From assembly GCF_026151205.1 (NCBI RefSeq), contig NC_087080.1:11333837-11393836 (forward strand): a stretch of DNA of 60,000 nt. The letters are read 5' to 3'. Below, piece after piece: positions 1 through 60,000 of the stretch. The translations under genes were made by a program, and so were the position numbers. The stretch comes from Bolinopsis microptera. Taxonomy: Eukaryota; Ctenophora; Tentaculata; Lobata; Bolinopsidae. Each line of letters starts with the position of its first letter. The first letter of the stretch is position 1. The notes below the pieces were generated by a model. It was not told the DNA's origin. It did not search any database and saw nothing but the letters and a program-made list of their open reading frames with translations.

Positions 1-632
1 TGAACGTAACAATATGGCACTACACAAAGACAAGTCTGAGTACATGTGTCAACTGTCACAGACACAATAGAAACAGCTGCCTGGGTTTTCAGTGTCTTTC
101 AGACCAGATCTCCAGTCATAATGCTCACGCTTTACAAGTCGATGGTTCGTAGTCTACTGGAATACTGTTGCCCGCTATGGCACACCTCCAAGATATGTGA
201 CATCCAGGAGCTTGAAAGCGTACAGAAAGCTTTCACCGCAAGGATTACTGGAATGCGTGATCTCCATTAATGGGACCTTATTCAACGGCTATCTCTGATG
301 TCTTTACAGCGTCGCAAGGAGCGGTTTACTTTACTTCATATGTGGAAGATTCTCCATCACCATACCAGCAACGATTTTAACGTGCAGTTTGTCTCAAGGC
401 CACGTTTTGGAAACCTAGCAGTTATTCCATCTGCATGCAGACACAGCTCAGCAGCAAATCAGTCACTATGATAATCCATTTGCAGAAAATTGTGGAATGC
501 AATGCCTTACCATCTGAATTGCATCGGCGACCGGGAGCATTTAAAATCGCAGCTCACCCAGTTGATGTTATCTCTTCCGGATACACCGCCCATCATATAA
601 GATGTATATTAAAATTACAAATCAGCTGCTAG
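1..632 (+). pseudogene. LINE reverse-transcriptase C-terminal remnant
   Basis: This is the decayed tail of a non-LTR retrotransposon. Residues from 46 to 270 include the motif LLEYCCPLWHTS, typical of the region after the RT thumb in CR1/RTE-type LINEs ('R..LEY..P.W'). After an in-frame TAA at 268-270, similar coding continues at about 271-470 (QRRKERFTLLHMWKIL and PRFGNLAVIP can be read), and then the frame breaks again. No catalytic RT motif is present because the left window edge cuts the element. It is clearly non-functional, with at least one stop and one frameshift. The clade cannot be fixed from this fragment. Confidence 0.7.
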
Positions 633-751
633 GAAATGTCGCCGTACTATCATAGTCATTAGCCGAATAACACTGTACGGAAATGAAACATTAGTAGTAG
701 TACCACTAGTAATAGTATACTACGTACTATAATAGTACTAGTAGTATTCGA
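633..751. other. AT-rich spacer with trinucleotide palindrome
   Basis: About 120 bp rich in TAGTA/ACTAGT motifs. The stretch 700-747 folds on itself around TACGTA. No gene is seen. The last eight bases (744-751, GTATTCGA) are the left target duplication of the hAT element that follows. Confidence 0.5.
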
Positions 752-1528
752 CAGGGTTGTGAAATACGTGTTTTACGTTTTTTTGTATTGGAGCGTTTTT
801 ACGGTTTTTTAACAGGTTTTTGCGTATTTATTTTAAAAACGTTGTGATTTATACGGAAATTTACAATGTTTTGACGGTCACCGACTACAAGTAAACGAAC
901 CAGCGAAGTACGAACACCATGAGGCCTGGGCCACAATCACATAAGCAAATTGCAGTCTTCAGTGACGAGAGGATAAGCGACCTTACCCTTCTCAGTCACG
1001 AAAAGGAGCTTGTCAAAGCGATAGAGATTGCTGTCATTATTGACAAGTTTGCTGAGAGTAACCGCAGAGTCGTGTTGAATTGAACAGTCTCAGTGTCAAT
1101 TATGTTTTAATTGTTATTAAAATATTTTTACCTTTATTTTCACATTATGTTTTATTGAACTCTTCAAGTTAATTCAGACACTTTCTGGTAAGGTTATTAG
1201 CTTCTAAAAACGCAAAATTTTCCGGGGGGCTTCGCCCCCTAGACCCCCCTCAGAAAGGGGGCTGCGCCCCCAAACCCCTGCTGCAGCGCCTTCGCACCAA
1301 GTTGCACCCCCCCCCCCCCAAGAATAATCGGATGGAGCCATGGCTGGTCAACACAACGGGCAAGTTTGATTGGTCATACCGCTACATTTTAAATTTTCAC
1401 GTGAGTCTGCTTGATTAGATTATATGCGAACGTTTTTTCTCGTTTTTTTCTCGTTTTTTGAAAAAAATAGAAAAAAGCACGTTTTGAACGTTTTTTGAGT
1501 TTACCATTTACGTTTTTTCACAACCCTG
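752..1528 (+). mobile_element. Non-autonomous hAT transposon with 8-bp TSD
   Basis: The element begins CAGGGTTGTGAAA and ends with its inverse TTTCACAACCCTG. It is flanked by a perfect 8-bp direct repeat, GTATTCGA, at 744-751 and 1529-1536. An 8-bp duplication and CAGGG-type ends are standard for hAT. Both ends carry T-rich, CGTTTTT-rich subterminal sequence. The interior has a GC-rich block at 1220-1310 with short inverted GGGGGC/GCCCCC motifs. At 777 bp it is too short to encode a transposase and retains only a C-terminal scrap. The identification rests on ends, TSD and internal remnant together. Confidence 0.85.
943..1083 (+). pseudogene. hAT transposase C-terminal (dimerisation domain) scrap
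   Basis: An open reading segment inside the hAT element ends at the TGA at 1081-1083. It contains ERISDLTLLSHEKEL followed by a short acidic/hydrophobic helix ending in NRRVVLN. This resembles the end of the hAT family C-terminal dimerisation domain, where '(R)hSDLxhLSxExEL' is followed by 'hhDxFA'. Only about 45 residues remain and no DDE catalytic core is present. It shows that this short element was derived by internal deletion from an autonomous hAT copy. Confidence 0.65.
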
Positions 1529-1536
1529 GTATTCGA

Positions 1537-2578
1537 GGCAACACTTTTTGATAGATTACGACATAACATAACGGCTGTTACTACTGCTTCTACAGTTACC
1601 TGGAAACAATATAGATTCGGTGGAAATGGAATGACAGGTACCTGTTGAGCGCGGCCCAGTATCTACTACAGCTGCTATAACTGATGTCATGATTAGCCTA
1701 ATCAGACACCACGGTAATCAGCCTGAGACAGTATGCCAGTACCAATGACCAACTAAGTGCTTTACTGTACATTTTTAGTAATTTAACATATGAATAATAT
1801 GTGCAAGGAACCCGTAGTAGGGTATGATCTATTGTAGGGGTGTGGAAATGGGGGGTCCCCTCTTCCTACACCCCTAGCTGCTCTTTTGGTATGATTAATG
1901 ATTATGTATAGTGTAAACTGTAAAATTGCACAATCAAGATTCAAGAACGAAGGCCTGAAACAAAACACTACCACCAATATACCAAAAAAATACCCAGCGT
2001 ACTAGATCACTCTACAGTCGATCTTCGAGATTGTTCTAAAAGGGACCCCTACAGTTGAAACCAACTTCAATCGATGTATTTTCGGACGCTGATTCCGAAT
2101 CACCCCCCATGACATAGGGTTAAAATGCTCCCCTGACGAGATATAGGCGAAAAACTGTCTCGATCACGTGATATGACCGTATAAGGAAGTTAGTCTAATT
2201 TCTCGTTAGGGTTAGGGTTTCAGCATATGCCTTTGTTAAGGATTGGGGTAGGGTTAGGGTTGCGATCAGATTTAAGAGGGTTTCGAATAGTCGTTCAGGA
2301 CCAGCTAGAGAACGGGTTGAAAAAGTCACGTGACAGTCGAGTGTAGAGTGATTAATTATCATCCAAAAAATGCCACAGCAGTAGCATTAGCAAAGAAATA
2401 GGCATGCTTCGATATTATATATATGAGATCATATTATGCACAAAACAACTATTTATAAGTTTATACTATCCACTACTACTACTTAATAAGTAACTTAGCA
2501 GTAACATGCACTTCTAAACCTGCGTGACAGACTGTGCTGCTTGATACGATTTCACATTCTTTAACTAGTAACACTGTA
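1537..2578. other. No gene seen; short telomere-like motifs
   Basis: I see no coding sequence here. Two short clusters of TTAGGG-type units occur at about 2203-2220 and 2245-2262. They are too few to be a telomere. The rest is unremarkable AT-rich DNA. Confidence 0.4.
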
Positions 2579-3338
2579 ACAGGGGAGGGGGGGGGGCAAA
2601 AGTAACGTTACATACGTTGGCCTTTATGGGCATACTCATAGCTCAGTTACTGATTGCCCGATTGAGGTAATTCTTTTTGGTAGGATTTACTATCACCACT
2701 TATTCGGCGAATATGTTAATTCAAAGAATATTCATGTTAATTTTTGTCAAATGAAGGTTCATTATCGCATTTATTTAATAGTTCTAATACTCGATCGAGC
2801 CAAATTTTATGGAATTGTGTTCCATGTTCGGCCATTCGAATTACAATTGTCCTGAAAAATGAGAGTTGTAGTTTCTCAGATGACCGAGATACGAAGCATA
2901 ACAAGTTTATTCATTACGTGTGATCAGGTGATAGGATAACCTGATCACGTGATTAGGCGACCCCGTTAAATTGCAATTAAGGTGTCCTATCACTGTATGA
3001 GTATCACATAAATATAATCACCCAATCAATTTAGCGAGATACACAAAATGCTTGATAACTTTGTCATTTCAAATCCGTTTTGCCTCATTTTTTCAGATCA
3101 GATGCAGCAATTAATTATTCACAGTAATCTCAATCAATTGGGCGCGTAGCAGTTTAGGAAAGAACAATATAGGTGATTTAATATTATATGGGCATGGTCT
3201 GAAATATTCGAATTTTCGTGACGGAATCTTCGAATGAGTAGTTTCACCGTACCAGGCCATCTGCAAAGTTACAGGTCTCAAATATGAAACACGGCGGTGG
3301 TATTAGACCCAACGTACGTTACTTTTGCCCACCCCCTG
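2579..3338. mobile_element. Short TIR element (MITE-like), about 760 bp
   Basis: The left end reads ACAGGGG, a G run, then GCAAAAGTAACGT. The right end is its inverse, ACGTTACTTTTGC followed by CACCCCCTGT. The shared stretch is about 30 bp, with a 5-bp internal difference (TACAT present only on the left). TA occurs next to both ends, which would fit a TA duplication with one extra A on the left. No coding capacity is visible, and the superfamily is uncertain. Confidence 0.55.
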
Positions 3339-3792
3339 TATATTTCTCGCAAATCGAGTGCTTAGTACATTAAGTTTTAAATATTTATTGAGTTATATAC
3401 ATCTATATTAACGTAAACTATCTAATCAGCAAGCTTGAAGTTTATAATGTGTGTTAAAATCAATGCGTGATTATCATGCACATTGCACGGGCACCATTTA
3501 TGTAATAATAACAGACACGGAAAATTGAGGAGGTTCTGGAAACATAAAGTGATATAGTATGTATATTAGGTTATTATACAAACAATATCAATCCAAGACA
3601 AGGGGAAAAGCTAAGCCGCTTCAAATTGTCGGAAAGGGTCCGTTAATTCACGTTAGCATTTGTATGAAGTCTAGTTGGTCACACTCACAGAATGAAGCCT
3701 CACAAACAAAACTAGGTAAACTATTCAAGGAGTTAGCCCATGAACTGTTTCTGAAATGTAAGATATTATAACATTTTTATTATAACATTTTT
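3339..3792. other. No gene seen
   Basis: AT-rich sequence between two element remnants. A 70-codon open frame at 3559-3771 has no recognisable feature and is not called. Confidence 0.35.
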
Positions 3793-4371
3793 GGACTACT
3801 TAAGAGAACATGTCATTTCACTACTGATAAAAGGCAGAAAAGATCGTTCTATTTGGCGTTAATTAGGTCTATATTTGAACATTGTTCTGTCATATGGTCC
3901 CCTCAATCTGCAACTCATCTTCAACAGTTTGTTGCTATCCAAAAGAGGGCTATTAAATGGATCAATGGTGAACCCTACTCCAGTTATAATGACGATAAAC
4001 TTGCTACAGAGCAAAAGAAGCTAAATATTCTCCCTGTCATGCAGAAGTTTATTTATAACGATCTTATGACCTTCTATAAAATAGTGAATAGCATAATCCC
4101 AGTTTCGCTTCCTACTTATATAGTCCTATGCCGTCCAGAGGGCACCCGATACACTAGGCACAATGCTCAAATAATTGATAGGTCGGATACTTCAACTTAC
4201 ATGAGTACCACTGTGCCCTGCTCGGATGCCTTCCGAAATAGCTTCTTTTATAGATCTATGCTGAAATGGAATAGTCTACCAGTATGTATCCGGCAGTCAG
4301 AGCGGATTTCTACTTTTAAGGCCAATCTGATCAAGTACCTCTGGGCTGCCGATACAGTCTGGCCAGACTAG
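3793..4371 (+). pseudogene. 5'-truncated LINE, RT C-terminal domain
   Basis: Continuous coding runs from about 3793 to the TAG at 4369-4371. It includes LALIRSIFEHCSVIWSPQ, the conserved block that follows the RT domain of CR1/L2/Rex-type LINEs, and the C-terminal block MLKWNSLPVCIRQSE (compare 'WN.LP..IR...S...FK..L'). The palm motifs and endonuclease are missing, so this is a 5'-truncated copy as usually left by target-primed reverse transcription. The AT-rich stretch 4372-4790 is probably its 3' UTR, ending near an A-rich tail at about 4766-4790. Confidence 0.75.
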
Positions 4372-5076
4372 TCTCAGAAATGTGTTTTTGTTGGTTACAA
4401 TTCTGTCCGTCCAATTTCCTATCTGCTTGTCCCTCTTTTTCTTCTATCAGTTGTGACGGAATTGTAATGAACAAAATCCATATATAATTATTTATGATAT
4501 GTTTGATTTCTTGTTATTGTATGTCATTCAAATTTGGTAGACGGCCCCAACGTTAATGTGGCTTTTGCTATGTGTTGGTTCAGCCGAATTAATTATTATG
4601 TAATCAAGTTTATTTTTCTCTTTTAGTTAGTTGTCATCCGGCCAAACATTAAGCAACTTATATTGCAGCACCATTTTTCAATTAGAATATTAAAATATGT
4701 CATTGTAATTTTGCATGGCTGAAATGTAACGCTTGATTTGTATATATAATATTAATTGAATTTTCAAATAAAAAAATTAACAATAACATAAAAGTTCTCA
4801 GCTCTTGACGTTATGTTAAGGTTACAGTTATTATTATAGTATAATGTTTCAGTTAGTGTTCAGTTAAGTTGTAATTGTTTCACTGGCCTTAACAGTAACT
4901 GACAGTGATCATGATCATCTGATACTGATAGTAGTTCTACATGATGTAGGTGATAAATATAATCCCAAAAAACCTTTACCTGGCACGCCAGCGCCAGTCC
5001 CTGTGCGGTGCTCTTTTCAAGCTTCCTAAGAGAAGCGAGCAATAGCAAATAGACTAGCGATCTAAGTAAACTGTAA
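4372..5076. other. Probable LINE 3' UTR, then unannotated sequence
   Basis: The part up to about 4790 is probably the 3' untranslated tail of the upstream LINE fragment, ending in AAATAAAAAAATTAA. From 4791 to 5076 I see nothing I can identify. Confidence 0.35.
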
Positions 5077-5816
5077 AGCTTGTATCAGTATCACGTCGTG
5101 ACCCCTATTGTCGTTTCACTAATTAGAGTTTCTACGATACAGGGGGAAGTTTCTGCGATACAGGGCGGGTCATACAACGTATGACAAGGTAACGCATAAA
5201 GATTAAACTTAAAGAAAACCTTGTATCACGTTGTGACACCAACTGTCGTTTCACTTTATTGTTTCTACGATACAGGGGGAGCCGCGCACTCGTGTATGGA
5301 GGGTCATACAACGTATGACAAAAACTTTACCGGCTAGGTTAGGCTGGCAACAGGCAAATGCTCTTTTTCACTGCAAGTTTGAGTTAGCGCTGGTACACGT
5401 TGGAGCGTGAAGCACTACTAAGTCGCGCATTCAATTTAATGCTTCTTGTTGGAGGACTTCGCCGCTTCGACGCGCCGCGCAAACTAGCATTCTTGCTGAC
5501 TAGCATTCTTGCTGGCAACGATCTGGAAAGGTTGACATCGTCAATCAATGCTTCTTGCAACCTTCCTTTCCTCTACTGCACACTAAAGTCATTGCTAAAA
5601 GTATAACGTCAAAAAAGCAATAGTCAGCTGTTAGCAACCAAACTATAGGAACACCAAAAAATAGCCGCGCGATTGCTGACACCTGATAAATCATTGTCAT
5701 ACGTTGTATGACCCGCCGCACACGAGTGCGCGGCTCTTCCTGTATCGTCAGGACGATTTATTTAAATTATTATTTCACTATAGTAAAACGACCGTGGAAG
5801 TCACGACGTGATACAA
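5077..5816. mobile_element. Foldback / long-TIR element with partly duplicated left arm
   Basis: The inverted arms are 5221-5325 and about 5690-5816. The right arm, inverted, repeats TTGTATCACG(T/C), a GTCGTTT block, CGATACAGG, CGCGCACTCGTGT and GGTCATACAACGTATGACA. A second, diverged copy of the left arm precedes it at 5077-5192 in the same orientation, so the left end is tandemly duplicated. The centre (5330-5690) encodes nothing recognisable. I cannot fix a target duplication, so the superfamily is open. Confidence 0.6.
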
Positions 5817-6235
5817 ATAAATCAAAAGCGAGCAGGGAAAACGCGCAATTATGAAATTGAATTAGAATTTTCACACACGACGTATAAAATGCACAATAAA
5901 ATGCGTATAATGCTCCTTGATTAAATTATCAAGTCTTTGCAGTTTTTTGTAAGTTTATAACCTACCATGTACCAGGACGCGCGCCGAATTGGACTTGTCG
6001 ACGGTCCTTACACGATTTTGACACCAGACACGTAAAAATGCGCGCACGGTTTTGTTATTACACTGACTACAAATAGTGTCGAGTTGATTTTACTAAAATG
6101 CATCCACAGAGGGCACCCAAATCCATGTTCTCAGTTCTCGTGTCGGTCTATCTTGTTCCATTTTTAAACATACGTCTGCAACATGCGCTTATCCACTAAT
6201 TAGTAACGCGCGAAAACTTAAACGCGCAAGGCACT
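5817..6235. other. No gene; possible orphan transposon end
   Basis: No coding signal is visible. At 6046-6061 the sequence TATTACACTGACTA matches the outer end of the right TIR at 14615-14634. It is a third, orphan copy of that transposon end. Confidence 0.35.
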
Positions 6236-6405
6236 TTCTCGTACACGCCATGTTCGAGAAGGGGCCTTACGAAAATTTATGTTTTAAGCATATATTTTCT
6301 TCGTAAGGCCCCTTCTCGTACACACGCCATGTTCCAGAAGGGGCCTTACGAAAAATATATGTTTTAAGCATTTATTTTCTTCGTAAGGCCCCTTCTCGTA
6401 CACCG
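6236..6405. repeat. Two tandem strong hairpins (about 78-bp period)
   Basis: Two consecutive units each contain AGAAGGGGCCTTACGAA and, about 30 bp later, its exact inverse TTCGTAAGGCCCCTTCT. They occupy 6255-6318 and 6335-6398. The units are separated by CGTACACACGCCATGTT and repeat with a period of about 78 bp. Each could form a stem of roughly 17-20 bp with an AT-rich loop. No gene overlaps. Confidence 0.8.
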
Positions 6406-6506
6406 TACTTACTGTTATATCCGGGTATTATTTATTTCGCCGTCTTTAATTTAATTTACTATGCGCTGAGTTTATGGAAGGACAAACTAAAGAGGTCCGG
6501 CCGAGA

Positions 6507-6629
6507 TTATAGAATGGTGGGTCTGCTGCTCTGCCTCCTGTGTTTCTGAGTTTCTTGTGTCTCCGCCTCTTCCACAACCGCCGTCAACTGCCTCTTCCAC
6601 GGGTCTTTATGTCTTCTTGCTGGCTTCAT
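6507..6629 (-). CDS. Possible short coding fragment (40 codons), unidentified
   Basis: The minus strand reads from an ATG at 6629 to a TAA at 6507. The peptide is rich in Arg, Gln and Glu (MKPARRHKDPWKRQLTAVV, then EEAETQETQK). Its composition looks coding rather than random. It could be the C-terminus of a LINE protein or a terminal exon, but there is no decisive motif and no upstream exon has been found. Confidence 0.22.
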   Translation of the reverse strand: MKPARRHKDPWKRQLTAVVEEAETQETQKHRRQSSRPTIL

Positions 6630-7673
6630 GGACTCAATTGTTAACAATAATTTACTTAACTCCTTATTGCACTAAATTTACTAAATTTACTAAATCTTAC
6701 ACATACTAAATCTTAAAGTTGTCCTAGTAGTCAGTGTAATAAGCGCCAAGCGCGAGCACAGTTTTTTTGTCCGAATATCGTTTATATGCTTTTTAAAGTG
6801 TGCGGGGGATACGGAAGCATCGAAAACCACCGGGTAGCAATTTTCACTCGCTTAATTTGACACTGATATTATTTTTTTTGTTTTTTGACTGTCAATGTGT
6901 AAAAACGTTTTCTTACCATCATCCGATGAGTTTTTTGGTAAAATTTTGATATCAATATTTATCTCATCAATATGTTATGAGTCCTACACCTTCATATTAT
7001 GAATTCCTGCATTGGTATGCGAGTTATTTCAAAATGAAAATTCCAGTAATCCGCGCTACGAAGAGTTCACGTTCAGATTTAAGTGTTAACGCATCAACTT
7101 TTTACATACAACTAATAAATTTGGCGCGCGCGCCAGCGCTAATTCGTCCAAAAAGCATATGGTTCTTATTCTCAGCAAACAACAAAATGGCGAACCTTTT
7201 CTTTTTGCAGTACGGCCACGATTCTTTCGGTCAGATTTTCTTGCAAAATATTCGAAAAGCTCTCTTGTTATTTTCGCAACTCTTATGAGATCCAATACTA
7301 TTTGCACCATGATTTGGTGAGTGACGACTGCCCTTCAGTTTCTTATTCTGACAGAGCGATATCTTTCGGAACGTTGTGGCATGAGCGCGTTTAATAACGG
7401 TTAAATGCCTAAATTATACATGAGCTGGTGCTCGGTGATTTTCTGAAATGGGCACTCGGTGCAATATAAGTTTATATCCAAATTTAATTCTAATTCTAAT
7501 ATCCAAGTCCGGTATTTCACCAGAATTTTATTATCAGACTTTAAGGACTTTAAGCTACAGGTTTCATGCTTATTTTTTCAGCTACTAGCTTAATTATCTA
7601 CTTAAACCATGCTAAACTATAGTGAGGCCGGTGAGTACAAGTTCAGAGCCATAAGTTGAAGTCTAACATTGTA

Positions 7674-7704
7674 TCCAGTATGTATATTATACATACTGGA
7701 TAAA
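7674..7704. repeat. Short palindrome
   Basis: TATCCAGTATGTAT and its exact inverse flank a 3-bp loop (ATT). No gene or terminator context is apparent. Confidence 0.6.
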
Positions 7705-9324
7705 ATCTTAGATATACTACATCCGTAAAATAAGCAATTATTTATAGCTTGTATGTAAAATAAAAAGAATGCCTTCCTAGCAGTAACAGCAGTACAGAAG
7801 TCAAACTGAAGTTTAAGTTACATGTCTAATGGAAGAGGGAATTTCTCTGCTATTTTTGTGTTTTCAAAAATGAACGGCGCATTTGATTGCATTTGATTGA
7901 ACTTAATTTCAATTAAAACATATGTACAGTCATTAACAGTCATATATGAAGCTCAAATCGAATATAAAGCTATATAATCAGAATCGAATCGAGAGATGCT
8001 TTTACAGTTTAAAATTTAAAAGTTGAAATGTCTATTTTACTAGCAGTCAATATAATATTTGTTTCATACAACAAGACTTGCTGAATAGCAAGGTTGCGGC
8101 TGCTTTTTTGAATCATTCCATATATTTAAGTTTTATTCAACGGTGAGAAATGTACAGTCTTTAAGTTCTCTTCATTTGAACGCCTCAAAACTGGTTTATT
8201 TCTCATAAACAATTTTATCACATCATCAGATAAGAAATATTTTAAAAACCATTACTCATAATATTATATACTATGATTCGAATAAATTTATAACAAAAAT
8301 ACAGCAGATTTCCTTCTCAGTTAGATATCAGCAATAAAGTTTTTAAGTTAAAATACGTTCCCTAACCCATTCACAAGACCTTGCGAGTTATGATATTAAG
8401 AATAATTCAGGTCAATGCCGGACTTATTAATATTCAAATAACTTATTAATATTCAAATAAAATGGGTAGGCATTTTTTGTCCTGTGAAATGTGACCTCGA
8501 AGGACGTATTTAAGATTTTTAATCCGTTCAGTACATAAAATTACGGTAGTTCGGGAGGTACCTTGGTATGTACAAGCTTTTAAAATGTTAAGGACAAGTG
8601 ACCTTTATTCCCTTTATCCAGTGCAGTTATCCTGGATTATCATAACTGGCAACATGATGTACAATTACTATCCGTTTAATTGCTTATGTAATGGACCAAA
8701 TCTAATAAATCAAAAACGATGTTTAAGATATATAATCATGTAAGATGTATGATCCGTTGAAATGGAGTTGGTCCTCCCCAAATTGGCGCCATGTCGTCTG
8801 CTGTTTTTTATACTGTCGTCTGCTCACTCTTAAATGAGTTAGGCAAATATAGAATAGAGCTGCGAGACCGATTAAAACTTTAAACTAATTACAACACTAA
8901 AAATCTATTACATTTATTGAGAATTATGTAATGTAACGTGATGGAAATATTTTAAACGGCCATATCCTGTCCAAACCCAGGATGCACGACATGAAGAATT
9001 CGTTGTAACTTTGTTTGAAAAGCATTAATAGAATATAACGGCCCGTTGCCGATAAGCGCAGATAACTGATATATATTAGCAAGTGATTGCAATAAGATAA
9101 ATTCGGATTTCCGACAGATTTATTGAATGTGGAAAAGGCCGTTACATCTCAAAATGCGAATAAATATAAAACCTAACCTTACACGTCCTAGATACTGATT
9201 TTGAAGATATTGATATGTATGGTTATCGTTTCGGTTTAGAGCGATGAGCCAAAAAATTCCATGTGAACAATTTTAGCATATGCAAAACTGTCTGTGCTGG
9301 CTGTACTTTTTGTGGGAGAGCTGT
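7705..9324. other. No gene seen
   Basis: AT-rich sequence inside the 6728-14634 interval. One short direct duplication (CTTATTAATATTCAAATAA) is at 8423-8460. No coding signal, splice structure or transposon end was noticed. Confidence 0.4.
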
Positions 9325-10191
9325 CTAAGAGCTCTTGCAGTCTTGCAGTTCTTTTATCGTTTCTTCCTCGTCAATAAGATCAATGATATCTCGTTTGGGT
9401 TTTGAGTACGGTGTGGTACTTCTTTCTCCAGTTCTAACAAGTATTGGAGTTGAACTTGTGCTTCTTAATCTTCTTATCCTGATTGAATTGAAATAATCAT
9501 TGTTAGTTTATGAGATATAAGCCAATTCTTTCCAAGAACTAAATGCTTGTTAACATACAGTTTTAATACTTTCAACACTACTATATAACAAATAATTTGA
9601 GATCATGAATACGATGTTGTAACATTGAAACGTTGAGTAAATTCCTTTCCTGATAAGAGCATTTTACCTTGTGGCATCAAACGGGATCAATACAATTTTA
9701 CACAAGAATACATTAAAATACAGAGTTAAAGCGAGATTGGGAAGGTAATAAATTTAAATTTCTCTAAAGGATGGCGTCCACTTTAATTCAATGTTTTTAG
9801 AACTATACTAACCTTTATTACACAGCATATTTCCAAAACAATTAATTTCTAGGTAAATGCAACAAAATATTATGATCTGAGTATTAAATTACCTTTTCAT
9901 CTTGAGCTTTGTCAACTCAATCCGACCCTGGCATCTATTCACCTTCATAAATCTTCTTTTTCTCCAATAATAAATTGACATCAAGTCTTGAAAATTATTC
10001 GAGAAGAATCTCGAATAATTAAGTTGCAGCGTGCCACATGGCTATCTAAACTGCAAACCCTACTCATTGCTGAGCAAGGCCTTTATCTTCTCCGATGAGC
10101 GGGATCATCAATCTGTAGTAATTCCGATAACACTCGACCTCTGCCTGATCCAGAGGATGTCACCATTTTACCTTCACACAGACATCGAACG
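9325..10191 (-). CDS. Spliced minus-strand gene fragment, unidentified product
   Basis: The candidate exons in transcript order are 10191-about 10172 (or longer), 9986-9893 and 9478-9325. The 9986-9893 exon encodes MSIYYWRKRRFMKVNRCQG and onward and ends at an AG|GTAATT donor. The next exon follows an ATCAG acceptor and runs to a TAG at 9327-9325. Phases agree: the first ends two bases into a codon and the next supplies one. The last exon is basic then acidic, with RRLRSTSSTPILVRTGERS and a tail IIDLIDEEETIKELQD. The 5'-most exon follows a TTCTTACAG acceptor, but its donor is ambiguous. No domain is recognised. It may be a host gene or cargo of the surrounding TIR interval. Confidence 0.4.
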
Positions 10192-10323
10192 CTGTAAGAA
10201 GATGACGATTAGACTTCGTTATAGAATCAGTACCTGAAAATATTTCATATGAGATTTAAACCGATTGCCTTCGTTTTACGTTTGGTCAGATTGATCCAAG
10301 AGAGGACAGTTGATATTAACATT

Positions 10324-10750
10324 GTCAAAAAAATGATGTGACGAAGTCAACCTTTCTTGTACCTATTTTGAAGAACTATACCTCTATTAGAATTCAATAT
10401 TCTTTTAAAAATAAGTGGTAGATTATTGTCCAGCACATCAAACCTCAAGTTTAACAATGCTACCTTAAATTTTGCTTAGTCACAAAAATGTGACAGTATT
10501 ACCATTTTGTGCCTCAACAATATAAATTTAATGCAGAAAACTGGTATGGGCTACTATATTTCTTGTGTTAATCAATTCCAACAATAATAAGGATGTGGAT
10601 GTGAACGAAAAATCATCAAACTTTCACAACAAATTATGTGACGAAATTAACAATGCATGCCCTATTTTGTAGTTCACCATACCTCTATTAGAATTCAATA
10701 TAACTTTATCATCATACAAATTTGGACAAACTAATTATCTTCCAGCAAGG
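10324..10750. repeat. Imperfect direct duplication, about 310-bp spacing
   Basis: The segment at about 10330-10410 (GTGACGAA, then CTATTTTG and ATACCTCTATTAGAATTCAA) recurs at about 10635-10715 with a few substitutions. No gene is associated. Confidence 0.55.
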
Positions 10751-10969
10751 AGTAAACAGAGTTATAATATTTTTGGTGACATAATTAATCTATTTTTTAC
10801 CATGTATTCAGTATTGCGATGTTTCAATTGTGGCACTGTAAACGTATTACAACCACATAATAATTTATGTGACTGGTGCGTGGTTGTAATAGTGTTAATT
10901 AATTAAGCATTAACAGGGGGACTGTAAACTAAATATTTATTTTCAAAATCTTTCTTTTTATTTTCAGTA

Positions 10970-11514
10970 AATCATATTAATATTATAAATCAAAACCTTA
11001 TGATATTGTTATCATCTTAACAGTTACTGTTGTAACTTAAGATTTTAAATTTATATTCCTCGTATTCCTTGTATTCCTTGTATTCCAGTACGTAATATAG
11101 GGTGTTTAAGCCATGGTATTTCAATATTTGCTCAATTTTGGTTTTAAAATCTTCAGACTTTATACTGTTGCATTTAAGAAAATATATGAGGAATTTTTAG
11201 GACACCCTGACAAGGAATGCTGAGTAGTGCAGTAGGATTACTTGATGATCTGGAAGTACTGGGAATTATGATAATATCATACAGTCGCACAAATAAGTTT
11301 ACTTTGTCACAATACTCAATTGATGATATCTGTGAAACTTGAGCAAATATTGAAATACCAGCTTTAACACCCTATATTACGTACTGGAATACAAGGAATA
11401 CAAGGAATACAAGGAATACAAGGAATATAAATTTAAAATTGTAAGTTACAACAGTAACAGCTGTTAAGATAATAACAATATCATAAGACTTTGATTTATA
11501 ATATTAATATAATT
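10970..11514. repeat. Inverted repeat with 10-bp tandem core
   Basis: The arms at about 10970-11137 and 11338-11514 are inverse copies. They share AATATTATAAATCAAA, CAGTTACTGTTGTAA and TACGTAATATAGGGTGTT. Each arm contains three to four tandem copies of a decamer (TTCCTTGTAT or its inverse). The 200-bp centre is unrelated to the arms. A further piece of the left interior (11143-11187) recurs inverted at 11656-11700, so the structure is rearranged. It is probably a non-autonomous foldback element, and no target duplication was found. Confidence 0.6.
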
Positions 11515-11699
11515 ATCTAAAACATTATTTGCCTTATGATGAGTTATAATACTTTTGTTCACTTTTACACATTTGCTCACATCACTCACAGTCAGCCGCT
11601 CTGACATGGTTAACCACCTTACTTGTGTTGTCGGGATATAAATACCACATTTCAATTCATATATTTTCTTAAATGCAACAGCATAAAGTCTGAAGATTT

Positions 11700-12325
11700 T
11701 AATACCATGTTCTACGACACTCAATGTGATAATCCGTAAAATAGGATATGGACTAATAACTCAACAATCTAAAGCATGTTGACTTTAAAACCATGCTCTA
11801 CCCCACTTAATGTGATAATTTTGAACAATTTCATGTCCAAGATGAACAGTTAGTATGAAGTGCGTCAATTGCTACTCGCAAGAGCGTAAGAATAGTTTTT
11901 GGGCTATTATAGCTCAATAACCTGATGTCTGAGATTTTTAAATAACATTCTACCTACTCAATGTGATAATTTAGAACACTTCAATGCCCAAGTTTAGCTC
12001 CTTACTCTAATCAGAAACTGAGTTATTTTGATTGTAAGTGCTGTTATTGTTACTCACGAGAGCTCAAAAGGGTGTGGTCATATAACAGTAGTAACTGATT
12101 AACCTGAAGTCTGAGGAGTTAATTACGCTCTACTTAATATGACGATTTTATGCCCAAATTTAGCTCTTTTATACTCCAATCAGAAACCGAGTTAATTTGA
12201 TTTTAGCTGTTGTAATTGCTACTCGCGAGAGCGTAAAAATATGTCTTGGGCTAATAACTCAACAGCCTGATGCCCAAAATTAGCTCCTTACTCCAAACAG
12301 AAACCGAGTTATATCAGAAGTGAAG
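11700..12325. repeat. Degenerate tandem repeat, units of about 110-190 bp
   Basis: Successive blocks share CTACCTACTCAATGTGATAA-like, GCCCAAGTTTAGCTCCTTA, CAGAAACCGAGTTA and GCTACTCGCGAGAGCGTAA motifs, with variable spacing and deletions. About four units can be followed. It looks like a small satellite or minisatellite array without coding potential. Confidence 0.5.
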
Positions 12326-12498
12326 ATGAGTGTGTGTGTTTAGATATTCAGAAAGTCTGCCAAAGCCAGATTTGTTTCTGGTGGATCCCTTGAACCGTTC
12401 CAGGTCTCCAACCCCGGGCAGAAGTTGTTTCGAATTTTCTCATTCCATCGAAGCCAAATTATTTTCTGATGGTTCCCTTTATCTATTCTGAGACAAGG

Positions 12499-12547
12499 TG
12501 AGAATCTCAACTCAGTGTTTTCAAAACACTGAGTGGAGATTCTCACT
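12499..12547. repeat. Imperfect palindrome
   Basis: GTGAGAATCTC and CTCAGTGTTTT are followed by AAAACACTGAG and GAGATTCTCAC, giving a roughly 22-bp stem with a small mismatch. It overlaps no gene I can support. Confidence 0.6.
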
Positions 12548-12589
12548 TCGTCAAAAATATCATCAAAACAAAGGATTGACCCACTCATA

Positions 12590-14370
12590 AGAGCGAAGAA
12601 AGATTATCAAAACAACAAATACATTGGAAATAATGTACTTAATTGACTGCAGAGTCAGAGGAAGCATTTCTCCCGATTCATTTGCTCATTCTGATGTGCC
12701 AAAAACATTCATTATGAAAAGTAACGAAGTGAGAATTAATTAAAGTGAGAATTAGAAATGAATTAGAATTATAATTAAATTTACACAGCAATACAATAAG
12801 AATAAAAATAATTTAAAGAAGCTTCAAACTGCTGTGCAGGACATTCAAGTCAGTCAAAAACTGTTAGAAGAATACCCTTCTAGTATAGGGACATAAAATC
12901 AAAACATATAATATGTTATAAGCTATAAGTTAATGAATATGGTACAGTGAGATTTAACATTAAACTTTGGGTATGAAGGTAACCATTAAATTCAAAATGA
13001 TACGAAAATTACATAGATACCCACTTGGCACTTTTATATTTGCTGTCAGAATTATGTACAGAGAAGTATATAACCATAGAGTGAAAAATGGCAACCGGTC
13101 AGACGTGGTAAACGGATAAAGTAAGAGAGACATACGTCATACCAGAGGCAGCTATTGAGCCTTGAGGGCGTCCAGGCGTCCGTGGACGCCTTTAAATTAT
13201 TATCTGGTGGCTGGTGCTTAAAATAGAAATAGTAATTAGTAATAGTGTTCGGAAATAACAAATCGCAATATAAAGGTCTTCGTTTACTATCATACTTTTT
13301 AATGTAAGCGCAGGCATGATCTTCGTGAAATTTTGTGTTGTAGGGAGTCCAATCCTACCTCTGGACTACTCAGCTGCGCAGTTTTAACACATAGTTAATT
13401 GTAAACGTTACAAAGCACATCGTGCGCATCCCACTACAGGTAATCTATTATGATTTGCCTCGATTTGGGGGTCCAGGACCCTTTGAACTATTGACTGTTG
13501 TGATACTGCGCGGCTGAGATCGTACACGTGTGGTGTCCTGTTTCACCCATGTTATAAGTTTTTGTTTTTGTTTGCTGTCGCCTGTAAAGTGTTACACATT
13601 ACATTTACAAGGCCCTGTGTGTAATGTAATCGGTAGTTTGGAGGGATCAGCTTGAGCCGGCTCCCAAGCCCCCCTCCCCCCAGTCCATCGATTGGACTCC
13701 CAACAAAACTGCCAGCCAGCTCCCACGAGCCGCCTCTGCGTCATACAGTTCTATACTTCTTTAATTAAGTTAAAATGAGGTAGGCAGTCATAGACTTGCG
13801 GCTTAATTTGGTCAGTAAAACACAGGGGACCCTGCTACTTAACAAAAACTCCGAAACACAGAATAAAATCAAAGATCAAGTGAATAACAATATACTTCTA
13901 AGTTCTAGGATATTCTATGTGCTGTACTTACTTACTTTACTTGCTTTAAAATGTCTTTGAATGAATTCTTTGCAAAAATGATATTTGTGCCCAGCTTTAA
14001 TTTAACCAAGCGTTTGAACTTTAAGATAGGTCATAACCTGAGCGATAAATTTGGAAACTTAAGTGATCTGTAATTGCCAATTTACATTAGCAAGAAAACA
14101 ACAATTTCAAGAAAACAACAATTTTATTTAGTATCAGTGTCATCATATTCAGAGGCAGGTTTAAAATGGATGTAGCAGCATTTTGACATGTTGATATGAA
14201 GTAGATTACATTTCATATAAATAGCAAGGCCCTATCATGTAATTACAGTGTATAATCAAGCACAGAAAATATTCCACTTTAAACTGTTTGATAAAACAAA
14301 AGAAACTTTAAGTAGATAATTGCAGTAAAATAGTGGACAACCCTTGGTTTCGAGAGTTTCAAACAAAATT
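12590..14370. other. No gene seen
   Basis: No coding signal was recognised. A GC-richer patch at 13640-13740 contains C and G runs, and short inverted ACATTACA/TGTAATGT motifs occur at about 13590-13630. Nothing else could be named. Confidence 0.35.
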
Positions 14371-15156
14371 AAAACGTTTATGAAATCAACCAGAAAATAA
14401 CAGTGAAAAAGCGAATAATATGCGCATAGCGCTCGATTTCTATCGTCAATTCGATTTTTTCATGCGTTTTACGAGTGCGCGGCGTAAAAATCGCGATCTT
14501 GATGAACGGTGAGCTAACATTGCTACCCGGTGGATAAAAATTATTTACATCTTGACTAAAACATTGGTATAACATTTTGTACAATCGGAGAAAAAAAATT
14601 CTGTGCTCGCGCTTGGCGCTTATTACACTGACTATAGGTTACCGGCTCTGGTTTGAGGAATATTAGTAATTATAAGCTTGACCGACGGGGATACGGATGA
14701 GAGATTAAGGTTTGGTAAGGTTTGATATGATAAGATAGGGGGCAGCTACCAGGCAGTGCATGGGAACTGGCACCCTATTCTAGTGGTTAGATTCCTAACA
14801 AGTGTAATTGTGGGCCGATGATGGGAAGCGGTACCAAGGAAGATGTACGTCTTCATGATCAAGTTAGCTTATTAGTCACGGAGCCGGCTACCTACAACAC
14901 TGAAGTCCTATAGGGAATATTCCAATTTTATTTAGATAACATAACAGAAGAAACTATCAATTTGCATGTCCATAACACTTACGTATGCATTTTAGGGCTA
15001 AATTCGCTTCTTTTTAACATGAAATGCTTATAACCCGTAGGAATATCATCCCTATATTCCTGCGAATTTCGCACTGGGATCCTCAGATCTGCAAAACTCA
15101 TCATATTGTTTTTGATCTCGTGATGAATTAGGTTTAGAGAATGTGTTGAATTAACA

Positions 15157-16171
15157 CTCTGCAACCTTATATTTTATATATTACGCCCTGGTTGGTGGCA
15201 TTTAAAGCAACGTACCTTTGGACTACTATTCCTTCTAATATAAAGCTTTTTATTTTGTCCTCGTTTCTGAGCATTTGAGTTGTATCTCGGCTGTCCTCTA
15301 TTCTGAATGTTATATCTGTTTTCTTTTGATCTCTAATTGGTTGACCCGTGAAATGTCTTTGATCCCTATTTCTGGTCCAGTGAATGTCAAACCCCAATTT
15401 GTAATCCTCAGTTAGAAAGACAGGTTCCTGCTTTACCATTTAATTTCCTCCACAGTAGTACTTTTAAAAGGTAAGCTAGAGTGGTTCTGATTTCTTGTGA
15501 ATCCATCACCGAATGTCATTTTTAGTTGTTCTCGCACAAGGTCACAAGATAATGTAGCAGTGCAAGTTGCTCGAACCAATCTAGCCTGTTCATCATTGAG
15601 GCTTGTCTGATTTAATAGTCTATACGCTAATCCCATGTCATCGTAAAGATCTTTGTTCTTTCTCAGCTGTTTAAGGATTTTATACCTCCTCTCAAGAAAA
15701 CAGCAAATTTTCAAGAAAACGACTAATTTTTATTTAAATCAATTATAGCAACAATTTGAAGTTTAAAGTTCTTTTATTACCATGGAATATAATACTCTGG
15801 AATTCCAAGATGTAGTTGTCTATATTTTCTCTATCTCCTCTCCTACATCCCTCAAATTCATCTATACTTTACTTTATTTTATCTAATGTCATGTTCATAA
15901 AGACTTCTTGTGGTTTACCTTTCATATTCATAATCAGCTTACTAGCTTGTTGTTTCTTTGATGCTGCGGTGCCAAGCTGCCATATCAAAACTTTCTTTCT
16001 CCATGTGCTGTAATCAGCGCTGTCGTCTAGAATTGGTATCTCACAAAGACTCATAGTTTGACTAAAAAACTATCTTTAAAAATGTTTCTGATATGTCTCT
16101 TAAATGTCTCTAAAAAACAAACCAAAGTTCCACTGTCGTTGGGTAGATCGTTTGCCGGCTTCCTGCTACCA
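15157..16171 (-). pseudogene. gag: Broken copia-like gag with zinc knuckle and PBS
   Basis: On the minus strand the first frame (16054-15869) reads MSLCEIPILDDSADYSTW and continues as a Ty1/copia-type gag N-terminus. It matches in style the 'PIPKLGDSYLLFKKEVKLW' start of the intact copia copies near 46 kb. A second frame (15714-15433) holds LAYRLLNQTSLNDEQARL and CDLVREQLKMTFGD, the central gag domain. At about 15205 another frame reads CFKCHQPG, the start of a CCHC zinc knuckle. These pieces lie in different frames, so the gene is dead. Upstream at 16171-16161 is TGGTAGCAGGA, a plausible tRNA primer-binding site. It is preceded at 16173 by an LTR-like ...TAACA end. Pol was not found. Confidence 0.65.
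16161..16171 (-). promoter_or_regulatory. tRNA primer-binding site of the gag remnant
   Basis: On the minus strand, TGGTAGCAGGA lies one base after ...ATCTAACA, the presumed 3' end of a 5' LTR. The first nine bases match the complement of the 3' end of animal initiator-Met tRNA (as I know it, CUGCUACCA). The intact copia elements have TGATAGCAGGA at the same place. Confidence 0.5.
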
Positions 16172-16173
16172 CT

Positions 16174-17290
16174 GTTAGATAACCAATTATACACGTATTG
16201 GTTGTCTTGATTTACAAACTTTTCACTGTGACTTATCTCTGACTCATTTACTCATTAAATCCTGTAATGGTTAATACATATATAGAGGTATTAGTTCCGC
16301 CGCAATTGTATTGGGGTCCTTAATAAATGTAATAAATTTGTAATGTTGTAATTAGTTTACAACTTAATATGTACAGAGAATGATTTATAGTGACAACCCT
16401 CAACTTAAACCTAATAGGGAAACGTATGGGGTGGGATAAAGCCGTTGGTCAAAGTTTGCTGCAAGAAATTGGCGAGAAATTATTTAGGGGTAAGATACAT
16501 TTAATCACACTGTCATTGAAATGACAACAAAGCTTTTCTTCGATATGTTATTTTTTGATATCTCTATATGAACTGGATGTCTAATTTTTTCCATCCACCA
16601 TTATGTAAAAATTTAAAGTGGAAGGTTATGAATGGAGGTTTTTTGCAGAAAAACGTGGATTTTGGAGATTGCAGTAGGTGGGTTCCAACATGTCGTCGGT
16701 ACTTCCGTTTGTTACCAAGCAACGAAAAAGTTGCGCGCGTGCGCGAGGATTGCTTGAATTGCGGAGATGTGATGTATAGATAGCCTGTGATCTATGAATG
16801 TGCGGCGCGACTGTGTTTTAATGTATACGATGTAATGTATAATAATTACTATTAGGTAATACGCCCAATTTGTACGTGACACGCGTAGTGTATTGATGTG
16901 TACACGAGTATAGTTTACCTTTGCTTACAATTTCTTGAATTACAGATCACAGACACAAGTTAAGTTCTATGGCAATTGAACTGAATTTCAATACAAGTGT
17001 TTCCCACATATTTGATGCATAATTTATCAATATTATTATGATGAAGATTGAAGTGATCTGATTGGAGCTTATACTTAAATTTATAGTAAATGTGGAATGG
17101 AAATCTAGCGTCCGCCAAAACGAAACAACGGGCGCAATTCTTGTCTTTCAGGTAACTTCTTTTCTGATAACTCCTATTTCCGTATGCTTGCAGACTAAAA
17201 TGAATCTTTTATGAAAATCTAGAGTGCATCACCTACCTATCAAAGTGAAAATTAACATAAACAATTTCAGGAGATGTCAAGCTCCACCTC
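16174..17290. other. Possible LTR remnant, then no gene seen
   Basis: The first 100-150 bp may be the 5' LTR of the gag remnant, but its outer end could not be fixed. A 71-codon open frame at 16568-16783 has no recognisable feature. Nothing else is identified. Confidence 0.3.
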
Positions 17291-17446
17291 TGCAGTTTTG
17301 TGAATCATTGATCCTCCTCTAATTCCCCCTGCACCTGAAGTGTGGAATATGCAAGTGTGCAATTCATTTGCAGTTTTGTGAATCATTGATCCTCCTCTAA
17401 TTCCCCCTGCACCTGAAGTGTGGAATATGCAAGTGTGCAATTTATT
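17291..17446. repeat. Tandem duplication, 2 x 78 bp
   Basis: The unit beginning TGCAGTTTTGTGAATCATTG at 17291 is repeated at 17369 with a single visible substitution near the end (AATTCATT versus AATTTATT). It is a recent tandem duplication in non-coding sequence. Confidence 0.85.
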
Positions 17447-18449
17447 TGTACTGTAAGTTCTCTCTCTGATTCGGAGTTGTCAGGTAAGTGACTTAAATGT
17501 TTACTCTCTATAACGTGGAAATAGAGATACAGTATATTGGTAGAAAATCTGAAAAAAACTGCCTGTCAGTGGTACAGGTAATGCTGCCAAAATACAGGCC
17601 AATGCTGACAAAATTGGACTGATCCTCCAAATTAAATACCGGTATGATCTTGTGTAGCAACAACATATCAGCACAACGCGTTGGGGGGTACAGCTTAAAG
17701 AAGAAACATTTGAAACCTTCCTGAAGAAGCTGGAGAAATAAGTCTTAAACCATCAAAATTGATATCGATATGTTTCATGGACTGCCATGATCTAATTATT
17801 AAAATTATTACATTGTTCATGTTATGAAATTGTTATGATATATAGGTATTTAGTAAGTATACATTACTGGTTTCTGAATACGAGTTAAAACTGTCGTTAA
17901 AACAGTGTTAGGTGACTCGTTGACTAGTGTAGAGGCTGATCAGATAAGATCTATCACTGGCATGAACATTATGAACCAATTATTTTAAACACTATTTTTA
18001 TGTCGCTTGAGAAACTGATTGGTTGGTATTCCATCATCCTTTCTTTGGTGTTTCCTTATCCAGGTTTAGTCTATTCGCAACGGCATCATGTCTAGTTTGC
18101 ATCATGTCTGGTTTGAACTTAATATAATCGTTCTTAGTTTGTCCGATCCAAATTTGGAGGCACTATAACAACAATATTCTCCTTCCTTCTATTTGTTCAA
18201 CAGTGTCATCTGACTGAGCTGTTAGTGAAGAGTGAGCCCCAGTTAAGCTTTAAATATTAATTATAAACCTTGAAACTTTCTGAGTGAGCTGTTAGTTGAG
18301 CTTTGAATATTAATTAAAAACCTCAAAACCATTATTAATGTTAGTCATTTTTTAGGCAGTATCCAAGTAGGGGTTAGGGTCAGGCCCAGTGCGAAATTGT
18401 TTCAAAAGCCGTAGGAATAATTTTTTAGCTTCAAAAGCCGTAGTAAACC
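17447..18449. other. No gene seen
   Basis: Non-coding by inspection. An imperfect direct repeat (GAGCTGTTAGT...AATATTAATTA) lies at 18215-18330, and a repeated TTCAAAAGCCGTAG occurs at 18402 and 18431. The latter may belong to the 5' edge of the LINE that follows. Confidence 0.35.
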
Positions 18450-18454
18450 AGTAA

Positions 18455-19435
18455 ATAACCAACAGTTATATACGTAGTATTATAGTAATCCAAGATCTAA
18501 TCTGGAAAGAGAAATTAGATGTTTTATGCCTGAATGAAACAAATCTTAAGTCGGATATTGACTCTGCCAGTCTAAACCTACCCAAGAATTTTACTTTTAT
18601 CCGCAAAGACCGTCCTAACGACAATGGTCATGGGGGATGTGGCATTCTCATCAGTGAGCACATAAAGTTTAAAATGATTCAACTAAACTTAGTTTTGCAA
18701 TATGACCAAATCGAGGCTATTTGGATCCATCTTACAGATTGCAATATTTTCATCTGCTGTTTCTACAGATCTGAGTTGTTTAGTCCTCTTGACAAATTTT
18801 TAGATTATATGACAGACTGCATGATGAGTATAGGAAGTAAGAATGTTATTTGGCTGGGTGATGTAAATGTAGACCAAAACAACATCAGCAGTATGAACTA
18901 TAAGAAATTAGACATTACAATGAAAATGTTTGGAATGGTACAGGTAGTTCAGGATATTACCCGCATTGCTAAACTAGGAAACAGAATCACAAAGACCACA
19001 ATCGATGTTGTCATAACAAACACTTACTCCAAGTTTCTTGACTGCAAAGTCCTTGATGATTGTATAGGAGATCATCAGGTCGTAAAGTTCATTGTCGATT
19101 TCAATGTGCATAAGGCCTCAAAATTCAAGAAGTTACTAATAAGAGATCACAGCAAAATGAATGTTACTGCTCTTAAAGAATTTTTGGAAACCTGTGCTGT
19201 GATTATAGGCCAATAATAGATTCAACTAGTCTGAATGATGCAGTTGATGGTTTAAACGAACATATTGATCACTACTATGATCACTTCTGTCCAATTAAAC
19301 AAATTAAGTGCCATAGTGATTACATCCATAAGCCATCTCCAGAATTTTTAGAAAGTAAGAAATTGAAAGGGAAACTTTACCGTAAATTTTTAACACACAA
19401 CAAGAACAGACGTATACATCCAAATAGTCTTATAC
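18455..19435 (+). pseudogene. LINE endonuclease (EEP) domain, frameshifted
   Basis: This is the apurinic-endonuclease part of a CR1/Jockey-type LINE. The open frame starts after a stop near 18450 and carries KLDVLCLNET, with the catalytic Glu of the EEP fold. It continues with GHGGCGILIS, WLGDVNVDQ (metal-binding Asp and Asn) and IGDHQVVKF, the C-terminal Asp-His pair. The frame ends at 19216. Homologous coding resumes in another frame from about 19236 (DAVDGLNEHIDHYYDHFCP) and reaches the insertion site of the giant palindrome at 19435. The downstream part continues at 24003 in the same reading frame once the palindrome and one TTATAC copy are removed. The copy is dead because of the frameshift and the insertion. 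Confidence 0.85.
19430..19435. repeat. Left target-site duplication TTATAC
   Basis: Six bases repeated at 23997-24002 directly outside the inverted AGGCCT ends. Removing one copy plus the element restores a continuous LINE reading frame across the junction. Confidence 0.8.
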
Positions 19436-19479
19436 AGGCCTCCCCCAGCCTCGGATCTTAGGATTAGATTTGCAAAAAT

Positions 19480-19905
19480 TCCTGAGACACAGGTGCAAAA
19501 GTTAAGACAGCAGAATAATCCTAAGACAGCAGAATAATCCTAAGACAAAATTTAAGCAATTCTGAGACAGCAAAAAATCCTGAGATAAAATTTAAGAAAT
19601 CCTGAGACAGCGAAAAATCCTGAGACAAAATTTAAGAAATCCCGAGACAGCAAAAAAACCTGAGACAAAATTTAAGAAATCCCGAGACAGCGAAAAAACC
19701 TGAGACAAAATTTAAGAAATCCCGAGACAGCGAAAAAACCTAAGACAAAATTTAAGAATCCTGAGACGCGCGAAAAAACCTGAGACAAAATTTAAGAAAT
19801 CCCGAGACAGCGAAAAATCCTGAGACAAAATTTAAGAAAACCTGAGACAGCGAAAAATCCTGAGACAAAATTTAAGAAAACCTGAGACAGCGAAAAATTT
19901 TTAGA
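19480..19905. repeat. 40-bp tandem array, left arm
   Basis: About ten units follow the pattern TGAGACAAAATTTAAGAAAT, then CCCGAGACAGCGAAAAAACC, with point differences. One unit is shortened (GAGACGCGCG at about 19760). It is mirrored by the array at 23480-23930. It consists of repeats only and is not a CRISPR. Confidence 0.85.
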
Positions 19906-20703
19906 TACAATTTATACAATAGCCACAAGAATATACATGGATATTACATCTTTTAATTTCTTGCAAAGAATATAATAAATACAATATTACTAGGTATAGT
20001 AGGAATGTCAATAAGTCAATAGAATTTGTCTGAAACCTCTATGTGCCTGCTAATGAAGTGAGTATCCCAGATCATATCTTTACAGGTAGGACTGTATAAT
20101 GGGGGCCCGATGTTATAGCGGACATCATCTCCCCCCAACCCCCCCTTACCCCTTCTTACCCCCAGTTCCATAGCGGATATTATGCCAAATTATTGGACGG
20201 AGATCGTCAACTAATATTTCTTCGGATATTTCTCCGGTTTGCAGTTCCATAACCTTATCCGGAGACCATCTACGGTAATTTTGTTGATTCTCACAGAGCA
20301 AAGTGCAAAGAAACTGCCGCAAACTGCTACAATCTCCGAGAAATCTATTTATTGACTAGCTTGCTAAAATTCATCGGCAAATTACCGCTGCTCGAGTTAC
20401 CTAGCCAGGCCCATTTCAGTTTTGAGTACTGGAGTCGGTTATCTAGTCAAAGCCTAGCTTTTTTGTAACTTGCAAGTGCTTTTGCGGATTCGATTTTCAA
20501 ATAGTCGTGGATTTCGGCAAATAGTCGTGGATTTCGGCGATATTTTCAGATTATTCTTCAATGTCCTCAAACCTGAGCACTGGGACTACTTAAATTTTTG
20601 CTACTATCTGAATGATTTGCTCAAGCTACTGGCTCGCTAGGTTCAAAGGTTTATTTCCTATTTATCATGAAAAAAAAATTGTGCTGGGTAAAAGTTTATG
20701 CGG

Positions 20704-20773
20704 TGTTCACCCAGGTTTGAACTCCCGACCTCGCGCATAGCTAGCCGATCGCCTGGCCGCTAAGCTACTCCGG
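20704..20773 (-). other. tRNA-like (SINE head) segment, left arm
   Basis: This is the inverse copy of the tRNA-like segment at 22632-22700. On the minus strand it shows an A-box-like TAGCTTAGCGGCCAGG and a B-box-like GGTCGGGAGTTCAAACC at normal tRNA spacing. See the plus-strand copy for interpretation. Confidence 0.5.
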
Positions 20774-20830
20774 TGATGTACTCATGAAATTTTTGATGTA
20801 GTTATTTAGTTATTTATTCACCCCTTCTTA

Positions 20831-21137
20831 CCCCCAGTTCCATAGCGGATATTATGCCAAATTATTGGACGGAGATCGTCAACTAATATTTCTTCGGATA
20901 TTTCTCCGGTTTGCAGTTCCATAACCTTATCCGGAGACCATCTACGGTAATTTTGTTGATTCTCACAGAGCAAAGTGCAAAGAAACTGCCACAAACTGCT
21001 ACAATCTCCGAGAAATTCCCGGAGAGCTTCATCTCCGTATAACTGTATAATACAGTAGACGGAGCCGGAGAATCATCACCGTAGAAATGGACCTCCGTCT
21101 AATAATTTGGCATAATATCCGCTATGGAACTGGGGGG
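20831..21137. mobile_element. MITE nested in left arm
   Basis: A 307-bp module with inverted ends: CCCCCAGTTCCATAGCGGAT opens it and the inverse (GCTATGGAACTGGGGG) closes it, with about 45 bp of near-inverse sequence inward. The outer half of the same module also occurs alone at 20159-20350. A mirror copy is in the right arm at 22282-22582. Confidence 0.65.
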
Positions 21138-22281
21138 TTAATCTGATTAAAAGCTACAAAAAATTCCAGAAATGAGATGGCTGGTTAACACCTACCTTTG
21201 GAAAGCTCTGATGAACCTGCCTGTGGAGAAATAAACGCACTTAACTTCACCTCAATTGAGCAATAACTATTTATCGCTTATTACTTCATTTATTTTGGAT
21301 GTACAGTGTGCTTCGTAACTAATTTATTATTACAAAGTTTACTTTCTAATAAGCTAAAACGACAACTAATCTTTCGTTTTACTCCCTACTGTACAGGTTT
21401 ACTCGTCAATCCAGTACAGTAGGAAAGTTAACTTTGTAGCTTTTCAGAAAGTTAACTTTGTAGCTTTTTAGAAAGTTCGGAGTAATCACTCAGGTATAGT
21501 ATCTCACAACGAAGCCCAATCTACATCCAAAATAAATGAAGTTATAAATATAAGCAATAAATAGGCAGTTATTGCTCAATTGAGCTGAAGTTAAGTGTGT
21601 TTATTTCTCCACGGGCTAGTCCATCGGAGCTTTCCCAAGGTAGGTTTTAACCAATCTCATTTCTTGACTGTTTTGTATCCTTTAATCAGATAAGGGAGGG
21701 GAAAGTGATGTCCACTATAACATCAGGGCCCCCATTATACAGTCCTACCTGTGAAGCTATGATCTGGGATATTCACCTCATTAGCAGGTACAATCTAGGG
21801 CTTAGTACGACAATTAACCCCCATGTTATTATACTGAGATCAATTGACTCAGTGTAATTGCATGGGGGGTCAATTGTAAGCCGGGGGCTTACAATAGGGG
21901 GGGGGGGGGGGGTTCATTTGTCGCCCACCCGCTTCAATCTCCACGTCCCCAAAACTGCTTCCCTCTTTTCAGAGTTTCAAGACCATTCTCACACATTCTC
22001 ATATACCTGGATTGACGAGTAAACCAGTACAGTAGGGTAAAACGAAAGATTAGTTGTCGTTTTAGCTTATTAGAAAGTAAACTTTGTAATAATAAATTAG
22101 TTACGAAGCACACTGTACATCCAAAATAAATGAAGTAATAAGCGATAAATAGTTATTGCTCAATTGAGGTGAAGTTAAGTGTGTTTATTTCTCCACGGGC
22201 AGGTTCATCAGAGCTTTCCAAAGGTAGGTTTTAACCAGCCATCTCATTTCTGGAATTTTTTGTAGCTTTTAATCAGATTAA

Positions 22282-22582
22282 CCCCCCAGTTCCATAGCGG
22301 ATATTATGCCAAATTATTAGACGGAGGTCCATTTCTACGGTGATGATTCTCCGGCTCCGTCTACTGTATATTATACGGAGATGAAGCTCTCCGGGAATTT
22401 CTCGGAGATTGTAGCAGTTTGTGGCAATTTCTTTGCACTTTGCTCTGTGAGAATCAACAAAATTACCGTAGATGGTCTCCGGATAAGGTTATGGAACTGC
22501 AAACCGGAGAAATATCCGAAGAAATATTAGTTGACGATCTCCGTCCAATAATTTGGCATAATATCCGCTATGGAACTGGGGG
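22282..22582. mobile_element. MITE nested in right arm (mirror copy)
   Basis: Inverse counterpart of the 20831-21137 module at the mirror position. It has the same CCCCCAGTTCCATAGCGG ends and the same flanks, with only scattered point differences. Confidence 0.65.
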
Positions 22583-22631
22583 TAAGAAGGGGTAAATATA
22601 TATTTACATCAAAAATTTCATGAGCACATCA

Positions 22632-22700
22632 CCGGAGTAGCTTAGCGGCCAGGCGATCGGCTAGCTATGCGCGAGGTCGGGAGTTCAAACCTGCGTGAAC
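22632..22700 (+). other. tRNA-like (SINE head) segment, right arm
   Basis: TAGCTTAGCGGCCAGG at 22638 fits the Pol III A box (TRGCNNAGYNGG) except at the last position. GGTCGGGAGTTCAAACC at about 22675 fits the B box (GGTTCRANNCC-like). The spacing is about 37 bp, as in tRNA genes. The acceptor and T stems do not pair well, so this is not a good functional tRNA. A tRNA-derived SINE head is more likely. Confidence 0.5.
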
Positions 22701-23479
22701 ACCGTGCAAACTTTTATCCTGCACAATTTTTTTTTTCATGATAAATCGGAAATAAACCTTTGAACCTAGCGAGCCAGTAGCTTGAGCAAATAATTCAGAT
22801 AGTAGCAAAAACTTAAGTAGTCCCAGTGCTCAGGTTTGAGGACATTGAAGAATAATCTGAAAATATCGCCGAAATCCACGACTATTTGCCGAAATCCACG
22901 ACAATCCGCAAAAGCACTTGCAAGTTACAAAAAAGCTAGGCTTTGACTAGATAACCGACTCCAGTACTCAAAACTGAAATGGGCCTGGCTAGGTAACTCG
23001 AGCAGCGGTAATTTGACGATGAATTTTAGCAAGCTAGTCAATAAATAGATTTCTCGGAGATTGTAGCAGTTTGCGGCAGTTTCTTTGCACTTTGCTCTGT
23101 GAGAATCAACAAAATTACCGTAGATGGTTTCCGGATAAGGTTATGGAACTGCAAACCGGAGAAATATCCGAAGAAATATTAGTTGACGATCTCCGTCCAA
23201 TAATTTGGCATAATATCCGCTATGGAACTGGGGGTAAGAAGGGGTAAGGGGGGGGGGGGGGATGATGTCCGCTATAACATCGGGCCCCCATTATACAGTC
23301 CTACCTGTAAAGATATGATCTGGGATACTCACTTCATTAGCAGGCACATAGAGATTTCAAACAAATTCTATTGACTTATTGACATTCCTACTATACCTAG
23401 TAATATTGTATTTATTATATTCTTTGCAAGAAATTAAAAGATGTAATATCCATGTATATTCTTGTGGTTATTGTATAAA

Positions 23480-23930
23480 TTGTATCTAAAGATTTTTCGC
23501 TGTCTCAGGTTTTCTTAAATTTTGTCTCAGGATTTTTCGCTGTCTCAGGTTTTCTTAAATTTTGTCTCAGGATTTTTCGCTGTCTCGGGATTTCTTAAAT
23601 TTTGTCTCAGGTTTTTTCGCGCGTCTCAGGATTCTTAAATTTTGTCTTAGGTTTTTTCGCTGTCTCGGGATTTCTTAAATTTTGTCTCAGGTTTTTTCGC
23701 TGTCTCGGGATTTCTTAAATTTTGTCTCAGGTTTTTTCGCTGTCTCAGGATTTCTTAAATTTTGTCTTAGGATTTTTCGCTGTCTTGGGTTTCCTTAAAT
23801 TTTGTCTCAGGATTATCTGCTGTCTTAGGTTTCCTTAAATTTTGTCTTAAGACTTTTCGCTGTCTTAGCTTATTTTGACATCTCAGGTTCGCTTAAATTT
23901 TGTCTCAGCTTTTTTTGCAGTCTTAGCTTT
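23480..23930. repeat. 40-bp tandem array, right arm
   Basis: Mirror of the left-arm array. Units read TTCTTAAATTTTGTCTCAGG plus TTTTTTCGCTGTCTCGGGAT. The right array runs slightly further than the left and its terminal units are more diverged (for example TTTGACATCTCAGG at about 23873). Confidence 0.85.
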
Positions 23931-24002
23931 TCTTAATCAGTTTGTCTTAGGAATTTTTGCAAATCCAATCCTAAGATCCGAGGCTGGGGGAGGCCTTTAT
24001 AC

Positions 24003-25936
24003 ACTGTAATAAATGTGACTCATTATGGATGGCATATAAACGGCAGAGAAACTATTCAACCTATTTGTCTAGAATTAATAGGAAGACTAACTTAGCAACA
24101 GAACTGAAAGCCAAGTGTGCCATGAATGATCTAAAGGGTGTATGGAAAACGATAAAGACAGCATCAAATCTGCCTGTTAAAGCTAACAATATCAATAACA
24201 ATCTTGATGCTGAAACCACCAATAAATATTTTGCTGAAATAGGTCCAAAGATCCAAGCAGAAGTGCAGCTGGAAAATGAAAATGAATTTCTATCTTATCT
24301 ACAAAATGAGCAGATTGACAACGAGACCAGCTTGAATAGCTTTACTGAAATAACTGAGTCCAATATCTTAGACTATGTGGCAAGTATCCCTTGTAGCAAA
24401 TCCACTAATGATCATATACCATTGAGAGTGTTTAGACAAATTTTACCTGCATTTATTGCTCCATTAACACATCTTGTAAATTTGAGTTTATCCAGTGGCA
24501 TCATGCCAAACAGCTGCAAGGTTGCAAAAGTCACCCCAATCCATAAGGATGGTGATACTGAGAATCCTAGTAATTATCGACCAATCTCAATTTTACCGAT
24601 TCTTGGAAAGTGCATCGAATTTTGTGTGAACTCCCAACTGACTCAATATCTTGATGAAAAGGGAATACTTTCAGAGCATCAATATGGTTTCCGTAAAGAT
24701 CACTCTACAACTTATCTCATGTTAGATCTGTTTGATCGTATATTTACTGCTAAGAACAGTGCCAAGCATCCTGCAATTATCTTCCTGGACATCAGAAAGG
24801 CATTTGATACTGTTAACCATGATATTCTCATTCAAAAGCTGAAGCATTATGGAATAAAAGATACTGCATTGAGCTGGTTTAGGAGCTTCCTCACAGATAG
24901 ATTACAGCAAACTAGAGTTGGGAGTAGGATAAGCAGTTTACATTCATTGAACTCTGGAGTGCCTCAAGGAAGTATATTAGGACCAATTCTATTCAGCATT
25001 TTTATCAATGACCTGCCTAATGCATGCCTATTTTCTAAACCTTATCTATTTGCTGATGACGGTGCATTATATTTTGACAATATATCTAGAGGAAACTATG
25101 GTAACATCAAACAAGAGTTGAAATTAGTTATCAGATGGCTTCAGGCTAATAAACTATCCCTGAATAATGAAAAAACAAAACTAATGATCCTTGACTCTAA
25201 GCCTAACCTTGATGCCATCCTTGTTGAAATTTGTGATGACCTTACTTTGGTAATCTGTGAAACTAAATCCCATAAGTACCTTGGACTTATAGTTGACAGC
25301 AGATTGACATTTAATGAACATATTGATAACATTAAGAAAAAGATATCCAAAAGAATTGGTGCTATGTATAGATCAAAAAAACTTCTCCCTCTTAAGTTCA
25401 GGAAGATGTTTGCTAATGCACTTATGTTGCCACATTTTGACTACTTAGACACCATCTGGTCAAGAACATATAAAAAACGACTAGGAGAGTTAGATATCAT
25501 GTACAAAAAGGTTGCTAAAATAGCCCTAGATGTAAACATCAGAGAGAGGTCGGTTAATGTATACAAAAATATGGGATGGCTTCCTCTCCATTTGAGACGA
25601 CAGGTTCATCTTAGCTCATATATGTACCGTATAATCAATGAAACATGTCCAAAGCATTTTATCGGGAAATTCTCGTATATTTCTGGTGGATCACGTGAGG
25701 CAGAAAACTGCAATCTTTATACTCCTAAATCAAGATCTCACAAGGAGTTTAACTATCTAGGAACTAAGGCCTGGAACATATTACCAAAGTCCCTTAGAGA
25801 GTGTGACGACGTTAAGAAATTTTCTAAGTTATACAAAGAAACTCTTATGAATATGTTGCTAACTGATGAGAATTACCAAGGGGATAACTCTTACGATAAA
25901 TTCATGATCCCACCCAACACTAGCCAATGTATCTAG
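24003..25936 (+). pseudogene. LINE reverse transcriptase (CR1/Jockey group), second half
   Basis: This is the distal part of the LINE that begins near 18455. RT motifs appear in order: SNYRPISILPILGKCIE, then EHQYGFRKDHST, FLDIRKAFDTVNH (catalytic Asp), SGVPQGSILGPILFSIFIND, LFADDGALYFD (catalytic DD) and KYLGLIVD. After these comes the usual C-terminal region with LPHFDYLDTIW and AWNILPKSLREC. The frame is open for 635 codons from the first Met at 24029, but coding extends back to the palindrome junction at 24003. The RT itself shows no stop, so the LINE was probably young when it was disrupted. It is assigned to the CR1/L2/Jockey group on motif style, and the exact clade is not resolved. 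Confidence 0.88.
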
Positions 25937-26560
25937 GCAGTTATGTTATTTCGGTTAAGTTATCTCAGTACATAAGTGAATCCAATCTATCCCCTGCAAT
26001 CAAAGTATTTCCATGCCTATTAAGCTATTACAGGAAATTAGGAACATCAGTGGAAAGGTGCACTGTCAATCATTATTGCTCCATACCTCCAGTCCTCCTG
26101 TTATGTGCAATTCTCACTGTATGCTCCTCATTTGTATCAATTATATTGATGCTACATTGTTATTGAATATGAAATAATTTTCAACCGTATTAATTTATTA
26201 ACTTATTGTAAATAGCAAGTTTGACAAAGGGATTACGTTTATTTTACCCGGAGTTCGTTTAAGTTTAGTATTGTAAATAGTTAATTTGACGAAGGGAATA
26301 CGTCTATTTTACCCTGAGTTATGTTTTAGTTCAATCTTGACACAATTTTAAAATTATAATTTAATTATTTTATATATATGTATTGTCCATAACTAGGGTG
26401 GCCTGCTAACAGAACCATGATCTGCCTTGATTCATCCTTCAGCACAGAGAAAAGCTCCTTTTTTTATACATTATGATTACAGAGGATCTGATATTTAGAT
26501 ATATATTGCTGTGCTGTAAAAATTGACTTTATTTATTTATTTATTTATTTATTTATAGTA
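25937..26560 (+). other. LINE 3' UTR with tandem dup and (TTTA)n tail
   Basis: The region holds an imperfect tandem duplication of about 65 bp (TTGTAAATAG...TTTGAC(A/G)AAGGGA...TTTTACCC) at about 26207-26325. It ends in a run of TTTA units at 26528-26556. A short simple repeat is a usual LINE 3' terminus. The block TAGGGTGGCCTGCTAACAGAAC near 26394 has a weak counterpart at 30033-30056, within another insertion. Confidence 0.55.
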
Positions 26561-27211
26561 AATTTTTGACCCTTTTTATACTATTCTTATTTATTTTAAA
26601 ACGTATTTCCTAGCAAATATTTTCCAAAGATCGTGTACTTTCTATCAACAATCAAGAAATACATCACCAATTTTCGAATTAAGGTGGCAGGGGGGGGGGG
26701 GGGGGGGGGGGGGGTCTTCATGGAAATTTTCTCAAAATCGACTTTTTAGTTGTTTCTGATAGAGGGGAGTGATATCTATCAGATGCTTTTAATCCAATAG
26801 AAAAATATTGTTCATAGCCGAAATTATCGCCGGTAAAAGGTCAGCGCTTGTATGTAATTGTATTGCGCGAGCGATTTTCAATCGTGCGCCCTGAAAATCG
26901 AGTCTAAAAATCTATCTTCTCCTACATTTTTTGAGCAATCACCCTCAAACTTTCAGGATATGTTTTAAGGATCATTTAGAACAGATTGTCCTGGCAAAAT
27001 TTTGAGATAGGCCTTTAAACATTTTTTATTCGATTTTTAAAATCTTGGACCTGGTTTTTTGACGATTTTTGAGGTCCAAGATTTTAAAAATCGAATAAAA
27101 AATGTTTAAAGGCCTATCTCAAAATTTTGCCTGGACAATCTCTTCTAAATGATCCTTAGAACATATCCTGAAAGTTTGAGGGTGATTGCTCAAAAAATGT
27201 AGGAGAAGATA

Positions 27212-28496
27212 CAGGGTGGCCCATAAGTGACTACCCACACGCAACCTCTTAATAACTCACGTAATTCGTCTCCAAATTGCACCAAAATTTCAGAGATTAT
27301 AGATATGGGTCAAACTTAGATTTCCTGAAAGTTTCGTAAGCCACGCCCAATTACAGTGGGCGTGGCGTGACACTCCCTCCTTTTCACTATTGTCTTCATA
27401 AAATGAGAACGCTTTAAGCTAAGAACTCGAAATTTTTTGCACACATTTGGCTTGATAATTGAAAACTTTTCCCAAAGTTTCAAGTTCATTGGTTAAAATA
27501 TCGCTAAGTTATGACCATTTTAAAATCCATCGGATATGTGATCCGAGCACTCAGTCAGTGATATTTGCACTCAATTAGTGATCTCGTCACCCAATCTGAT
27601 CAAGAGTAAGGCGTTAGCGTGTATTAATGAGGTTCATTAGGCTTTGATTGGATACCGATGATGACTTTGCTAGAAAGGGAAACACAAATTTTTAGGATAA
27701 AAACCAGATCGTGACTTTTCAGGAAAAGCCGTTCTCTCCACCACTTCATCCGGTCTAGTAGAGCCCCAGTGAATTGCATTCTGGGAGTTGACATATCCGT
27801 TTACTTGGCCTTGTTGCTGTACTAGATTTCGTCCTCAAAGTAGGGATCCACATTCTGGAATGTGTTGGCGAAATCTATCCTCGATTGGAAATCACGGTCC
27901 AAAAGTTTGTGTTTCTTTGTGATTCGGTAGGCCCGGTTCGATGATTCAATGGATGGTTCATTTCTTTTTATTGATTGTAAGGAACCTGTGACTAGCAGGG
28001 CTAACAAGCCCTGAAATGGTGACACCACCATAAATTCGTGTGATAGCGTTTTAGGTGCAGTCAGCTGTATAGGCCGGCCCATAAGCAGGCTGCAACCAAT
28101 CAAGCGGTGCATGTGAGCCAAATAGGCCATTAACCAAGTGACGAGATCACTGACTGAGTGCTCGGATCACGTATCCGATCAGTTTTGAAATGGTCATAAC
28201 TTAGCCATATTTTAACCAATGAACTTGAAACTTTGGGAAAGGTTTTCAATTATCAAGCCAAATGTGTGCAAAAAATTTTGAGTTCTTAGCTTAAAGCGTT
28301 CTCATTTTATGAAGACAATAGTGAAAAAGAGGGAGTGTCACGCCACGCCCACTGTAATTGGGCGTGGCTTACAAAACTTTCAGGAAATCTAAGTTTGATC
28401 CATATCTATAATCTCTGAAATTTTGGTGCAATTTGGAGACGAATTACGTGAGTTATTAAGAGGTTGCGTGTGGGTAGTCACTTATGGGCCACCCTG
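27212..28496. mobile_element. Mariner-type (TA) long-TIR element, 1.29 kb
   Basis: The ends are CAGGGTGGCCCATAAGTGAC and its exact inverse, flanked by TA at 27210-27211 and 28497-28498. Each arm is about 360 bp (to about 27592 and from about 28135) with few mismatches. The left arm holds a small extra duplication (GTGATATTTGCACTCAATTA). The TA target and CAGGGTG-type end fit Tc1/mariner conventions. The centre lacks a DDE transposase and carries one open minus-strand frame. It sits exactly inside one arm of the surrounding TTAA hairpin, which proves the order of events. Confidence 0.75.
27822..28130 (-). CDS. Unidentified 102-codon ORF inside the TA element
   Basis: The open frame ends at TAG and has a charged C-terminal half (KKHKLLDRDFQSRIDF, then a short acidic end PYFEDEI) that looks coding in composition. 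There is no transposase motif and no known domain. It could be a remnant of a transposase C-terminus, a captured exon, or chance. No splice partner was found. Confidence 0.25.
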   Translation of the reverse strand: MAYLAHMHRLIGCSLLMGRPIQLTAPKTLSHEFMVVSPFQGLLALLVTGSLQSIKRNEPSIESSNRAYRITKKHKLLDRDFQSRIDFANTFQNVDPYFEDEI

Positions 28497-28639
28497 TAGA
28501 TTTTTAGACTCGATTTTCAGGGCGCGCAATTGGAAATCGCTCGCGCAATACAATTACATACATGCGCTGACCTTTTACCGGCGATAATTTCGGCTAGGAA
28601 CAATATTTTTCTATCGGATTAAAAGCATCTAATAGATAA

Positions 28640-30148
28640 TAATTTTTATATTCTAATTTATATTCTAGATATTTTATTTATTTTTCAACAGACGACAACT
28701 TCCTGTTTTTTCTTCTATTTTAGTTACTCATATCTCTTGTACAGACTGTTTTACAAGGACATTGACAGATGATACTCACATTAGGCATTCATTATTGCAT
28801 CTTAATTATTTCACTTGCATTAGGTTTAGAAATTTATTCTCTGGTTAACAGATTTCAAATGTTTAATCAATTTGTAGTATGACAGTAAGGTATATAAGAA
28901 GTTATTTAATTTTGCTTGGGTTATTATATTGACTATTGAGGTTTAATGATGATATGGAATTTGAATTCTACATAAATTTACACTATGTGGTTGGGGCATT
29001 TTGCATAGTGACTTACTGACTTACTGACTTAAGTCGGCTTCTTGGTCCGAGCAACTACAATTCCTCGCCACACGTCGCGGTCAAGCATAACAGATCTTAT
29101 CTCTTCAACACAGGAAAGGCTGGTGTCCTTCTTTAGCATGTCCAGAAACGTAAGGTGGGGCCTCCCCGGTCTCCTGTGCATGTGTCCATGCTGAGGGTCC
29201 CAGAACAGAAGTTGGTTTGCCAGAAGGTCGTCATGCCTGGCTACATGTCCAGCCAGTCTCATTCTTCTGGAGGCTATCATCGCTGATGGCTTGGGGATGT
29301 TGCCGTATAAATCACTGTTGTTGATGATTTGTGGCCAACGTATGTTCAAGGCCATCCGGAGCATTCTAGTGTAGCATCCATTGATCCGCTTAGTCATGGA
29401 TTGGCTTATCGTCCAAGCTTCAGAGCCGTACAGGAGTACGGGCTCAACCGTTGCTCGAAAGACACAGATCTTTAAGTCCCTGCGCATTCCAGACTTCCAG
29501 GTTGTCTTTAACTGATGACAGGCCCCCCATGCCTTTGCTTTCCTAACATCAAAGTCCTTCTCCGCACTCATTATTCTGCTTCCAAGGTAGACAAAGTCAT
29601 CTACTTGCTCTATCTCCTGCCCACTTGCTGCTTTAATGACGGTAGAGTCAGACTCAGAGAGATTGACTCTGATGTACTTCGTCTTACTCTCGTTGAGGTG
29701 AAGTCCAACGGAGTTAGCAGCCAGCTCCACACTGAGGAGAAGATCTTGCGCTTGCTCTGCGGTGTCTGTTGTCAGTGCAAGATCGTCAGCAAAGTCGACA
29801 TCTGTCATCTTAACTGCTGGGTATATCCTGCTTCTTCTGGGGTTGACAGTGAAGCCCAGATCTTTGCCTCTAAGTGCTGTTGTCATCACATAGTCAATGA
29901 CAATCACGAAGAGGTAGGGCGCCAGTGCATAGTAAATATGGTTACTACTCCTATATATCATATTATTTGATTGGTATTCGATTTCTGATTATTTCTTAGG
30001 AATATGATTATTATATCTCAATTTGGCTTTAGGTAGGGTGCCCCGCTAAAAGAACTGGATTCTTCCAGGAAGCATCCCGTGCACAGACCTTGGTCTACAT
30101 ATATATTAAATTATTAACCATTCATTCTGTATGTGCACGAAAATTTAT
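28640..30148 (+). mobile_element. LINE 3'-UTR-like insertion carrying an RTE copy
   Basis: The hairpin arm breaks at about 28640 and resumes at about 30148. The inserted sequence consists of an AT-rich 3'-UTR-like piece (28640-29005 and 29965-30148) split by the RTE fragment. The piece with TAGGGTGCCCCGCTAAAAGAAC near 30033 weakly resembles the 3' UTR of the 18-26 kb LINE (near 26394). This suggests a truncated LINE tail, in plus orientation, that was hit by the RTE. The boundaries are approximate. Confidence 0.4.
29008..29965 (-). pseudogene. 5'-truncated RTE-type LINE, RT C-terminal half
   Basis: The frame 29961-29029 on the minus strand gives LAPYLFVIVIDYVMTTAL, VDFADDLALT (catalytic DD), GLHLNESKTKYI and DDFVYLGSRI. 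These are followed by LLYGSEAWTIS and RMRLAGHVARHDD, which is the RTE/BovB-style RT C-terminus. It ends KKPT* just before short tandem TGACTTAC units at 29008-29031. That is the simple repeat tail expected at an RTE 3' end. The 5' part, including the endonuclease and the N-terminal RT, is absent. The remaining 300 codons contain no stop, so the insertion is fairly recent. Confidence 0.85.
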
Positions 30149-30221
30149 TTCAATCAATATCAGAAACAACTAAAAAGTCGATTTTGAGAAAATTTCCATG
30201 AAGACCCCCCTGCCCCCTTAA

Positions 30222-30945
30222 CGGGTGATAATTAGAATAGTTTTCAAATACGATGTATTTGACCGTCGACAAGTCAAAACTCGGTGCAAGTCTTGTTAGT
30301 TTAAAAGCCTACAATATTTTGACAGAATTAAGAGTGCCACTTTCTTTTTGTGATATATACAACTAGAAACCCGCTACAGTAGTCAAAAACTTTGTTCGAG
30401 GAAATTTAAAAAATCATTTACGTATGTTAAATTTCTCTAATCTCTTCGTCATTTAGCGCTAAGCTAGCTCTGGCCTCTGCATTGTAGAAAGTATGGATTT
30501 TATTTAACAATGACGAAAGTTGTTTGTTTTCGGATTCCTTAATCGATACTTTTACCACATCAAAATGTTTCAATCACAAACAAAATTATGCATAGTGACA
30601 TCGTGAGCGTAAAATGTAAATGTGAGCTAATCATGACGTATCATAATAATGCATGTAATGGTAACGCAGGTTGTTAATCTGTGGTTGCTAGCATTTCAAT
30701 GTTGCTAGGCGACGACAAATTAAACCTTTGGTAAAATAACGACATTATTTTAACTGTTATTTTACCTCACTTCCGACGATTATTAAAAATATAAAGCCTA
30801 AATCGAAATTCTAAGAATGCTATAGCCTATTCCTATCCTTTTTCTACAACCCTGCTAAAAATGGCGAGGTTTCAACTCCATTTGCGAGCTGGATTTGGCG
30901 TCACGAGAGGGTCATTTTGAGGTAAAGATAAACTACAATTTTCTT
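30222..30945. other. No gene seen
   Basis: Non-coding by inspection, AT-rich, without an obvious repeat end. Confidence 0.35.
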
Positions 30946-30947
30946 CT

Positions 30948-32541
30948 AAACCCACACCTCTTGTATTGGGTATACTTATAGCAGCATTGGCTGCTCGTAA
31001 ACAGCCTCGGCCTGTGGCTGTGCCTCCCTGCGCCTTGTCCTGTGCCTGCAGTTGCAGTGCTTACACGCCAATCCTATGATGCTGTGAATAAAGAGGAGAA
31101 TTATGTTTTAAACCTTAACCCTAACCGTAACCCTAACCCTAAAAATTAACATACCTGTTCGCGAACACATGTCAGGCTACTTGGATACTGCCAAATTTTA
31201 CAATCGGCTTGGGTTGTGACACCACTTGAAATGACTGACTACAGTTCCAGGTAGTATCTCTTCTCCATTTCCTGGAAATTGTGCAATTCATTTATCCTCT
31301 TCATTCTCTTTTTTTGAGCTTTTATACACGTTTACAAGTGAGATTTGTTGTACTCTTTATCATCAGAATCTTTAGCTTTTGATGCCCCTTTATTTAGCAG
31401 TTAGCACATACACTTATTTTACTATCGTCCACCCAGTCGCCATAATTCATCCTTCCGTGTAAACTCTCATTCCCTTTTCTCCCGTCTTTGTCACCAATAT
31501 TTTAGAAGAGTGATACATTGCATTTACTCTCAGCAGTCATATTCTAGATAATATTTTACCGATTATTTTAAAGCATATTGTATCAGTCATAAATTATAGC
31601 TTAATGTATTGATTGTAGTTCATAAGTTCATCATCACTAATTCACTTGAAATATCTGTATTGTTGTCCTATACTGTACTACATAATTAACAATTTCTGTT
31701 CATACACGGATATTGTCATGATCTTAATTCTTGTTTCATCTATACCCACACCTCTTGTAGTGGGACGAGCATTGGTTGCTCGTAAACGGGCTGCATTGGT
31801 TGGGGGACGAGCTGCATTGGTTGCTCAGCCTCCCTGCAGCGCTTCGACACCAATCCTATGATGCTGTGAATAAAGAGGAGAATTATGACTTTGCTAGTAT
31901 TAAAAGAAATTTATGTAAGGTCATATGTTACAGTTATTAAAAAAAGTCAAAATCATTGAACAATTTTGAATATGCAAATTAGATTGAAAATGAAATAGTA
32001 AAAATAAAAATAATACCATTCTAGCTCAGGGTAGAGCACCAACCCGAGCATCACAAGTGGTGCTGCTATCAGAATGAACATTTGTTTTTCATATACTGAT
32101 ATTATCATGATCTGTCATGGATTGTGATTTGAATGAATGAGTGAGTTTATTAAAATGACGCAAAATTGGTAAAATTAATAAATTACCGATATTGGTAAAA
32201 ACCACAAAAAACTATCTCTTAATTTCTTGTTTCATTGAGCCTCTTCCCTATCTAATCTAAACCCACACCTCTTGTGGTGGGACGAGCTGCATTGGTTGCT
32301 CGTAAACAGCCTCCCTGCGCCTGCAGTGCTTACACACCAATCCTATGATGCTGTGAATAAAGAGGAGAATTATGACTTTGCTGGTATTAAAAGAAATTTA
32401 TGTAAGGTCATATGTTACAGTTATTAAAAAAAGTCGAAATCATTGAACAATTTTGAATATGCAAATTAGATTGAAAAAGAAATAGTAAAAATAAAGATAA
32501 TACCATTCTAGCACAGGGTAGAGCACCAACCCGAGCAGCAC
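30948..32541 (+). repeat. Three direct repeats with AATAAA-bearing block
   Basis: The block starting CCCACACCTCTTGT and ending CCAATCCTATGATGCTGTGAATAAAGAGGAG occurs at about 30951-31100, 31745-31885 and 32264-32370. Copies two and three stay alike for about 170 bp more (GACTTTGCT(A/G)GTATTAAAAG through GCACCAACCCGAGCA), so they form a tandem of about 520 bp. The internal length varies between copies because GGACGAGCTGCATTGGTTGC is repeated. An AATAAA in a conserved end suggests a retrotransposed 3' UTR or LTR-like unit. The source is unknown. Confidence 0.6.
31104..31143. repeat. Short interstitial telomere-type repeats
   Basis: Five near-perfect CCCTAA units (one with CCGTAA) in tandem. 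This is an interstitial telomeric motif, not a chromosome end, because repeats and genes continue on both sides. Confidence 0.6.
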
Positions 32542-32559
32542 AACTATTGCACATGATAA

Positions 32560-33655
32560 GATAATAAACATATTAAAAAGTGTGTGGCTTTCGTATATAA
32601 ATGAAATAATTTTTACTTGCTTTTCTAAGGGTGTCTAACCAATTAGCTTAACAATTACGGGAACCAATTGCAATGATCTGGACGTGACGTTAGGAAAATC
32701 TGGTGGGAACAAAGGATAAGTATTTAGCCGCATATTGTGCTTAGAGTTTTGAATCTATGGACCTAATCCTAACTTCATTATACGATCTTTAAGAATGAAA
32801 ACACTAAGGTCAATGATTAAGATAAGGGCTACCAACCTTCTTAAGGAAATAGCGACGTGTGAGAGAGCTCAGCACACAACACCCCAGGCCGTGTAGGGAA
32901 AAGGCAGTGACAGGAAAGGCGATCAGAATTTTGCGCATTCATCTTTTTGTAGTCTTAGGTGTTCCGTGGAAGAGGAGCTCCAGTGGATGAGGCGGTCTGC
33001 AGCATTGTCAAGGGGAGTTACAAACAAACAGGTTATTAACACAAATACCGGTTTTCAAAACTGGTTTAAATTACGGTCCATTAATCGATGAATTAAATTA
33101 CTTGATCAATCCCAATAAATCTTGATAAGTGTAATTTTTATTGACCGGTCGCGGTAGCTGCATCGCACTGCAAACATATCCAATCAGAACTTAATCATAT
33201 AAGTGATCACTAATTTATCTTATGATCAAACCTTATGCCAAAGCGATCATGTAGTATTGTTTTTGCAACATTTAAATGGCTTATCCACAAATCGAATCCA
33301 AATCTTAACAAATCTAATTACAACTAAACGGCATTACTAAGGTTCAACTTTAATTCTGAGATACAACATTCAGTTGTTTACAACACCTTTTGAGCTTACG
33401 CTCCCACACATTAAATGTTGTAGTCTCCCGTCAGATTCTACAGATTGGGATCATTATCTGTTGATTGTAGAACCAATTGAAGCAGTTCAATGCGATATCC
33501 GGTTGAGTAGAGATACTGTTTGAAGGCAGAGCTCACCAAACGCATGGTGGCTGGTATTCATTAGTTACCTTCTACTACCTGCCTACCTAACAGTCCTTCC
33601 ATGGAAACCCCGATCCGGTTCTACCCTTGAATCCACAGATAGAACGGAAAAGTAA
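32560..33655. other. No gene seen
   Basis: No coding or repeat structure was recognised. The stretch ends in an A/G-rich tract (33656-33840) that is partly repeated at 38960-39070. Confidence 0.35.
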
Positions 33656-33822
33656 TGAAAAAAGAGAACAAAAGAAAATAAAAATACAAGAAAAGAAACA
33701 AGAAGGAAATAGAAAAAACAAAAGAAAGGAGTGAAAGAAGAAAACAAAAGAAAACAAAGGAAAAGAAAAGAAACGAATCAGAAAAAGAAAGGTGATTAAA
33801 AAAGTTCTTTAGAAAAAAATAA

Positions 33823-33900
33823 GAAGATATAAATAAATTAATCTTAATCCCGTACTACTAAGTAGTAGTACGGGATTAAGATTAATTTATTTATATCTTC
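33823..33900. repeat. Perfect 78-bp palindrome
   Basis: The arm 33823-33860 (GAAGATATAAATAAATTAAT, then CTTAATCCCGTACTACTA) is followed after 2 bp by its exact inverse at 33863-33900. Thirty-eight paired positions without a mismatch is rare. The left arm joins an A/G-rich tract that recurs near 39 kb, so the palindrome may mark an inverted-duplication breakpoint. Confidence 0.85.
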
Positions 33901-34480
33901 ATAATTGCTAATTCCATTAAAAGATAAAGAACGATGCACTTTAATGATTGGTACCCAACCATAGAGAGGCCGGAAATACAGCATCGGCAGCGCGAGAGAG
34001 ATGGGTCATTTATGATAAATTCGAGATAGGTATCATTTTAAGAGTGCTCAATCTACTTTGGCACATAGTGCTTCTCAAATATGATGATGATGAAAATCTA
34101 AAATAGTTTTTGATGAGCTTCAATTTGCTGAAGGAGCGTTCTCAGATCCAACTGTAGAATGGTGAGAAAAAGCACCAAACCGGTTACAACATAAGGCTAT
34201 AAGGGTAGAGTGTTGCAAGCTGCTTACTTAGGATGATGCTCAACAGCTCATGAGGAAATTTTTCTAGTAGTTGATCAGCAAAGTCGTTTCTAAAATCCTC
34301 TAAAGTCCTCTGGTATCTATTGAATTACTTCTATGTGGTTATTCTCGCACTATTAAGCCCAATTCTATCAACAATTATTAATTGGATAAAAGTTTACCAA
34401 AGGAATACAAAATATTAAATTTAATTAATCACCATTGGCTATTCAAATAATTGTCCTAATTCCTATCTTCTGATAATGGA

Positions 34481-34741
34481 TCAGTTGACGTACATTAACC
34501 GGTCCCCTCTGCTGCCCATAGCCCTCTCAAGATCCTCCTCTATCTTCCCTAAAACTGCCTTGGCAGCCCTCACCCACATCCCTGACCAAAGCCTCCTGAT
34601 CTGGTTCTGCAGAGAGCACATCAAGACAAGTGCGCTCCTGATTTCTCTTCTAGAGGCTGTTATCCTTACTTGCTCTTGTAGATGCGCCAGTCTACGTTTG
34701 GCCTCCCCAAAAATCCCTCTGTCAACATTCGTGTAGTCATT
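34481..34741 (-). CDS. Candidate terminal exon, coiled-coil-like protein
   Basis: The minus strand is open for 86 codons after a CACTATTCAG acceptor and ends at TGA (34483-34481). The peptide is rich in Arg, Leu and Glu with a heptad-like pattern (AKRRLAHLQEQVRITASR, then AVLGKIEEDLERAM). This is more likely coding than random and suggests a coiled coil. It lies 180 bp downstream of the spliced gene at 34924-35903 on the same strand. It could be an alternative last exon of that gene or a separate one. The 5' exon was not identified. Confidence 0.35.
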   Translation of the reverse strand, partial: NDYTNVDRGIFGEAKRRLAHLQEQVRITASRREIRSALVLMCSLQNQIRRLWSGMWVRAAKAVLGKIEEDLERAMGSRGDRLMYVN

Positions 34742-34923
34742 CTGAATAGTGATTCTAAGTATAGAAAACCGCGTTTCTTGGTATTTAGTGTATGCTAGTC
34801 AAGCTCTAGTCACGAAGCACGAACGGCAGGGCGTACCGTAAGGTAGAAATGATGAAATGTATTAATCAAATATAAAAAAATGAGACAGAACAACAAGTGC
34901 GAAAGAGACGTCGTCATCCAGAA

Positions 34924-35903
34924 CTAATGAGGGCTACTGTATGGCTCTGTGCTGGGTGATGTGGGGCTGTGGAAGTAAGGTGGGGGCCCCGGCTGCGTGT
35001 CCATCCTGGTTGCGGCCTGTTCCGCCATGTACTCCAATTCAATCGTCAGGTCCCTTATTTTCCTCTCCGCTCGTCTAAGGCGTCTCTTCGAGTTCCTTGA
35101 GGTCGTCCGTATAGGCGTTGCTGATTGAAGTGACAGCTTTCATCAAATCTCTGGACGATGACATAATAGTAACTAGAAAAGTGATAGAAGGTTAGACAAG
35201 CGGATAAAGGGAGGTGTAGAAGGTAAAATAGGGAATACAAAATCAAAACTTTCTAAATTCTAAACCAACTGTTAAACAGTTAAACTATTTCACGAAATGT
35301 CGCACTATCCAGAAATGTGTAACGGTCCTACATTAGTCCTACAACTACCAAACATTTCACAATTAAAGTGCTCCTAAATACTTTAAACGCAACCCTCCTA
35401 ATATTACATATTCCGCTGTAAACAAAGTTAATTTACCGAGAACCTAACGATACTACTTTACAACATAAGAAAAGAAAAGGAATAAAAAATGGGCCAAAAG
35501 AAATGAAAAGAAAAGAGGCCAAAAGGAATAAAAAGAAAAAAGAAGAAAGAAAAAGGAAATAGAAAAAAGAGAAGAAAGGTTACAAAGTTCGGACTCACCT
35601 GGAGTCTGACCTATCTCATTGATTTCTGTGACTTCTGATTCTGTCTTCCTCCTCTTTCTGCCCACTATTCCATCTTCTTCCTCCGTCTTCTCCTCGCTTT
35701 CTTCATCCTCTTGGAGGAGGATGTTCTCTTCTGAGAAGAGAACCGAGGTAGTGTTCATGGTAAATGGTTAGAAATTGTTGTCGGTTTGACCCGATGTGGA
35801 GTAGTCTGTTATTGTGATAGTTTTTTATAACATTACCTTCCGGGGACACTTCGGGCTGATCTGGAGCTTCCTCCTGATCGTCCTCCTGTTTCCGTTTGGT
35901 CAT
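34924..35903 (-). CDS. Three-exon gene for a basic/acidic 131-residue protein
   Basis: The exons are 35903-35837, 35730-35599 and 35120-34924 on the minus strand. Splice signals are good: G|GTAATG to TTCTCAG, and CAG|GTGAGT to TCAATCAG. Both introns interrupt after the first base of a codon and the joined frame is open to a TAG at 34926-34924. The product starts MTKRKQEDDQEEAPDQPE, then has an acidic stretch (EDEESEEKTEEED) and a nuclear-localisation-like GRKRRK. A basic, leucine-spaced segment follows (NSKRRLRRAERKIRDL, IELEYMAEQ), then a Pro/Ser-rich tail. The last third resembles a bZIP or coiled-coil nuclear protein, but I cannot assign a family. Exon 1 is duplicated at 39075-39129. Confidence 0.5.
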
Positions 35904-35941
35904 GTTGCTATCTAGAGATAGTAATTTGAGTATGATTTTTA

Positions 35942-38900
35942 CTCTAGTAGCAGGGAGGGATTGAGTGTGCACTTCGATGTACAGAGTTTTTTGATACTGA
36001 ATCGGGTTAATTAGGTCATTGATAACTCAAATCACCGAGGGGCACATTTTGTGTCGCTAGTCACAACCCTGTGGGGGCCACGCCCATATTTCACATTAGG
36101 CGCATATATGGGAAATATGTATCTCAGCTTCTGAAGGTCTTAGAGACTCAAACTTTGGCTTAAAATGACCGCAATGCACATATTTATATTGACACTATGA
36201 AGGGTATAAAGGCCCAAAATGCTTACTTTTGGAAAAAATCCAGAAAAACCGATTTTCACTGGGGCGAGAGTGAAAAAATCTACTCTAGAAGCTTATTGAC
36301 ATCGAGCATGCAGTTTGGTGTCTACAACTTTTCTAGAAACCAGGTCTTTTGTAAGGTCATTCTGGATCAGAATTGATAAGGTACGCAATTTCTATCAGTA
36401 ATCCCAACCCTAGGGGGAAATTTCTAAATTACCCTGAGGCGCAAATATATGACTTTTGTATCTCGGCTTCTGAACGTTGTAGGGGCCTCTCTTTTACCTC
36501 AAACTAACTGCAAAGGCCACATTTATTAACAAGCTATAAAGCAACATAGGGTTTATAGTGCTTAGTTTTGGAGATATTCATTAAAAACTGTTTTAACTTT
36601 CGTGCATCCTAAATTAGTAACACATGTACTTAATTTTGGTATCCCGGGCATGAACACATTCAGATAATATTTATGGAGCAACACAATTCAGTTTCAGAAG
36701 CTCCTTCCAGCTATCCATCTCTCTGGTTACTTCAAACCACTTCAATCCCCAAATTTATACATGAAAATCTAACTATCTCGTTATATCTACCACAAGTTGG
36801 GCTCTCTCCTGTACTGTTTGGCTGTTATGGCTAATCACTCCAATCCAACCTCATGTTGTAGAATCTACTTCTAGCTACCTTTAATTCTGCTACCTCCATG
36901 CCATGCCTATTCTACACAGCTACCACCAGCACGTTATAATTCTAGCTCTTTCTAGCAACCTCTGAATGCTACCTCCTGCTCTATACGGGTACCACCAGTG
37001 GGCAGAAACCACCAACTCCAGCTCTTTTCACTTACTTTGGCTACATCTATTTAGCTGCTACTGCAAGGCCCCCTGGCCCCTCCAACCTCTGCTCATTCTA
37101 GCAAACTTAACTTAAGCTACCTCTTGCCTTTTATAACACCACCAGCAACAATTTATTCTGGCTCTTTCAGGCTGCCTCAGCTGCATTCAACAATTTCCAG
37201 TTCATTGAGGAAGAGGAAACCTGCTATTTCTAGCAACCTCTGAATGCTACTTCCTGCTCTATCTAGCTTCCACCAACACCCACTAATTGTTGTTACTTGT
37301 TAAGCTACCACTAGCACCTGCAAATTATAGCCCTATCCAGCAAACTCAGACTACATTATGCTCTATCCAGATAGCACAAGCACCCTAAAGTTCTAGCTGG
37401 AGCCTGGAGGTAGCCTGAATTAGGTAAAACAGATAGAATTTGAGAGTGCTCATTTAACTGAATAAGGATGGATGTAGCCCGAAGTAACTAGAAGAAGCTA
37501 AAATTTGTGGGTACCGTTTGCTAGTGTTAGCTGGATAGAGCAGAAAGTAGTCTGAGGTTGCTGGATAGTGCTAGAATTTGCAGGTGCTGGTGATAGCTGT
37601 TTGTTTGTTTGTTTGGGGACCGGTTTTTGGTACACCGGCCAATGAGCTGCAGCTGAACAGAGTAGGAGTAAGTCTGAGGTTGCTGGATATGGCTAGAATT
37701 TGCAGTGCTAGTTGTAGCATAACAACAATTATTGGGTGTTTGTGGAAGCTAGATAGAGCAGGAAGTAGCATTCAGAGATTGTTAGAAAGAGCTAGAATGG
37801 AGGTAGCAGAATTGAAGGAAACTAGAAGTAGATTCTACTACATGAGGTTGGATTGGAGGTAATTAGCCATAATAGCCAAACAGTACTGAAGAGAGCCCAA
37901 CTTGTGGTAAGACCGGGATCCCGGCTTAATCCCGGTCCCGGTCTTAATCCCGGTCCCAGCACTTTTTCCCAGTCCCGGTCAAAGAAGCAGTCTCGGTCGA
38001 TCCTTGGCTTTAACGAGATGGAAGCAACCAGAGGGATGGTTAGATGTATAAATTTGGGGATTGAAGTGGTTTGAAGTAACCAGAGAGATGGTTAAATGTA
38101 TAAATTTGGGGATTGAAGTGGTTTGAAGTAACCAGAGAGATGGTTAGATGTTTACATTTGTGGATAAGATAAGATAGCTGGAAGGAGCTTCTGAAACTGA
38201 ATTGTGTTGCTCCATAAATATTATCTGAATGTGTTCATGCCCGGGATACCAAAATTAAGTACATGTGTTACTAATTTAGGATGCACGAAAGTTAAAACAG
38301 TTTTTAATGAATATCTCCAAAACTAAGCACTATAAACCCTATGTTGCTTTATAGCTTGATTATAAATGTGGCCTTTGCAGTTAGTTTGAGGTAAAAGAGA
38401 GGCCCCTACAACGTTCAGAAGCCGAGATACAAAAGTCATATATTTGCGCCTCAGGGTAATTTAGAAATTTCCCCCTAGGGTTGGGATTACTGATAGAAAT
38501 TGCGTACCTTATCAATTCTGATCCAGAATGACCTTACAAAAGACCTGGTTTCTAGAAAAGTTGTAGACACCAAACTGCATGCTCGATGTCAATAAGCTTC
38601 TAGAGTAGATTTTTTAACTCTCGCCCCAGTGAAAATCGGTTTTTCTGGATTTTTTCCAAAAGTAAGCATTTTAGGCCTTTATACCCTTCATAGTGTCAAT
38701 ATAAATATGTGCATTGCGGTCATTTTAAGCCAAAGTTTGAGTCTCTAAGACCTTCAGAAGCTGAGATACATATTTCCCATATATGCGCCTAATGTGAAAT
38801 ATGGGCGTGGCCCCCACAGGGTTGGGACTAGCGACACAAAATGTGCCCCTCGGTGATTTGAGTTACCAATGACCTAATTAACCCGATTCAGTATCAAAAA

Positions 38901-38946
38901 ACTCTGTACATCAAAGTGCACACTCAATCCCTCCCTGCTACTAGAG
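35942..38946. mobile_element. 3.0-kb palindromic element at a TA site
   Basis: The ends are CTCTAGTAGCAGGGAGGG and its inverse, with TA immediately outside each (35940-35941 and 38947-38948). The outer arms are near-identical inverses for about 790 bp (to about 36725 and from about 38160), including GTGGGGGCCACGCCCATATT. Inside these, the arms remain related but degenerate to a centre near 37440. They are made of 60-70-bp repeats around AGCTACC, CTGCTCTATC and CCACCAGCACC. A TTTG array and a CCCGGTC-rich patch (37905-38000) occur only in the right half. No protein is convincing. The superfamily is unknown, and a TA duplication suggests mariner-type mobilisation. Confidence 0.75.
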
Positions 38947-38959
38947 TATTTGGTTTTGC

Positions 38960-39074
38960 CGTACAAGAAAGGAATGAAAAGAAAAGAAAAAAGAAAAGAA
39001 ACTAATCAGAAAAGAAAGGTGATTAAAAAAGTTCTTTTGAAAAAGAAAAGTAAAAGATGTTTTAATAAATTAAT
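38960..39074. repeat. Copy of the A/G-rich segment at 33730-33842
   Basis: Both copies share AATCAGAAAAAGAAAGGTGA-like sequence, AAAAAAGTTCTTT and AATAAATTAATC. Here the copy is fused directly to the duplicated exon 1 fragment that follows. Confidence 0.6.
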
Positions 39075-39129
39075 CTTCGGGCTGATCTGGAGCTTCCTCC
39101 TGATCGTCCTCCTGTGTTCTTTTGGTCAT
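39075..39129 (-). pseudogene. Duplicated exon 1 fragment of the 34.9-35.9 kb gene
   Basis: Reading from an ATG at 39129, the sequence gives MTKRTQEDDQEEAPDQPE, differing at one residue from exon 1 of the three-exon gene. It then runs into unrelated A/T-rich DNA and a stop, with no donor. It is a truncated copy in the same orientation as the parent. Confidence 0.7.
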
Positions 39130-40103
39130 TTCTTTTGCTCGAATTCTAGAGGGATGCACACCTGTTTAATCCTCTCGAATTCCGAAATCATTCATTAGGT
39201 TGCACCGGTAATTTGAAAATATCTACATTACGTTATTAACAAATTCGCATGGTGTAGAAGATAAGCGTCGCAAAACATAAGATGCATAGGATGATAATTA
39301 ACATAGCGATTTATTAATATATTAATATATTACAGAAAATTTAATTTATTGATTATTATTACAATATATGTGATACCTTGAAATATACTTTTACTATGAA
39401 AAGCTCTCAATTCGGGAAGTGAGCGTTAACCAGCGAGCCTCTAAAAATGAGTCTCTTAATTGCATCAACAAAATAATCTGCTGCACTCTGAAAGTCGAAA
39501 AGAAACTATTATTTCGTTTTAAACGTGTACCGTCACTACGCGTACGGGAAGTCCAGTTTAATCCTTTTGAATTCTTAACACTTGCTAACATCTTGCCAAG
39601 TTTTAAATAGTGTTGTGTTAATTTGTTCTATTATTTTAGACGTTTTGATAATATTAATATCTCTAGTAAGTCAATTTTCTCGAGGAGAAATTTCATCTGA
39701 CATTCCTTCACATTTCTTGCCATTGTTTGGCGAGGATTGTTCTGACGAAATACCTGACAGCAATGTTATTTATTATCATATTATTTCATTTTAAATATAT
39801 ACCATAACTATGTAGGAACCACAACCGTATAAAATATAGTGCAATATTAGTTTCACAAGTAGCATTCTCTGGAACATATTTTGTGTTTTCATTAGTTGCA
39901 TCTATGGAACATTTGTTGTGCTATCAGCATTTAGTAATTGGAAATCAAAGATAAAAGATAATTTCAATTGGGCTCTGCCAGCATCTTCTTCGTGAGGAGA
40001 CAGCGTAGCTTGATGGCTAGGCCAGTTCATAAAGAATAGCCACAATTATTACTTATTGGTCACAGATAATTGTTATTGTATCGATAAAAGCTATGTTACT
40101 TAC
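39130..40103. other. No confident gene
   Basis: Overlapping open frames on both strands at 39394-39610 cannot both be real, and neither has a known motif. A possible minus-strand acceptor (GACTTTCAG near 39486) precedes SAADYFVDAIKRLIF, but the phase does not join the exon at 40104-40295. This is left uncalled. Confidence 0.3.
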
Positions 40104-40295
40104 TGTCCGCGAGATATAGATTGAACGTCTTGGTATGCCTGCTGTCTTTGTGAAGGTTCCTAGAAGTGTTCAGTCCAGGAATAGGACTTCTTCCTGCGGT
40201 ATACCAGAAGAGCTCTTTTCCTTTTATAAGTGACATTAGCTTTCTGTGAACCTCCATGTCTTTTTCTGCCTTACTCTTTTTTCTACTATTAATAC
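40104..40295 (-). CDS. Candidate internal exon of a minus-strand host gene
   Basis: A 192-bp minus-strand exon has a clear acceptor (TTCACTTACAG) and a strong donor (A|GTAAGTAAC). It is open throughout in one frame, entering and leaving after the first base of a codon. The peptide has SRKKSKAEKDMEVHRKLMS and ELFWYTAGRSPIPGL and ends TKTFNLYLAD. No domain could be assigned with confidence. Its entry phase matches the exit phase of the candidate exon at 58670-58823, so both may belong to one gene whose intron holds the 17.5-kb transposon composite. Confidence 0.42.
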
Positions 40296-40780
40296 CTGTA
40301 AGTGAATTAGTCAGATATTTCGTTTAATTCATTTAGATTAAATTATTCTCATGAAAAAGGATAAAGAGATAAAGCAAAAAAAATTCAATAAGAGCATCTC
40401 AATATCGGTCAAACTTTGAAAGATTCCAATAAGTGTTAGCCCTTAAATCTAATTATTTTACATGAATGAATTTCTTGCAGAACCAATTTAAAATGTTATA
40501 TGGAGAAAGGGTGGTATGCTTGTAAGCGAATAGCGACAACCCATTTAAGTAAACAAGTAAGTAGAGTAGGATTAAGGTTGTAAGAAAGTAACGAGGAAGA
40601 TTAATGAAATATCCCATCTCTAGGAAGTTTTATTTACTATTTTGAGACATTTTTCCGATATAATTCTGGAGTGTATGTTCTCCCAAAAATTCTGATATTT
40701 TTCTAGCATCTCTTCGTGTACTTCTTTGTGTGAGTATTTAAAAAAAATTTGTATCGATAACTAGTTACAACATACCATAT

Positions 40781-40862
40781 TCGGTACCGAATACAGACAT
40801 CAGACAACCGACGAATAGAACTGTCTGAAAACTGTATTTAACACGTCGGTACCGAATACTTT
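40781..40862. repeat. Twin CGGTACCG palindromes
   Basis: TTCGGTACCGAATAC at 40780 and GTCGGTACCGAATAC at 40845 share a palindromic core about 65 bp apart, just outside the left TIR. The role is unknown. Confidence 0.4.
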
Positions 40863-40945
40863 TCCATTCCCCGTGTTTTCGTGTCTGTAAACAGTAAGCA
40901 GCAGGCTTTGACATTATCCTGCGCAGGAAACTGGGGTTTTAATAG

Positions 40946-41420
40946 TAATCAAGTATCTGACCAAAAATCCGTACAATCATTTGAGTATAGTAGGTTTGTG
41001 ATGTTATTTGGCTCCAGAAGGGTCTATAGATCAAAAAAAATTTGGGTGGAAAAAAAGTTATGTGTCTATAAAGTCTGTGGCCACGCCCTTTTATACGATC
41101 GTGGGAAAATCTTACATGTTCCTGAAATAAATTCATGTTCTGATAATAAAAGCAGATAGGGTATCAAAACCAATGTTTTTTGGCTCGGGAAATCGATTGG
41201 CGATGTCTATTTGAGTCTCAGACCACTCCCTGATAAGACAACCACGCCCATATTGATAATTTATCTTCAAAATTCCCAAACTTTTAAGTTATTTTTTGGA
41301 CAAGTTGGGTGTCGAAACCAATGTTGTTTGGCTCGGGAAATCGATTGGTGATGTCACTTTGACTCTCAGACCACCCATTAATAAGATAACCACGCCCAAT
41401 TTGATAACTAAGATTGCCGT
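40946..41420. repeat. Left TIR with two 148-bp sub-repeats
   Basis: The outer 210 bp (to about 41158) is unique. It is followed by two units starting GGGTATCAAAACC (41159) and GGGTGTCGAAACC (41307), each with GGCTCGGGAAATCGATTGG and AAGA(C/T)AACCACGCCCA. It is the near-exact inverse of the right TIR, apart from the number of units. Confidence 0.85.
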
Positions 41421-41701
41421 TAAAATTGATTAATATAAGATAGGAGCTGTTTGTCCCATGCGAAATATATAAAAAAAATCAGCATTACGTGAGGTAAACT
41501 AACAATTAAATTAAGGTGATTTTTGTAATATAATATGCATATCGATAAAATTGAACCCAAGCTGATAATAAAATGCGCAGTGCACCTGTTTAAAGCACCT
41601 TTTTGGACATTATCAGTTCCCTTGTCCTCGATACCTTAAATTTAATGTCGTACTCGAACGTTCTTTGTCGCACACTGCCGTGATGGATTGAATTCTTTAT
41701 C
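41421..41701. promoter_or_regulatory. Probable transposase promoter/5' UTR region
   Basis: This is the only space between the TIR sub-repeats and the first coding exon, so the promoter must lie here or in the TIR. I see no unambiguous TATA box. An in-frame stop at about 41681 precedes the chosen ATG. Confidence 0.3.
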
Positions 41702-43649
41702 ATGTGTGATCCCTCACCCAGTGGATCAGGCTTACAGACGATTGATCTTAAAATAAATGCCAGAAAAGTGTTTAATCCAGCTAAGCACTGCGTGTTTTGT
41801 TTAGACGGAGGTCGTCCATTCAACCCTTCGCTGAAACTCAGCTCATCTGAAAATGGCCGAGCAAAGGTTAAACAGGTAAATGAAGGTGTACTAGTACATA
41901 TATATTCTAATATTGTTACGAATTACGATGCTACTGATCCATCGATGATATGACAAAGTAAACTAAATTGTGTTAATAACCTATATATTATATTACCTGA
42001 GGCCATCGTTAATGCAACTATAATATATTTAAGGCTGCAGAAACCAGGGAAGATGAAACAATGTTAAAGAGAATAGAGCAAGCTCCAGAAACATTTTTGT
42101 ACCATGCCAAGCAGTACAAATGCTACAAAGAATACGTTCTGCAAAAAACTCTGGATAACATTGCTGCCACTAAACGAGCCAGAGAGGAGGCTGTCGGGGT
42201 ATGTATTCAATAGTTCAATTGTGAACATCGTCACAAACAAATCAACAGCTCCGTTTCAAATAGTTTTGTTAAATCCTAGCAAACAAATTGGTTTCTTTAG
42301 TTTAACCAATATTTTCTGATTTCTAGAGTTTAGAGGAACAGATAGAGGATAACGAAAGGCCGAACATGGGTAGAAATACTAGAAGCAAGACTACCTCAGA
42401 AAGAAATACAGCTAGTAAGAAAAACTGTGATTTGAATAAATTGCTCGTCTTCAAAATACTAAAATAGAAAGAAAATCGCGAATCTGTCATTTGTCAAGTT
42501 CAGCTTTACAATTGTTATGTAATCAGTACCAAAATTATCTTTTATTTCAGGCTCAGAGCAACCGAATGCATGGGTTATTAGTGAACAAATCAGATGTATC
42601 TGTTGCAACTCAACACAAATTGTGATAAGCAGCAAAAGAATCCGTGAAAAATATCGAGTTTGTGAGAAGAATAGGGCCCAGCTTATTCTTGCTGCAGTAA
42701 GGATGTTTCCTGATGACGATATTTCTGTTAGAATGGCTGATATCAACGATGAAGAAGCATTGTTAGCTCAGGATATCTATTATCATAAGCCGTGCCTTGA
42801 AAAACTGCTTTCTCGTTACTACCGAAATCAGACAGTCTGTACTCTTTGCTCTGAAACAGTGAATAAGCAATACCATCTTCTGAGCGTCGAGGAGGTGAAA
42901 GGCTTGCTTGAAAAAAGTCGTGCAAACAGGGATATAGAGCTTGCTGCTAAACTTTTGGGAAAGTATAATGAAGAGAGGGGGTGTATCATTTCGTTCATAT
43001 ACGCTCATTCCCATTGTAAATTAAATTACTTGTCTTCAGATGACCCCTCTAAGATAGCCATTTATGAAATGCACGTGATCCCCTTGATAGAAGATCTTCT
43101 CTCAAAAGAATATGGCATCACGCTTTCCCAGATACGGGAATTCGTCTCAGAAAAAGTCCCAGGCGTTACATTTTACAACCACATGATTAAGAATTTTCTT
43201 CTAAGACGTTTTGCTGGACGAATATCATTTTGCCCTCCATATAGGAAAAATGAAGCTGAAGTCGTTTTTCCGTCCTCTATTGACCCTAAACTTATGGTAG
43301 CTAAACTGCAAGTTCTTAACGAGTTGAAGTCAGCAGGCAAGTTTCTTCGAGGCAAATTGAAAGAGATGTCCTTTGGGCTAGAGGACAGCTTCTGTGATGC
43401 TAACGATCTTAAGGCGTCTGTAAGAAATACTCGAATGCCAGAATCTGTTATGGAATTTTTAGGAGCATTGCTAAATATCAGCAAAGCTGATTTTGTCCGA
43501 TTCCAGAAACGGGTAGGCGATGAGGAACTGCCAGAATATAACGATGATGAAGACGATGTGGAGAACGATAATACAAACGGACGTATCCCAAAGAAAATTC
43601 TGAAAGCCAACTCTTTGTTTCAGATTATGTTTTACATCGTTAACAACGG

Positions 43650-43665
43650 CAACAAGACTTGTGTC
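43650..43665 (+). other. Frameshift 1 in the transposase-like gene
   Basis: Coding before this point (NNGNKT) is in one frame. Coding after it (PFHVMFAHAIYEICK) is two bases out. The local sequence ACTTGTGTCC suggests one extra GT (or TG) dinucleotide. No intron can explain the shift. Confidence 0.6.
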
Positions 43666-44509
43666 CTTTTCATGTTATGTTTGCTCACGCAATATATGAG
43701 ATCTGTAAAAGTAGAGGTTTAATCACAATTGGCGAACACCTAGGTTTCTGTATCAGTTATCCGACCCTGTTAAGAATGCGTGCATTACTTGGATTCTATG
43801 TCATGTGTTTGTGCAGACTAGGGAACGTACCACTGCCAAGTCACTTCAACACATATGATCCAATGACAGTTTCTCTAGATAACTTTGACCATACTGATGC
43901 ATCATCTTCAACAGGAAAGAATGACACACATGACAGTGTCATGGTTTTATTCCAGAGAATTCCATTTGGCATGGGCCATTTATCCTTTACATCCAAAGGA
44001 AAAATATCTCATTACACAGATTTTGTGATACAAGGCCGAAGGTACATATCTAGTTTACCTTGCCAGCAACTCCAACCTTTCTACTTCGGGAGTAAAAGTC
44101 AACCACTTCCTTTGAGTTTCTCCTCAGAAAAGTTTGTTTACGAGCCTAATGAGAAGAAAGAAGAGGCTTTGCAACTTGCCAGGAATCTAAACTTACCTGC
44201 ACAGGCTAGTAGTAGTTTTTACTCTGTTAAAGTTCCGTCCTGGGCTGGATGTGAAAGTATCATCTCAACATCTGATGATATACCTTTAAGTAAAGTCGGC
44301 TTTGGTCCCACAGTGCCTTACCCAATAACAGACATTCAGACTGTGTATACATGTCTTAGAAATTGTGACAACATCGTATCTCAGTTGCGTCAAAAAACTC
44401 TTCCAGTGGTATGCGACGAAGGAGTTTACCATTTAGTCACTAAAATCTACCTGCAGCAGCCAGAACTGTTCTCGAGGATATTTCCCATGCTTGGTGGATT
44501 TCACTTGAC

Positions 44510-44526
44510 TAAAACGGCCCGGCCTT
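44510..44526 (+). other. Frameshift 2 in the transposase-like gene
   Basis: GGFHLTKTA before and LHCAGKFLKGSG after are two bases out of register. ACGGCCCGGCC looks like a 2-bp gain within GC-rich repeats. It has the same direction and size as the first shift. Confidence 0.6.
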
Positions 44527-45809
44527 GCACTGTGCAGGAAAATTTTTGAAGGGGTCTGGAGTCGAGGACATATTCATAGAATGTGGAATCTTTGGTCCGA
44601 AGACTGTAGATTCAGTAATGAATGGAAAGCATTACTATCGTTCTTTAGAGGGTCTTACAATTCTAAGTGATTCTATGACGAGAATGAAAATGAAGGCTTT
44701 TTGGAAAGAGCACCCACCGCAAAACTACTCTGATGCTATAGTTAAGCTGGAACGATTTCAGAAAGCTCTTTGTGACAACAATAAGGCAGTTTCTCAATCG
44801 GTTATGTCTGACCTCTTAGAATGTAATACTGTCAATAAGTTAAAACAGGATATTGATTGTTTTGAGAAAGTTTGTTCGCAAAGCTCGTCACAATGCAAGT
44901 ATTGGTTCAACTTTCTGAAAATCATGAACCTCATAAGAAACTTCATACGATCAGAAAGAGATGGCGATTTTTTGCTGAATATGAAGACCATTCAAGACCT
45001 GTTACCTGTGTTTCTTGGTTGTGACAGTCTAAACTATCTAAGATACGGCTCTTTTTACTTGGAGCTTCTCAAAAATGTCAAGCACACTCATCCAGAGTTA
45101 TATGACTCCTTTTTGAAGAAGCATTTTGTGATAAAGAGAACCTCGGGGTCATTTAACGCAGTGTCGCCAGATCTTGCTCTTGAACAAACAATACAACGTA
45201 GTTCAAAGAGTTCACACGGAATCATAGGGCAGACTAGGAAACAGGAATACGCTGCGGAATGGGCCCTCATTTACCACGAGGTTCTCTCTATAACCAACAC
45301 CTTTAGGGAGATAACAAACTCGGATAAAGGAGGGAACACGGAGACTGCCAATGCATCTTCCCACCATCATTTAAGTCCTAGAAAGATTCAAGAGATCAAT
45401 GCTCGCACTGACAGTATCTCGAGTTATATAAGTAGTCAAGGAAATCCATTCTGCAAGGAGAATCACGACAAAGTTAAAAACCTTGTAACGCAAGTTTATG
45501 CTGAAGACAGTGTTGCCAAGATGCATTATGATTTCTTTGAGATTGTATCTGAAAAGTATGACGAGTTCCAAAAATCAGTTTATAAAGAAAAGACAAGGTT
45601 ATTGGCAGACAAGATCAGCAAGATAAATTTACTTCCTGTGGATCATGTTACAGCTGCTAAATCAGATGCCACTGAAACGTCAATCAAGAAAAACGAGCGA
45701 GCTTCAAGGCTGGCAATCAAAATCCTTTCTATAGCAAAAAGTAAAGATGGAGATTTAGCAAGAGTTCTTAAGTATGATATTACAAACTACAGTACGCTCT
45801 TCAATGGTT

Positions 45810-45814
45810 CTTTG
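45810..45814. repeat. Outer copia target duplication CTTTG (left)
   Basis: Matches 56420-56424 exactly, directly outside the outer LTRs. Five bases is the standard Ty1/copia duplication. Confidence 0.9.
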
Positions 45815-45947
45815 TGTTAATCTTATATACCATTTACAGGATGGCAGAAACTCCAGGAGGCTTTGTCTGACTTGATTTGTATTCCTCGTTTGAAGTTTAT
45901 GTTTCTATCATCCACTAGTGTTACTGTCTCACTTTATTGAATTAAAA
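45815..45947 (+). repeat. Outer copia 5' LTR (LTR1), 133 bp
   Basis: Starts TGTTAATCTTATATACC and ends GAATTAAAA. The ends are imperfect inverts (TGTTAA/TTAAAA instead of TTAACA). It is identical in its diagnostic positions to LTR4 at 56287-56419. Confidence 0.9.
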
Positions 45948-45960
45948 GTGATAGCAGGAA
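45948..45960 (+). promoter_or_regulatory. Primer-binding site, outer copia
   Basis: GTGATAGCAGGAA lies directly between the LTR and the gag ATG. TGATAGCAGGA differs by one base from the site of the gag remnant at 16171-16161 and is close to the complement of the initiator-Met tRNA 3' end. The same sequence occurs at 46332-46344 in the inner copy. Confidence 0.55.
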
Positions 45961-46198
45961 ATGTCGGAAAATCAAGTGAACAGTAGTGGACCACCTATCC
46001 CTAAGTTAGGAGATTCTTATCTTTTGTTCAAGAAAGAAGTGAAATTGTGGTCGGCAACCACATTGATCGAAGAAAAGCGTCAAGCAGGATGTATTGTTTT
46101 TATGTTACCTCAGAAGGCTAAGTCTGAGGCAGTGGAAGTTCCACTTGAAGTATTACAAAATGGCAGAACAGACACAGTAGAAGGTGCTGAAGTAAAGA

Positions 46199-46331
46199 TG
46201 TTAATCTTATATACCATTTGCAGGATGGCAGAAACTCCAGGAGGCTTTGTCTGACTTGATTTGTATTCCTTGTTTGAAGTTTATGTTTCTATCATCCACT
46301 AGTGTTACTGTCTCACTTTATTGAATTAAAA
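46199..46331 (+). repeat. Inner copia 5' LTR (LTR2)
   Basis: 133 bp, matching LTR3 at 51422-51554 at the positions that distinguish the inner from the outer pair. Confidence 0.9.
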
Positions 46332-46344
46332 GTGATAGCAGGAA

Positions 46345-49300
46345 ATGTCGGAAAATCAAGTAAACAGTAGTGGACCACCTATCCCTAAGTTAGGAGATTC
46401 TTATCTTTTGTTCAAGAAAGAAGTGAAATTGTGGTCGGCAACCACATTGATCGAAGAAAAGCGTCAAGCAGGATGTATTGTTTTTATGTTACCTCAGAAG
46501 GCTAAGTCTGAGGCAGTGGAAGTTCCACTTGAAGTATTACAAAATGGCAGAACAGACACAGTAGAAGGTGCTGAAGTAAAGACATCGGGATTAGACTGCC
46601 TCCTGGAGGTCCTTGATGGAATTTATCTTGAAGATTTGGCTAAGGAAAAGTTCAAGACTTATGACATGTTCAGAAAGTTAGGTCGGGAAGGAAGCCAAGA
46701 TGTCAAGGAGTTTATTTCGTCATTCGAAAAAGTTGTAAAACGAATGGAAGAGCATGATATTAAGCTTCCACAACCTGTTCTAGCGTATGAATTACTTAGA
46801 AGTTGTAATGTTAGTGATTACAAGTATTCTGTTGCCATTACTATGTGTGGCGACTTAACATACACTAACATGAAAGAAACGATAAAGAAGATCACAACTA
46901 TGAAAGATCCAGAAAATTCACACCAGAGAATGATTGGTGTAGTTAAAGAAGACTCTACATTTTATACTGGTAACTCCTGTATTGAAAATCAGTTTAATAT
47001 GTATGATGAATACGAAAATGAAAATGAAGTACTGAATGCTCAGGAAATGGAGCAGCATGCATATTACAGCCAAGGAAGAAGTGGCTATTCGGGAAGAGGA
47101 TACCGGGGATATGGCTTTAGAAGAGGAAATGGTAGAGGAGCCAGAGGATACCGACAACAGAATCAACAGCAGGAAAGTCAACATCAGGTAGCTGCGGGTG
47201 TCAGAAGTGACAGAAAAATGAACCCAACAGACAAATATGGGCGGCATTTTACTTGTAATGTTTGCAAGTCGATTTACCACTTTTCTAGAGATTGTCCAGA
47301 ACGCCGCAGAATAAACAAAAGTGGAAATCAGGTAACGAGTGAGAATGTAAATCTCTTTATGAATGCTCCTGCCCAAGAAGAGAACTCAAATGTTATGGAC
47401 CAATTTACCAGTGACAACTTTGGGTTAGCAGTTCTTGACAGTGGATGCAACAAAACGGTTTGTGGAAAGGAATGGTTGAAAGTCTATCTTCAGTCGCTGT
47501 CTCCAGAAGATTTCATTAAGGTGTGCTATGAAGAGAAACATGTATCGTTTAAATTTGGAGATAATGCACCATCAAAGTCAAGGACATGCTGCACATTCCC
47601 AGCCGTTGTATGTGACAAACAGGTGGCACAAGTTGTTGATGATCAGATTCCATTACTGATTAGCAAACAGTCAATGAAAGATGCTAGAATGGTATTGGAC
47701 TTTGGAGATGACACAGTGAAGGCTTTTGGTGTAAAGCAGAAAATCATCTTCAATGAATCAGGACACTGTAGCATCCCTCTGAGCAAGAATACTATCCATC
47801 AACAAGTCTGCTTATGTAAATCAGGAGAGGAAATTGTAAACCTGACCATGGAAAGTACTGACAAAAGAAAGATAGCGATTAAGCTACATAAGCAATTCGC
47901 CCATCCCCCACCTGAAAAGTTAAAGTCACTCTTAAGAACAGCAGGACAGCTTACCAAGGAAATTGCTCGAGAGATTGACACAGTATCGTCTAACTGTGAT
48001 GTGTGCAAGAGATACAAGCGACCGAATAATCGTCCAGTAGTCTGTATGCCTTTAGCCAAAGACTTCAATGATACCGTTGCCATGGATATTAAGGTGTACG
48101 ACAAGAATAAAAACATTTACATCCAGCACATGATTGACCATAAAACCAGATTCTCTGCTGCAAAAGTTATCAGGTCAAAAGACAAGGAAACCATTGTGGA
48201 AAGTGTCTTTACACACTGGATCAACACTTTTGGACCACCGAAGAAGTTCATGAGTGACAATGGAGGGGAATATGTTAACAAAAGTTTTGTTGACCTCTGT
48301 GAGAAATTCAACGTTCATATCATCACTACTGGAGCTGAAGCACCTTGGAGCAATGCCCTTGTAGAACGGCACCATGCCCTTTTGTCTAACAGTATGATAA
48401 AGATCATGGAAGATACTAAATGCTCAGTTGAAGTTGCTTTAGCATGGGCCTGTCATGCCAAGAACACTTTGGCAAATGTAAATGGTTTCTCGCCATATCA
48501 GTTAATCTTTGGCAAAAATCCATCTCTCACTTCTATTGATGATCCCTATGCTAGTCCTACGATTGTTGAAGATGAGAGTCCAAGTGAAACTGTTGCCAAG
48601 AACATCTCTGCCATCTACAGTGCTCGAAAAAGAATGATGGAAAGCGAAGCTAGTGAGATGATCAGACGAGCCATTAGATCAAAAACTAGAGAAGTGTACA
48701 CTGATGAGATACAGTCGGGTGACATGGTGTACTACAAAAGAAATGATGATAAGCGATGGCGAGGACCAGGAACAGTTATAGGTGTGGACAAGAAAGTTGT
48801 AGTTGTAAGACATGGTGGGTATATTGTTCGATGCCACCGGATTCATGTTGTCAATGTAAATGAACTGTACTCAAAAGATGTTTCCGAAGTAAGTGGGACC
48901 GATCCACCAGATGAGCCTAATCCCACTGTTGAAGAATTTTACAATGCAACTCAAATGCTGAAAAATGATGTTCTGTTGAACGCTTTCGATAATGCTCCTG
49001 CTGAAGAGGATGATAATAATACTGTAAGCACAGATAATATACCACAAAGCAACGAAACTAATGTAGAGGAATCAATGTCTACAAAGGAGCAGAAGTTCTG
49101 CAAAGCTAAGTCAAAGTATGAGAAGAAGAAGGTCAGTATCGAAGTGTTAAACACTGACCCCTATAAGTCACAGAAGACTGACGAAATCGAAAAATGGAAG
49201 CAAAACAATGTGTATGAAGAGGTTGAGGCTCACGAAGTAGATGATCAGTTTGTCCCCATTTCGACAAGGTGGGTCACAAATGACAATGGTCATAAGAAAA

Positions 49301-50628
49301 AGGCCCGTTTGGTAGCTCGAGGTTTTGAGGAAATTCCTCTTGATAGTACCGAAAGAGTCAGTCCTACTTGTCGAAAAGAATCTCTAAGACTTCTATTCAC
49401 AGTAGCAGCATCAATGAAGTGGCCTATTCATTCTCTTGATATAACCTCAGCATTTCTACAAGGTAAACCAATTGAGCGACTAGTTTATCTTACCCCTCCA
49501 AAGGAATGCTATAAACCAGGAATACTGTGGAAGCTGAACAAATGTGTTTATGGACTGTCAGATGCTGCAAAGATGTGGTACAGAAATGTAAAAGACCACA
49601 GTGAACAAGCTGGTTTAAAGAAATGTTTATATGATGATGCTCTGTTCTTTTCAAGAGTTGACAAAGAAGATCTTGCAGGAATAATGACTGTACATGTAGA
49701 TGACTTCATCTATGCAGGGACCAAAGGTTTTGAGTCTAATATTCACAAAGATGTGCTGCATGGATTTGAGATTAAGTCACAGGAAGCATCGCGATTCACA
49801 TATCTTGGACTTGAGGTGGAACAAGATCCAATCTCATATGAAATCACTGTTGGACAGTCAGATTATATCAGTGCTTTAAAGACCATAGGACTATCAAGTA
49901 ACAGAAGAAGCCAGAAAACACATGCTCTGACTCACGAAGAGTATGTACAGTACAGATCAGGTGTTGGACAACTTATCTGGTTATCTGTCCAAACCAGACC
50001 AGATATTTCGTTTGATGCTTGTCAGTTGAGCAATAATCTGAAAGATCCCAACGTTTCAGACATAATGCTTCACAACAAGATAGTCAAAAAGCTTAAAACT
50101 GATGAAGATGCCCCACTGACCTTCAGAGAACTGCCTAACATAAAGAATGGAGTAAGACTACTTACATACAGTGATGCATCGTTTGGAAATCTTAGTAACA
50201 ATGGTAGTCAGTGTGGGTATCTGATACTTATTTCGGATAAAGATGGTAGAGTCAAAAACCCTGTCTGTTGGAAATCTGTAAAGTTGGACAGAGTCTGTTA
50301 CAGTACTTTAGCCGCTGAAAGCCTTGCACTCCTGAAAGCGGCTGATCACACCATTTTTATTCAGCAAACACTACAACAAATACTGGGAGATTCTTTAAAT
50401 GTGACCATAGACTGTTTTATTGACAATAAAGGACTTCTAGAGCTTGTACAGAAGACAAAGGACCCCATTGAAAAAAGACTGATAGTTACCATGGCATCAC
50501 TAAGGGAAATGGTTGAGAAGGGTGAAATAACTGTTAACTTTATGCCCTCAAGGACGATGCCTGCTGATGTTTTGACTAAGAGAGGGCCTAGTTCTCAAAG
50601 TCTGCGTATGTGTTTTGAGAGGGACTAG
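46345..50628 (+). CDS. gag-pol: Copia gag-pol polyprotein, 1,427 aa, inner copy
   Basis: This single open frame encodes all proteins of a Ty1/copia retrotransposon. Approximate residue positions: gag N-terminus 1-240, an Arg/Gly-rich segment near 245-270 (RGYRGYGFRRGNGRG), a CCHC zinc knuckle at 302 (CNVCKSIYHFSRDC) and protease DSG at 364. Integrase has an HHCC domain at 513-552 and catalytic residues Asp 579, Asp 636 and Glu 672 (D35E spacing). RT has DITSAFLQG at 1030 and VHVDDFIYAG at 1117. RNase H has SDAS at 1275, AAES at 1323, DNKG at 1360 and a last Asp near 1406. The integrase-before-RT order defines copia. No frameshift separates gag from pol. The start ATG lies 13 bp after the LTR. 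All catalytic residues are present. Confidence 0.95.
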   Translation: MSENQVNSSGPPIPKLGDSYLLFKKEVKLWSATTLIEEKRQAGCIVFMLPQKAKSEAVEVPLEVLQNGRTDTVEGAEVKTSGLDCLLEVLDGIYLEDLAKEKFKTYDMFRKLGREGSQDVKEFISSFEKVVKRMEEHDIKLPQPVLAYELLRSCNVSDYKYSVAITMCGDLTYTNMKETIKKITTMKDPENSHQRMIGVVKEDSTFYTGNSCIENQFNMYDEYENENEVLNAQEMEQHAYYSQGRSGYSGRGYRGYGFRRGNGRGARGYRQQNQQQESQHQVAAGVRSDRKMNPTDKYGRHFTCNVCKSIYHFSRDCPERRRINKSGNQVTSENVNLFMNAPAQEENSNVMDQFTSDNFGLAVLDSGCNKTVCGKEWLKVYLQSLSPEDFIKVCYEEKHVSFKFGDNAPSKSRTCCTFPAVVCDKQVAQVVDDQIPLLISKQSMKDARMVLDFGDDTVKAFGVKQKIIFNESGHCSIPLSKNTIHQQVCLCKSGEEIVNLTMESTDKRKIAIKLHKQFAHPPPEKLKSLLRTAGQLTKEIAREIDTVSSNCDVCKRYKRPNNRPVVCMPLAKDFNDTVAMDIKVYDKNKNIYIQHMIDHKTRFSAAKVIRSKDKETIVESVFTHWINTFGPPKKFMSDNGGEYVNKSFVDLCEKFNVHIITTGAEAPWSNALVERHHALLSNSMIKIMEDTKCSVEVALAWACHAKNTLANVNGFSPYQLIFGKNPSLTSIDDPYASPTIVEDESPSETVAKNISAIYSARKRMMESEASEMIRRAIRSKTREVYTDEIQSGDMVYYKRNDDKRWRGPGTVIGVDKKVVVVRHGGYIVRCHRIHVVNVNELYSKDVSEVSGTDPPDEPNPTVEEFYNATQMLKNDVLLNAFDNAPAEEDDNNTVSTDNIPQSNETNVEESMSTKEQKFCKAKSKYEKKKVSIEVLNTDPYKSQKTDEIEKWKQNNVYEEVEAHEVDDQFVPISTRWVTNDNGHKKKARLVARGFEEIPLDSTERVSPTCRKESLRLLFTVAASMKWPIHSLDITSAFLQGKPIERLVYLTPPKECYKPGILWKLNKCVYGLSDAAKMWYRNVKDHSEQAGLKKCLYDDALFFSRVDKEDLAGIMTVHVDDFIYAGTKGFESNIHKDVLHGFEIKSQEASRFTYLGLEVEQDPISYEITVGQSDYISALKTIGLSSNRRSQKTHALTHEEYVQYRSGVGQLIWLSVQTRPDISFDACQLSNNLKDPNVSDIMLHNKIVKKLKTDEDAPLTFRELPNIKNGVRLLTYSDASFGNLSNNGSQCGYLILISDKDGRVKNPVCWKSVKLDRVCYSTLAAESLALLKAADHTIFIQQTLQQILGDSLNVTIDCFIDNKGLLELVQKTKDPIEKRLIVTMASLREMVEKGEITVNFMPSRTMPADVLTKRGPSSQSLRMCFERD

Positions 50629-50855
50629 TATTTTTAAAGAGTGAACATCGAATTTATTTTTTATTTATGGATTTATCGTTTATATTTTTAGCTTTTTCAT
50701 ACATTTTAATGTCATTTTTGTTTTGAGTCAGAATCTTTATTTTTTACTTTTGCAGATTAGTTTTTAAAATCAGTGCGTGTGAGTTTCATGGGATTTTTAA
50801 AGTGCAAACTAAGTTATTTGCCTAGTTTTGCTATGATTATTAAAATGTTTACTTA

Positions 50856-50897
<42 letters not shown>

Positions 50898-51421
50898 AAA
50901 GACCGAAGTCCCGGCCAATAGCCTGGTTCCCCTGGGTTGTTGTAAAATGATAATATAAAAATCCGAAGTCCCGGTCAGTAACCTGAACTGTGTTTAGGAT
51001 AACTGAAAAAAAAAAAAAAAAAAAAGAAAAAGAAAAGGGGATATATATTAGTCAGTTGAGACACCTGTTTAACCTCCCTCTGAAGTCCTCCTTTATGAGG
51101 CAGCCTTTTAGCCTGCATAACTCTTTGTGGAGCTGGTATTGATTTGTTTGTTTTGGTTCATTACCACTGGCTTTTAAGTTAGTTGAGAGGATTGCATAAT
51201 CTATCCTCATATCACGCCCATCTCATTTAATCATCATTCACATATGGCCATTTATACACAGAAGAAAGAAGATTTATAAAGATCTACAGAAGAAGCATTT
51301 CTAAACAGCTGCCAACGCCTAACAAATAAGTTCTCCTGCTACATGTTCTGGTATCCGTGAAGATCGCCTAATAAAGCCGGATACCGTGAAGAAACAGAAA
51401 GAAAAAATAAAAGAGGACTGA
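50629..51421 (+). other. Inner copia 3' UTR with 34-A run
   Basis: Contains a run of 34 A at 50861-50894 and two copies of CCGAAGTCCCGG (50902 and 50962), 60 bp apart, in a stretch missing from the outer copy. A second A-rich run follows at 51006-51025. The polypurine-like AAAAGAGGACTGA precedes the 3' LTR. Confidence 0.75.
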
Positions 51422-51554
51422 TGTTAATCTTATATACCATTTGCAGGATGGCAGAAACTCCAGGAGGCTTTGTCTGACTTGATTTGTATTCCTTGTTTGA
51501 AGTTTATGTTTCTATCATCCACTAGTGTTACTGTCTCACTTTATTGAATTAAAA
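51422..51554 (+). repeat. Inner copia 3' LTR (LTR3)
   Basis: Same 133-bp LTR as LTR2. Its terminal A run overlaps the AAAGA duplication, so its last base is ambiguous by one position. Confidence 0.9.
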
Positions 51555-51558
51555 AAGA

Positions 51559-54500
51559 CATCGGGATTAGACTGCCTCCTGGAGGTCCTTGATGGAATTT
51601 ATCTTGAAGATTTGGCTAAGGAAAAGTTCAAGACTTATGACATGTTCAGAAAGTTAAGTCGGGAAGGAAGCCAAGATGTCAAGGAGTTTATTTCGTCATT
51701 CGAAAAAGTTGTAAAACGAATGGAAGAGCATGATATTAAGCTTCCACAACCTGTTCTAGCGTATGAATTACTTAGAAGTTGTAATGTTAGTGATTACAAG
51801 TATTCTGTTGCCATTACTATGTGTGGCGACTTAACATACACTAACATGAAAGAAACGATAAAGAAGATCACAACTATGAAAGATCCAGAAAGTTCACACC
51901 AGAGAATGATTGGTGTAGTTAAAGAAGACTCTACATTTTATACTGGTAACTCCTGTATTGAAAATCAGTTTAATATGTATGATGAATACGAAAATGAAAA
52001 TGAAGTACTGAATGCTCAGGAAATGGAGCAGCATGCATATTACAGCCAAGGAAGAAGTGGCTATTCGGGAAGAGGATACCGGGGATATGGCTTTAGAAGA
52101 GGAAATGGTAGAGGAGCCAGAGGATACCGACAACAGAATCAACAGCAGGAAAGTCAACATCAGGTAGCTGCGGGTGTCAGAAGTGACAGAAAAATGAACC
52201 CAACAGACAAATATGGGCGGCATTTTACTTGTAATGTTTGCAAGTCGATTTACCACTTTTCTAGAGATTGTCCAGAACGCCGCAGAATAAACAAAAGTGG
52301 AAATCAGGTAACGAGTGAGAATGTAAATCTCTTTATGAATGCTCCTGCCCAAGAAGAGAACTCAAATGTTATGGACCAATTTACCAGTGACAACTTTGGG
52401 TTAGCAGTTCTTGACAGTGGATGCAACAAAACGGTTTGTGGAAAGGAATGGTTGAAAGTCTATCTTCAGTCGCTGTCTCCAGAAGATTTCATTAAGGTGT
52501 GCTATGAAGAGAAACATGTATCGTTTAAATTTGGAGATAATGCACCATCAAAGTCAAGGACATGCTGCACATTCCCAGCCGTTGTATGTGACAAACAGGT
52601 GAACATTGTGGCACAAGTTGTTGATGATCAGATTCCATTACTGATTAGCAAACAGTCAATGAAAGATGCTAGAATGGTATTGGACTTTGGAGATGACACA
52701 GTGAAGGCTTTTGGTGTAAAGCAGAAAATCATCTTCAATGAATCAGGACACTGTAGCATCCCTCTGAGCAAGAATACTATCCATCAACAAGTCTGCTTAT
52801 GTAAATCAGGAGAGGAAATTGTAAACCTGACCATGGAAAGTACTGACAAAAGAAAGATAGCGATTAAGCTACATAAGCAATTCGCCCATCCCCCACCTGA
52901 AAAGTTAAAGTCACTCTTAAGAACAGCAGGACAGCTTACCAAGGAAATTGCTCGAGAGATTGACACAGTATCGTCTAACTGTGATGTGTGCAAGAGATAC
53001 AAGCGACCGAATAATCGTCCAGTAGTCTGTATGCCTTTAGCCAAAGACTTCAATGATACCGTTGCCATGGATATTAAGGTGTACGACAAGAATAAAAACA
53101 TTTACATCCAGCACATGATTGACCATAAAACCAGATTCTCTGCTGCAAAAGTTATCAGGTCAAAAGACAAGGAAACCATTGTGGAAAGTGTCTTTACACA
53201 CTGGATCAACACTTTTGGACCACCGAAGAAGTTCATGAGTGACAATGGAGGGGAATATGTTAACAAAAGTTTTGTTGACCTCTGTGAGAAATTCAACGTT
53301 CATATCATCACTACTGGAGCTGAAGCACCTTGGAGCAATGCCCTTGTAGAACGGCACCATGCCCTTTTGTCTAACAGTATGATAAAGATCATGGAAGATA
53401 CTAAATGCTCAGTTGAAGTTGCTTTAGCATGGGCCTGTCATGCCAAGAACACTTTGGCAAATGTAAATGGTTTCTCGCCATATCAGTTAATCTTTGGCAA
53501 AAATCCATCTCTCACTTCTATTGATGATCCCTATGCTAGTCCAACGATTGTTGAAGATGAGAGTCCAAGTGAAACTGTTGCCAAGAACATTTCTGCCATC
53601 TACAGTGCTCGAAAAAGAATGATGGAAAGCGAAGCTAGTGAGATGATCAGACGAGCCATTAGATCAAAAACTAGAGAAGTGTACACTGATGAGATACAGT
53701 CGGGTGATATGGTATACTACAAAAGAAATGATGATAAGCGATGGCGAGGACCAGGAACAGTTATAGGTGTGGACAAGAAAGTTGTAGTTGTAAGACATGG
53801 TGGGTATATTGTTCGATGCCACCGGATTCATGTTGTCAATGTAAATGAACTGTACTCAAAAGATGTTTCCGAAGTAAGTGGGACCGATCCACCAGATGAG
53901 CCTAATCCCACTGTTGAAGAATTTTACAATGCAACTCAAATGCTGAAAAATGATGTTCTGTTAAAGGCTTTCGATATTGCTCCTGCTGAAGAGGATGATA
54001 ATAATACTGTAAGCACAGATAATATACCACAAAGCAACGAAACTAATGTAGAGGAATCAATGTCTACAAAGGAGCAGAAGTTCTGCAAAGCTAAGTCAAA
54101 GTATGAGAAGAAGAAGGTCAGTATCGAAGTGTTAAACACTGACCCCTATAAGTCACAGAAGACTGACGAAATCGAAAAATGGAAGCAAAACAATGTGTAT
54201 GAAGAGGTTGAGGCTCACGAAGTAGATGATCAGTTTGTCCCCATTTCGACAAGGTGGGTCACAAATGACAATGGTCATAAGAAAAAGGCCCGTTTGGTAG
54301 CTCGAGGTTTTGAGGAAATTCCTCTTGATAGTACCGAAAGAGTCAGTCCTACTTGTCGAAAAGAATCTCTAAGACTTCTATTCACAGTAGCAGCATCAAT
54401 GAAGTGGCCTATTCATTCTCTTGATATAACCTCAGCATTTCTACAAGGTAAACCAATTGAGCGACTAGTTTATCTTACCCCTCCAAAGGAATGCTATAAA

Positions 54501-55613
54501 CCAGGAATACTGTGGAAGCTGAACAAATGTGTTTATGGACTGTCAGATGCTGCAAAGATGTGGTACAGAAATGTAAAAGACCACAGTGAACAAGCTGGTT
54601 TAAAGAAATGTTTATATGATGATGCTCTGTTCTTTTCAAGAGTTGACAAAGAAGATCTTGCAGGAATAATGACTGTACATGTAGATGACTTCATCTATGC
54701 AGGGACCAAAGGTTTTGAGTCTAATATTCACAAAGATGTGCTGCATGGATTTGAGATTAAGTCACAGGAAGCATCGCGATTCACATATCTTGGACTTGAG
54801 GTGGAACAAGATCCAATCTCATATGAAATCACTGTTGGACAGTCAGATTATATCAGTGCTTTAAAGACCATAGGACTATCAAGTAACAGAAGAAGCCAGA
54901 AAACACATGCTCTGACTCACGAAGAGTATGTACAGTACAGATCAGGTGTTGGACAACTTATCTGGTTATCTGTCCAAACCAGACCAGATATTTCGTTTGA
55001 TGCTTGTCAGTTGAGCAATAATCTGAAAGATCCCAACGTTTCAGACATAATGCTTCACAACAAGATAGTCAAAAAGCTTAAAACTGATGAAGATGCCCCA
55101 CTGACCTTCAGAGAACTGCCTAACATAAAGAATGGAGTAAGACTACTTACATACAGTGATGCATCGTTTGGAAATCTTAGTAACAATGGTAGTCAGTGTG
55201 GGTATCTGATACTTATTTCGGATAAAGATGGTAGAGTCAAAAACCCTGTCTGTTGGAAATCTGTAAAGTTGGACAGAGTCTGTTACAGTACTTTAGCCGC
55301 TGAAAGCCTTGCACTCCTGAAAGCGGCTGATCACACCATTTTTATTCAGCAAACACTACAACAAATACTGGGAGATTCTTTAAATGTGACCATAGACTGT
55401 TTTATTGACAATAAAGGACTTCTAGAGCTTGTACAGAAGACAAAGGACCCCATTGAAAAAAGACTGATAGTTACCATGGCATCACTAAGGGAAATGGTTG
55501 AGAAGGGTGAAATAACTGTTAACTTTATGCCCTCAAGGACGATGCCTGCTGATGTTTTGACTAAGAGAGGGCCTAGTTCTCAAAGTCTGCGTATGTGTTT
55601 TGAGAGGGACTAG
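51559..55613 (+). CDS. gag-pol: Copia gag-pol, outer copy, 3' portion
   Basis: This is the continuation of the outer element's gag-pol after the inner insertion. Its first 79 codons are at 45961-46198. It has the same domains as the inner copy: zinc knuckle, DSG protease, HHCC/DDE integrase, RT with VDD, and RNase H. It differs by very few substitutions (for example KAFDIAPAE versus NAFDNAPAE) plus three extra residues (NIV) near 52605. An apparent start at 51525 lies in the inner LTR and is not a real N-terminus. The frame itself is otherwise intact. Confidence 0.92.
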
Positions 55614-56286
55614 TATTTTTAAAGAGTGAACATCGAATTTATTTTTTATTTATGGATTTATCATTTATATTTTTAGCTTTTTCATACATTTTAATGTCAT
55701 TTTTGTTTTGAGTCAGAATCTTTATTTTTTACTTTTGCAGATTAGTTTTTAAAATCAGTGCGTGTGAGTTTCATGGGATTTTTAAAGTGCAAACTAAGTT
55801 ATTTGACTAGTTTTGCTATGTTTATAAAAATGTTTACTTCAGTAACCTGAACTGTGTTTAGGATAACTGAAAAAAAAAGAAAAAGAAAAAAAAAATGAAA
55901 AGGGGATATATATTAGTCAGTTGAGACACCTGTTTAACCTCCCTCTGAAGTCCTCCTTTATGAGGCAGCCTTTTAGCCTGCATAACTCTTTGTGGAGCTG
56001 GTATTGATTTGTTTGTTTTGGTTCATTACCACTGGCTTTTAAGTTAGTTGAGAGGATTGCATAATCTATCCTCATATCACACCCATCTCATTTAATCATC
56101 ATTCACATACGGCCATTTATACACAGAAGAAAGAAGATTTATAAAGATCTACAGAAGAAGCATTTCTAAACAGCTGCCAACGCCTAACGAATAAGTTCTC
56201 CTGCTACATGTTCTGGTATCCGTGAAGATCGCCTAATAAAGCCGGATACCGTGAAGAAACAGAAAGAAAAACTAAAAGAGGACTGA
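55614..56286 (+). other. Outer copia 3' UTR
   Basis: Closely matches the inner 3' UTR but lacks the A-run/CCGAAGTCCCGG segment. The junction reads TTTACTTCAGTAACCTG near 55836. It ends in the same purine tract before LTR4. Confidence 0.8.
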
Positions 56287-56419
56287 TGTTAATCTTATAT
56301 ACCATTTACAGGATGGCAGAAACTCCAGGAGGCTTTGTCTGACTTGATTTGTATTCCTCGTTTGAAGTTTATGTTTCTATCATCCACTAGTGTTACTGTC
56401 TCACTTTATTGAATTAAAA
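56287..56419 (+). repeat. Outer copia 3' LTR (LTR4)
   Basis: Pairs with LTR1 by shared variants. Followed by CTTTG at 56420-56424, and then by the interrupted transposase-like gene in its original frame. Confidence 0.9.
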
Positions 56420-57915
56420 CTTTGATGGTAAAACCAATAAAAAATAAAATGAGGGAGGAACTTGAAAAGAAAGCATCCTTCAAAACTGATGATCTCATAT
56501 GCAATCCTTCTAACGAGGAGTCTGTTGTGGTCGACTTTATGTCGTTCATTAGAGGACAAAGCTTGGACACAAGAGTTAAAGACCTGAAAGCACCGTCTTT
56601 ATTTGGAATCCAAGATAACCCCTCAGCCTGGACATTCGGGATGATGGTGGCAGAGGCATTTGCTAGAGTTTTCAAGAGGTTTCCCGATGTAGCACCTTTT
56701 CACATCGTTTTTGACAGCTACATGGACAACTCTCTTAAAGGCGGTGAAAGAGCCACCAGGATTGCAGCAGCTGGCGGTATTATCCGCCTAGCGAGAATAA
56801 GAAGCGACACTAAAGTTCCCGAACAGATGCAGAAGTTTTGGGCATGCTCTGCAAACAAAGAAAAGTTCCAGAGCTTTGTAACGTCACATGTTTGTGATTT
56901 GGCTCGTAAGGTCAAAATATCAATCATTTTTAGTGGTACAGTAGTGGAAAATGTCTCTAAACCAGCACTCCATCTAAATGAACTGGGTAATGTACAACAA
57001 ATCGACCAGCTGAACTTCAAATACGAAGAAGCAGACCTCAGGATAATACCACATATTGGATGGGACATAACTATGTTTTCAAGGTCTCGTATCACAGTGG
57101 TATCAGAGGATACTGATGTACTGGTGTTGCTGTTACACTACTTTGAAAAATTTCATTGTCTCGGGTTGCAGAACTTATTCTTGCAGCTTGGTAAAGGTGA
57201 GAAGCGAAGGATGTTGCCAGTGCACATAATGTTTGAAAGATTCGGAAAAGACTTTTGTCGAGAAATTCTCAGTGCACATCTAGCAACAGGATCTGATCAC
57301 CTAAGCAAAGTGGGGTCAAAGAGATGTGCACTGACTGCTGACCCGGAGAAAAGTCTTTGCAATTTTGGCAAAACGGCGATTTTAGACGAGGAGCAACTAA
57401 AGGTCGCAGAAGAATATCTTGTGAATGTGTTATCAGCTTCAAATGGAGTCAAAACATTTGATGAGCTTAGAGTTCAGGTTCACAAGAAAACTGGTTCTGC
57501 TCTTGGTCTTCCTCCAACCTCTTATTCTATAAGGACTGGGCATATAAGGAGATGGTGGTACCTTTTGAAAGAAAGTTCTAGTCTTTTAACACCAGAACAT
57601 GAACGCTGTCTCCTTAATGCTCTTGAATACGGTTGGGAAGATCAGGAGGGCGACCTTTATGCCAATAAGCAACTTCACCTCATTCCTGATGAACTTTGCA
57701 ACACTTGCCGATGTAAAACTGGATGCAAAACTAAACATTGTTCTTGTGTTAAAGCGGAAGGGTCAAAATGTTCAGACTTTTGCCTTTGCATTAATTGCGA
57801 AAACAAATGACCATACTTCTGATTTTATTTATTTTTATCATTAATAGCCATTATGTTTAAATATTTTATTATTTTGATGCAACCTATTTCAAAAACTGTT
57901 TCAATTTAATTCTGT

Positions 57916-58483
57916 GTGGTAATAGACATAACCAACCGATTTCCTGTGCCAAAAACAACGGTTTGAACACCCAACTTGTCCAAGAAAATCACTTAAATTT
58001 TTGGAAATTTCGAAGCTCAATTGTGAATATGGGCGTGGTCATCTTATCAGGGAGTGGACTGAGAGTCAAATAGACATCGCCAATCGATTTCCCGAGCCAA
58101 AAAACATTGGTTTCGACACCCAATGTGTCCAAGAAAATCACTAAAATTTTTGGGAATTTTGAAGCTCAATCGTGAATATGGGCGTGGTTATCTTATCAGG
58201 GAGTGGTCTGAGAGACAAATAGACATCACCAATCGATTTCCCGAGCCAAAAAACATTGGTTTGGATACCCTATATGCTTTAATTATAAGAATATGAATTT
58301 ATTTCAGGAACATGTAAAATTTTCCCACGATCGTCTAAAAGGGCGTGGCCACAGACTTCATAGACACATAAATTTTTTTCCACCCAAATTTTTTTTGATC
58401 TATAGACCCTTCTGGAGCCGAATAACATCACAAACCTACTATACTCAAATGATTGTGCGGATTTTTGGTCAGATACAGGATTA
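57916..58483. repeat. Right TIR with three 149-bp sub-repeats
   Basis: Inverse of the left TIR, but with three sub-repeat units (CACCC junctions at 57968 and 58117, TACCC at 58266) instead of two. The innermost unit is the most diverged (CAACCGATTTCCTGTGCC). The outer 210 bp matches the left arm closely. Confidence 0.85.
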
Positions 58484-58669
58484 TAGTTGACAAATTGGAA
58501 GAGAAAACAGATGGGAATTATTCTGAAGACTAGTGTATTACTTTTAATTAACGTTGATATTTGGTCACTAATTTTTACATTTTATGATTTATGATTTATG
58601 AACATGGCAATGGACAAAATGAAAATAATAATTTACCGCGTATTTATACTTCATATCACGAATCTTAAC

Positions 58670-58823
58670 AGCTTCTACTGACGGAAAGTTTTGTTTTTGT
58701 AACCGAATCGGATACTTTTGAAGTTGTCCTCTTGTCCTTCATTCGCTGTTTAGCACTGTACATCACAGTGAAGGGACCATCTGCAGTCATATAACTAGAG
58801 GCAATTTCCTTTTGCCTCTGGTC
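58670..58823 (-). CDS. Candidate host exon upstream of the transposon
   Basis: The minus strand after an ...CCAGATAG acceptor is open for 51 codons: DQRQKEIASSYMTADGPF, then TVMYSAKQRMKDKR and TKTKLSVSRS. It ends at T|GTTAAG, or reads on to a TAA two codons later. Composition and codon pattern look coding. Both splice sites are weak. If the donor is used, the phase fits the exon at 40104-40295. Otherwise this would be a terminal exon ending at 58665. Confidence 0.35.
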
Positions 58824-60000
58824 CTATCTGGTCAGGTATTTGCGAATGGAAAACCTCTATTTTATTTCAATGATATCTTGTCTGTTCGCACCTGCAAGTT
58901 CCTGCCAAAAGGTCGATTATTATTTATTTGAGTAAAATTATAATTTCTTAAAGCCTCTTAAAAATATTGCCAATCGTGCCGAATCGTGCTATAAAAATTA
59001 AAGAAAATTATAATCTGACCTCAGTTAGCGTCGTGTAGTCCCCCGTTCTTAAATATAATCTGAGCCATATTCTTTATTATAAAGCTCAGATTTAAAGTAA
59101 ATATGTTCCAAAAATTGCTTTTTATGTATGTGAGCTTGACCGATTCAAGGGCTCTTTTTGGAATTCGTCGTCTTCCAAACGTAGCACATCCAGGAATGGA
59201 ACATTTCAAGATCTTGAAAACTTGTAAGTTGTAACTCTTGCAACAAGTTGACACAGAACGGCTGCACGTGCATACAATTAGATCGAGGAGCAACGGTTCT
59301 GTATCAGTCAACTCCATTAGTCTGTTTGGGGGACAGGGATTTTCTCAACTTCCAGCAGTGCTGGATAGTGAATACATAATATACCCATGTACTTCATTCT
59401 CACTGTGACTCCTTATAACTTTAAAAAGTTTTCTTTTGAGGCCCCAGGGTACCTTCGAATAAAATCATAGTATTTAAGGCCCCCGTTCGTTAACGAATAA
59501 TAAATAAAGATTTACCGTGCTTTTTAGTCCTTATACTGCGAAAGGTGCTATAGAGGGGGGGGGGGGCCAAGTAGATATTTATAGATATTTGTAGATTAAT
59601 GTAGAATGGATAATCCACGAAAAAAGTGGATGACATTCTACAAATTTATACATTTATCTCCAAAAATTCAGTAGAATTTCTGGGCACATATTCGATATTT
59701 TTCGATAAATAAAAGCATGTTAAATTATCACAGAACTTTCGATTATAAAGTCATAACAACAAAATCATTCATTTTAAGATAATTACTGTGACTTAAATGT
59801 GCACCTCACATATTTGTTAGAGGAAAAAAGCCAGATATTGATTGCCCCTCCATTGGTACAGTGTTCTGGGCAGTAAAAATCGAGAGGCACACGGTAGCTA
59901 GTGCAAATGAAGCGAATTTCTCCCCTAGAATATAGTATTTTACCGTCCTTTTTATTGTGTTGAGGTAGGGTCACAGTGTCCCCTTTTCTTAAAAGACACG
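58824..60000. other. Mostly unannotated; a Cys-rich minus-strand remnant at 59220-59360
   Basis: On the minus strand, LLLDLIVCTCSRSVSTCC at about 59290-59230 follows, in another frame, HYPALLEVEKIPVPQTD at about 59350. This layout resembles the C-terminal region of CXC-type transposase-like proteins but is frameshifted and incomplete. G runs occur at about 59556. Nothing else is recognised up to the window end. Confidence 0.25.

Follow-up and report, generated by a model that had tools for sequence, protein, structure and literature searches.

Introduction

The nuclease of AcademX transposons is of the XPG type, and Kolobok transposons target TTAA. Excerpts of PMC10045372 describe AcademX as making target-site duplications (TSDs) of 3 or 4 bp and encoding a nuclease, and AcademH as making TSDs of 9-10 bp and encoding a helicase; a RecQ helicase in Academ is given in an extract of PMC3627910. 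For bivalves, in which Academ elements are common, part of PMC10294476 presents 100 curated consensus sequences checked for terminal inverted repeats (TIRs) and TSDs, with a mean length of 5,565 bp, and a table of PMC9004415 names the transposase of Academ-1_NV. According to a section of PMC9587614, KolobokE, KolobokP and KolobokD pair a transposase with an accessory nuclease (PD-D/ExK, His-Me finger or DEDDh). Here, we report a TIR transposon from the ctenophore Bolinopsis microptera, located in a window of 60,000 nucleotides (RefSeq GCF_026151205.1, contig NC_087080.1, positions 11,333,837 to 11,393,836, forward strand), whose first letter is position 1 throughout. What is new here is that the tips of its TAATC families are unlike while nearby TIR positions mostly match between the ends.

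Results

Positions 40946-58483 of the window are one copy of a real, multicopy TIR transposon, with TAG duplicated exactly (3 bp) at the left (40943..40945) and right (58484..58486) borders, neither being assigned a strand. The inverted arms about 17.5 kb apart that an earlier note on this DNA had described were recovered (40946-41295 and 58134-58483; 350 nt, 93% complementarity), and the aligned TIRs extend over 454 bp at 91%. The 5' TIR (40946..41415, + strand) has the tip TAATCAAGTATC and subterminal repeats of ~149 bp, and the 3' TIR (57921..58483, - strand) has the tip TAATCCTGTATC and encloses a 149-bp unit repeated 2.4 times (57921-58270).

The C-terminal segment of the protein was found at 59 genomic places (window included), and the TIR stretch gave 90 genomic matches, many of them to its inner repeat units. 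Further copies carry the gene or part of it between TIRs (L001, L011-L014, L016, L017, L019, L023 and L024); the earlier note would have given up its reading had no other copy shared TIR and gene, or had the protein been that of a single-copy host gene, and neither was found. No TIR pair was found around the gene in the examined stretches of L015, L018, L020, L021 and L026. Full-length relatives (n = 8) measured 6.8-7.05 kb, with TIRs of 0.4-0.6 kb across copies (longer in palindromic copies) and termini of four types. L008 and L009 shared a unit of exactly 3,527 bp at 99.7% identity between different flanks, and L012 and L024, on two contigs, 99.5% identical over 6,973 bp. Relatives were also sought in viral contigs and phage records, where none was found.

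In a scripted test, 3-bp TSDs were detected in 35/39 related copies (17/19, plus 18/20 further copies) and 4-bp TSDs in 0/36 (0/16 plus 0/20), with a shifted-offset control rate of 0.025 (first 16 copies). These counts left out L005 (right tip truncated), L006 (other tip outside the stretch), L015, L018, L020 and L021 (gene without an enclosing TIR pair), L022 (inverted repeat running to the edge of the stretch), L025 (tandem fragments) and L026 (no inverted repeat). The open-frame copy L001 had no TSD and altered tips. The earlier note proposed a genome search for TAG-like duplications; TAG borders the window copy, but TSDs of other copies differ in sequence, and a TAG-specific target is thereby ruled out. 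Long open frames under purifying selection might suggest a host gene or domesticated transposase caught between unrelated inverted repeats; given many copies, exact TIR-to-TIR units, different flanks and different 3-bp duplications, this is vanishingly improbable, and the TIR and TSD results rule out a host gene for the present family.

The element is ~7 kb long, and the copy in the window is broken. A single spliced gene of about 1,690 codons had been proposed across the 17.5-kb span; this had to be abandoned because the supposed intron (45815-56419) consists of nested Copia elements, and two frame shifts lie in the coding region besides. The outer Copia (45815..56419, + strand, LTRs of ~131 bp), which is not part of the DNA transposon, is flanked by the duplication CTTTG (45810..45814 and 56420..56424, no strand) and contains, in its gag, the inner Copia (46199..51554, + strand, LTRs starting at 46199 and 51422). 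The outer LTR pair was identical over the 131 bases compared, as was the inner pair, and the inner duplication, AAGA, is 4-5 bp long, ambiguous within an A run. The inner frame matched RVT_2 (E = 4e-31, 970-1185) and rve (E = 8e-11, 578-664); integrase thus precedes an RVT_2-type reverse transcriptase, which together with the LTRs and a 5-bp TSD identifies the insert as Copia.

The window frame breaks near 43,655-43,665 and near 44,515-44,530 (read by eye), where the relative L001 (7,044 bp, open frame of 1,556 codons) has one continuous frame. Three small 5' exons (all + strand, splice sites placed by eye) are plausible, judging from alignment of the region with L001 and the resemblance of exon 2 to L011: putative exon 1 (41702..41875) holds a CVFC module in an open frame with protein similarity to L001, putative exon 2 (42034..42198) is similar in L001 and L011 (59% protein identity to the latter over 54 aa), and putative exon 3 (42327..42416) agrees in splice phase with exon 4. 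The main exon follows in four parts, all on the + strand. Part 1 (42551..43655), the zinc-module region (CICC 42595, CTLC 42838), runs to the first frame break and shares 96.9% aa identity with L001 (dN/dS 0.21, 360 codons). The open frame with part 2 (43644..44549), frame shifted, contains D1, D2 and GxxH, and that with part 3 (44513..45814), shifted again, contains the putative catalytic glutamate (dN/dS 0.14 versus L001, 417 codons). Part 4 (56425..57810) carries the XPG/FEN1-like nuclease and CXC tail. dN/dS was 0.13-0.21 across comparisons, a set that omits the L001/window XPG segment (23 codons, out of frame); at the level of codon substitution, the element's long predicted protein is shown to be under purifying selection.

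Of the zinc modules and candidate catalytic acids listed previously, the CxxC modules, SLDNFD and CDEGVY are present, but families do not share the glutamate of IECG, which is ruled out as the third catalytic residue; the conserved glutamate, probably catalytic, lies in DLALEQ (45182-45184, + strand). D1 (43878-43880, +) and D2 (44415-44417, +) belong to the conserved D-D-E pattern, together with a conserved GxxH (44502-44504, +). The series DN...D...GxxH...SG...E was kept wherever covered (8 sequences aligned, 7 at each site), with the first D of L021 placed differently by the first whole-protein alignment and the second. The D-D-E core had no profile match to a known transposase, and a Pfam scan gave no confident transposase match, only DUF6589 (function unknown) below cut-off. 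DUF6589 was rejected as a family label, being sub-threshold and leading to just 2 weak places in a genome-wide search; a literature search on it found nothing. The structure model of the window segment, made without an alignment, had a mean pLDDT of 34.

EEAD, EDTDVLV and the CXC cluster, reported earlier, are all present in the window. The XPG/FEN1-like acidic set comprises D56533, D56713, E57028, D57034, D57109, D57115 and D57295 (+ strand), followed by a tesmin/TSO1-like CXC tail (57706-57798, +), and D, E/D, AD, DTD and G.D of the XPG region are conserved among 10 sequences (21-95% identity to the window). Searched against the PDB, a profile of the XPG-CXC region matched LIN54 CXC (E 0.0016) and, weakly, Exonuclease 1 (E 0.015), neither matched stretch of the latter being significant by itself. 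The whole-protein profile matched CXC proteins and not Exonuclease 1, and a search with L001 alone returned two chance-like chains and nothing else. Pfam TCR (CXC) was matched at E <= 1 by 5/10 members, exceeding the curated cut-off in L015 (24.6 bits) and L017 (27.1), and the window's own XPG-CXC segment matched no Pfam family at E <= 1, so neither XPG nor TCR.

An Academ-type reading, as offered by the earlier note, is upheld by multicopy TIR-gene linkage, 3-bp TSDs and weak XPG and CXC profile matches, but not in its single gene or its third catalytic residue. The window element is very probably an inactivated Academ-type cut-and-paste DNA transposon of the nuclease lineage AcademX, Academ being compared by description only. 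AcademH is ruled out by the 3-bp TSD length; none of the Pfam families matched by the proteins scanned was a helicase. A TIR transposon with transposase, XPG-like nuclease and CXC from some other superfamily, undescribed or otherwise known with 3-bp TSDs, is unlikely. Academ is known here by description rather than by sequence or profile, Pfam offers DUF6589 alone and sub-threshold, and our literature search found Academ and CXC nowhere together, which would favor it; against it, TSD length and nuclease fit the excerpted AcademX description (PMC10045372), and the extracts of PMC10294476 and PMC9004415 give Academ elements of similar size as common in bivalves and name the Academ-1_NV transposase. 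A search joining Academ with XPG nuclease found nothing relevant, and no description of unlike tips or a CXC tail for Academ was found in the literature search.

In TAATC-tip families, 37/38 tip pairs are unlike, with ...CCTG at one end and ...NAG at the other, and the sole like-ended pair lacks a TSD. The sister TACTC family has the opposite pattern (36/37 pairs alike at position 6, among the matches listed). The TACTC search counted 115 places, with tip data from 100 of 115, and the mismatch-tolerant tip search counted 101, with tips from among the matches listed. In the tip-pair count, 16/78 exact tips were unpaired, including two ACT and one CGT, and the pair C2:12200765/12201322 (558 bp apart, degenerate tips) was scored unlike, outside the TSD test. 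At TAATC positions 15-18 the ends match in 29, 31, 29 and 29 of 31 pairs, yet these positions differ between subfamilies; at position 7 they match in 0/31. T7 tips are CCT in 35/38, and A7 tips vary (CAA 17, AAA 14, AGA 7, ACA 1, TAA 1). The polarity of the L011 tips is swapped relative to L012, L023 and L024.

These patterns suggest functionally distinct ends, without proving them. There is close to an even chance that the unlike tips are a functionless inheritance from one founder, with TIR gene conversion stopping short of the last bases: each copy inherits both ends, and inversion of the interior through TIR recombination automatically preserves unlike ends, which is one way in which the polarity of L011 could have become swapped. 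Such neutrality sits poorly with matching ends at positions 15-18 beside none at position 7, with agreement at TACTC position 6, and with T7 tips that are nearly constant whereas A7 tips vary. Tentatively, and at somewhat less than an even chance, we propose an end-pairing rule by which a unit is competent for transposition only when T7 (TAATCCTG) at one end is paired with A7 (TAATNNAG) at the other, the TIRs otherwise evolving in concert; the transposase would read a two-to-three-base tip mark and reject like ends. The RAG 12/23 rule likewise demands unlike ends.

Discussion

In the mechanism that we envisage, the N-terminal zinc modules and the CXC tail would bind the TIRs, the D-D-E core would cut both ends and join these to target positions separated by 3 bp, and the XPG-like nuclease may trim intermediates that carry flaps or branches, during either excision or joining. 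The frequent palindromic derivatives could arise if the two TIRs mis-anneal to each other while the excision gap is being repaired. The window copy was later split by a Copia insertion, which a second Copia then entered.

The exact ends of elements combining a transposase with XPG-like and CXC parts are now fixed in the B. microptera genome, which allows uncharacterised proteins of the same build to be classed as belonging to transposons. That this copy could help define the ends of the mobile unit holds insofar as other copies mark them exactly, but this is not new in itself for Academ because ends have already been published (PMC10294476, in the part consulted). The unlike tips, kept as neighbouring TIR positions co-change, bear on how eukaryotic transposases distinguish left from right ends.

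Compared with AcademX, known here by description, the likeness lies in the TIRs, the 3-bp TSD (3-4 bp in AcademX) and the nuclease-like part, whereas our literature search turned up no Academ with the CXC tail or the unlike tips of the present element. Lengths are of the same order as in bivalve Academ (6.8-7.05 kb here versus a mean of 5,565 bp). AcademH differs in its 9-10 bp TSD and helicase, against a 3-bp TSD and nuclease-like part here, and KolobokE, KolobokP and KolobokD share the combination of transposase and nuclease, but with nucleases that are not XPG. The element's segments are very divergent both from XPG/FEN1 nucleases (Exonuclease 1), with which they have acidic residues and a GCD...G motif in common, and from LIN54/tesmin CXC proteins, with which the cysteine spacing of the CXC is alike.

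The window corresponds to G000:C9:11333837-11393836 of the genome assembly (264.65 Mb, 232 contigs). The matched inverted arms that the earlier note had placed about 17.5 kb apart were confirmed at 40946-41295 and 58134-58483 (350 nt, 93% complementary; 454 bp at 91% once aligned), with TAATC as their outermost matching bases and TAG directly outside both ends of the element (40946-58483; 3 bases on each side). The TIRs carry subterminal repeats of ~149 bp (2.4 copies at 57921-58270), whose number varies from copy to copy.

The single spliced gene proposed for the full 17.5 kb did not hold up: the transposon coding parts (42551-45814 and 56425-57810) are separated by a Copia insertion at 45815-56419, flanked on both sides by CTTTG. 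Its outer long terminal repeats (LTRs) are identical across the 131 bases compared, as are those of a second Copia nested within it, in whose frame Pfam rve and RVT_2 matched. Small putative exons, their splice sites placed by eye (~41702-41875, 42034-42198, and 42327-42416), lie in a region alignable with the related copy L001, and exon 2 shares 59% protein identity with locus L011 over 54 amino acids. The transposon frame is broken two more times (near 43,655-43,665 and near 44,515-44,530, by eye); given these breaks and the Copia split, the focal copy is dead.

Elsewhere in the window, a LINE-like element at 18455-25936, with its endonuclease at 18455-19216 and its reverse transcriptase at 23975-25936, seems to be interrupted by a ~4.5-kb foldback element, whose arms measure 611, 365, and 333 nt and which has 40-bp tandem repeats at each end. 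A second reverse transcriptase fragment (RVT_1, E 4e-7) lies at 29029-29988 (minus strand).

The C-terminal segment of the focal protein matched 59 places in the genome, the focal one included, and the TIR stretch gave 90 matches, many of them to its inner repeats. The tie between TIR and gene recurs in other copies, such as L001 on contig C11, in which both TIRs are present, set 7,044 bp apart, together with a single open frame of 1,556 codons; L001 is 95% identical to the window in the C-terminal segment. Further families, at ~52% (L011 and L012), 26 to 28% (L013, L014, and L016), and 20 to 24% identity (L015 and L017 to L021), encode the same protein build or part of it; one distant family by itself gave at least 116 matches (78 places after merging, among the matches listed). 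Values of dN/dS were 0.13 to 0.21 (six usable values), so the protein is kept by selection. At locus L025 (G000:C6:15386900-15396600), a transposase-XPG fragment stands three times head to tail (period, ~2.5 kb; 99.8 to 99.9% alike).

The unit is mobile and makes a 3-bp target site duplication (TSD), and its protein is selected. Among copies with both tips placed, the 3 bp outside the tips matched in 17 of 19 (first set) and 18 of 20 (second set); 4-bp matches numbered 0 of 16 and 0 of 20 in two sets scripted for that length. For the first 16 copies, the chance rate of a 3-bp match from shifted offsets was 0.025, and any other offset within 6 bp matched in at most 6. Four extra pairs were read by eye, with a TSD in C10:12828891 only and none in C1:12666945, C2:19169930 (altered tips), or C13:2917337, giving 36 of 43 pairs overall (scripted and by eye). 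In L001, the copy with the open frame, the tips are altered (GTATC) and a TSD is missing; L003 likewise lacks a TSD. Loci L008 and L009 share precisely the same 3,527-bp stretch at 99.7% identity, within different flanks, and L012 and L024 are 99.5% identical across 6,973 bp. Termini are TAATC (focal clade), TACTC (L013, L014, L016, and window 35940-38948), TAGTTAGGG (L017), or TAGTACAG (L019); all four types start with TA, and each has 3-bp TSDs. Two oversized tip-to-tip units, G000:C13:13659553-13677434 (17.9 kb; TSD, AAC) and G000:C8:13096889-13108151 (11.3 kb; no TSD), probably reflect later insertions inside. About 2 kb upstream of the focal element, window 35940-38948 is a 3,009-bp nonautonomous element of the L013/L014/L016 family (776-nt arms at 99%; TSD, TTT; tips, TACTCTAGTAGCAGGG).

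The two ends of TAATC-clade elements are unlike. The clade had 78 exact tips (reversed-pattern control, 0), forming 31 pairs within 20 kb, and all 31 had TAATCCTG at one tip and TAATNNAG (CAA, AAA, AGA, ACA, or TAA) at the other, position 7 reading T on one side and A on the opposite side in every pair. Shuffled pairing matched this in 0 of 200,000 trials, a statistic that ignores shared descent. Positions 15 to 18, variable between subfamilies, were equal at both ends in 29, 31, 29, and 29 of the 31 pairs (all four in 25). Mismatch-tolerant and fetched tips added six unlike pairs (C1:12666945, C10:12828891, L001, C14, C2:19169930, and the degenerate C2:12200765) and one like pair (C13:2917337, CCT/CCT, without a 3-bp TSD), for 37 unlike of 38 among the matches listed. 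In the sister TACTC family, by contrast, 36 of 37 pairs had equal bases at variable position 6, and 37 of 37 had them at positions 20 and 21 (pairing took in 100 of 115 places). The concerted neighboring positions and this contrast are evidence for selection on the ends, limited by shared descent among copies. Which tip lies on which side of the gene varies: the window, L001, and L011 have the CCT end downstream, and L012, L023, and L024 have it upstream. This flip is no evidence for selection, because TIR-TIR recombination would flip polarity and leave pairing unchanged.

In an alignment of eight sequences, the following sites are each kept wherever a sequence covers them: an invariant DN, another D, GxxH, SG, and a glutamate within (L/I/M/Y)EQ or LEK. 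The acids are D452, D631, and E885 in L001 (178 and 253 residues in between), equivalent to D43878, D44415, and E45182 in the window; the first D of L021 was placed elsewhere in an earlier whole-protein alignment. IECG, once a candidate catalytic acid, is replaced elsewhere by KKSG, SHCG, or IRCG and was dropped. The C-terminal half has the motifs VVVDF, VFD, EEAD, DTD, and G(C/S)D...G, an arrangement like that of the acids in FEN1/EXO1 active sites. The C-terminal profile matched Exonuclease 1 chains weakly (E 0.015) in two correctly ordered stretches (N motif and GCD motif), neither significant by itself, and the LIN54 CXC domain (E 0.0016); the whole-protein profile matched LIN54 (E 0.015) but not Exonuclease 1, and Pfam TCR (CXC) matched 5 of 10 members but not the window's own copy. 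A single-sequence structure model reached pLDDT 34, so folds were inferred from sequence.

In the proposed mechanism, the D-D-E core would cut and join at sites 3 bp apart, the zinc modules and CXC would bind DNA, and flaps or branches may be trimmed by the XPG-like part. Palindromic derivatives turn up often: among the matches listed for the distant family, 17 of 18 neighboring pairs within 10 kb were (−,+), each arm pointing its XPG-CXC coding end outward (e.g., C5:3833931-3836683 and C7:17145819-17148491), none were (+,−), and one was (−,−). The arms of L008 (1,405 bp) make up 80% of the element. Palindromes may arise by postexcision gap repair, with one long TIR annealing onto the other.

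No description of a CXC tail in Academ was found in the literature searched, and such a tail in Academ-type elements may be undescribed. A TIR transposon of another superfamily is the main rival, an unlikely one next to published descriptions of Academ. According to PMC10045372, AcademX has TSDs of 3 or 4 bp and is tied to a nuclease, and AcademH has TSDs of 9 or 10 bp and is tied to a helicase; PMC10294476 gives 100 curated bivalve Academ consensus sequences (mean, 5,565 bp), and Academ-1_NV is named in a table of PMC9004415. From comparison with bivalve Academ and with the TSD length and nuclease of AcademX, the focal element is therefore best filed, provisionally, as a probable Academ-type member.
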